From: a virus
DNA: 32,868 bases
IMG/VR virus record: IMGVR_UViG_3300025402_000044
Coordinates: 1-32,868 of that record
Reading direction: 5' to 3' (one strand)
Each line of letters starts with the position of its first letter. Within the stretch, counting starts at the first letter, position 1. This document shows, one piece after another, positions 1-32,868 of this stretch. The notes under the pieces are model-generated. The model did no database searches and was not told the DNA's origin. It saw only the letters and a program-made list of their open reading frames with translations. The position numbers were made by a program, and so were the translations under genes.

Positions 1-575
1 CCCAAAAGTATTCCAAATTCTTCTAGTGGTCTAAGGTAACCTTTTAGGAAACCTACAATGGCACCAAGAGATGCAGCTAAACCAAGACCAATTGTTTCAA
101 GTGCAGTCAACCATCCTGGTTGTTCTTTCTCACCTTCATCACCGCCACCGCCACCGCCGCCCATACCACCAATAGAAGCTGCTATCTGCTTTAATGTATC
201 TTCTATCTGTCTAAGATCCCCACCGAGGAATGCTGTTTGTTTATTAATAGCTTCCGATACATCACTAATTGCAGTAGCATTGTCTTTTGTAGCTTCAAGA
301 ATAGCATTGCTTACTGTAATTAACTGGTTCAGCAATCCTTCCATATTACTACTTGGACCAGCAGGAACTGTGCCTCCTGCTGTAGGTCTTCCACCACCTT
401 TACTGCCACCTCCGCTGAAAGCACCCTGTACGCCTTGTACAATACCAAAGCCATGTAGCCCTAGCTCACTCTCTATTCCAAGTGCACCTGCTTGCAAAAC
501 ACTGCCAGCTACGTTGTAAGCTGCCTTAGCAGTACCTTTGGCCAACTTCGATGTGATAGAACTAATACTAGCCAT
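1..575 (-). CDS. Probable tail tape measure protein, N-terminal 191 residues (runs off the left edge)
   Basis: An ORF starts at the ATG at 575-573 and stays open to base 1, so at least 191 residues are encoded and the C-terminus is outside the window. The ATG overlaps the stop of the upstream 60-residue ORF by 8 bp (ATGGCTAG), which implies translational coupling. The protein has a low-complexity Gly/Ser-rich stretch near residues 53-75, a predicted helical segment near 80-130, a run of Gly at about 135-141, and a hydrophobic segment near residues 152-175 (GLGLAASLGAIVGFL). Tape measure proteins usually follow the tail assembly chaperone genes and carry hydrophobic helices. The assignment rests on that position and composition. 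No specific gp29 motif was recognised, so another hub or structural protein is possible. Confidence 0.5.
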   Translation of the reverse strand, partial: MASISSITSKLAKGTAKAAYNVAGSVLQAGALGIESELGLHGFGIVQGVQGAFSGGGSKGGGRPTAGGTVPAGPSSNMEGLLNQLITVSNAILEATKDNATAISDVSEAINKQTAFLGGDLRQIEDTLKQIAASIGGMGGGGGGGDEGEKEQPGWLTALETIGLGLAASLGAIVGFLKGYLRPLEEFGILL

Positions 576-750
576 TTTGTCTCTTCTTGTTTTCTTCTTC
601 TACTTGTTTCAGATATTGTGTCAATAGTTCCACAAATAAGTCTCTCTCGTAGGGGTACATATTATATACTTCTGTCAAAGAATATTTATGATGTTGTACC
701 AAAGAAAAAAGAGTTTGATAATAGACCGAGATATTACTATATCCGGTCAT
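568..750 (-). CDS. 60-residue second tail-assembly-chaperone ORF, probably made as a -1 frameshift extension of gp26
   Basis: This small acidic ORF has a Tyr-rich N-terminal half and a helical, charged C-terminal end (YPYERDLFVELL...EEENKKR). Its ATG overlaps the gp26 stop codon as TAATG, and its end overlaps the probable tape measure start. No good ribosome binding site lies at normal distance from its ATG; the nearest AAGGA is about 20 nt upstream. It lies in the -1 frame relative to gp26, and that frame is open from the T7 run at 762-756, the next upstream codon being TAG. A frameshift there would give a 293-residue product (231 gp26 residues, Tyr-Val, then this ORF). By analogy with lambda gpT and P2 E', the role would be recruiting tube subunits to the tape measure during assembly. 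Independent translation by coupling remains possible. Confidence 0.7.
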   Translation of the reverse strand: MTGYSNISVYYQTLFSLVQHHKYSLTEVYNMYPYERDLFVELLTQYLKQVEEENKKRQNG

Positions 751-776
751 TACGTAAAAAAACTATTAATTCCTTT
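724..776 (-). promoter_or_regulatory. Candidate programmed -1 ribosomal frameshift signal
   Basis: Read on the minus strand, the parts are: AAAAGGA (777-771); 8 nt; the heptamer T_TTT_TTT at 762-756, phased as X_XXY_YYZ in the gp26 frame (AGT TTT TTT ACG TAA); a 7-nt spacer (755-749); then a hairpin at 748-724. The hairpin pairs GACCG (748-744) with CGGTC (728-724) and GATAT (743-739) with ATATC (734-730), with loop AGTA and one bulged T at 729. Sequence, spacing and phase all match known -1 sites with an upstream Shine-Dalgarno stimulator and a downstream stem. The shifted frame enters the 60-residue ORF. Confidence 0.78.
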
Positions 777-1448
777 TAGCACAACTTCTCTTGTATCACC
801 TTGCTTATTCTTTAGCTTCACAGTGTGTTCTACGGATGGCATGGTATTGAAGAAGGTTTTTACCTTCTCCATGGAGTCCATTGGTAGAGTGTTGATAAAA
901 TCTAGCAACTCTTCTCTCGAAAAATCAGTATAGACTTTGTCATCATCAAAGATCTTTTCGATACACGCATACAACACATCAAAGATTGCATTCGTATCAT
1001 CACCTTTGTTTCTATCAATAGATTTGATCTCTTCCAACGTTGGATATCTCATTACCATACCAATGTCACCCTGAACGATAATCTTGTTAGAATGGTCAGG
1101 ATGGTTCTTAATCTCAATATCATCCAAGTTAACTTGAAACTTGATAGTTTCCTTGGTATCAGGATCGTTGTATTCAAGATCAACAACTTCACCAACTGAT
1201 TTTGATCTTAACTTAATAAACAAATACTCAATGTCAAACGTAGCAAGTTTATCAACATCTACCTTCTCAGTAATACAATTTTGAATAATTTGTTTAACTG
1301 CAGAAAGAATATCATCAGAGGCTTCAGAAGACTTAGCCATAAACAATAGCTTTTCTTCTTGAACCGTAAATGGTCTTAAAGTAATCTTCTTCTTAGAAGA
1401 AGGAATTGTTACTGGGTAAGTAGGGTGTTTAATTTTTGGTAATGCCAT
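750..1448 (-). CDS. 26: gp26-like baseplate hub / tail assembly chaperone protein
   Basis: The 232-residue product resembles T4 gp26 (about 208 residues; T4 base plate protein family). It begins with LPKIKHPTYPVTIPS, followed by RPFTVQEEKLLFMAK, an arrangement typical of the family, and ends in an acidic helical half. gp26 is known as a hub component or hub assembly factor. Its position one gene before the probable tape measure, with a small ORF in the -1 frame at its end, fits a chaperone role like lambda gpG. The start is supported by AAGGA about 11 nt upstream (minus strand, near 1461-1457). The last codons contain the T_TTT_TTT heptamer described separately. The gene belongs to the minus-strand cluster beginning at gp4. 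Confidence 0.82.
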   Translation of the reverse strand: MALPKIKHPTYPVTIPSSKKKITLRPFTVQEEKLLFMAKSSEASDDILSAVKQIIQNCITEKVDVDKLATFDIEYLFIKLRSKSVGEVVDLEYNDPDTKETIKFQVNLDDIEIKNHPDHSNKIIVQGDIGMVMRYPTLEEIKSIDRNKGDDTNAIFDVLYACIEKIFDDDKVYTDFSREELLDFINTLPMDSMEKVKTFFNTMPSVEHTVKLKNKQGDTREVVLKGINSFFT

Positions 1449-1471
1449 AATATAGGATCCTTATAGTTTCA

Positions 1472-2218
1472 TTAATAATTAAGGTTGTTTTGTGAACCGT
1501 TTGTAATCACCTGAGAGGTGACGTCTTGAATTTCTTGGTCAACTCTAGTTTGTGTAGTTGATATTGAATTCATTCTAGATTGAGATCTTGCAGTAACATC
1601 ACTTGCAGCCATTGTAGTAGCAGACCAATTTTTATATGCAAATGTTACAGGTATTCTTACCAACTGATCAGCCATGCTCCAATCAACTTGGATGTCTGTC
1701 ATCGATATAGGAAATGCTTTGTTTAGTGTATATTTAATTACAGTGTTTTCTTCATCTGATGCAGGTGTCGTGCTATTGTATCCATCACTAAACCCATCCA
1801 TATGAATGATTTCTACTGTTCCCTGATATTCATTTGGGTATGCCCAATTGTTAATCATAAGACCGTTTACTTCACCATTAGGATTAGTTGAGTTGTCGAA
1901 GTTGTATATAGTTTGAAACCATTGATGGAAGAACTTGAATACAGCACCATCTACATCACTAAAGAAGTTAACTTGTAATTCTTGAAAGTTCATTGCATGT
2001 GGTCTCTTTTCAGAACCACCATAACCCCACTGCTTAAAATCATCAGCCTGAATAGAAAGACCAGGAAGCATTGCTGATTCGCAAAGCATCCAGAAGCTTT
2101 GGTCAATTAAACCACTCAATGATGAAGGAGGTGTTATATTAACATAAAACTTCGAAGCCTTAGAAAGCCCACCATGTGCGTTAATTGCACCTTGTAGTTC
2201 GGTAATGTTAAAGGCCAT
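1472..2218 (-). CDS. Tail-tube-family protein, probably gp54-like tail tube initiator
   Basis: The 248-residue protein shows the layout of the T4 gp19/gp54 tube superfamily. An N-terminal RNA-like shuffle of short strands includes SKASKFYVNITPP and CESAMLPGLSI. A middle strand pair has MNFQELQVNFFSD followed by FFHQWFQTIY. The C-terminal strands are AFPISMTDIQVDW and VRIPVTFAYKNW. The length exceeds gp19 (about 163 residues) and is nearer gp54 (about 320). In T4-like phages the main tube gene usually adjoins the sheath gene, which is absent here, while gp48 is encoded just across the divergent promoter. That context favours gp54, the protein that starts tube polymerisation on the gp48/hub platform. 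It overlaps the upstream gene by 11 bp. Family membership is secure; the gp54 versus gp19 choice is inference. Confidence 0.72.
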   Translation of the reverse strand: MAFNITELQGAINAHGGLSKASKFYVNITPPSSLSGLIDQSFWMLCESAMLPGLSIQADDFKQWGYGGSEKRPHAMNFQELQVNFFSDVDGAVFKFFHQWFQTIYNFDNSTNPNGEVNGLMINNWAYPNEYQGTVEIIHMDGFSDGYNSTTPASDEENTVIKYTLNKAFPISMTDIQVDWSMADQLVRIPVTFAYKNWSATTMAASDVTARSQSRMNSISTTQTRVDQEIQDVTSQVITNGSQNNLNY

Positions 2219-2801
2219 TTATTATCTTTCTTGACTCTGAATAAACATAGTTGTCACCTTTTTTAACAAATCTCTGAAGTGGAAGAAACATTGCAGTATC
2301 CCACTCATTTGCAGGTACTAGAAGAAACTTACTTCTCACGTGACTGTACAAATATCTCTTTATACAAGGGACAAAATATTTATATTTGGAAGAAGAATTA
2401 AGTAAAGCATATGATGCTTTGATGCGAGTCGTATCATCATATTTTTGATTTGTTACCAAAGGATAGAGAGCATCCATTAACTTTGCTCTATACACAGGAG
2501 GGAGGTAATGTAGATTCATCCCTAAGAATCCTTCTGTATCACCTTTAAAAGGAAATACAATAGGGAATCTATCGTAGTAAGGAAGATCTTCTTTTGTCTT
2601 TGGATCATAATTGAAAAGGTAAAGTGATCCTGGTCTAATCTTAGCTCTATTTAAATCTGTATGTGCTTTAATGAATGAATTTGGATTGACGTGCTTAACT
2701 TCTTGAGCCTTATCACGCAACCAATCAGTTGCAAGTCTATCCTGTTTGGAATAAATGCGTGTAGTTCTACCTTTTTCAAGAGCATCGAGAAATATTGGCA
2801 T
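2208..2801 (-). CDS. Conserved T4-like phage protein of unassigned function
   Basis: The 197-residue protein is basic and rich in aromatic residues. Its clearest segment is SLYLFNYDPKTKEDLPYYD at about residues 58-76, followed by FPIVFPF and then GFLGMNLHYLPP. I associate this YDPK..LPYYD..P..FPF pattern with proteins of marine T4-like phages but cannot attach a function. No membrane segment or enzymatic motif is evident. It lies 3 nt downstream of gp4 and overlaps the tube-family gene by 11 bp, so it is co-expressed with head completion and tail genes. In T4, gene 2 (DNA end protector) adjoins gene 4, so a gp2-like role is one possibility, based on position only. Confidence 0.75.
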   Translation of the reverse strand: MPIFLDALEKGRTTRIYSKQDRLATDWLRDKAQEVKHVNPNSFIKAHTDLNRAKIRPGSLYLFNYDPKTKEDLPYYDRFPIVFPFKGDTEGFLGMNLHYLPPVYRAKLMDALYPLVTNQKYDDTTRIKASYALLNSSSKYKYFVPCIKRYLYSHVRSKFLLVPANEWDTAMFLPLQRFVKKGDNYVYSESRKIINGL

Positions 2802-2804
2802 TTA

Positions 2805-3248
2805 TTAAAACTTTCCTAAACCTAATTCGCGTTCTGTTAGCACTTTAAACTCCCAGTTCTTTTCTGTGCAGTATTTGACAGCAGCTTCCCACTTAGCAGT
2901 ATTAACACCGTATGTCTTTAACTCACCAATGTATCTTCTTGTGGTCTTTTGTTTTTTTACTGGTTGCACAGTTTGAATTGCAGGTTTGATCTCTATTACC
3001 ATAGTATTTATTTTGTTTTCTGCAGTCATTGCCTTCACCCAAAAGTCTGGAAAGTAACGATGCATCTTTTTATCTACAGGACTATAATAAGGAATCACCA
3101 ATTCTTCAGATGCCCATTGAAGCACCTGAGGATGTGAATCCAAATGTCTCATGAATCTCAATTCCCAAAGACTTCTATAGGTTATGTTCTCAACATTACC
3201 TACATACTTCTGGGGATTGTGTGGTTTGAACTTGCCTCTATATGCCAT
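2805..3248 (-). CDS. 4: gp4-like head completion protein
   Basis: The 147-residue protein matches T4 gp4 (gp50) in length (about 150) and pattern. It starts with a basic segment (YRGKFKPHNPQKYVGN), then YRSLWELRFMRHLDSHP, a conserved SEELVIPYYSPVDKK..RYFPDFWVK block (residues about 47-72) and an IEIKP strand (residues 87-91). The spacing E...PDF...EIK resembles the catalytic arrangement of TnsA/restriction-type nuclease folds (acidic E/D, then E-x-K). gp4 is required for finishing the packaged head before tail joining. The gene is first in the minus-strand cluster, 27 nt downstream of a TATAAATA box at 3283-3276. The Shine-Dalgarno is weak (ATAAG directly before the ATG). Confidence 0.85.
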   Translation of the reverse strand: MAYRGKFKPHNPQKYVGNVENITYRSLWELRFMRHLDSHPQVLQWASEELVIPYYSPVDKKMHRYFPDFWVKAMTAENKINTMVIEIKPAIQTVQPVKKQKTTRRYIGELKTYGVNTAKWEAAVKYCTEKNWEFKVLTERELGLGKF

Positions 3249-3261
3249 CTTATTTTTTTCG

Positions 3262-3269
3262 TATAAATA
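3262..3269 (+). promoter_or_regulatory. T4-type late promoter box TATAAATA for the plus-strand baseplate operon
   Basis: The box is an exact copy of the T4 late -10 element recognised by gp55-RNA polymerase. With T4 spacing, transcription would start near 3275, giving a leader of about 19 nt that contains AGGGAG (3283-3288), 5 nt before the gp48 ATG at 3294. Use of this element assumes that the phage encodes gp55/gp45-type factors elsewhere. Confidence 0.75.
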
Positions 3270-3275
3270 TATAAG

Positions 3276-3283
3276 TATTTATA
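3276..3283 (-). promoter_or_regulatory. T4-type late promoter box TATAAATA for the minus-strand gp4 cluster
   Basis: The plus-strand TATTTATA at 3276-3283 reads TATAAATA on the minus strand. Predicted initiation is near 3270, giving a leader of about 22 nt before the gp4 ATG at 3248. It forms a perfect 8-bp inverted repeat with the plus-strand box 6 bp away, so the two polymerase footprints must overlap. Confidence 0.72.
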
Positions 3284-3293
3284 GGGAGTCCCA

Positions 3294-4100
3294 ATGCCTG
3301 ATACCAAAGATCAATTCTTATTTGCTTACCCTGCAGAAGTGCCATTGTATTATTCTAGAGTTTCTCTGAGAAAATACAGTCGCAATAGCCCAGGATCTGC
3401 CAGTAACTTAACCACTCAAAAAGTAATAAGATTACCTTTGCCTACTCAATTGTTGGATGACTACAATATGTCCGTCAGTTCAACTAGCATGGGTTTAATT
3501 CCAGGTGCAGCAGCATCATTGAAAGCTATCTCAGATCAGATGGCAGCTGGTGCAACTACAGGTGAAATGATTAATAAGACATTTAAAGCTGGTATGGACA
3601 TAACAAAGCAGATGAATTTAACTGCATTGCAAATGGCAGCTTTAGTACCAGGCATATCAGATACAGGTGTTGCTAAGTATATATCATCTCAAGCAGGTGT
3701 TGTCAGAAACCCTCACTTGACAACAGTGTTTGATGGCGTACAGTTAAGACATTTTCAATTTGATTGGAAGCTATCAGCTACGAGTCAAGAAGAAGCTCAA
3801 ACTATTAATCAAATAATTAAAACAGTAAAGATGTACATGCATCCTCAAATTACAGGATCAGGATTTGCTTTAGAGTATCCATATCTTGCTACCGTTGATT
3901 TCCAAGTTGGTGCAGTAAACAATTCTACTCTACCTAAAGTTAGAGACTCTTTCATCACATCCATGAAAGTAAATAATGCTTCGGGTGGTGGCATTTCTTT
4001 CTATAGAGATGGTAATCCTATTTCTATAGACCTTTCAATGTCGTTTCAAGAAATTGATATTCTCACCAGAGATGATTTCACAACTTCAGGTTCGAGTTAA
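3294..4100 (+). CDS. 48: gp48-like baseplate tail tube cap
   Basis: The 268-residue protein (T4 gp48 is about 364) has the diagnostic core of the family: VRNPHLTTVFDGVQLRHF, then FDWKLSATSQEEAQTINQII and a long helix to KMYMHPQ, then YPYLATVDFQV and a C-terminal ISIDLSMSFQEIDILTRDDF strand pair. The N-terminal region has the basic RVSLRKYSR segment. gp48 sits on the gp27 hub and, with gp54, nucleates the tail tube. The start is supported by AGGGAG 5 nt upstream, inside the short leader of the late promoter. It is the first gene of the plus-strand operon and is followed 5 nt later by gp53. Confidence 0.87.
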   Translation: MPDTKDQFLFAYPAEVPLYYSRVSLRKYSRNSPGSASNLTTQKVIRLPLPTQLLDDYNMSVSSTSMGLIPGAAASLKAISDQMAAGATTGEMINKTFKAGMDITKQMNLTALQMAALVPGISDTGVAKYISSQAGVVRNPHLTTVFDGVQLRHFQFDWKLSATSQEEAQTINQIIKTVKMYMHPQITGSGFALEYPYLATVDFQVGAVNNSTLPKVRDSFITSMKVNNASGGGISFYRDGNPISIDLSMSFQEIDILTRDDFTTSGSS

Positions 4101-4105
4101 ATTAA

Positions 4106-4678
4106 ATGTCATCAATTTTCAATTATTATCCTTATATTAAATACAACAACGTAAAAGCTAATTTTATTTTAGCACGTGCTGTATTAATTAATGACTATCT
4201 TTCTGACTATACGAAGTTCTATAGCTATACTGTGTTGGAAGGTGAAAGAGCTGATGTGATTGCATACAATCAATATAGTGATTCTTCTCTTGATTGGGTA
4301 ATTTATCTTGCAAATAACATCATTGATCCCTACTACGATTGGGTAATGTCACCTTCTGATTTTACTGCTTATCTCGAAGATAAGTACAATACCCCTGCAT
4401 ATAAATTAACATCAACTTTGATCCCTTCTTCTATTGCTTATTACTATTATAAGGGATTGGATAGTGACTCACAGGAATATATCAATGGTTTCAATTATAC
4501 CATGTCACCAGAGACTTATGATTCGTTGAGTGCAGAAGAGAAGTCAGGTTGGGTTGCCAAGAGCATTTGGGATGATGAGAATGAGAAGAATGAAGCAAAG
4601 AGAAATATTAACCTTCTTCGTCCAATATACGTTGCAGACTTCGTGCAACAATTTAATACATTGTTTGTAAATGGCTAA
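4106..4678 (+). CDS. 53: gp53-like baseplate wedge protein
   Basis: The 190-residue product matches T4 gp53 (196 residues). The clearest stretch is the SLDWVIYLANNIIDPYYDW segment at about residues 60-78, equivalent to T4 LYWVLLMCNDNYDPYYGW, followed by an acidic hinge and a C-terminal helix ending in DFVQQFNTLF. gp53 contains a LysM-like fold in T4 and bridges adjacent wedges to the hub. The last 8 bp overlap the gp27-like start (ATGGCTAA). The leader before its ATG lacks a strong Shine-Dalgarno, so translation probably depends on gp48 coupling. Confidence 0.88.
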   Translation: MSSIFNYYPYIKYNNVKANFILARAVLINDYLSDYTKFYSYTVLEGERADVIAYNQYSDSSLDWVIYLANNIIDPYYDWVMSPSDFTAYLEDKYNTPAYKLTSTLIPSSIAYYYYKGLDSDSQEYINGFNYTMSPETYDSLSAEEKSGWVAKSIWDDENEKNEAKRNINLLRPIYVADFVQQFNTLFVNG

Positions 4679-6104
4679 TTTAAATCCTTTAGAACTTAGC
4701 ATTGTCGATATCTTTATTCAAAAGTTTGATGGAACTGATAAGCAGTCTATCAAATCGCAGTTTGTTGAATTACTAGTATTCCAATCGATGTTCGAACCTA
4801 CTATCAAAGCTGAATTGTTAGTAAATGATGGTATTGGTTTATTCTTTAACTTTCCATTGACTGGTGAAGAACTTGTTGTTATTCAATATCAACAAACAGC
4901 AACTCTTACATTTGGGCAACCTAACTCTACAACCAATGTTAAGCAGTTGCAGTTCATCATTAAGGGTGTAAGAAACGTTGCTGTAGGGGATCGTGCTCGT
5001 TCGTTGATGTATACACTTGATTTGGCTAGCGTAGAGTTCTTGCAAAATACAAGAAAGTATGTTGCAAAGCACTATAGTGATAATATTGAAAATATGGCTA
5101 AGCAACTATACCAAACTTATATCCAAGAAGATACACAAAAGCTATATGGCAAAGATTATATTAATAAAGAATTTAATGTAGAAGAGTCTATTAAAGTTAG
5201 AAGTATGATTGTTCCTAATCTTAGACCTTTCCAAGGGATTCAATGGTTAGCCAAACACGCTGTTGCTTCTGAAAGCGATAAGCACTTTCTTTACCTATTC
5301 TTTGAAAACAACAACGGGTTTAACTTTGTTACAATTCAAAAGTTAATAGAAGAGGCTTTGACTAAAAGAGAAGCCTTAAAGAAATCTTCTTATAGATACA
5401 TTTCTGATAACGTCAGTGATGGTATAGATCCCAACCAAGACTTGAGATTGATTTCAAACATTGTGAACAACAAGAGACTTTCTTCTATTGAAAAGATTGC
5501 AGGTGGTTACTATCAAAATGAGTTGTTTGAAATTAGTATGCTTCAAAAGGCATATAATAGTACTCCTACGGAGCTAAAGTCAGACCAAACTACTCAAGAC
5601 ATTGCTCTTGAACCACATCCACTGAATACAGCAAAGTACATTGATTATGTTAAAAATGAAGTTGTCGGAACAGAGTACTCAAACAGAATAAGATATATCA
5701 TTAACAACTATGAAGACTTTGACACAGAGAATAGATCGCAACCAGAATATAGATTGAAGTTTGGTAACGCTACTAAATACTTGTATGCGTTGAATCAAAT
5801 TGACTTAACAATCACCATCCCTGCAAATATAGAATTAAATGCTGGTGATATCATATATTGTGACCTTCCAGAGACACAAGGTTTTAACAACGTACAGACA
5901 GACAAATACCTAAGTGGTTTGTTTATCGTTTCAGAAGTTAAACACGTTATTGCTAATGGTGGCAGAGCTGCTACTTCTTTAAGAATATATAAAGATGGCT
6001 ACATGACTTCGTTGTTCACCAGCTCTCTATACACTGTAGCAGCTGCACAAAAGTCAGGTATTACATTAGATCCTTCGACAGGCAAGATAGTTGGTGGTAC
6101 GTAA
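4671..6104 (+). CDS. 27: gp27-like baseplate hub protein
   Basis: The 477-residue protein (T4 gp27 is 391) has the hub pattern of marine T4-like phages. An N-terminal tube-like domain (residues about 1-120) includes SQFVELLVFQSMFEPTIKAEL and LDLASVEFLQNTRKYV. A middle domain has NLRPFQGIQWLAKHA at about residues 181-195 followed by LYLFFENNNGFNFVTI. A C-terminal domain has IELNAGDIIYCDLPE and GLFIVSEVKHVI, resembling the second tube-like domain of gp27/gpD hubs. The trimer would form the sixfold-to-threefold adaptor between the tube and the gp5 spike. It overlaps gp53 by 8 bp and is followed 3 nt later by the OB/lysozyme gene, as expected for the gp27-gp5 complex. Confidence 0.85.
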   Translation: MANLNPLELSIVDIFIQKFDGTDKQSIKSQFVELLVFQSMFEPTIKAELLVNDGIGLFFNFPLTGEELVVIQYQQTATLTFGQPNSTTNVKQLQFIIKGVRNVAVGDRARSLMYTLDLASVEFLQNTRKYVAKHYSDNIENMAKQLYQTYIQEDTQKLYGKDYINKEFNVEESIKVRSMIVPNLRPFQGIQWLAKHAVASESDKHFLYLFFENNNGFNFVTIQKLIEEALTKREALKKSSYRYISDNVSDGIDPNQDLRLISNIVNNKRLSSIEKIAGGYYQNELFEISMLQKAYNSTPTELKSDQTTQDIALEPHPLNTAKYIDYVKNEVVGTEYSNRIRYIINNYEDFDTENRSQPEYRLKFGNATKYLYALNQIDLTITIPANIELNAGDIIYCDLPETQGFNNVQTDKYLSGLFIVSEVKHVIANGGRAATSLRIYKDGYMTSLFTSSLYTVAAAQKSGITLDPSTGKIVGGT

Positions 6105-6107
6105 AAT

Positions 6108-7073
6108 ATGTTAGAATCAGATTTTTATGGTGATAGATTTAGATGGTTTGTTGGAGTCGTCAAGGATATTGGTGATGATAAGGCTCGTGTTAAAGTAAGA
6201 ATATTTGGTGTTCATCACACAGAAGATACAACAGATATCTCCAATGATGATCTTCCATGGGCAATGGTATTATATCCAACAACAGCAGGACAGACATCTG
6301 GTGGTATGGGTAGTCACAACCTAACACCAGGCTCATGGGTAGTTGGCTTCTTTGTTGATGGTATAGACTCACAACAACCAATTGTCTTGGGAGTTATTAA
6401 TGGTGGTCCAGGATCTACAAACTCAGCTCCTCGTGCTCCTGTAACTCCACAGCAATCAAGTGACCTCTCAACCTCAACATCTAATCCTGCAGAAAACCAA
6501 ACACAAACTACTTCTCCAGAAACTACAACGACTACACAGTTGACTGGAAGTGATAATCGCACAAAAGCATACAACTACTTCTGGGAAAAAATTACTTCAC
6601 AAGGTAGTGTTTCAGGTGATAGAAAATGTATTGTTGCAGCAATCATTGGTAACTTCATGGTTGAGTCTGGCGATAACATTAATCCACAAGCATACAATGG
6701 CAATGACTTGGGTGAAGCTTCATTTGGTATTGCGCAATGGCGTACAGGCAAATATGATAGAGCCACACCAATGTTTAAGTTCTGTGGTTATTCTGCAGTA
6801 GCAAAGCCTCCTGGTCTTCCACCATTAGAAAAGCAATTAGACTTTGTTTGGAATGAATTTAATAGTTCAGAAAAGCATGCATTTAACAATCTATTGACAC
6901 AAACTACTATCCAGGATGCAGTTGCTGCAATAATAGGATACGAGAGAGATGCTTCATACAAGCATGGATCTGCTGATAGAACCAATCCAATTTATATTAA
7001 TAAACTAACAAAAGCTAGAAGTGTATTGTCTTCAATGTCATACACTGGTAGCTCAGGGACACCATCAACATGA
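6108..7073 (+). CDS. 5: gp5-like OB-fold plus tail lysozyme protein
   Basis: Residues about 8-100 form the gp5/VgrG-type OB fold: FRWFVGVVKDIGDDKARVKV, DDLPWAMVLYPTT and GSWVVGFFVDGIDSQQPIVL are very close to T4 gp5. A Ser/Thr/Pro/Gln-rich linker (about 103-147) leads to a lysozyme-like domain (about 150-305). This domain contains AAIIGNFMVESG with a likely catalytic Glu at residue 186, then NPQAYN and EASFGIAQW, which is the pattern of the phage tail lysozyme (Phage_lysozyme2) family rather than T4 lysozyme. It would digest peptidoglycan during tail penetration. Unlike T4 gp5 (575 residues), the beta-helix spike is not in this polypeptide but is encoded at 7816-9639. Its stop overlaps the next gene as ATGA. 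Confidence 0.85.
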   Translation: MLESDFYGDRFRWFVGVVKDIGDDKARVKVRIFGVHHTEDTTDISNDDLPWAMVLYPTTAGQTSGGMGSHNLTPGSWVVGFFVDGIDSQQPIVLGVINGGPGSTNSAPRAPVTPQQSSDLSTSTSNPAENQTQTTSPETTTTTQLTGSDNRTKAYNYFWEKITSQGSVSGDRKCIVAAIIGNFMVESGDNINPQAYNGNDLGEASFGIAQWRTGKYDRATPMFKFCGYSAVAKPPGLPPLEKQLDFVWNEFNSSEKHAFNNLLTQTTIQDAVAAIIGYERDASYKHGSADRTNPIYINKLTKARSVLSSMSYTGSSGTPST

Positions 7074-7453
7074 ATGTAGTTGCTCCAGAAGCTGTTTCTT
7101 ATTCAAAAAGTATTACATTTAATTTTTCAAATACTTTGAAAGATCAACCTATCAACATGAACGATTATGCATCCTCTAGTTTTATAATCGACATTGATGG
7201 ACAAGTTTATCAATCAGCTCCTTCTAGTGATGCAAGTGCTACTGTTACTGTTATAGGTGGTATTGATAAGTTTGTCAATGGTTCTAATCCAAATAGACTA
7301 GCTTCAAATTTCTATATTACAGAACCTCAAAAAGTAACACTATATAGAATAATGAAGGATCTTGCAATTTATACAGATTCAGCAACTATCACAAGCAACA
7401 GTGATAAGTTACAACAATCATTAACAGCGTTATATTCTAATTACTGTGGATAA
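7070..7453 (+). CDS. Small protein resembling a degenerate T7-lysozyme-type (Amidase_2) domain
   Basis: The 127-residue protein shows segments that line up with T7 lysozyme. SSSFIIDIDGQVYQSAP corresponds to T7 YHFIIKRDGTVEAGR, and VIGGIDK...FYITEPQKVTLYRIM corresponds to VGGIDDKGKFDANFTPAQMQSLRSLL. The zinc ligands of the family are missing: there is no His in the whole protein, so the HCSA and AHHE positions are lost, although one Cys lies at the C-terminus. It may therefore be a structural or binding remnant rather than an enzyme. It is translationally coupled to the lysozyme gene (ATGA) and lies between the two pieces of a split gp5. The fold assignment is by eye and is inference. Confidence 0.55.
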   Translation: MNVVAPEAVSYSKSITFNFSNTLKDQPINMNDYASSSFIIDIDGQVYQSAPSSDASATVTVIGGIDKFVNGSNPNRLASNFYITEPQKVTLYRIMKDLAIYTDSATITSNSDKLQQSLTALYSNYCG

Positions 7454-7455
7454 AT

Positions 7456-7803
7456 ATGAGCAACAACTGGTTTAAACGAACAACGACTAATTATGGTGGA
7501 GGATACAGATCAACTGTTACTAGAAATAGCAATGGTAAAATAACTTCTTCTAATAGTACGGGTGGCAACGGTTATAGAACTACAACCTCATATACAACAG
7601 GTAAAGCTCCAAAAATTACCACTACAAGAACTAGTGGTGGGTGGACACAAAGAACAACTCGCTCCATAGGCACAAGTCAAAAAACAAAAAGACCTCGCAA
7701 AATGACAAAAGCAGAGGCACAGTTCTGGGGTGCTATTCTTAGCAGTAAATACTTTTGGATTGCAGTTGGTTTGTTTGCAGTATATTCACACTTTCAAAAT
7801 TAA
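7456..7803 (+). CDS. Small basic Thr/Ser-rich protein with a C-terminal membrane segment
   Basis: Function not recognised. The 115 residues split into a Thr/Ser/Gly/Arg-rich, probably disordered part (1-75) with repeated Tyr-x-Thr/Arg-Thr motifs, a basic patch KTKRPRKMTKAEAQ (about 75-88), and one hydrophobic stretch FWIAVGLFAVYSHF near the C-terminus (about 99-113). This is the shape of a tail-anchored membrane protein with a charged cytoplasmic side. It starts 2 nt after the amidase-like gene and lies 12 nt before the spike gene, so it is expressed with the puncturing device. It might assist penetration of the inner membrane, or be a small accessory virion protein. A holin seems less likely because there is only one segment and a long polar N-terminus. 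Confidence 0.65.
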   Translation: MSNNWFKRTTTNYGGGYRSTVTRNSNGKITSSNSTGGNGYRTTTSYTTGKAPKITTTRTSGGWTQRTTRSIGTSQKTKRPRKMTKAEAQFWGAILSSKYFWIAVGLFAVYSHFQN

Positions 7804-7815
7804 TGGTTAGATGAC

Positions 7816-9639
7816 ATGACAACTAGTAGATTTACTAATGATCCTTCCAGAGTAAAACAATTTACCAATCCATCAAGAGATGGTGCCTCAAGAAGCCAAG
7901 CACCACAATCAATTACTGGTGGTGGTAACCATTCTCCTTATTATGATGTTTCTGTAAAGGATAAGCCTGGTCACGGTAGCGATCAACAGATTACTCACAC
8001 AGGTCCTGGCGCAGGCACTATGGGTGGTATAGGAGGTCCAACGGACGTCCAAGGATTTATATCTGCCACAGGTAATAAAATAATAGTAGATAATACTTTT
8101 GGTGCTGATACAATCACGCTTCAACATCATTCTGGTGCAACTATTATGATTGACGTTGATGGATCAATTCATATGATCTCTTCTGGTAAGAAGGGTGTTG
8201 GTATGATAGCTCCTCGTGGTGATGCTACTGTATTTGCTGCAGGTCATTTGATATTGAAAGGTAATGGAAGAATAACAATTGAATCTGCAGGTGATCTTGA
8301 TTTCAATATCGGTGGTGATTTAAACTTCCATGTTGATGGTAATATGTCTTCTATAGTTAAAGGCAACGTAGAAGAAGTTGTTGACGGTGGTAAGATTGTA
8401 GAGGTTGTAAAACATTTAAGTACTACTGTTGCTGGAGATAATAGAACCACTGTTGCAGGTAATATGCAGACACAGGTTAATGGTAATCTAATCTTTGATA
8501 CGCAAGGTGATCTTACAACAAGATCTGATGGTGCTCTTTCTTTAAACACTCAGAAAACCTTAAAGGCAATTGCAAAAGCATTAATTAGCATAGACACAAA
8601 AGATACAATTACTGTTACTTCAACAGGCAACATGACACTTCAGAGTGCAGCAAACTTTGAAACAAAGTCATCTGGAACAACCAAAGCATCTTCTACTGGT
8701 GACCTTTCATTAAATGGTTCTGCAGGAATGGGTATTTGGGCATCTGGTGAGATCTCAATCAATGGATCTGATACAGTTATTCAGACAAGTGGTTCACCAA
8801 GTGTGGATTCTGTTGATGCAGCTGCCACAGCACCTCTTGCACAATATGCTCCAGCAAATACGATTATTGATAGTATTACAACAATAAGAGTTGCTCCTGA
8901 TTTCCCAATGAATACGAAAAGAATGTCTAAAGAAGACTTCTCTAGATTTCAAAATGAGAATCAACATCCTAACCCAAAAGCAGAAGCAGCAGCAACTCCT
9001 AATACGGGGTCAGGTATTGTTCCAGAACCTAAGGATACTGGTATTCAAGCAGATCCTCCTGCTACGACAACTTATGATAAGCCAGCAGGAGCAACTTCTA
9101 ATGGTGTAGCAGAACAGAACCCTCTTCCTGTTCCTACATCAGTATACAATGCAAATGCCAAACTATCTAAGCACTTTACAATAGGACATATGAATGTTGT
9201 CCAAAATATTAAATCATGTCCAGAAAACAAACAGCAAGCTGTAATCAAAGCTGCAATGCATACAGCATGGAACATTCTCGATCCTCTTGTTGAAAAGTAT
9301 GGTTCGAGAGTCCAAGTAACTTCGTGGTGGAGAGCAGGAACATCAGTCAACCACGTTATTGGTGATGCCGTTGATCTTAGAGCTGCAAACAAGAATGATG
9401 TTGCCCTGACTGCAGAAATTGCTGCTTTCGTAAGAGATAACTTACCATACGATCAAGTGTTCTTAGAAGCTAACGACTCGCCTGGCATTCATTGCCACGT
9501 AAGAGCTGCTCCTGTTGGACAAAAAGGTGGTGGTAAAGTATATACTTGCGCTGACAAACATTGCAGCAATAAAGTAGATGGAATACAACTTAAATTTGCT
9601 GTTGCAGCATTGAATTCTGGGGAGAGTAGCCGTGGGTAA
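7816..9639 (+). CDS. Baseplate spike protein: gp5-type beta-helix fused to an M15-type peptidase
   Basis: The 607-residue protein has three parts. Residues about 90-175 are beta-strand repeats typical of the hub-spike transition (TITLQHHSGATIMIDVDGSI). Residues about 170-330 carry octads of the T4 gp5 form VxGxxxxx (VDGNMSSI, VKGNVEEV, VAGDNRTT, VAGNMQTQ, VNGNLIFD), which build a triple-stranded beta-helix needle. After a Pro/Ala/Thr-rich linker (about 385-450), residues about 455-600 form an M15-like zinc peptidase: TSWWR, H513 and D520 in NHVIGDAVD, E551, and H559-x-H561 in GIHCHV. These match the Peptidase_M15_3 ligand set, so D-Ala-D-Ala or cross-link cleavage in the periplasm is expected. 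The OB fold and lysozyme are on the separate gene at 6108. The ATG at 7816 is favoured although its Shine-Dalgarno is weak. Confidence 0.82.
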   Translation: MTTSRFTNDPSRVKQFTNPSRDGASRSQAPQSITGGGNHSPYYDVSVKDKPGHGSDQQITHTGPGAGTMGGIGGPTDVQGFISATGNKIIVDNTFGADTITLQHHSGATIMIDVDGSIHMISSGKKGVGMIAPRGDATVFAAGHLILKGNGRITIESAGDLDFNIGGDLNFHVDGNMSSIVKGNVEEVVDGGKIVEVVKHLSTTVAGDNRTTVAGNMQTQVNGNLIFDTQGDLTTRSDGALSLNTQKTLKAIAKALISIDTKDTITVTSTGNMTLQSAANFETKSSGTTKASSTGDLSLNGSAGMGIWASGEISINGSDTVIQTSGSPSVDSVDAAATAPLAQYAPANTIIDSITTIRVAPDFPMNTKRMSKEDFSRFQNENQHPNPKAEAAATPNTGSGIVPEPKDTGIQADPPATTTYDKPAGATSNGVAEQNPLPVPTSVYNANAKLSKHFTIGHMNVVQNIKSCPENKQQAVIKAAMHTAWNILDPLVEKYGSRVQVTSWWRAGTSVNHVIGDAVDLRAANKNDVALTAEIAAFVRDNLPYDQVFLEANDSPGIHCHVRAAPVGQKGGGKVYTCADKHCSNKVDGIQLKFAVAALNSGESSRG

Positions 9640-11158
9640 TGTACAATTTGATAGTCAAGGCAATCCTTCTGCTGGTAGTCCTAGCTTAGATCTTAATAAA
9701 GATACAATGGCAAAGATACAAAAAAGTATCATTGCACAACCAGGCACTTTTGGTAATCAAGCCTTAAGTAATTCTGATACAGCATTTAACAAAGCAGTCG
9801 ATATGTCTGCTGCACTTCATGGCGTTGGTCAATCATTAAAAGCTTCACCTGTACCTCCTTCCAACTATCAAAGAACACCAGATAATTATATTTTAACAGT
9901 AGAAGAAAAGCTAGCAATATTAAACAAGAGTAACGAATTAGCATCGTATGGTGTTGTACCTTTTGATGTTATTGAAGGTTTCTTCTATACTCTTGCTGCT
10001 ATGACTAGCGTATCAGATCTTTCATATGTTGCAGCTGTCACAGGTGTTGATGAGTTGGGTGATGAAAGGTATGTTAGAAATGTCAGAGGAATTACTGGTA
10101 TTCAAGACATCTATAAAATTGGTTATCTTGCCAATGGTCTTTCTGCTGTAACTAATAGATATGCTCCACAATATCAAAGCGTTTCTAATATTGAAGATTA
10201 TACTCAATCAAGCACAGGCCAAATAGTTTATCAAGCTAGCCAAGCAGCAGCATTAGGTGCTATTGGAATGCAGGTGCTTTCTGCTACAGCTAACTTCACA
10301 GGCAACTCACCTGGTATTCTATCACAAACACCATCATATTCAGATAGTGCAATTGCAAGCTCTGTTGGTGCTTTTTCTGCATTGGCAGGTGGTGAAACAA
10401 CACTTTCTCCTTCAGAGATTAATTCAGTACTTAATCCTGCTTCAGATCTTCAAGCAATGTCATCATCATTAGGTCCTCAAGCTATCAATAGCTTATTGAA
10501 TGGCGCACCACTTGGTGGTGCTTTAAGTTCTTTTGGAGCTTTGGGTGGCGTTGTAGCTAGTATGTTGCTGGGTGGTTCTGGTGGTAGTGCAATTGGTGGC
10601 TTTATGTCTGAAGTATTATTAGGTCAGAGATTAAAGACATCGCAAATTGCTAACAATCCTATGCTAACTCCTCCTTCTTTCCAAGGAAAAAGTTTCTTTG
10701 GTGAAGCTCCTGTATCGCTACCTTCCACAGATCAAACATTTTGTAAACGAGTTGCAGCATTTGGAAGTCCAAAGGGTGGCAATGGTGTTGTTAGCTTCAA
10801 CATGCAAAACTTTGCATCTATGGGTAGTGCTATGTCTGTTGCTTCTTTAGTTTCTAGTATGATTACAGGTTCTTCTGATATACCAGATCCTTCAAACCAT
10901 TATGGCCAAGAAATTGCTACAATCACTTCTAATCTTGCTAACGTAATGAATGTTAGTCCTACTTCTTCTATTGAACCAAGAAGATCCGACCATGCCATTC
11001 CTTTCATGTTAGCATTTAGTGCTGTTTCTGTTGGTGAGACACATACCCCATTCCCTTCTAATCATTTTACTGATGGTTGGAAATTAGCATCATCTGCTGC
11101 TAATGATATTCAAAAAGCTAACCCACAATTCCTTCAAACATGTAGAACGTCACTATAA
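9632..11158 (+). CDS. Unassigned 508-residue probable virion structural protein (GTG start)
   Basis: Function not recognised. The start is a GTG at 9632 that overlaps the stop of the spike gene by 8 bp. GGGGAG at 9619-9624 sits at good distance, and there is no in-frame ATG nearby. The N-terminal third has a polar, helical character (TVEEKLAILNKSNELASYGVVPFDVIEGF), and residues about 95-180 are more hydrophobic. A long small-residue stretch (about 225-330) contains GALSSFGALGGVVASMLLGGSGGSAIGGF, which could be membrane-interacting or could pack as helices in a virion. Its place between the spike and gp25 suggests a hub or tip component, possibly released during penetration. No PAAR-like or enzyme motif is evident. 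Confidence 0.7.
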   Translation: MGNVQFDSQGNPSAGSPSLDLNKDTMAKIQKSIIAQPGTFGNQALSNSDTAFNKAVDMSAALHGVGQSLKASPVPPSNYQRTPDNYILTVEEKLAILNKSNELASYGVVPFDVIEGFFYTLAAMTSVSDLSYVAAVTGVDELGDERYVRNVRGITGIQDIYKIGYLANGLSAVTNRYAPQYQSVSNIEDYTQSSTGQIVYQASQAAALGAIGMQVLSATANFTGNSPGILSQTPSYSDSAIASSVGAFSALAGGETTLSPSEINSVLNPASDLQAMSSSLGPQAINSLLNGAPLGGALSSFGALGGVVASMLLGGSGGSAIGGFMSEVLLGQRLKTSQIANNPMLTPPSFQGKSFFGEAPVSLPSTDQTFCKRVAAFGSPKGGNGVVSFNMQNFASMGSAMSVASLVSSMITGSSDIPDPSNHYGQEIATITSNLANVMNVSPTSSIEPRRSDHAIPFMLAFSAVSVGETHTPFPSNHFTDGWKLASSAANDIQKANPQFLQTCRTSL

Positions 11159-11165
11159 ATAAAAG

Positions 11166-11558
11166 ATGGCAATTGTAAAATCGTATTATAGAGATCTACC
11201 TACTAATTTTGACATCCACCCTATCAAGGGTGATTTGATATTGCTAACTGACGCCGATGCTGTACAGAATTCAATTCAAAACTTGTTACTTACAGATCCA
11301 TACGAAAGATTCTTTAACCCTGACCTCAGTGGTGGAATAAGAGCTAGTCTTTTTGAAAACATAGGGCCAGATACTGAGTACTTCATGACTCAGAAGATTA
11401 GAGAAGTTATTGAAAATCACGAACCAAGAGCAAACTTATTCTCTGTCACGGTTAATGCTTTTCCAGATCAAAATGCTTATAACGCAACAATAGTATTTTC
11501 TATTAATAACAATGTCAATCCTATTACGTTCAATGTAATCCTTCGAAGAGTAAGATAA
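11166..11558 (+). CDS. 25: gp25-like baseplate wedge protein
   Basis: The 130-residue protein (T4 gp25 is 132) belongs to the GPW/gp25 family. The family core is present: a helix LTDADAVQNSIQNLLLTDPYERFFNPDLSGGIRA, then ENIGPDTEYFMTQKIREVIENHEPR containing the conserved EPR motif at about residues 94-96, then strands ending VTFN-like (NPITFNVILRR). gp25 joins gp6 and gp53 in the core bundle of the wedge and resembles the sheath handshake domain, so it primes sheath polymerisation. It is followed after a single base by gp6, preserving the conserved gp25-gp6 pairing of contractile injection systems. A TATAAATA immediately upstream is too close to serve it. Confidence 0.92.
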   Translation: MAIVKSYYRDLPTNFDIHPIKGDLILLTDADAVQNSIQNLLLTDPYERFFNPDLSGGIRASLFENIGPDTEYFMTQKIREVIENHEPRANLFSVTVNAFPDQNAYNATIVFSINNNVNPITFNVILRRVR

Positions 11559-11559
11559 G

Positions 11560-13362
11560 ATGACCACTCCAAGTTTTCTAGATGTTTCAGAATTAAGTTT
11601 TGATGGACTCAAGAATAATTTAAAAACATTCTTGCAAGCGCAACCTCAGTTTACAGATTATAACTTTGAAGGTTCAAACCTCAATGCGTTATTGGATATT
11701 CTTTCTTATAACTCTTACATGAATGCATACTACCTTAATATGGTGGGTAGTGAAATGTTTCTTGACTCCGCTCAGGTCAAGAGCTCGGTCGTTTCACATG
11801 CAAAAGAATTAAACTATGTTCCAAGATCTGCTACCTCTGCAAAAGCACAAGTTGTATTCACAATTGGTGCTCCTCAGATTGGAGGTCCTCAGACTCTTAT
11901 AATTCCCAAATATTACTCTTCAAGAGCAGTGGTTAACAACACATTAATAGACTTTACAACAGCTGAAGATGTTGTTGTGTTTAAGTCTGCTGAAGGTTAT
12001 TATGTAAGTCAGCCAACATATATCTATGAAGGTAAGATCGTAAATGAAATATTTACAGCAGGTGAAACTGGTGGGTATGTTCTAAAGTCTGAAACTGTTG
12101 ATATCAATAGTATTGTTGTAAATGTTAGCAACTCAAGCACAGATTTTGCAAACGTAGATTACACTTTTGCTGATAGTCTATATGGATTAAATTCTAACTC
12201 TAATGCATATTTTATCCAAGGGTATGGTAGCAATCAATATGAAATCCTATTTGGTGATGGTGTATTTGGAAAGCCATTATCCAATGGTAATATTGTTAAA
12301 GTTACATATAGATCCACTCATGGTGAATTGGGTAATCTTGTAACCTCGTTCTCTCCAACAAATACTATTCAGCCTGGTGGTTATACTGTTTCCGTTGCTA
12401 CAGTCTCACCTGCTTCACAAGGCTCATCAGCAGAGGATATTGAATCAATTAGATTCTATGCTCCTCGTCATTTTGCTACACAAAATAGAGCTGTAACAAC
12501 TGAAGATTTTGTTACTCTTGTTCAAGATAACTATCCAGAAATTCTTACTATGATTGCCTATGGTGGTGAGGATGCAGTTCCTCCTGAATATGGTAAGGTA
12601 GTGCTTTCAATGATAATGGGTGGTACAAACCCAATTGTTCCTGATGATATTAAAGCTGATATCATTAAGTACTTGAGCTCTAAGACTATTACTGTGCAGG
12701 CTGTAATTAAGGATCCTGTAATCATTTACGTTCAAGTAAATTGTGAGATCAATTATGATCCTTCAGCAACTACCAATAACCAAGGCCAGATACAATCTGA
12801 AGTACTCAATCAAATAAAAAAATTCTCTGCAGACCACTTATCTAGTTTTGGTGACAGTCTTCGTTTGTCCAAGTTGTCTTCATATATTGACCAGTCTGAT
12901 AGTGCTATCATAAGCAATCAGACATCAGTAAAAGCAATCTACAAAATTGCTCCTGTAAAGGACCTTTCTACAATTTACAACTTCACATTTGGTAATCCTA
13001 TTGATAGAACAATTAAGTTCGCATACAATCCAGGTGAAGCAGAAGCAATCAAGAGTACTACATTTACTTACAAAGATTCTAATAATAACTTTTATAACAA
13101 TGCTGTTATTTCTGATGATGGCTTAGGTAATCTAAGAATTTACTACAGTACAATATACAACCCAGTTGTTATTCTTCAGAGCAATATTGGAACAGTAAAC
13201 TATACTACAGGTGAATTGAACTTTACTATAAATGTTTGGGATTATACAACAAATACGATTGATATCTATGCAAGATTGTTGAACTCTGATATCACAGTTT
13301 CGACTAATAAATACTTGACAATAGATTTCTCTAAAACCAACATTTTAGTAAACCCAATATAA
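11560..13362 (+). CDS. 6: gp6-like baseplate wedge protein (baseplate J family)
   Basis: The 600-residue protein (T4 gp6 is 660) has the conserved N-terminal gp6 block QFTDYNFEGSNLNALLDILSYNSYMNAYYLNMVGSEMFLDSAQ (about residues 31-73), then AKELNYVPRSATSAKA. The central baseplate_J part contains YEILFGDGVFGKPLSNGN and RFYAPRHFATQNRAVTTEDF. The C-terminal half is beta-rich. gp6 dimers connect neighbouring wedges into the inner ring of the baseplate and bind gp25 and gp53 through the core bundle. The gene lies directly after gp25 and 3 nt before gp7. Confidence 0.92.
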   Translation: MTTPSFLDVSELSFDGLKNNLKTFLQAQPQFTDYNFEGSNLNALLDILSYNSYMNAYYLNMVGSEMFLDSAQVKSSVVSHAKELNYVPRSATSAKAQVVFTIGAPQIGGPQTLIIPKYYSSRAVVNNTLIDFTTAEDVVVFKSAEGYYVSQPTYIYEGKIVNEIFTAGETGGYVLKSETVDINSIVVNVSNSSTDFANVDYTFADSLYGLNSNSNAYFIQGYGSNQYEILFGDGVFGKPLSNGNIVKVTYRSTHGELGNLVTSFSPTNTIQPGGYTVSVATVSPASQGSSAEDIESIRFYAPRHFATQNRAVTTEDFVTLVQDNYPEILTMIAYGGEDAVPPEYGKVVLSMIMGGTNPIVPDDIKADIIKYLSSKTITVQAVIKDPVIIYVQVNCEINYDPSATTNNQGQIQSEVLNQIKKFSADHLSSFGDSLRLSKLSSYIDQSDSAIISNQTSVKAIYKIAPVKDLSTIYNFTFGNPIDRTIKFAYNPGEAEAIKSTTFTYKDSNNNFYNNAVISDDGLGNLRIYYSTIYNPVVILQSNIGTVNYTTGELNFTINVWDYTTNTIDIYARLLNSDITVSTNKYLTIDFSKTNILVNPI

Positions 13363-13365
13363 TAA

Positions 13366-15009
13366 ATGTACACACCTCTCAAAGATATTGCCCCATTAGT
13401 TCAAAAGCAGTTTCCAGCCTTCTATAACGAAGAGGGTCCCAACTTTATTCAATTCATTCAAGCTTATTATGAGTGGATGGATAAACAAGGTCCTACTTAT
13501 AAAGCAAGAAGACTAGCAGAGACTAGTGACATAGATCAATCAGCCAGAGAGTACATTAAGTACTTCATGGATGAATTTATGATCAATGTGCCATATGATA
13601 TGGCTGCAGATCCTAAGTTAGTTGAAAAGTATATCCTCGATCTTTATAGAAGCAAGGGCTCTATTGAAAGCATTAAGTTGCTATTCAAAATTCTTTACAA
13701 TCTCGATGCATCAATCTACCTTCCTCAAAAAGATATTTTAAAAACATCTGATGGCAAGTGGATTGTTAATAAGTATCTTGAAGTACAGATGAAAGATAAT
13801 AATTTTGATTTTATCCACCAGTATGTAACTGGTAGTTCATCTGGAGCTTCTGCGTATATTTCCAATGTGGTAAAGATCAATTCGGGAAATAGAATTTCAT
13901 CGTTGTTCTATCTTGAAGATATGTCACATGGGCCAAGTGGGTTATCATTTCAACAAGGCGAGATTGTTACAACTCCTGGTATTAGTATTACTAACAGTCC
14001 ATTTGTTCTTGGTTCCCCATACGATGCTATTGTATTAGATTCTACTGAATACAATCAAGTTGGTGATATTTTAGGAACAGGTATTACACCACAAGGTGAA
14101 GATGGATTATACTACGTTACAAAACTTATAGATCCAAATAAACTCAAAGGATATATTGATTTTAAAATAGTAGATGGTGGTAATGGATATACATTAAATT
14201 CAAACATCTATATTTCTTATGGTACAGCTACATCAGGATCTGGTGCTAATTTTAAAATTGTAGCTTTGTCAAATACATCGCCATTTACATACAACCTCAA
14301 CAAGATCTATCCTAATATCAATATAGCAATCAATGCCTCTGACTATGGTGCCAATCTTAACTATACCAGCAAAACAAGTCCCATTAGTGCTGCTCTTGAA
14401 TATGCAACAGAGACTGTAGGTACCATTGCAAAGATAGGTAGTGCTACATCTGGCGATCATATGTATAATGGTACATTGGATGTAAGTATAATTGAGCCAA
14501 CTACATTTGGTTATGACATCCAAGGTCCTAATGGAGGTTATTGGGGTGGTAATGCCATTATAACTGCTAATCCTGCTACAGGCAACGGTTATGTTGCAAA
14601 CGTTGTTGTTCTTTCTTCTGGATATGGGTTTAATTCTAATGCAGAACAAATTGTAGCTTACAATGTTACTGATAATACTAAGTTTGCAGAGTTATCTCTT
14701 GTTGTTGGTGGTGTAGGGTTTGAACAAGGCTATTGGGATAATGATGATGGGTTCTTAAACTCGGATAAGTATATGCAAGATAGTTATTACTATCAAACTT
14801 ATTCGTATGAAATCCAAACTGAAAAAGCTTTAGATAAATATTTGACTGTATTAAAAAAATTAGTTCATCCTGCTGGCAACAAAGTATTTGGCAAAGTTGA
14901 ATTCATAGACACCGATGATATCACATTAGATGAAGTTAACAATGTGTTGAGTGTATATGAAAACGGTGTGTTATCTATTCAATACTCAAACGATGTTCAG
15001 ACTGTATAA
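13366..15009 (+). CDS. 7: Short gp7-like baseplate wedge protein
   Basis: The first 125 residues align with the C-terminal part of T4 gp7. FPAFYNEEGPNFIQFIQAYYEWM matches T4 LLQDSNFEAFCEAYIQYL, and KYILDLYRSKGSIESIKLLFKILYNLDASIYLP matches RFFESRSYDFYSTKGIEASYKFLFKVLYNEEVEIEI. The C-terminal LDKYLTVLKKLVHPAGNKVFGKVEF matches the T4 segment around SDVIRFVHPVGFGF. Between them is a beta-rich insert (about 145-465) with repeated GGxGY-type strands. T4 gp7 has 1032 residues, so about 600 N-terminal residues are absent. gp7 links gp6 and gp53 to gp8 and gp10 in the wedge. Order gp25-gp6-gp7-gp8 supports the call. Confidence 0.8.
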   Translation: MYTPLKDIAPLVQKQFPAFYNEEGPNFIQFIQAYYEWMDKQGPTYKARRLAETSDIDQSAREYIKYFMDEFMINVPYDMAADPKLVEKYILDLYRSKGSIESIKLLFKILYNLDASIYLPQKDILKTSDGKWIVNKYLEVQMKDNNFDFIHQYVTGSSSGASAYISNVVKINSGNRISSLFYLEDMSHGPSGLSFQQGEIVTTPGISITNSPFVLGSPYDAIVLDSTEYNQVGDILGTGITPQGEDGLYYVTKLIDPNKLKGYIDFKIVDGGNGYTLNSNIYISYGTATSGSGANFKIVALSNTSPFTYNLNKIYPNINIAINASDYGANLNYTSKTSPISAALEYATETVGTIAKIGSATSGDHMYNGTLDVSIIEPTTFGYDIQGPNGGYWGGNAIITANPATGNGYVANVVVLSSGYGFNSNAEQIVAYNVTDNTKFAELSLVVGGVGFEQGYWDNDDGFLNSDKYMQDSYYYQTYSYEIQTEKALDKYLTVLKKLVHPAGNKVFGKVEFIDTDDITLDEVNNVLSVYENGVLSIQYSNDVQTV

Positions 15010-15031
15010 TAAACGTAAACTGGAAATTTAA

Positions 15032-16549
15032 ATGCAATTTAGTACCTTTACCCAAGACATGAAGAATAAGTTGATTGGTAACTTTATTGAAGATGTATCT
15101 AGTAATACATCTAACTATTACGTTTGTTTTGGTCAACCTTCTCCGTGGAACTCTAATGACCTTCCCCCAAATACAGATGTCAGCGTACATAGTTCATATT
15201 ACAATGTCCAAGAAAATATCCTAACAGGTAAGAAGGTTCAAGCGACAGATATAGCACATCTTGCTCCAAACCATCCTTGGTCTTCAAATACTGTATACAC
15301 TTACTATAGTGATATGGATGCTAATCTATACAACGAACAATTTTATGTTGTTAATTCTTCTGGACGCGTATACAAGTGCTTGTTTAACAACTACAATGCT
15401 CCTTCAACTATTGAGCCTACATCAAGTTCTACAGTTGGTGACTTTACTACTGCAGATGGCTATGTGTGGAAGTATTTGTTCACAGTAACAAGTGCTCAGA
15501 GTAAGAAGTTCACCACTGATACATATATTCCTGTGACTACTGATGTTAACGTATCGAGATATGCAGAGAATGGTGCTATCCATACTATATTTGTTAATGA
15601 TGGTGGTAATGGTTCTGGTTATTACTCAACTAATGGTTTTGTTACCTCGACGATAGGAACAAACATAGTTCAAATTTCAAATACAAACTCTTCACCTCAA
15701 TCTGGTATATATAACCTATCCTCATTGTATATTACTTCAGGTACTGGTGTTGGTTACTTATCACCTATTGTTAATTACGTTGTCAACTCTGTTGGTAAGT
15801 TTGTTCAAACACAAAATCCTATTCCGGCTCTTGATGTTACTTCCAGTTATATGATTAGCCCTCAGGTTCAAATCACTGGTGATGGTATTAATGCTGGAGC
15901 AGTTGCATATGTTAATACATATACTTCTGGAATTCAATCAATCCAAATTGTCAGTAGAGGTATTAACTATACTACAGCACAAGCATCTATAATTGCAAAT
16001 AGCAGCTTTGTTACAACACAAGCATATGCAACAGCTATTATACCTCCACCAGGTGGTCATGGTTCCAAACCTAGTTCAGAGTTAGGTTGCTCAGTAGCTG
16101 GTCTTTCAGTTAACATACTCAAGACAGATCCTATTCCAAACTTCATTACATACAGACAGTTAAGTCTAATAAACAATCCTATTGCTACTGCTAATAGTCA
16201 ATTGTTTACAAATGCTACTTTTAGTCAAATGACAAAGTTTACAGTTTCTGGTCTTGCGCAAAATGTATTTCCAGAATCAGAAGTTGTTACAGGTTTTGTA
16301 AGTGGTGCTACAGCAACAGTAGTTAATCAGCCAGATAGTGAGCATGTATATGTCGTTGGTGTTTCAGGTGACTTTATGGTCGGTGAGTTAATCACAGGAA
16401 CATATACAGGGTATACATGTTATATAAATTCAATAAATACTAATGATCTTGTTGTGAATACTGGTGAAGTTTTATATTACAAAAACTTTGCACCGATAAC
16501 AAGAGATGCTACGACTTCTGAGAATATCAAACTGTACTTTAAAGCTTAA
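15032..16549 (+). CDS. 8: gp8-like baseplate wedge protein
   Basis: The 505-residue protein shares several landmarks with T4 gp8 (334 residues). SNYYVCFGQPSPWNSNDLPP matches FITFGRSEPWSSNE. VYKCLFNN and TTADGYVWKYLFTV match VYRCLD and EPGDGYVWEYLFEI. YRQLSLINNPI matches FRQISIITNPL. The ending YYKNFAPITRDATTSENIKLYF matches MENRPPIIMAMDQTEEINILF. The extra length is a beta-rich insertion in the middle (about residues 185-340). gp8 dimers join gp7 in the outer wedge. AGGA just after this gene serves the next one; its own ATG is preceded by TGGAAATTTAA. Confidence 0.87.
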   Translation: MQFSTFTQDMKNKLIGNFIEDVSSNTSNYYVCFGQPSPWNSNDLPPNTDVSVHSSYYNVQENILTGKKVQATDIAHLAPNHPWSSNTVYTYYSDMDANLYNEQFYVVNSSGRVYKCLFNNYNAPSTIEPTSSSTVGDFTTADGYVWKYLFTVTSAQSKKFTTDTYIPVTTDVNVSRYAENGAIHTIFVNDGGNGSGYYSTNGFVTSTIGTNIVQISNTNSSPQSGIYNLSSLYITSGTGVGYLSPIVNYVVNSVGKFVQTQNPIPALDVTSSYMISPQVQITGDGINAGAVAYVNTYTSGIQSIQIVSRGINYTTAQASIIANSSFVTTQAYATAIIPPPGGHGSKPSSELGCSVAGLSVNILKTDPIPNFITYRQLSLINNPIATANSQLFTNATFSQMTKFTVSGLAQNVFPESEVVTGFVSGATATVVNQPDSEHVYVVGVSGDFMVGELITGTYTGYTCYINSINTNDLVVNTGEVLYYKNFAPITRDATTSENIKLYFKA

Positions 16550-16561
16550 TAGGAAAATTAA

Positions 16562-19500
16562 ATGGCTGGGTTATCAACTAATTTTAATGTTGCACCATTC
16601 TATGATGATTATGATCCAAATAATCAATACTATAGAATACTTTTCCGTCCAGGAACAGCTGTCCAGGCGAGAGAGTTAACCCAGCTTCAGACTATTCTTC
16701 AGAATCAAGTTTCTAGTTTTGGTAATAGCATATACAAGGATGGTTCTGTTATTGAAGGTTGTAACTTCACAACGTATCCTAATATGCAGCAGATTAAATT
16801 TGTTGATAGCAACAGCTCTACTCTTGATTTCACCACATTGACTTTGAATTATACTGACGTTGCTTTTGATACATCTAATAACATTGTCAATGCATCAAAT
16901 TCATTCTTGCTTGTTTCTAATACATCAGGCTTAAGAGCTTCTGTATTCAGAGCATATTATGGTGCACAGTCACAGGCTCCTTATTCTAATAGAGCATATG
17001 TACAGTATCTAAACGTAGGTAACAATAGCTCTACTACATTTAGCCAAACATCAGAACAGATTGATGTTTATAGTGGCAATCAAAGCAAACAGGGTCCTTT
17101 GAACCCAGCTAATAAGTTAGGTGTAATCTATACACTTACTTCTAACTCTACTGTTAATGCTCTTGCTACAGGTTATGGAATGCATGTTGGTCCTGGTATC
17201 ATTTACCAGAAAGGATTCTTTATTGAATCTATGCCAGACAATTTCATTATCAGCGAGCATGTTTCAAACCAAAATGGTATTGTTGTTGGTTTTGATACAT
17301 CAGAAGAAATCATTACTCCTTATGATGATACATCGTTATTTGATAATTCACAAGGAAGTTCTAACTATAGTGCACCAGGTGCATATAGATTGAAGTTGGT
17401 TCCAAGACCAGTATTCTATGATTCATCAAATACAGCTGTTTCTGTTCCTAACAACTTCCTCGTGATTGTTAAGTTTGATACAGGAACTGGTCAAGTAATC
17501 TTAAACAAGAGCACTCCACAGCTAAGCACATTAGGTGACACTATTGCTACTCAACAATTGGAAACAGCTGGTAATTTTATTGTAACACCATTTACTGTTA
17601 ACGTTGTTCCTTCTGCAAACAATGAAACTTTCTTGTATTCTATATCATCAGGCACTGCCTATGTTGATGGTTATAGAGTACAGACATTAGGCACAAGCAC
17701 CGTTGAAGTTCCAAGAGGTATCTTTACTAAATCAATTAACCAAGATGTGCTATCTCTTAGCCTTGGTAACTACTATATTGTAAATGAGGTTGCTGGTACA
17801 CCAGATGTACAAGGCCTTGAAGAAGTTATTCTTTATGATGCACCGAGAACTGCTCTTTCATTACCTCCTGTATTTCAACCAGCTGGTCGTCAGATTGGTA
17901 CTGCAAACATTAGAGCGTTTAAGTACTATCAGGGCACAAAAGGAACACCTGAGGCTCAATATAAAATGTATCTTTGCAATATCCAGTTAACTGGAAATCC
18001 TGCAAACATTAGAAGCCTATATGCTTATTCAAGCACATATGGTGCCTTCTATGCTGATATCGTTCTTGATTCGTTGAAGGGTATTGCTATTATTCAAGAA
18101 CCAACACTTAGCCTTCCAATATACGATACAGGTGTTAGTGGTTTAGATTCCTTGGTAAGCAATGCTGGAATGAATAATACATCATTCTATTATAGACCCA
18201 CTCTTCAAGCATCTCTTACTCAGACTATGACTGGTGCAACAGCAAACTTTACTGTTCCTGGTCCAGATATTTTCAGTTATGGTGATGGATTCCTTGATGA
18301 TAGTACATCATTGGATGTAAACATAACATTTGCACAAGATACTTTTACACAACCTCTAATGACTGATGGTGCAATTCCTTCATCAACTCTTATTACAGAT
18401 GGTACGGTATTAAACAATACAATTATTAATAACGGTGTAGTGCTTAACAGCACGTTAATTACAAATGGTAGTATTCCAGAAAATGTTCTTATATCTAATG
18501 CTACGATTACAAGCTACTCATTAGTTAACAATGCTGTTATTAATGCTGGTGCAACTGGTGTAATCACTGCTAATGCTGCTGTCCTAACTGGTACCTTCAC
18601 TACAACTGGTACAATTTCTGGAAATACCATTAATAGTGCCAGAGAATTTTTAGATGATATTCCAACAGCTGAAGTTTCAGCAGGTTATCACGTTATTGTT
18701 GCAAATACAACAGGTGCTACATCTTATAATAAAATTACTAGAGTTAATAGCAGTAGATCAATAACTTTGGATTCAACACCATCTGTTACTGGACCAGCAG
18801 GAACCATTAGTGTTTCTTATGATCCAACTTGGTTGTATACAACACCAACTGTAGCTTCACAAAATCAAGGACTAAGCACATACGCAAAGAGCTTAATCGT
18901 CGCTGCTAACCCTCCTTCTTCGTCTCCTACAGTAGGAACATATGTAGTTTTATCCAACACAACTGTATCGTATGGTACTACAATCACTGGCGTTGAGACT
19001 TTCACACCTGGTGCAAGTACAGCTAATGGCTTTGCCATTCATCTAGCAAACAATGCTAGTAAAAATATCGTAGGTTATTCCACTTCATACTCTGCATGGA
19101 ATATTAATCTCGTACAAGACCCAAGAGTTATTACAAGTGTGACACCATTTACATCTGGGTTGTCAGCAGGCCAGACAATTCTAATTTCTAATACCTCTTC
19201 TTCGTATTTTAATGATACAATCTCTTCAGTTGTCAACTCAACAGCATTGATTCTTACCACAGCTTCACCAGTTTATGGTGCTAGCCTTTCTGCTTCAATC
19301 AATGGTAATACAGTTGTTACTAGCCCAACTTACTTTACTCAAAACTTCCAGCAAGGTAGTTCAATAATACTTTCTAATACAACTGGTGGGTTCTCTTACA
19401 ATATTGTAAAGAGTGTCCCTTCTCCTAACTCTATTATTCTTACTGCTCCTTCTACAGTCAGTGGTAATGGTAATATCTCAGTAGGTATTAATGGAAGTAC

Positions 19501-21187
19501 TTTGACTAGCCCATCATCCTTTACCAGCACATTGGTTCAAGGTGAAGTTGTAACAGTAGCTAATAGCACTGGTGGCGTTTCTTATAGTACCATTAGTACA
19601 ATTAATAGTAGCAATTCAGTAACATTTACAACTCCACCTTCTATAAGTGGAAGCAATGGTACGATTGTATTGAAGGCTTCTTCTACAACATTGACTAGTC
19701 CAACATCATTTACTGGTTCACCAAACAATCTTCAGATTGGTCAACCTATTTTGGTTGCTAACTCATCTTCAGATTACTCAAAGCATTCATATAGCTATAT
19801 TGCCAGCATTAATAGTGCTAACTCAATTACACTACAAAGTGTGCCAGGAGCAGTAGGAACCAATATTAAGGTTGGAATCGTAGGACAAACAATCACTTCT
19901 CCTACGCAATTTACAACTCCACTAACAGTTGGTACAGTATTGTATGTTTCTAATACAACAGGAAGCACACCATTCCAAACCAAGGTTTCATCAATAAACT
20001 CTGCAAACTCAATTACAGTGGCAGATATACCTGCTGTGTTTGGTACTTCAATCGCTCTTACAACAGGTGGTTCATATCTAGTAAGTGCTTCTAACCCAAC
20101 ATTCTCTTCTACACTTTATCCTGGTGCTTCATTACAGCTTACAGATTCCACAGGTACATCTGTTCCTGTGACGATTAGTTCTACCAATGCTACATCGGTA
20201 AGCTTCGTAACTACACCAAATGTTCTTGGTAGTTCACTTACTGTCCAACAGTTCTTTAAGCAGGGTGAAGCAATTAACTTAACTGGTTCTGGAAACACAA
20301 TCAGTCAGGATAGCACCACATCAATGACAATGAACATCTGTACAGCTCTTGATGTTAACACATATAATGTATATGGACAAATTCCATTATTCAGATCTAA
20401 TGCCAATCCTACAGGCAAGGTAGTAAATAAAGGCCAATATGTAATCATTAATTGTGGTTCAAATCTTGGTGGTACTACTGGTCCTTGGGCTTTAGGTATC
20501 TCAGATGTGTTTGGTGTTGCTAACGTATATGTTGGTTCTACAGCAAACACAAACAATCCTGATTACGGTACATGGTTCAGTGTTGACAATGGCCAAAGAG
20601 ATGCTTTCTACGGCAATGCAAAATTGAGTCTACTTCCTTCTCACAATGGTGCATTGACAAATACTTCTGTGTTATTGGTTAAGTTAAATTGCTTCACACC
20701 TAACACAACTGCAACACAAGCTGGTTTCTACTCAGTAGATTCATATCCAATAGATGACGTTAATACAGCTAATCTATATGCAATTGCAACTGCTCAAATT
20801 CCAATCTATACATCAGTATCTGGCGTATCATATGATCTAAGAAACTTCATTGATACAAGACCTGTAATGGCTAACACAGCTGTAATTACAAACAATGTTA
20901 ACCTTGCTACTCAGGATCCAGCTTTAAACAATGGAACCAAAAATGGTTCATGGATATCAAGTGGGTATAACATCATCCCTGACCCAGATAGTAAGTTTAA
21001 CTATAGTGCAACATATTACCTACCTAGATTTGATAATTTAATTCTTACAAGTGGTTCACAATTTATTGCTAGAATGGGTGCTTCAGCAGAACATCCACAG
21101 CCACCTACCCTAAATAAAACAGGATTAAATCTAGCTCAGATATACGTACCACCATATCCTTCTCTAACATTCTCAGAAGCACAGTAA
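16562..21187 (+). CDS. Large DUF4815-like virion structural protein with internal repeats
   Basis: The 1541-residue N-terminus (FNVAPFYDDYDPNNQYYRILFRPGTAVQARELTQLQTILQ, then FGNSIYKDGSVIEG) is the signature of DUF4815-type virion proteins of marine T4-like phages. The middle part up to about 595 is beta-rich. Residues 601-666 are six consecutive 11-residue repeats, and residues about 855-1240 are six copies of a roughly 62-residue beta module. The C-terminal part (about 1250-1541) returns to family-like sequence ending YYLPRFDNLIL...MGASAEHPQPP and YVPPYPSLTFSEAQ. In relatives the chain normally continues with the sequence found in the next gene. A peripheral baseplate or fibre-base role is likely. 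AGGA 8 nt upstream supports the ATG. Confidence 0.78.
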   Translation: MAGLSTNFNVAPFYDDYDPNNQYYRILFRPGTAVQARELTQLQTILQNQVSSFGNSIYKDGSVIEGCNFTTYPNMQQIKFVDSNSSTLDFTTLTLNYTDVAFDTSNNIVNASNSFLLVSNTSGLRASVFRAYYGAQSQAPYSNRAYVQYLNVGNNSSTTFSQTSEQIDVYSGNQSKQGPLNPANKLGVIYTLTSNSTVNALATGYGMHVGPGIIYQKGFFIESMPDNFIISEHVSNQNGIVVGFDTSEEIITPYDDTSLFDNSQGSSNYSAPGAYRLKLVPRPVFYDSSNTAVSVPNNFLVIVKFDTGTGQVILNKSTPQLSTLGDTIATQQLETAGNFIVTPFTVNVVPSANNETFLYSISSGTAYVDGYRVQTLGTSTVEVPRGIFTKSINQDVLSLSLGNYYIVNEVAGTPDVQGLEEVILYDAPRTALSLPPVFQPAGRQIGTANIRAFKYYQGTKGTPEAQYKMYLCNIQLTGNPANIRSLYAYSSTYGAFYADIVLDSLKGIAIIQEPTLSLPIYDTGVSGLDSLVSNAGMNNTSFYYRPTLQASLTQTMTGATANFTVPGPDIFSYGDGFLDDSTSLDVNITFAQDTFTQPLMTDGAIPSSTLITDGTVLNNTIINNGVVLNSTLITNGSIPENVLISNATITSYSLVNNAVINAGATGVITANAAVLTGTFTTTGTISGNTINSAREFLDDIPTAEVSAGYHVIVANTTGATSYNKITRVNSSRSITLDSTPSVTGPAGTISVSYDPTWLYTTPTVASQNQGLSTYAKSLIVAANPPSSSPTVGTYVVLSNTTVSYGTTITGVETFTPGASTANGFAIHLANNASKNIVGYSTSYSAWNINLVQDPRVITSVTPFTSGLSAGQTILISNTSSSYFNDTISSVVNSTALILTTASPVYGASLSASINGNTVVTSPTYFTQNFQQGSSIILSNTTGGFSYNIVKSVPSPNSIILTAPSTVSGNGNISVGINGSTLTSPSSFTSTLVQGEVVTVANSTGGVSYSTISTINSSNSVTFTTPPSISGSNGTIVLKASSTTLTSPTSFTGSPNNLQIGQPILVANSSSDYSKHSYSYIASINSANSITLQSVPGAVGTNIKVGIVGQTITSPTQFTTPLTVGTVLYVSNTTGSTPFQTKVSSINSANSITVADIPAVFGTSIALTTGGSYLVSASNPTFSSTLYPGASLQLTDSTGTSVPVTISSTNATSVSFVTTPNVLGSSLTVQQFFKQGEAINLTGSGNTISQDSTTSMTMNICTALDVNTYNVYGQIPLFRSNANPTGKVVNKGQYVIINCGSNLGGTTGPWALGISDVFGVANVYVGSTANTNNPDYGTWFSVDNGQRDAFYGNAKLSLLPSHNGALTNTSVLLVKLNCFTPNTTATQAGFYSVDSYPIDDVNTANLYAIATAQIPIYTSVSGVSYDLRNFIDTRPVMANTAVITNNVNLATQDPALNNGTKNGSWISSGYNIIPDPDSKFNYSATYYLPRFDNLILTSGSQFIARMGASAEHPQPPTLNKTGLNLAQIYVPPYPSLTFSEAQ
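18362..18559 (+). repeat. Six in-register 11-residue repeats in the DUF4815-like protein
   Basis: Residues 601-666 read as TDGAIPSSTLI, TDGTVLNNTII, NNGVVLNSTLI, TNGSIPENVLI, SNATITSYSLV, NNAVINAGATG. Each repeat has two polar residues, a Gly or Ala, a hydrophobic pair and a final hydrophobic pair. This periodicity suits a beta-solenoid or a shaft-like beta structure. Confidence 0.8.
19130..20270 (+). repeat. Tandem beta modules of about 62 residues in the DUF4815-like protein
   Basis: A marker (TSP or T-P before F) recurs at residues 862, 922, 984, 1047, 1114 and 1179, giving periods of 60-67. Each unit reads roughly as TxTSPxxFT, GxxIxVSNTTG, I.SINSANSITL, PSVxGxxGxIxV. The copies have diverged, so the array is old rather than freshly duplicated. 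Confidence 0.78.
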
Positions 21188-21191
21188 TAAA

Positions 21192-22577
21192 ATGACATAC
21201 AACAGACCTGACCTAGCCGTTAAAGTAGATACTACCTCGCTAAGAGGCTATACTATGAAACAAATAGGTGGATTGGATTCTAGAATTTCTAGATTAGAGT
21301 ATTATAGTGTCTTGCAAGCATTGGATACAGATGCTACATCACTATCAATAGCCAATACACAAACAGGTATCCAAAGATTTAAGACTGGTATCTTTTCAGA
21401 TCCATTCAATGATTTTTCTTTGAGTGACATTAGTGATCCTGAATTTAGAATAGCAATTGATTCTTCTGCATCTATGGCACGTCCTAGATACACCACATCA
21501 TTATCAAGATACCAATTGGTTGCCTCACAAAGCAGCGGATACAGTTTAAGAGGAAGACTTGGTTTAGTTAATTACTCTGAAGAAAAGATGGAAGGCAATC
21601 CTACTGCTACTACATATAGAAATCCTGCAGAGGGTTATTACTCATTCATGGGTGATCTTGCTTTGAATCCTAACTATGATAATTATATTGATACAGTACA
21701 AGCAGCTCCTCAAAATATTACTGTTAATGAAGTAGATTCATTCCAAAACCTACTATCATCGGGTCTTGGTATCACTACACAGGATATTAGCACTGTTGCT
21801 GCTAAGCCTGTATTGACTGCGCACACATCAACTACTAACTACTGGTCTCAAACTTCTACCACTACTGTAAAAGATCTAGCAGTAACAGCTGCAGCAAACC
21901 CAGTATCACAAGATTTAGGTGACTTTGTTACAAATGTTACCAATCTTCCTTATATGAATTCAAGAACAATTGCAATTTATGCTACAGGTATGATGCCAGG
22001 TCACACTCTATATGGATTCTTTGACAAGGTACCAGTGTCACAATATTGTGCACCAGCATATGTAAATCCAATCTATGCAGATGAAAACGGAAACGTTGAT
22101 AGATCTAAGTGTGGCCAATTGGGTGCTGGTGGAGCACCAGCTCTTCTATTGAAGAATGGTAATTATGGTGATCCAATTGTTTCGAATATGTATGGTATGG
22201 CTTACTTAATATTTAATTTGCCTGCAGGTATGTTTAGAACAGGTGAAAGATCTTTTGTTCTTACTAACGTACAAGATTTGGCTGATACTGGTGGTATTCT
22301 TACTTCAGCAACACAGACCTATACAGCATCTGCACAATCAATTACTAGACAAAGTGATTCACTATCAATCATTCAACCTACATTTAACTGGAATACAACT
22401 ACATCTCAAACCACATCAAACTATACTACACATATCGATCCACCACCTCAAAGCGATGGTGGTAACGATGAACGTGGTGGTGGTAGTCGTGGTAGCGATG
22501 GCAATAGTTGCCAAGGTAGTGATCCTGGCAATGGTGGCATTGGTTGTGGCCAGGGTGATGGTGGTGGTGGTGACTAA
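21192..22577 (+). CDS. Virion structural protein; probable separated continuation of the DUF4815-like protein
   Basis: The 461-residue protein begins with YTMKQIGGLDSRISRLEYYSVLQALD (about residues 20-45), a short coiled-coil-like segment that in related marine phage proteins lies inside the single DUF4815 chain. The middle part is beta-rich (NLPYMNSRTIAIYATGMMPGHTLYGFFD). The last 45 residues are Gly/Asp/Ser-rich with two Cys and a PPP start, and look disordered. The gene starts 4 nt after tandem stops (TAATAA) of the 1541-residue gene and is in a different frame. This suggests gene fission. It probably works in the same complex. The exact role is unknown. Confidence 0.72.
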   Translation: MTYNRPDLAVKVDTTSLRGYTMKQIGGLDSRISRLEYYSVLQALDTDATSLSIANTQTGIQRFKTGIFSDPFNDFSLSDISDPEFRIAIDSSASMARPRYTTSLSRYQLVASQSSGYSLRGRLGLVNYSEEKMEGNPTATTYRNPAEGYYSFMGDLALNPNYDNYIDTVQAAPQNITVNEVDSFQNLLSSGLGITTQDISTVAAKPVLTAHTSTTNYWSQTSTTTVKDLAVTAAANPVSQDLGDFVTNVTNLPYMNSRTIAIYATGMMPGHTLYGFFDKVPVSQYCAPAYVNPIYADENGNVDRSKCGQLGAGGAPALLLKNGNYGDPIVSNMYGMAYLIFNLPAGMFRTGERSFVLTNVQDLADTGGILTSATQTYTASAQSITRQSDSLSIIQPTFNWNTTTSQTTSNYTTHIDPPPQSDGGNDERGGGSRGSDGNSCQGSDPGNGGIGCGQGDGGGGD

Positions 22578-22637
22578 TTGTAATAGATTTAATTACTATA
22601 CATATAAAAGAAGAAACAAGGTTTTAGGAATTAATTA

Positions 22638-24308
22638 ATGGCTGACGCATTATCACAAAATTTTTATTTAAACAACAATGCAGATTCACAAACTGTGGGT
22701 ATACCTGCAACCTACTTAACAAGTATCGGTGTGTTTTTTAAAGCTAAAAGTTCAGTATTAGGTGTTACGTTAGCTGTCGTTGCAACCAACAATGGTTATC
22801 CTGATACCAATCAAATTCTTGGTGGCGTACACTTGAATGCAAATCAAGTTACTGTTAGTGATGATTCATCAGCAGAGACAATCTTTACGTTTGTTAATCC
22901 ACTTGTATTGGATACTACTAAGTTATATTCCTTCTATGTTCTTCCTGACTCTAATAATCCTGATTATGCTTTGTGGATTTCTTCTGTTGGTGGTACAGAT
23001 ATTCTAACAGGAATTCCTGTTACATCACAACCTTATTCTGGAACCTTGTTTACATCTTCAAACCAACAAACATGGATTCCTATTGTTTCACAAAACTTTA
23101 AATTTAATCTTTATAGAGCAAAGTTTAATAATACTAATGCCAAGTTAGTGTTTAGAAATAATCCTACTGATTATCTTCAGTTAACTAGTTATCAAAGAGC
23201 CAATAGTTCTATTGGATTGGCAGTTGGTGACGTCGTGTATGCTGCTAATACTTCCAATACAGCTCAGATTCTAAGCAACACTAGCATCTATCCTTATGGT
23301 ACTGTTTCATCATTTAATGAACTTTCACAATTTGTTGAAATTAAGAATACTAATGGTTTGTTCAATACTACTACATATCCTATATTGAATTTCTTTAGAG
23401 TTAAGCAGTATAGTAATGCTTCCCTTCTCACACCTAACAATATGATTGCAACGGCTAACTTAATTTCAATAGTAGATCAACATTACCAATCTTTGGTTCC
23501 TAAGTTTACGTTGGTAGAACCATCAGGCACATCTACAAACATGGCTCATTATGGTACTGCTAATTCTGATGGGTATTATGCATATGATACTAATCAAACA
23601 GCTTCTTATGTGACAAATGAAACTAGATATGATTTAAACGATCATGAAAGAGTTATTCTTTCTTACTCCAATGAAGTTGCAATTGGTGGATATGGTGCAA
23701 ATGGATCTTCTACTATCGTAATCAATCTCCAGACAGCATCTCAATATGCTTCTCCTGTAATTGATCTTGGTACAAAGGCTGTCACTTTTATTGAAAACAA
23801 CATCAACAACTTGCTTGATAATGAATCAACAAGATATGGTGATGCATTAAACAAATATATCTCTCAAACAATTTCAATGGATATTACAGCAGAAGATTTC
23901 AAGGTGTATGTCACTGGATATAGACCAGCAGGAACAGACATTGTTGTCTATGGTAGATTTAAGAATAATCATGATGGTAATGTAATTCAATATAATCCAT
24001 GGTCTAAGATGGTAATGGATCCTTCTCAAGTATCCAAATTTAGTTCACCAAAGAACAAGACGGATTTTAATGACTATACTTACACGATGGCTGTAGGCAA
24101 TACTGTTGTAAATCAAACAATAGCTTACATGGATCCTAATGCAGATATTGGTTCAAATGCAACAGCAAATTGCTTGACTTACTATAATACTACAGGTGCA
24201 TCATTTGTTGGGTTTGATAACTTCCAAATTAAAATGGTATTGACTTCTTCAGACCAAATTAAAGTACCTACAGTTAAAACACTTGCAGCGATTGCATTGC
24301 TTCAATGA
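22638..24308 (+). CDS. Virion structural protein; probable third piece of the DUF4815-type complex
   Basis: The 556-residue protein starts with SQNFYLNNNADSQTVGIPATYLTSIGVFFKAKS and continues with NNGYPDTNQIL, FTFVNPLVLDTTKLYSFYVLP, YALWISSVGG, QPYSGTLFTSSNQQTWIP and FKFNLYRAKF. This is the order of a lectin-like beta module found at the C-terminal end of very large virion proteins in marine T4-like phages. The second half has a VTNETRYDLNDHERVILSYSNE segment and ends in a beta-rich domain. AGGA 10 nt upstream supports the ATG, and the 60-bp gap before it is the longest in this part of the operon. A surface-exposed baseplate or fibre-base role is inferred. Confidence 0.72.
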   Translation: MADALSQNFYLNNNADSQTVGIPATYLTSIGVFFKAKSSVLGVTLAVVATNNGYPDTNQILGGVHLNANQVTVSDDSSAETIFTFVNPLVLDTTKLYSFYVLPDSNNPDYALWISSVGGTDILTGIPVTSQPYSGTLFTSSNQQTWIPIVSQNFKFNLYRAKFNNTNAKLVFRNNPTDYLQLTSYQRANSSIGLAVGDVVYAANTSNTAQILSNTSIYPYGTVSSFNELSQFVEIKNTNGLFNTTTYPILNFFRVKQYSNASLLTPNNMIATANLISIVDQHYQSLVPKFTLVEPSGTSTNMAHYGTANSDGYYAYDTNQTASYVTNETRYDLNDHERVILSYSNEVAIGGYGANGSSTIVINLQTASQYASPVIDLGTKAVTFIENNINNLLDNESTRYGDALNKYISQTISMDITAEDFKVYVTGYRPAGTDIVVYGRFKNNHDGNVIQYNPWSKMVMDPSQVSKFSSPKNKTDFNDYTYTMAVGNTVVNQTIAYMDPNADIGSNATANCLTYYNTTGASFVGFDNFQIKMVLTSSDQIKVPTVKTLAAIALLQ

Positions 24309-24526
24309 GTGAAGGTAAATTTGTATTGAAGCAGAGTGGAATAGTAAATGTCGATCGACAGGCACACGATGTTTATTGGCTACAAAGAAAGAATGCTTCC
24401 AATGCAAATGACAAAGCAAACAATTCAGAACAAATAAATAATATGGTGGAACAGATTAATCAACTTAAACAAGATCAATCTGAAATTAAAGACCTCCTTC
24501 TAAAGTTATTGGAAAAAAATAAATGA
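24305..24526 (+). CDS. Small coiled-coil protein of 73 residues
   Basis: Function not recognised. It overlaps the genes on both sides through ATGA (24305-24308 and 24523-24526), so it is clearly a translated member of the operon. The N-terminal half is polar (KFVLKQSGIVNVDRQAHDVYWLQRK). Residues about 42-73 have heptad spacing of I/M/L (QINNMVEQINQLKQDQSEIKDLLLKLLEKNK), typical of a short oligomerising coiled coil. Its place directly before the fibre gene suggests a fibre linker, trimerisation plug or assembly helper. Confidence 0.72.
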   Translation: MSEGKFVLKQSGIVNVDRQAHDVYWLQRKNASNANDKANNSEQINNMVEQINQLKQDQSEIKDLLLKLLEKNK

Positions 24527-26208
24527 CTATACAAGTTTCGACAGTAAACACAGTATCAGATTCTTTTGGTCAATGGATTGCAAAAACCAACCAAGCTATC
24601 GTTGCTGTTAACAACTATAGTGTCACGGTTAATTCCAATACAGCGGTAGGCAATGCCTACATCACTGGAATGTATCATTCCAACTCATTATTTGCCAATA
24701 CAGTATTAACAGTAGGTGGATCCTCTGCTAACATAACTGTCAATGCATCATTTGTAACTGTACAATCATCACCTACTCAGAATGTTTTAATTTCTAGTGC
24801 TGGTATGGTAATTGGCAGCACTTCATATACACAGACATTAATGACCATTGGTAATACTTCTATCAGAGGATCCAATGTTTCATCTGATAGTCTTTATCTT
24901 ACAACACGAGCTGTTCTTGGTAACACGACTTTTTCAACCACAACTGCATATGCAGATAATTTAAACACTCGTGTTCTTACAGCATCAGGCAATGCCACGT
25001 TTGGTGATAATCAAGCAAACACATATGTTAGTAGAAATGGTATTATAATTTATTCACAACCACTAGGTACATGGATTGTTAATACAAATATTACTTCAAC
25101 TAGTATTTCTACAGTTGACGTTTATGCTAATAATATCCACGGCAATTTAATTGGTAGCTTTGCTGCTCCTCCTAATGGAGCTCCAATAGTATTCACTGCT
25201 AATATGCAATTTTCTGGTTTGTATAACTATTTTGACAATGGTCTTACATCCAATGGTAACGTAGAAGTATATGGTAATGATGGTGTAGCATCACATTACT
25301 TTGCCACAAGCTATTGGCCTACATCTTTCCCTGCATATCCAAGTGTTATGAAGAACTCCAACGCAGCATTCGTGTATCAAGCAAGTGATACAAGTGTCTG
25401 GTTATCAAGAAACATTGTTGATGGTAATTTAATTACATATGGTTCTTCTGCAGACGCACTACATTTAGGTACAAATGTTCTTCAATACTACACATATGTA
25501 AATGGTACAGCTGGTGTTGCTAACTTATTCACTAGACAGGTACCACTTAGCATTTCAACATCTTCTGGGTATATTTCTTCTAACAACTTCTCATTGGGCA
25601 ATACCACGTTCACATCTAACGTAACTGTATATGGTAGTTTGGGTGTTGCTGGTCTTACTAGTGGTGGTGTGACATTAAAAGCTAATACTACAGGAAGCTC
25701 TTATACTCTTACGCTTCCTTCAATTACAGGTACTGCTTCACAAGTATTGACTGCAGATGGTACTGGTAAGACATATTGGGCTGCTGTTCCTCTTCCAGGC
25801 AACTCGACAATTCAGCAATTGTATAGCTTGGGTGTTGGTACTCCTGCATCTGGTAATCTTGGTGAAATTAGAGCCACAAATAACATTACCGCATATTATA
25901 GCTCTGATGCAAGATTAAAAACAAACGTCACAAACATTGAACATGCGTTAGACAAAGTAATGTTCTTGAATGGCGTAGAGTTTGATTGGTCAGATCAATA
26001 CATTGAAGAGTGTGGTGGTGAAGATGGTTACTTTGTAAGAAAGCACGATGTTGGTGTTATTGCTCAGGAAGTTGAAGCGATCCTTCCAGAGATCGTTGCT
26101 ACGCGTGATGATGGCTTCAAAGCTGTCAAGTATGATAGATTGGTTTCATTGTTAATCGAAGCTATCAAAGAGTTGAAGCAAGAAGTTGACGAATTAAAGA
26201 AGAAGTAA
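24523..26208 (+). CDS. Tail fibre protein with C-terminal S74 self-cleaving chaperone domain
   Basis: The 561-residue protein is Asn/Thr/Ser-rich and beta-repetitive over residues 1-440, with recurring GNTTF, SNVTVYG and GNAT motifs typical of trimeric fibre shafts and tips. The last 102 residues are a Peptidase_S74 (intramolecular chaperone of endosialidase) domain. S460-S461-D462-A-R-L-K466 marks the cleavage region, followed by IEHALDKVMFLNGVEFDW, VGVIAQEVEAILPEIV, VKYDRLVSLLIEAIKELKQEVDELKK. This domain trimerises, folds the shaft and is then released by autocleavage at the conserved Ser. The final coiled coil is standard for the family. Host-receptor binding is inferred. Confidence 0.87.
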   Translation: MTIQVSTVNTVSDSFGQWIAKTNQAIVAVNNYSVTVNSNTAVGNAYITGMYHSNSLFANTVLTVGGSSANITVNASFVTVQSSPTQNVLISSAGMVIGSTSYTQTLMTIGNTSIRGSNVSSDSLYLTTRAVLGNTTFSTTTAYADNLNTRVLTASGNATFGDNQANTYVSRNGIIIYSQPLGTWIVNTNITSTSISTVDVYANNIHGNLIGSFAAPPNGAPIVFTANMQFSGLYNYFDNGLTSNGNVEVYGNDGVASHYFATSYWPTSFPAYPSVMKNSNAAFVYQASDTSVWLSRNIVDGNLITYGSSADALHLGTNVLQYYTYVNGTAGVANLFTRQVPLSISTSSGYISSNNFSLGNTTFTSNVTVYGSLGVAGLTSGGVTLKANTTGSSYTLTLPSITGTASQVLTADGTGKTYWAAVPLPGNSTIQQLYSLGVGTPASGNLGEIRATNNITAYYSSDARLKTNVTNIEHALDKVMFLNGVEFDWSDQYIEECGGEDGYFVRKHDVGVIAQEVEAILPEIVATRDDGFKAVKYDRLVSLLIEAIKELKQEVDELKKK

Positions 26209-26209
26209 A

Positions 26210-26542
26210 ATGTCCGCTATTACAAACCTTACAATTGACCAGGGTTCTGATTTTATTTACTTTGTTCATGTAGTAAATTCATCTGGTAATACTATTAATC
26301 TTTCTTCTTACACTGCTAACTCGCAGATTAGACCTTCATATTCATCTAATGTATTTTACTCTGCAGTACTAGACATGACTAGCTCAGCAAATGGACAAAT
26401 AGTGATGATAGTGAATTCACACACATCATCACTATTAACAAATCCAAGATACGTTTATGATTTGGAGTTAACAAGCAATACAGGAATTGTTTCCAAATTG
26501 CTTAGTGGCTTTGTCACTGTCAACCCAAGTGTAACTCGTTAA
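26210..26542 (+). CDS. Small beta-sandwich virion protein
   Basis: The 110-residue protein has the order TIDQGSDFIYFVHVVNSSGNTINLSSYTANSQIRPSYSS, then FYSAVLDMTSSANGQIVMIVNSHTSSLL, then RYVYDLELTSNTGIVSKLLSGFVTVNPSVTR. This QGS...dG..iNL..Y....qIR...YDLel.....v..ll.G.v.V...VTR pattern is common in small virion proteins of marine phages and looks like an Ig-like or BppU-type beta sandwich. It follows the fibre gene by one base and would attach near the fibre. Its stop codon overlaps the stop of the opposite-strand glycosyltransferase. Confidence 0.75.
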   Translation: MSAITNLTIDQGSDFIYFVHVVNSSGNTINLSSYTANSQIRPSYSSNVFYSAVLDMTSSANGQIVMIVNSHTSSLLTNPRYVYDLELTSNTGIVSKLLSGFVTVNPSVTR

Positions 26543-29322
26543 ACTTTATATACATACGAACCTGTGTGATCGCAGAGTATGCTCGAGTCAGCATAGATCT
26601 TGAATCCTTTTTGATTAGCCTTGTGGCAGAAGTCTAGATCTTCAGAGAAGGTCTCGTTGTGATCCAAAGCTGTTCTATAGACAAATTGTGGATACCCAAT
26701 ATCAACCATGACTTGTTTCTTGATTAGAACACAACCCATACCAACAGCACCTACCTGAACAAGACCTTTATCTTTGATCTTCTCATATGGCATGTGGTTA
26801 TAACCACCCTTATCATTAGTCTCGAAGATTTCAATCACATGACGATCGTGGAACCTCTGGATGTATATTCCAGATACAACATCAACGTCGTGATTGATCA
26901 TCTTAACCAATGTGTCAGGAGCAAAAGATATATCAGAATCTATTGCAAGTAGATAGTCGTATGATCCTTTAACTATCCAATCAGCAATTAAGTTACGTAC
27001 TTGTTCCACATTGTATCCATAGAAGAATTGAAACTGTGTCTCGTATCCTTCTGGTACGATAAGGTCATAGATTGACTTAAACGTAGTTGCTTCAATGTTC
27101 TTAGCCGTTGGAATTGCTATTAGAATCTTTTTTTTTGACATAATGTTCCTTGCTACTATATCTTTAGTGCGAACCATTTCCACTTTTGGGTCTAATTGTT
27201 TTGTTGTTGAATTTACTTCTATCTTTTCCAGCTTTACACCCTTGCTAAGGACTTGTGCAGCATTCCAGTTCTGTTGTTGACTATTAACTTTATAATCGTT
27301 TAGTGGATTTTTATCATTGTAAAGCATTACAATGTCAGACACGACTGTAATCTTTTCTGGATCTGCTTGCTCTAGGATGTTATAGAACGTAGCATTGTCA
27401 CCACCCGCTTTAAACCATTTGCCATCATGATCTTTAAATACATTATTAGATATATTATTGATTAGTCCTCTACGAAATGTTCTCAAATGAGGATAAGGCA
27501 TATTCCAGTTAAACTTGTAACTGCGGTAACCTTTTGTATCTCTCACTGCTTTCGGATAAGGTTGAGCCTGAAGAGGGATATCATCTACTTCTGACCAGCA
27601 ACTACCATATGAGTAATCTGTCTTGCCTTGAGCATAAAGGTTATTGTAAAAATTAAAAATATTATTGTCGTTGATGAGAGCGTCATCACCATCAAGTAAC
27701 ATTACAATGTGATCATCACCATCTGGCTCATCCACAGATATAATCCTTAGCATGCTAATTTGATTATACACAGCACCAAAGTTTTCTGGATTATGTTTTA
27801 CGGTAAATTTATCAATTAGGTGTGGATACATATACTTAATGTAATTAACAACAAGATCGAGACTAGTATCATTACTATTGTCATCAATCAAGTACATATG
27901 CCAGTTATCATAATTTTGTGATGCAACAGAATCAATACATCTTAAAATGTAGTCGAATGCGTTGTAGAATGGTGTTATAATATTAATACGTTGCTCAGAA
28001 GATACTTTGTAACTATTCCATTCTTCTGGATTGCTAAACCTACGACCAAATACTTTATGTACACGGTCATTGATATAGGATACTTTACGGAAATCCTCTA
28101 CAGGAAGATACAAACCAAGCTTCTTGTAGATATGTTGTTTCCATTGTAATGCAACAGTATCCCAGCCAGCAATGTCCTTTACAATATTGCACGCATACAT
28201 CTTTTGCTGGTGGAGATATTTGTTATTGTAGGCATCAAATACCATCTTGCCAAAATCACGAGCTTGTTTAGCTGGATCGATATTAGGAAATAGGTTGTTT
28301 GGTTCAATTGCATAATCTAGATGGTAACATGCAGACTCTATGGCAGTCTCTTCAAGTGCACCAAACCGTACAGTCAAGAGAGGTGTGTTGTAATACAACG
28401 ACTCAAGTGCCGATATACCAAACGTCTCTGGGAAAGCACCAGGAAAGATAAAGAAGCTGGCAGATTGGAACAACTCTGCAACTTGTTTCTGTGGAATAAT
28501 TCCAGTAAAAGAAACATCCAGATCTTTATATTGCTCTTGTTGCGCAAGATCTTCTAGTTCACGTTGCTGCTGATCTGGCTCTGCTGTTGAGCTAAACTTA
28601 TAATAACCACCAGCCACAACTAGCTTTGCATCAGGAAGATTCAACTTTACAAGTGGCCACACATTATTAAGTAATGGCTTCAACCCTTTTGATACAGATG
28701 CAACGTATACAAAAAGATTGGGATCTTTTTTAGTAATATCTGTTTCTTCAAAATACTTAACAATACCATTACGTGTTTGATAGATCTTCTTCTTTAGTAC
28801 TTCAAAGTTACGACGATCACCACCGTGCCAACAATTCGTGACATATGATGTATGAAAATCAGATAGTGTAAACAATTCATCAATGTAATTACTGACTAGC
28901 AACTTCTCGACAAATGGATCACCCCAAATAAATGTATCATGCATCCACAATATCTTGTGCTTGCTTGCCTCTCTTACATTATCAAACAAACTATAAGGAT
29001 ATCTGGTAGAGTTTTCTATTTGTCCTTGAAGTTCTTTTGGTACGAATGGAGTAATGCAACGAGATGAAATCATAACATCATATTGTTTTTCACATTTATC
29101 AATATGACTAATATGCTTATACTTCACACCATCATATGTACCAGGACTACAATCTGTATCAGTGCAATGGTTATATACAGATACGTCAAACCCTATCGAT
29201 ACAAGTTCTTTGGCAATCAAGCTCAATGCAGATTCGGATCCACCAAGTGCACGATTCTTAATCGTGTTACCATCATATACCAATCCAATCGAATCTATAA
29301 TAACAATAGAAGGTTTTTTCAT
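26539..29322 (-). CDS. Three-domain glycosyltransferase (GT4-like, GT2-like and a third GT-A-like domain)
   Basis: The 927-residue protein begins at the ATG 29322-29320, preceded by GGTGA with 7 nt spacing. The open frame also reaches a TTG at 29382, which is a less likely start. Counting from the TTG, residues about 21-420 are GT4-like: ALGGSESALSLIAKEL, then PETFGISALE with the E-x7-E motif. Residues about 463-740 are GT2-like: INIITPFYNAF...YLIDDNSND and LLDGDD as the DxD site. Residues about 747-947 form a further GT-A-like domain: ILIAIPTAK, AIDSDISF as DxD, and EDLDFCHKANQKGFKIYAD. No membrane segment or signal was seen. It is the only minus-strand gene among the fibre genes. Candidate targets are the neighbouring fibre proteins, other virion proteins or host surface glycans; the sequence does not decide. 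Confidence 0.85.
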   Translation of the reverse strand: MKKPSIVIIDSIGLVYDGNTIKNRALGGSESALSLIAKELVSIGFDVSVYNHCTDTDCSPGTYDGVKYKHISHIDKCEKQYDVMISSRCITPFVPKELQGQIENSTRYPYSLFDNVREASKHKILWMHDTFIWGDPFVEKLLVSNYIDELFTLSDFHTSYVTNCWHGGDRRNFEVLKKKIYQTRNGIVKYFEETDITKKDPNLFVYVASVSKGLKPLLNNVWPLVKLNLPDAKLVVAGGYYKFSSTAEPDQQQRELEDLAQQEQYKDLDVSFTGIIPQKQVAELFQSASFFIFPGAFPETFGISALESLYYNTPLLTVRFGALEETAIESACYHLDYAIEPNNLFPNIDPAKQARDFGKMVFDAYNNKYLHQQKMYACNIVKDIAGWDTVALQWKQHIYKKLGLYLPVEDFRKVSYINDRVHKVFGRRFSNPEEWNSYKVSSEQRINIITPFYNAFDYILRCIDSVASQNYDNWHMYLIDDNSNDTSLDLVVNYIKYMYPHLIDKFTVKHNPENFGAVYNQISMLRIISVDEPDGDDHIVMLLDGDDALINDNNIFNFYNNLYAQGKTDYSYGSCWSEVDDIPLQAQPYPKAVRDTKGYRSYKFNWNMPYPHLRTFRRGLINNISNNVFKDHDGKWFKAGGDNATFYNILEQADPEKITVVSDIVMLYNDKNPLNDYKVNSQQQNWNAAQVLSKGVKLEKIEVNSTTKQLDPKVEMVRTKDIVARNIMSKKKILIAIPTAKNIEATTFKSIYDLIVPEGYETQFQFFYGYNVEQVRNLIADWIVKGSYDYLLAIDSDISFAPDTLVKMINHDVDVVSGIYIQRFHDRHVIEIFETNDKGGYNHMPYEKIKDKGLVQVGAVGMGCVLIKKQVMVDIGYPQFVYRTALDHNETFSEDLDFCHKANQKGFKIYADSSILCDHTGSYVYKV

Positions 29323-29402
29323 CTCAAATTCACCATTCCAAACACATAAATAAAAACACTTGTAATCTATAATATATATCAATTCAATTAATCAGGCAAC
29401 GA
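29323..29402. promoter_or_regulatory. Divergent intergenic region between the glycosyltransferase and the collagen-like gene
   Basis: This 80-bp AT-rich gap must hold promoters for two divergent genes. On the plus strand CATAAATA at 29345-29352 matches 7 of 8 bases of the late box, and TATAATAT at 29368-29375 lies about 28 bp before the ATG at 29403. AGG at 29394-29396 is a weak ribosome binding site for that ATG. No exact TATAAATA is present on either strand, so promoter positions are uncertain. Confidence 0.35.
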
Positions 29403-31485
29403 ATGTCTTTAATAATTCAAAATCAAAATTTAATTGGCAACGGCAGCAATACTCAATTCACATTGCTAACGTCGACGGCTAACTCTGTAAATGTTATTAC
29501 AGTGGTCAATGGCCTTGTACAAACTCCTGATATAGATTATACGGTTGCTGGAAGTACGTTGACGTTTACTATTCCACCAGTTTCAACAGCAGAGATTGAA
29601 GTTAGATATTATTCAACTGATGATACTACAGGATACAAAGGTTCTGCTGGATATCAAGGTTCACAAGGATTTCAAGGATCAACAGGTGATTCTGGTTATG
29701 TAGGAAGTATGGGATATACTGGATCTAGAGGAGCTGGTTATACTGGTTCTACAGGTTTAGTAGGAGCACCAACAAGCAATCAATACATCAATGCTGATGG
29801 TGTCAATTCAATCTTTACAATGAATGTTCCTGTTACAGATCCCAACAACATATTTGTTTTTATTAACGGTATTGTACAAACACCAACAATAGATTATACA
29901 GTATCAGGAACTACTTTAACCTTTACGTTTGTTCCTTCTACCAATTCAGCAATAGAAATTAGATTCTTTGGCATTGCTCAAGGATTGACTGGTTATAGAG
30001 GATCGCTAGGTGATTCTGGTTATACTGGTTCAATGGGATCTGTTGGTTATCAAGGTAGTATAGGATTCACAGGTTCTTCAGGAACATCTGGATATACTGG
30101 TTCTATTGGTTATGCAGGAACAATAGGATATACAGGTTCATTAGGTTATACGGGTTCAGCGGGAGCAGGATATACAGGATCTGCAGGTCCTGCAGGTGCT
30201 CCTACAAGTAGTCAATCTATAACTGCAGATGGTACCAACAACTCATTCACAATGTCACAATCCGTTTCCAATCCTAACTATGTGTTGGTTACAATCAATG
30301 GCTTGTTACAAATACCTACTACAGACTATACTGTATCAGGAACAAATATAACATTTGCATTTACTCCAATTAACTCTGCAATCATAGAACTTAGATACTT
30401 TGGAGAGATTGGATCTGAAGGATATCAAGGATCTGTAGGCTTCCAAGGTTCTGCTGGTGTGGGATATATTGGTTCTTTAGGCTTTACTGGTTCTATTGGA
30501 TATACAGGTTCTAGAGGAGCTGGGTATACAGGTTCGATGGGTCCTGTAGGGGCCCCTTCTGATTATCAAGTATTTGTTGGTGATGGTGTTTCAACTTCAT
30601 TCACTATGAAGAATAGTGTTCCATTTGAAGCAGCAATCATAGTAGCTATCAATGGTCTTATTCAGATTCCAATAACTGATTATACTGTATCTGGTACTAA
30701 TGTCAACTTTAATTTTGTTCCTAATAACCTTTCTGAAATAGAGATAAGATATTTTGAAATTACCGAGGGGTTTAGAGGTTCTGTTGGTTATCAAGGCTCT
30801 GCTGGTACGCCTGGAACAGGATACTGGGGTTCAGTAGGCTATACAGGTTCGATAGGTTACACAGGCTCTGTTGGTATAGGCTTGCAAGGTCCTGTAGGAG
30901 CTCCTCAAGATAACCAAACATTTATTGGAACAGGATCTACTTCTTCATTTACAATGAACTATTCCATTGTTAATGAGAGTAACATTATTGTTACCATCAA
31001 CGGATTGGTACAGATTCCTGTAACAGACTATACTGTATCGGGAAATACACTTTCGTTTACTGTAATTCCTCCTAACAATACTAATATTGAAGTTAGATAC
31101 TTCACGATTGCTGCCGTTGGATATTCAGGATCAGTTGGTTACAAAGGTTCTGTAGGTGATCCAGGTGGTTCAACAGGTTATACTGGATCTATTGGTTTCA
31201 CAGGATCGATTGGTATTGGATTCACAGGATCTATTGGTATTGGTTATACAGGTTCTGCTGGTGTTGGTGTTCCTTATGATATGGAAACACAAACATCATC
31301 TTCCAATCAGACAGTTTTTATATTAAAGAATGTTGTGGCTCAACCAGGCAACATCTTCCTTTCTGTTAATGGATTGTTACAAACACCTATATTAGATTAC
31401 AACATTAGCAACTCAAATACTTTAACACTAACAACAGCACCTGCACTAAACTCTGTTGTTGAAGTAAGATATTTTGCTGGAACAG
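29403..31485 (+). repeat. Six copies of a beta module alternating with Gly-x-y segments
   Basis: Modules lie at about 29403-29630, 29778-29990, 30212-30420, 30560-30772, 30911-31117 and 31271-31485. Each has the core ADGxxxSFTM, then INGLxQxPxxDYTVSG, then LxFxFxPxxxxxIEIRYF. The sixth copy is the most divergent (DYNISNS for DYTVSG). Five of the six junctions to Gly-x-y end in a GAP or G-P motif before the next module. Confidence 0.85.
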
Positions 31486-32868
31486 GTTATGCTGGTTCAC
31501 AAGGATATAATGGATCTGCTGGTTTCCAGGGATCTGTTGGTGTAACAGGTAGCCAAGGATCTGTAGGATATCAAGGATCTGTTGGCTTCCAAGGTTCTGC
31601 ATCTTTTGGTGGCTATCAAGGCTCAATAGGTTTCCAAGGTTCTCAAGGTAACATTGGTAACCAAGGAACTATAGGTTTCCAAGGTAGTCAAGGAGATCAA
31701 GGTTTAGTTGGCTTCCAGGGTTCACAAGGTAATATTGGTACACAAGGTGATGTTGGCTATCAAGGATCGGCTGGGTTTGCTGGATCAATAGGTAATTTAG
31801 GTGGTACAGGTTATCAAGGTTCTGTAGGAGCTCAAGGATCTGGTGGACAAATTGGTCCAACTGGACTTCAAGGTAACATTGGTTTCCAAGGATCTTCTGG
31901 ATATAGAGGCTCTGTCGGCGCTGCTGGTGCTGGTTTCCAAGGTTCTTTAGGCTTTCAAGGTTCTATTGGTAGCGTTGGATATCAAGGTTCTTCTGGAGCT
32001 TCTGCAGCAGCTGGCTACCAAGGCTCAGTAGGTTTCCAAGGTAGTATTGGATTTCAAGGTAGTGTAGGTAATCAAGGCATATCTGGTTACCAAGGATCGC
32101 TTGGTGATACTGGATACTTAGGTTCGATTGGTTTCCAAGGATCGTTTGGTAACACTGGTTATCAAGGATCATCGGGTGCATCATCGTCTGCTGGTTATCA
32201 GGGGTCAGGTGGCTTTCAGGGTTCTGTAGGTTTCCAAGGTTCCATTGGTGCTACAGGATATCAGGGTGATGTTGGATATCAGGGTTCTGCTGGCTTCCAA
32301 GGTAGTGTTGGTGATCAAGGAAATATTGGTTACCAAGGATCACAAGGTGATATAGGATATCAGGGTGTTGTAGGTTTCCAAGGATCTGTGGGTTTTCAAG
32401 GTTCTTTTGGTTACACAGGATATCAAGGTTCTTCAGGTCAATCTGCATCAGCAGGCTACCAAGGATCTTCTGGCTTCCAAGGTTCTGCTGGCTTCCAAGG
32501 TTCATTTGGTGATACAGGGTATCAAGGTTCAGTAGGTTTCCAAGGATCTGTTGGGTTTCAGGGATCTATTGGTGGAACAGGATATCAAGGATCAGCAGGT
32601 GCAGCAGCTGCTGCGGGTTACCAAGGCTCAGTAGGATTTCAAGGAAGTGTTGGGTTCCAAGGTTCCGTTGGCTTCCAAGGTTCGTTTGGTGGAACAGGAT
32701 ATCTAGGTTCCATTGGCTTCAAGGGTAGTACAGGCTTCCAAGGTTCTGTTGGTGCTACTGGCTATCAAGGTTCAGTTGGATTTCAAGGTTCAGTTGGATT
32801 TCAAGGATCGGTAGGCTTCCAGGGTTCGTTTGGTAATACAGGATATCAAGGATCTTCTGGTGCCGCAG
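29403..32868 (+). CDS. Giant collagen-like (Gly-x-y) fibre protein with six beta modules, incomplete at the right edge
   Basis: An ATG at 29403 opens a frame that continues for at least 1155 codons to the window end. The first 690 or so residues alternate six copies of a roughly 70-residue beta module with Gly-x-y segments of 45-75 residues. From about residue 695 on, the protein is almost pure Gly-x-y, dominated by GFQGSV and GYQGSS hexapeptides, with breaks such as GASAAAG. Proline is very rare in the y and x positions. Collagen-like repeats form trimeric shafts in many phage fibres, so this is probably a long receptor-facing fibre. Many short reverse-strand reading frames in this region are by-products of the repeat. 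The C-terminal receptor-binding end lies outside the window. Confidence 0.85.
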   Translation, partial: MSLIIQNQNLIGNGSNTQFTLLTSTANSVNVITVVNGLVQTPDIDYTVAGSTLTFTIPPVSTAEIEVRYYSTDDTTGYKGSAGYQGSQGFQGSTGDSGYVGSMGYTGSRGAGYTGSTGLVGAPTSNQYINADGVNSIFTMNVPVTDPNNIFVFINGIVQTPTIDYTVSGTTLTFTFVPSTNSAIEIRFFGIAQGLTGYRGSLGDSGYTGSMGSVGYQGSIGFTGSSGTSGYTGSIGYAGTIGYTGSLGYTGSAGAGYTGSAGPAGAPTSSQSITADGTNNSFTMSQSVSNPNYVLVTINGLLQIPTTDYTVSGTNITFAFTPINSAIIELRYFGEIGSEGYQGSVGFQGSAGVGYIGSLGFTGSIGYTGSRGAGYTGSMGPVGAPSDYQVFVGDGVSTSFTMKNSVPFEAAIIVAINGLIQIPITDYTVSGTNVNFNFVPNNLSEIEIRYFEITEGFRGSVGYQGSAGTPGTGYWGSVGYTGSIGYTGSVGIGLQGPVGAPQDNQTFIGTGSTSSFTMNYSIVNESNIIVTINGLVQIPVTDYTVSGNTLSFTVIPPNNTNIEVRYFTIAAVGYSGSVGYKGSVGDPGGSTGYTGSIGFTGSIGIGFTGSIGIGYTGSAGVGVPYDMETQTSSSNQTVFILKNVVAQPGNIFLSVNGLLQTPILDYNISNSNTLTLTTAPALNSVVEVRYFAGTGYAGSQGYNGSAGFQGSVGVTGSQGSVGYQGSVGFQGSASFGGYQGSIGFQGSQGNIGNQGTIGFQGSQGDQGLVGFQGSQGNIGTQGDVGYQGSAGFAGSIGNLGGTGYQGSVGAQGSGGQIGPTGLQGNIGFQGSSGYRGSVGAAGAGFQGSLGFQGSIGSVGYQGSSGASAAAGYQGSVGFQGSIGFQGSVGNQGISGYQGSLGDTGYLGSIGFQGSFGNTGYQGSSGASSSAGYQGSGGFQGSVGFQGSIGATGYQGDVGYQGSAGFQGSVGDQGNIGYQGSQGDIGYQGVVGFQGSVGFQGSFGYTGYQGSSGQSASAGYQGSSGFQGSAGFQGSFGDTGYQGSVGFQGSVGFQGSIGGTGYQGSAGAAAAAGYQGSVGFQGSVGFQGSVGFQGSFGGTGYLGSIGFKGSTGFQGSVGATGYQGSVGFQGSVGFQGSVGFQGSFGNTGYQGSSGAA
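31486..32868 (+). repeat. Long Gly-x-y array with a hexapeptide period and regular breaks
   Basis: The array follows a G-aromatic-Q-G-S-(V/I/A/S) hexapeptide (18-bp DNA period). A landmark GYQGSSGAS/GYQGS..GAA recurs at 31977, 32157, 32418, 32580 and 32841, giving spacings of 180, 261, 162 and 261 bp. After it comes an Ala/Ser-rich break that keeps the reading frame but interrupts Gly-x-y. Confidence 0.85.

Follow-up and report, generated by a model that had tools for sequence, protein, structure and literature searches.

In phage lambda, the short tail assembly chaperone gpG and its rarer −1 fusion gpGT bind the tape measure protein, with the ratio of the two set by the frameshift, and both are described as absent from virions (PMC5009743). 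The locus presented here, which lies in a record of 32,868 bases from a T4-related bacteriophage (the window, meaning the whole stretch of DNA that was analysed), resembles this system in the combination of a short chaperone with a predicted and presumably rarer −1 fusion. The slippery sequence of lambda gpG/gpGT differs from that of the window. A further likeness is found in phage P2 (E/E+E'), a contractile-tailed phage with a programmed shift in its tail gene operon, and there the protein sequence and the heptamer differ from those of the window.

In phage T4, gp26 and gp51 have been listed as hub assembly chaperones (PMC3004832). The same source describes T4 gp51 as an essential protein that is missing from the particle and whose function is unknown, and cites genetic evidence that places T4 gp26 in the hub, with the reports on gp26 in disagreement. 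In this respect T4 gp26 differs from lambda G/GT, for which absence from virions was stated.

The closest precedent was identified through citations in other papers. Vladimirov et al. 2022 (Vladimirov, Gautam and Davidson, Virology 566:9-15) is cited in PMC12846349 as a source on poly-T −1 signals of chaperone genes in T4-like phages and in PMC10885494 for T4-like phages that have one short and one long, fused gene in place of the frameshift. These T4-like tail assembly chaperones are of the same phage group and the same protein kind as the gene in the window; T4 itself has two separate genes, whereas the window has one gene with a putative shift. As described in PMC12846349, Pseudomonas phage Adele and other Vandenendeviridae share with the window a conserved −1 continuation and a T-rich slip motif before the tape measure gene, but they belong to another phage family and the motif is GTTTTT.

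A first-pass annotation of the window had stated that no such shift was known to it for gp26 of T4 relatives. In view of the poly-T −1 signals for which PMC12846349 cites Vladimirov et al. 2022, this statement has to be withdrawn, and the idea of a frameshift in T4-like chaperone genes is largely in print already. Among the papers listed by a literature search, none had a frameshift in gp26 of cyanophages or of the window's lineage in its title or abstract opening, with subscription journals mostly outside the range of the search. Because T4-like poly-T −1 signals are in print and none was found in that search for gp26 of cyanophages or of the window's lineage, the finding was counted as a further case of the known frameshift-chaperone kind.

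The gp26 locus and its candidate frameshift signal

The gp26 region is located on the minus strand of the window, where a gp4-type head closure protein, a gp2-type DNA end protector, a tail tube/gp54-type protein, gp26, the 60-residue ORF and one more ORF, cut short by the window's edge, follow each other in this order (Table 1). The fragment of the last ORF had no family match in the Pfam and phrog searches. On contig L002, gp26 is 100% identical to that of the window, and the downstream ORF is complete there (713 aa) and matches tape measure families (phrog_58, E 2.9e-14). The position of gp26 between the tail tube and tape measure genes was confirmed in this way, by phrog_45 upstream and, via L002, by phrog_58 downstream.

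Table 1. Coordinates of the features at the gp26 locus, given as positions in the window
Feature	Position	Strand	Basis
Start of downstream tape measure gene, running off the window	3..575	-	Identified via full-length counterpart on L002
60-residue ORF, putative gp51-type C-terminal segment of the long chaperone	568..750	-	phrog_634 E 2.2e-18; phrog_150 weakly, E 0.0034
−1 frame region that would be entered by the shift (FFYVMTGYSN...)	568..762	-	Translation; same frame on contig L002, identical junction
10-bp stem-loop (748-739 pairs with 734-724; loop AGTA, 738-735; T729 bulged), 7 nt downstream of heptamer	724..748	-	Folding −13.7 kcal/mol, z −3.75
TAATG, in which the gp26 stop and the start ATG of the 60-residue ORF overlap	748..752	-	Sequence; ATG varies among close relatives
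gp26 homologue, 232 aa, predicted short (zero-frame) chaperone	750..1448	-	PF12322 T4_baseplate E 5.7e-63; phrog_150 E 1.5e-67; AlphaFold2 pLDDT 90.8
Slippery heptamer T_TTT_TTT, gp26 frame	756..762	-	Sequence; in-phase TTTTTTN at 274/275 distinct junctions
TAA (768-766) and TAG (765-763), which end the −1 frame just ahead of the heptamer	763..768	-	Sequence
SD-like AAGGA, candidate stimulator, 8 nt upstream of heptamer (T762)	771..775	-	Sequence
Tail tube/gp54-type protein, upstream of gp26	1472..2218	-	phrog_45 tail tube E 3.5e-29; PF23849 E 2.8e-13

Two other ORFs of the window attracted attention. A very long ORF at 29403-32867 (plus strand) has collagen-like GYQGS/GFQGS repeats and runs off the window, and an ORF of 947 residues at 26539-29382 (minus strand) has a glycosyltransferase-like look and lies, in opposite orientation, between genes of structural appearance.

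The 3′ end of gp26 reads ...CTA AAA GGA ATT AAT AGT TTT TTT ACG TAA, in which a run of exactly seven T (T762-T756) is phased as T_TTT_TTT in the gp26 frame. The −1 frame is open from position 762 through to the stop of the 60-residue ORF. Already in the first-pass annotation this junction was read as a −1 frameshift signal, and the in-phase heptamer, the AAGGA upstream of it and the 10-bp stem downstream of it were recovered base for base as claimed, as was the closure of the −1 frame by TAG just ahead of the T run and its opening into the 60-residue ORF; the overlap of the gp26 stop with the ATG of the small ORF is a point absent from that annotation. By arithmetic from the translations, the predicted fusion would consist of 231 residues, YV and a further 60 residues, giving a length of 293. 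The folding energy listed in Table 1 refers to the 41 nt after the heptamer, for which 0 of 200 shuffles were as good, and in this fold the stem is extended outwards to 15 pairs.

Very probably, one gene gives rise to both a short and a long tail assembly chaperone through a programmed −1 ribosomal frameshift close to the 3′ end of gp26; the shift itself, its rate and the binding to the tape measure protein are what we infer. Most ribosomes would stop at TAA and yield the 232-residue short form, and a minority would slip back one base at T_TTT_TTT and yield the 293-residue long form, of which the last 62 residues would come from the −1 frame. The slip would be helped by the stem-loop and perhaps by the SD-like AAGGA. 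By analogy with lambda gpG/gpGT, the short and long forms may cover the tape measure protein and bring in subunits of the tail tube. The counterpart of this pair in T4 would be the products of two paralogous genes, the short gp26 and the long gp51.

Conservation of frame, heptamer and stimulators

Loci of relatives were gathered with protein or profile queries of the frameshift type and from GenBank regions, and four of the six locus scans kept the best 80 of 595, 280, 276 and 147, so the collection is no unbiased survey. Contig L001, which is the window itself, was set aside ahead of the count of 358 sequences, and T4 (L034, with gp26 on the other strand) was unmatched, leaving 357 sequences with gp26, in which the window is counted and some contigs occur more than once. 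With a profile seeded with 15 of the resulting loci and T4, a gp51-like segment was detected at 344 loci, and at 344 of 344 it was found in the −1 frame of gp26 (same-contig repeats included; frameshift-type queries, best 80 in four of six scans). The segment was undetected in 13 of the 357 sequences, of which 10 were cut by contig ends and three (Vibrio K364 and K357 and Stenotrophomonas Mendera) show a −1 segment by eye.

Removal of identical 300-nt junctions reduced the 344 loci to 275 distinct junctions. A heptamer scan open to any X_XXY_YYZ identified an in-phase TTTTTTN within 30 codons of the gp26 end and past the final −1 stop in 274 of them, ending in C (172 junctions), T (80), A (21) or G (1). 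The sole exception was Klebsiella phage May, whose segment was a weak match (E 0.017). Outside the 275 junctions, Mendera and PX29 have T_TTT_TTC, and Vibrio K364 and K357 are without a heptamer. Among the 10 distinct sequences of the window's lineage, the T run was invariant and all 10 pairs of the stem were intact in 10 of 10 sequences (100 of 100 cells), with two pairs varying by GU. The first-pass annotation had named loss of the heptamer and stem from relatives that keep both ORFs as evidence against its own reading; the heptamer was kept at all junctions but one, and this, together with the constant −1 phase and the intact lineage stem, supports the frameshift reading.

The T run at the junction goes beyond chance. 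Elsewhere in the gp26 genes of the 275 distinct junctions, T_TTT_TT[TC] encodes 8 of 317 FF pairs, as compared with 252 FF sites at the junction (22 further junction heptamers end in A or G), and FFxTMP, a conserved motif of gp26, was encoded by T_TTT_TTY in 7 of 253.

A different arrangement was observed in Klebsiella phage May (Ackermannviridae; L358 near 4741) and in two unclassified Vibrio phages grouping with it (K364 and K357; loci L353 near 4723 and L354 near 4672). The −1 gp51-like segment is kept in these phages, and the codons at the slip site are ATT TTC, CTT TTT or CTT TTC, with no canonical heptamer. May and the two Vibrio phages possibly slip on a single U_UUY codon.

Downstream structure was analysed in 145 representatives with junctions less than 80% identical, the heptamer-less L358 and those with less than 450 nt of sequence being left out. 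For a 45-nt stretch that begins 4 nt past the heptamer, the mean z was −1.83 and 44% of the representatives fell below −2, as compared with means of −0.52 to +0.07 at six other offsets (dinucleotide control). With synonymous-codon shuffles of the same representatives, the junction had a mean of −2.17 (56% at p<=0.05), and the controls gave +0.21 (6%) for the gp51-like ORF 60 nt on and −0.52 (16%) for the gp26 body. Weak downstream structure is common, as 58 of the 145 representatives fail to reach −8 kcal/mol in 50 nt, and the strongest structures, P-SSM2 (L029) included, are long hairpins, with 16 pairs in L218. The window's stem lies within coding sequence, and no two-sided covariation was found in it among the 10 distinct lineage sequences; the argument for the stem is therefore one of folding statistics.

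A possible H-type pseudoknot just after the heptamer (CTCT/AGAG with ATAATT/AATTAT) was noticed in Melnitz-type phages (L033 and several of L116-L134). It is not claimed for this lineage, as it is broken in some relatives (e.g. L124 and L135).

Upstream of the heptamer, an SD-like tetramer was present at a distance of 5-18 nt in 117 of the 145 representatives versus 264 of 2900 control windows, an enrichment that is partly forced by the conserved E/K-G of the protein. Codon choice at this site was shifted towards GAG (61% of 93 versus 29% elsewhere) and GGG (21% of 112 versus 7% elsewhere), whereas AAG ran the other way (29% of 14 versus 37% elsewhere).

The gp51-type segment and competing readings

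The 60-residue ORF matched phrog_634, annotated as 'baseplate hub assembly catalyst', at positions 61-117 of 121, and its weak match to the gp26 family phrog_150 covered positions 241-281 of 282. These profile matches identify it as the C-terminal portion of T4 gp51-family proteins. NCBIfam contained no match for gp26 or for the 60-residue ORF, and a Pfam match of the latter to PF22057 (E 0.008) was set aside as it was under the family cut-off. In the records of S-BM3 (OQ319121) and DSL-LC03 (OR003938), no gene is annotated under the gp51-like match, as expected for a segment without its own start.

Two separate proteins might be made instead of a fusion, with reinitiation at the overlapping TAATG after gp26 leading to a free 60-residue gp51-like protein. 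Such a reading is improbable, even if the window has this TAATG, an in-frame ATG precedes the core of the segment (profile position 10) in 124 of the 275 distinct junctions, and gp26 and the gp51-like ORF are listed as separate genes in 10 of 11 frameshift-type GenBank records with gene tables (gp26 alone in the remaining one, AS-zj). However, the start is not conserved, as the stretch between the −1 stop and the core offers only GTG or TTG in 43 junctions and none of ATG, GTG and TTG in 108, and within the window's lineage (10 distinct sequences) TAATG was found in four, TGATG in one, TTG only in two and no usual start in three. It is the heptamer that is conserved instead of a start codon. 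An SD-like tetramer precedes the first ATG in just 2 of 65 ATG-bearing representatives versus 93 of 144 for gp26's own start, and T4 gp51, as described below, is a continuous fusion. The tiny 'gp51' beside gp26 in marine T4-like phages, often without a proper start, is most likely the tail of a longer gp26 and no separate gene, and gene records of marine T4-like phages would need correcting.

Transcriptional slippage, in which RNA polymerase would add one U on the T run and so join the gp26 frame to the C-terminal segment, has even less to recommend it and is regarded as very improbable. The window does have a seven-T run that could serve for this, but at 172 of the 275 junctions the T run is shorter (TTTTTTC), and the downstream structure and the upstream SD-like sites suit a ribosomal event. 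Mere chance, with T runs for FF arising often in AT-rich DNA and the stem a by-product of the coding sequence, is hardly credible at all as an explanation and already contradicted by the conservation data, as the protein does end in a conserved FF but other FF pairs and FFxTMP motifs so rarely read as a T-run heptamer, and structure stands out only at the junction among the seven offsets.

Chaperone fold and the two-gene phages

Further support for a programmed frameshift that makes two chaperones comes from the family to which gp26 belongs. In addition to the window gp26, PF12322 was matched by T4 gp26 (E 8.8e-64) and T4 gp51 (E 3.9e-52). T4 gp26 consists of PF12322 alone, whereas T4 gp51 consists of PF12322 over residues 1-201 and then the gp51-type C-terminal segment, and matches both phrog_634 (E 1.2e-23) and phrog_150 over residues 3-248. 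The T4-type long proteins in alignment A4 extend beyond the conserved FF of the slip site; L371 was left out of this alignment because its translation contains stops. Because T4 gp51 is made up of a gp26-like part and the C-terminal segment, the predicted fusion has a natural continuous counterpart. A search with T4 gp51 returned 1339 phage records, and the match reached residue 247 or 249 in 49 of 50 evenly sampled rows, so that the C-terminal segment was included.

In L371, the T4-type gp51 match covers 746 nt (1501-2246), and the translation of 1501-2241 has 16 stops, which points to a frame disruption or a sequencing error.

The window gp26 was modelled with AlphaFold2 from 92 sequences. 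When the first 95 residues of this model were compared by VIA-align, the best matches were 3fgx (Z 8.0), 2ob9 (Z 7.5), YqbN 3klu (Z 7.1) and 5ir0 (Z 5.3), followed by Z values of 4.6 and 2.4; 3klu and 3fgx are entries that we take to be chaperones of the HK97 tail assembly kind. Residues 1-85 were superimposed on the HK97 tail assembly chaperone 2ob9 with 83 residues aligned and an rmsd of 3.6, at a Z (7.5) typical of best matches even without relatives. Among 1000 chains, 2ob9 and 3klu ranked second and third (Z 7.5 and 7.1, where Z 7-8 is usual without a clear match). Foldseek with the gp26 model gave no significant match (HK97 E 0.82), and no match of gp26 in a search of PDB sequences went below E 0.12. 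A model of T4-type gp51 (pLDDT 86) had no significant PDB match, and the HK97 chaperone reached only Z 2.1, over another part. Overall, the modelling leans towards an HK97 tail assembly chaperone fold for the N-terminal part of gp26. The likeness to 2ob9 lies in this predicted fold; the HK97 chaperone has 107 residues, whereas gp26 has 232 and its second half is without a clear match. A chaperone of the gpG type, as had been proposed for gp26 from the window's sequence, is supported by the gene order and by T4 gp51 as a continuous fusion and, less firmly, by this fold similarity.

Phages with two genes differ in how these are arranged. In T4, RB49 and Acinetobacter phage Konradin, the short and long genes are on opposite strands. 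In Klebsiella phage KP15 (L360 4001-5295), the long gene (gp51) and then the short gene (gp26) lie in tandem on the same strand and overlap by 4 nt, which looks like a little-changed duplication. T4 gp26 ends with GAG TTC TTT GAG TTA CTA TAA, without a heptamer, and its −1 frame leads into gene 25. The frameshift arrangement occurs in other Straboviridae, namely Aeromonas AS-zj and PX29 and Vibrio nt-1.

A tree of 34 rows separated the two-gene proteins (seven short and seven long) from the rest by a branch (98/99), and the long proteins clustered as one group (100/99). One duplication fits, because the two-gene proteins share one side of the branch and the long ones are a single group. The short two-gene proteins formed a single group in only 28% of bootstrap trees. 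The tree was rooted at the midpoint, and the program warned of long branches meeting (the KP15 short gene with the long group); the number and direction of the duplication events are what we infer from it. By a narrow preference, the single-gene frameshift is considered ancestral in T4-related phages (cyanophages, the window's lineage and the Straboviridae AS-zj, PX29 and nt-1), and a single duplication would have replaced it by two genes in the branch that holds T4, RB49, Konradin and KP15. According to this scenario, KP15 would be intermediate-like, T4 gp51 would be a fixed frameshift product, and the May-type variant would have lost the canonical heptamer and may slip on U_UUY.

T4 gp28 was considered as a third family member, since phrog_1140 touched T4 gp26 at E 9e-4, and was dropped after a profile comparison of gp28 (two sequences) with gp26 gave a probability of 0.3%. 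The T4 record (L034 8803-9090, minus strand) annotates 26', a shorter product within gene 26, which is another short form in the chaperone family.

What the first reader, a model, noticed from the sequence alone, without database searches (positions are those of the whole stretch)
29403..32868. Proline-poor, aromatic/Gln-rich Gly-x-y protein of more than 1155 residues
Most phage collagens are Pro-rich; here the array is G-(F/Y)-Q-G-S-(V/I/A), nearly without Pro. Such a sequence may not form a stable collagen triple helix alone. A polyglycine-II-type bundle, as in the S16 gp38 adhesin, or stacking of the aromatic residues, are alternatives. The length predicts a very long fibre.
Basis: partly seen in the sequence, partly recalled or inferred. 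Interest (0 to 1): 0.6.

Follow-up and report, generated by a model that had tools for sequence, protein, structure and literature searches.

The report
Proline-free collagen shaft of phage tail fibre
An uncultured T4-like virus of bacteria encodes a 1,678-residue tail fibre whose long shaft follows the collagen pattern almost without proline, using alternating aromatic and glutamine/serine positions instead; it belongs to a large, so far uncultured group of such fibres and raises the testable question of how collagen can be stable without proline.

Summary
The ORF at 29403 runs off the window with 1155 residues, and a 99.955%-identical contig (L009) completes it: 1678 aa.

The array is best read as a collagen-type triple helix, not a polyglycine-II bundle: 12 of 13 interruptions keep Gly register. 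In 178 related proline-poor arrays, basic residues sit at Y (1772 versus 78 at X), acidic residues prefer X, and Lys/Arg-Gly-Asp/Glu pairs are 4.5-fold enriched, as in known collagens. Aliphatic Y residues precede aromatic X 1.95-fold too often. The likelier polyglycine-II candidate is the next gene, a Gly_rich_2 protein in a slot that other phages fill with a lectin-like or Gly-rich protein.

"Most phage collagens are Pro-rich" holds for the isolates examined, not for uncultured phages: the aromatic class is common in IMG/VR and was not found among 50,697 phage records. New variant of a known kind (phage collagen fibre). The fold is inferred; a monomer AlphaFold run on the array was uninformative.

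The parts
29346..29352 (+). ATAAATA, resembling a T4-type late promoter box, in the intergenic region before the gene
   Evidence: 12 matches in the window against 14 expected by chance, so only the intergenic position is suggestive
29403..32868 (+). tail fibre gene, 5' two thirds (1155 of 1678 codons); continues in L009:9998-15034
29412..29621 (+). beta module 1 (XD2 / T7 gp17-N-like)
29631..29765 (+). short Gly-X-Y linker 1
29766..29978 (+). beta module 2
29979..30197 (+). Gly-X-Y linker 2 (21 uninterrupted triplets)
30198..30410 (+). beta module 3
30411..30551 (+). Gly-X-Y linker 3
30552..30764 (+). beta module 4
30765..30899 (+). Gly-X-Y linker 4
30900..31112 (+). beta module 5; AlphaFold2 model with pLDDT 94.5
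31113..31268 (+). Gly-X-Y linker 5
31269..31484 (+). beta module 6
31485..32868 (+). main proline-free Gly-X-Y array, window part (residues 695-1155; full array 695-1488)
26539..29382 (-). multidomain glycosyltransferase (GT1 + GT2), same place in L010; a neighbour in the host-recognition cluster, not part of the fibre

Best explanation
This is a trimeric tail-fibre protein of an uncultured T4-like (Kyanoviridae-related) phage. Six trimeric XD2/T7-gp17-N-type beta modules make a knotted proximal part that sets chain register and may dock other trimeric fibre or baseplate proteins. The 794-residue proline-free Gly-X-Y array then forms a thin collagen triple-helical shaft of roughly 230 nm, which ends in a trimeric C-terminal beta domain. 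The adjacent gene (Gly-rich here, lectin-like in a relative) supplies an exchangeable adhesin. In place of proline, the helix is probably held by the trimeric nodes at both ends, by length and cooperativity, and by a regular Y-to-next-X contact code in which aliphatic Y residues (V/I/A/T) face aromatic X residues and Gln faces Ser. Shown: gene architecture, array grammar, module fold (predicted) and synteny. Inferred: triple helix, trimer state, virion location, fibre length and adhesin role.
For: Pfam Collagen E=6.8e-76 with 13 stretches; PHROG matches are tail fibre and collagen-like minor tail families. Modules: PF03906 matches 35 of 57 homologues. The AF2 model (pLDDT 94.5) matches CBA120 TSP4 residues 185-253 (Z 10.0), T7 gp17 N-domain (Z 8.5) and T4 gp10 (Z 7.1). 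XD2/XD3 are described as trimer assembly motifs that bind other trimeric phage proteins (PMC8825819). One Gly register over the array, with 12 in-phase interruptions and one single-residue deletion. In 178 non-redundant Pro-poor arrays bases are Y:X 1772:78 and acids X:Y 1869:643. The pair Y-base then next-X-acid is 877 observed against 195 expected (123 arrays up, 20 down), like-charge pairs 0.29x, and same-triplet and two-triplet controls 0.55x and 0.68x. KGD/KGE are known interchain stabilisers (PMC7824840). In this array the Y before an aromatic X is V/I/T/A in 78 of 85 cases, whereas Gln (99) precedes other X residues. 27 GFQGSV hexads have 24 DNA spellings with third positions near saturation, so the peptide pattern is kept by selection, not by fresh duplication. 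53 ORFs combine the module with Gly-X-Y arrays. Locus order is conserved in L010.
Against: No structure or virion proteomics. A single-chain AF2 run on the array gave pLDDT 30 and says nothing either way; trimer prediction was not possible. Aromatic X residues are unfavourable in host-guest peptides (values from memory), so an isolated helix may melt at low temperature. The charge grammar comes from relatives; this array has almost no charged residues. The arrays share ancestry, so pair counts are not independent.
Confidence: 0.72

Rival explanations
1. The array folds as polyglycine-II helices packed into a compact single-chain or trimeric bundle, as in S16/PP01 gp38 or snow flea antifreeze protein.
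For: Gly every third residue and low Pro are compatible with polyglycine-II. The repeated G-AAAAA-G and GSASFGG breaks could be turns.
Against: Breaks keep the Gly phase (12 of 13) and runs reach 36 triplets, without the hypervariable loops that protrude in gp38 (PMC12892980). Phe/Tyr or Gln in most triplets leaves no small faces for lateral packing (inference). The class shows directional X/Y charge rules typical of collagen. phmmer against PDB sequences gave collagens; no gp38 or antifreeze protein was listed at E<=1. AF2 showed no compact fold (weak).
Confidence: 0.07
2. The chains form a trimeric PPII bundle without the collagen superhelical twist, a collagen variant like the C1q narrow region.
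For: A non-twisting trimeric PPII assembly has been reported (PMC11869133). Pro-free helices may relax their twist and a strict hexad would suit a repeating lateral contact (inference).
Against: No direct evidence; the axial Y-X' pair grammar is the one known for twisted helices.
Confidence: 0.1
3. The array is a disordered or sticky low-complexity spacer that works as an aromatic adhesive, not a defined helix.
For: Low predicted triple-helix propensity (host-guest values from memory); AF2 low confidence.
Against: Strict Gly register over 794 residues, a conserved hexad with saturated synonymous positions, and class-wide interchain-type pair rules are unexpected for a disordered spacer.
Confidence: 0.08
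4. A fresh tandem-repeat expansion or assembly artefact with no selected structure.
For: Arrays can expand by slippage; the contig ends inside the array.
Against: Two other contigs give the same sequence: L009, and L089 with 1 mismatch in 6883 bases. GFQGSV hexads are near synonymous saturation.
Confidence: 0.02

Closest known systems
Phage/prophage collagen-like tail fibres (EPclA and relatives, PMC3368898; S-CRM01 collagen proteins)
   Same: Gly-X-Y shaft between phage fibre domains, in a tail-fibre gene cluster; EPclA was shown to be a trimeric triple helix with a ~42 C transition and a dumbbell shape in EM
   Different: The gp17/XD module here is unlike PfN/PfC. Isolate collagens examined are mostly 9-30% Pro at X/Y with hardly any aromatic X, and S-CRM01 is intermediate; here 1 Pro in 794 residues and ~39% aromatic X
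T4 gp10 / CBA120 TSP4 XD2-XD3 and T7 gp17 N-terminal domain
   Same: Predicted module fold matches (Z 7-10), ~24-26% identity to TSP4 and gp17
   Different: Six copies strung along one fibre with collagen linkers; docking partners unknown
S16 / PP01 gp38 polyglycine-II adhesin
   Same: Possibly the role of the adjacent Gly_rich_2 protein (gene order fibre then tip adhesin)
   Different: The array itself lacks gp38 features; phmmer of the Gly_rich_2 neighbour found no convincing relative in the PDB
Animal fibrillar collagens and bacterial collagen-like proteins (Scl2)
   Same: Acid at X, base at Y, KGD/KGE pairs (class level)
   Different: No Pro/Hyp dependence; strict aromatic hexad

Membership tests
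Collagen triple helix repeat (Pfam PF01391) | Profile match above the gathering score over many triplets | tested here: met
   250.4 bits against a cut-off of 27.2, 13 stretches
Collagen triple helix repeat (Pfam PF01391) | Long uninterrupted Gly-X-Y register | tested here: met
   Runs up to 36 triplets; 12 of 13 breaks in phase
Collagen triple helix repeat (Pfam PF01391) | High imino acid content at X/Y | tested here: not met
   1 Pro in 794 residues; typical of collagens but not part of the Pfam definition
Collagen triple helix repeat (Pfam PF01391) | X/Y charge preference and KGD/KGE enrichment | tested here: inconclusive
   Strongly met for the class of related arrays; this array has too few charges to test
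Collagen triple helix repeat (Pfam PF01391) | Trimeric triple helix by CD, EM or structure | not testable with these tools
   Only monomer prediction available; array model pLDDT 30
Polyglycine-II bundle (S16 gp38 type) | Short Gly-rich segments separated by loops or turns | tested here: not met
   Long in-register runs
Polyglycine-II bundle (S16 gp38 type) | Packed lattice in a structure | not testable with these tools
   Single-sequence AF2 uninformative
XD2/XD3 - T7 gp17-N beta module | Sequence profile match | tested here: met
   PF03906: 66.5 bits in the whole protein; module 5 alone 26.3 bits against a cut-off of 25.2; it covers about half of the profile
XD2/XD3 - T7 gp17-N beta module | Jellyroll fold as in TSP4 XD2 | tested here: met
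   AF2 pLDDT 94.5; Z 10.0 to 7rej_A, 68 residues, rmsd 2.4
XD2/XD3 - T7 gp17-N beta module | Trimer that docks another trimeric phage protein | not testable with these tools
   Known for TSP4 and gp10 (PMC8825819); not tested here
Virion tail fibre | Present in virions | not testable with these tools
   Context only: downstream of baseplate wedge genes in a cluster like the pelagimyophage host-recognition cluster (PMC7029224)

The most novel reading that the evidence does not exclude
Uncultured aquatic phages have evolved a proline-independent collagen code, a strict Gly-aromatic-(Gln/Thr)-Gly-Ser-aliphatic hexad in which aliphatic-aromatic axial contacts between chains replace proline, giving stable shafts of more than 200 nm; in this phage six docking nodes would let one fibre carry several other fibres.
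Probability: 0.3. Interest if true: 0.75.

Novelty: new variant of a known kind. Interest (0 to 1): 0.5.

Why it matters
Collagen stability is usually explained by proline and hydroxyproline plus salt bridges. A natural class with almost no proline and, in this case, almost no charge makes the minimum requirements of the triple helix directly testable, with ready-made sequences: 178 arrays, 27 GFQGSV hexads in one protein. It would also add to collagen-material design and explain very long thin fibres of phages that are abundant in metagenomes but not found among cultured isolates here.

Tried and rejected
Polyglycine-II for the array: disfavoured by register and composition. Recent tandem expansion: rejected by synonymous saturation and three concordant contigs. 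Strain-level length variation of the array: none seen, but coverage is one near-identical population. AF2 on a 285-residue array segment: pLDDT 30, discarded. PDB hit 8zxl/9ius (fibril chain with (GAPGSQGAPGLQ)n repeats): no paper found. Cultured phages with aromatic-hexad collagens: none found; the best matches, S-CAM7 and LR756502, proved to have hardly any aromatic X residues. As a control, the same query finds 39 of the fetched loci, all of them IMG/VR contigs, at >=70% identity over >=45 aa. Late-promoter enrichment: none overall. Host: unresolved; baseplate gp6-like best matches are phages of Stenotrophomonas (41%), Caulobacter and Rhizobium.

Full report
1. Observation. The ORF starts at 29403 (ATG, with an AGG-containing upstream sequence) and is open to the window end, 1155 codons. 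The window is a 32.9 kb IMG/VR virus record that ends inside the gene. A near-identical contig, L009 (IMGVR_UViG_3300025723_000131), matches window 19406-32868 at 99.955% and continues to a stop, giving 1678 aa. A third contig, L089, agrees with L009 over 6883 bases, including the array's 3' half, with one mismatch.

2. Anatomy of the complete protein. Residues ~4-694: six beta modules of ~72 aa, 34-46% identical to module 1, separated by Gly-X-Y linkers rich in GYTGS. Residues 695-1488: the main array. Residues 1489-1678: a 'SDTPPTPGYDGLLWLDT' element, a second short Gly-X-Y stretch and a ~98-residue C-terminal beta domain that occurs at the end of other phage ORFs. Most prolines lie outside the main array; the array has one.

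3. Is the pattern real? Yes. 206 of 268 Gly fall in one phase (shuffle maximum 112), aromatic X residues alternate (1 adjacent pair against 36 expected), and 27 GFQGSV hexads are written in 24 different DNA spellings with third-position differences of 3.2 of 6, near what independent codon choice would give. The peptide pattern is therefore old and maintained by selection. Three contigs agree, so it is not an assembly artefact.

4. What are the modules? Pfam PF03906 (T7 tail fibre N-terminal domain) matches the protein at E=2.8e-18 and 35 of 57 homologous modules individually. The AlphaFold2 model of module 5 (57 sequences, pLDDT 94.5) matches the XD2 region of CBA120 TSP4 (Z 10.0), T7 gp17 (Z 8.5), cyanophage P-SCSP1u tail protein (Z 8.1) and T4 gp10 (Z 7.1). 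In TSP4 and gp10 these jellyrolls form trimers that bind other trimeric fibre or baseplate proteins (PMC8825819). Trimerisation and docking are inferred for this protein.

5. What is the array? Sequence comparison gives collagen (Pfam, PDB collagens). Twelve of 13 interruptions keep the Gly phase by a Gly-to-Ala or Gly-to-Ser change or an in-phase insertion-like break, and one removes a single residue. To find out what kind of helix this class makes, I collected 178 non-redundant proline-poor aromatic arrays from fetched loci. They follow the positional rules of collagen: basic residues at Y (1772) not X (78), acidic at X (1869) more than Y (643), Y-base followed by X-acid in the next triplet 4.5 times more often than expected, like charges avoided (0.29x), and no such excess within the triplet or two triplets on. 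KGD and KGE pairs are known to raise collagen stability by interchain salt bridges (PMC7824840). The same Y-to-next-X relation couples aliphatic Y with aromatic X (1.95x; 165 arrays up, 12 down). In the window's own array the Y before an aromatic X is V/I/T/A in 78 of 85 cases, while Gln precedes other X residues 99 times. The DNA patterns used to fetch most loci left that Y position free, so this coupling was not selected for. Caveat: the arrays are related, so counts are not independent events.

6. Polyglycine-II. gp38 of S16/PP01 has polyglycine-II helices with protruding loops (PMC12892980). The array has long in-register runs and bulky side chains and does not look like that. The gene directly after the fibre gene (overlap of 4 bases) encodes a 294-aa Gly_rich_2 protein. 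The same slot holds a double-length Gly-rich protein in L013, a concanavalin-like lectin domain in L010, and a GDSL-like hydrolase in L171. This is the gene order of a fibre followed by an exchangeable tip adhesin, as for gp37-gp38. I infer that any polyglycine-II element of this phage is there.

7. How unusual is it? Isolate phage collagens examined have about 9-31% Pro at X/Y and almost no aromatic X; S-CRM01 is intermediate with 10-11% Pro and 21% aromatic X. An aromatic-hexad query finds nothing above 61% identity over its length in 50,697 phage records, whereas the same query finds 39 of the fetched IMG/VR loci at 70% or more. 53 ORFs combine modules with Gly-X-Y arrays, and locus order (glycosyltransferase on the minus strand, fibre, putative adhesin, second collagen gene) is the same in L010. 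UniProt already names some such proteins 'Collagen triple helix repeat', so the domain is known; its proline-free, aromatic-hexad nature has not, as far as I could find in the papers searched, been described.

8. Mechanism and confidence. Most likely a trimeric tail fibre with a knotted proximal part and a ~230 nm triple-helical shaft (0.286 nm per residue, textbook value), held at both ends by trimeric beta domains, carrying or next to an adhesin. Shown: architecture, grammar, predicted module fold, synteny. Inferred: trimer, triple helix, length, virion location, adhesin role. Overall 0.72. Novel variant, not a new kind.

Noticed in passing
L009:15031-15915; L010:16612-17376; L013 and L171 ORFs after the fibre gene: The gene right after the fibre gene (-4 to +2 nt) is a swappable cassette: Gly_rich_2, double Gly-rich, concanavalin-like lectin, or GDSL hydrolase.
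   Followed up: partly
L009:15952-17166: Second, 404-aa GFQGSV collagen protein two genes downstream, with the same SDTPP...LWLDT element; possibly a docking partner or a separate short fibre.
   Followed up: partly
window 26539-29382 (-): 947-aa glycosyltransferase with GT1 and GT2 domains and a third region matching phrog_1574, opposite strand, in the fibre cluster; same place and order in L010 7140-9923.
   Followed up: partly
L176, 431-triplet array: IMG/VR contig with an even longer array of GFQGAQ type: 91% Gln at Y, 0.3% Pro.
   Followed up: no
L310 (LR756501, 735 kb huge phage): Gly-Thr-Ser arrays (GTSGTSG) with neither Pro nor aromatics, another Pro-poor class with a different composition.
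   Followed up: no
window 6108-7073 and 7816-9639: The gp5-like tail lysozyme seems split over separate genes: OB domain plus phage_lysozyme2 in one, gp5 C-terminal trimerisation-like region in another.
   Followed up: no
P0002 residues 865-1467: Recurrent Gly-to-Ala break G-A-(A/S/T)-A-A-A-G about nine times in the array at irregular spacing; possibly flexible points.
   Followed up: no
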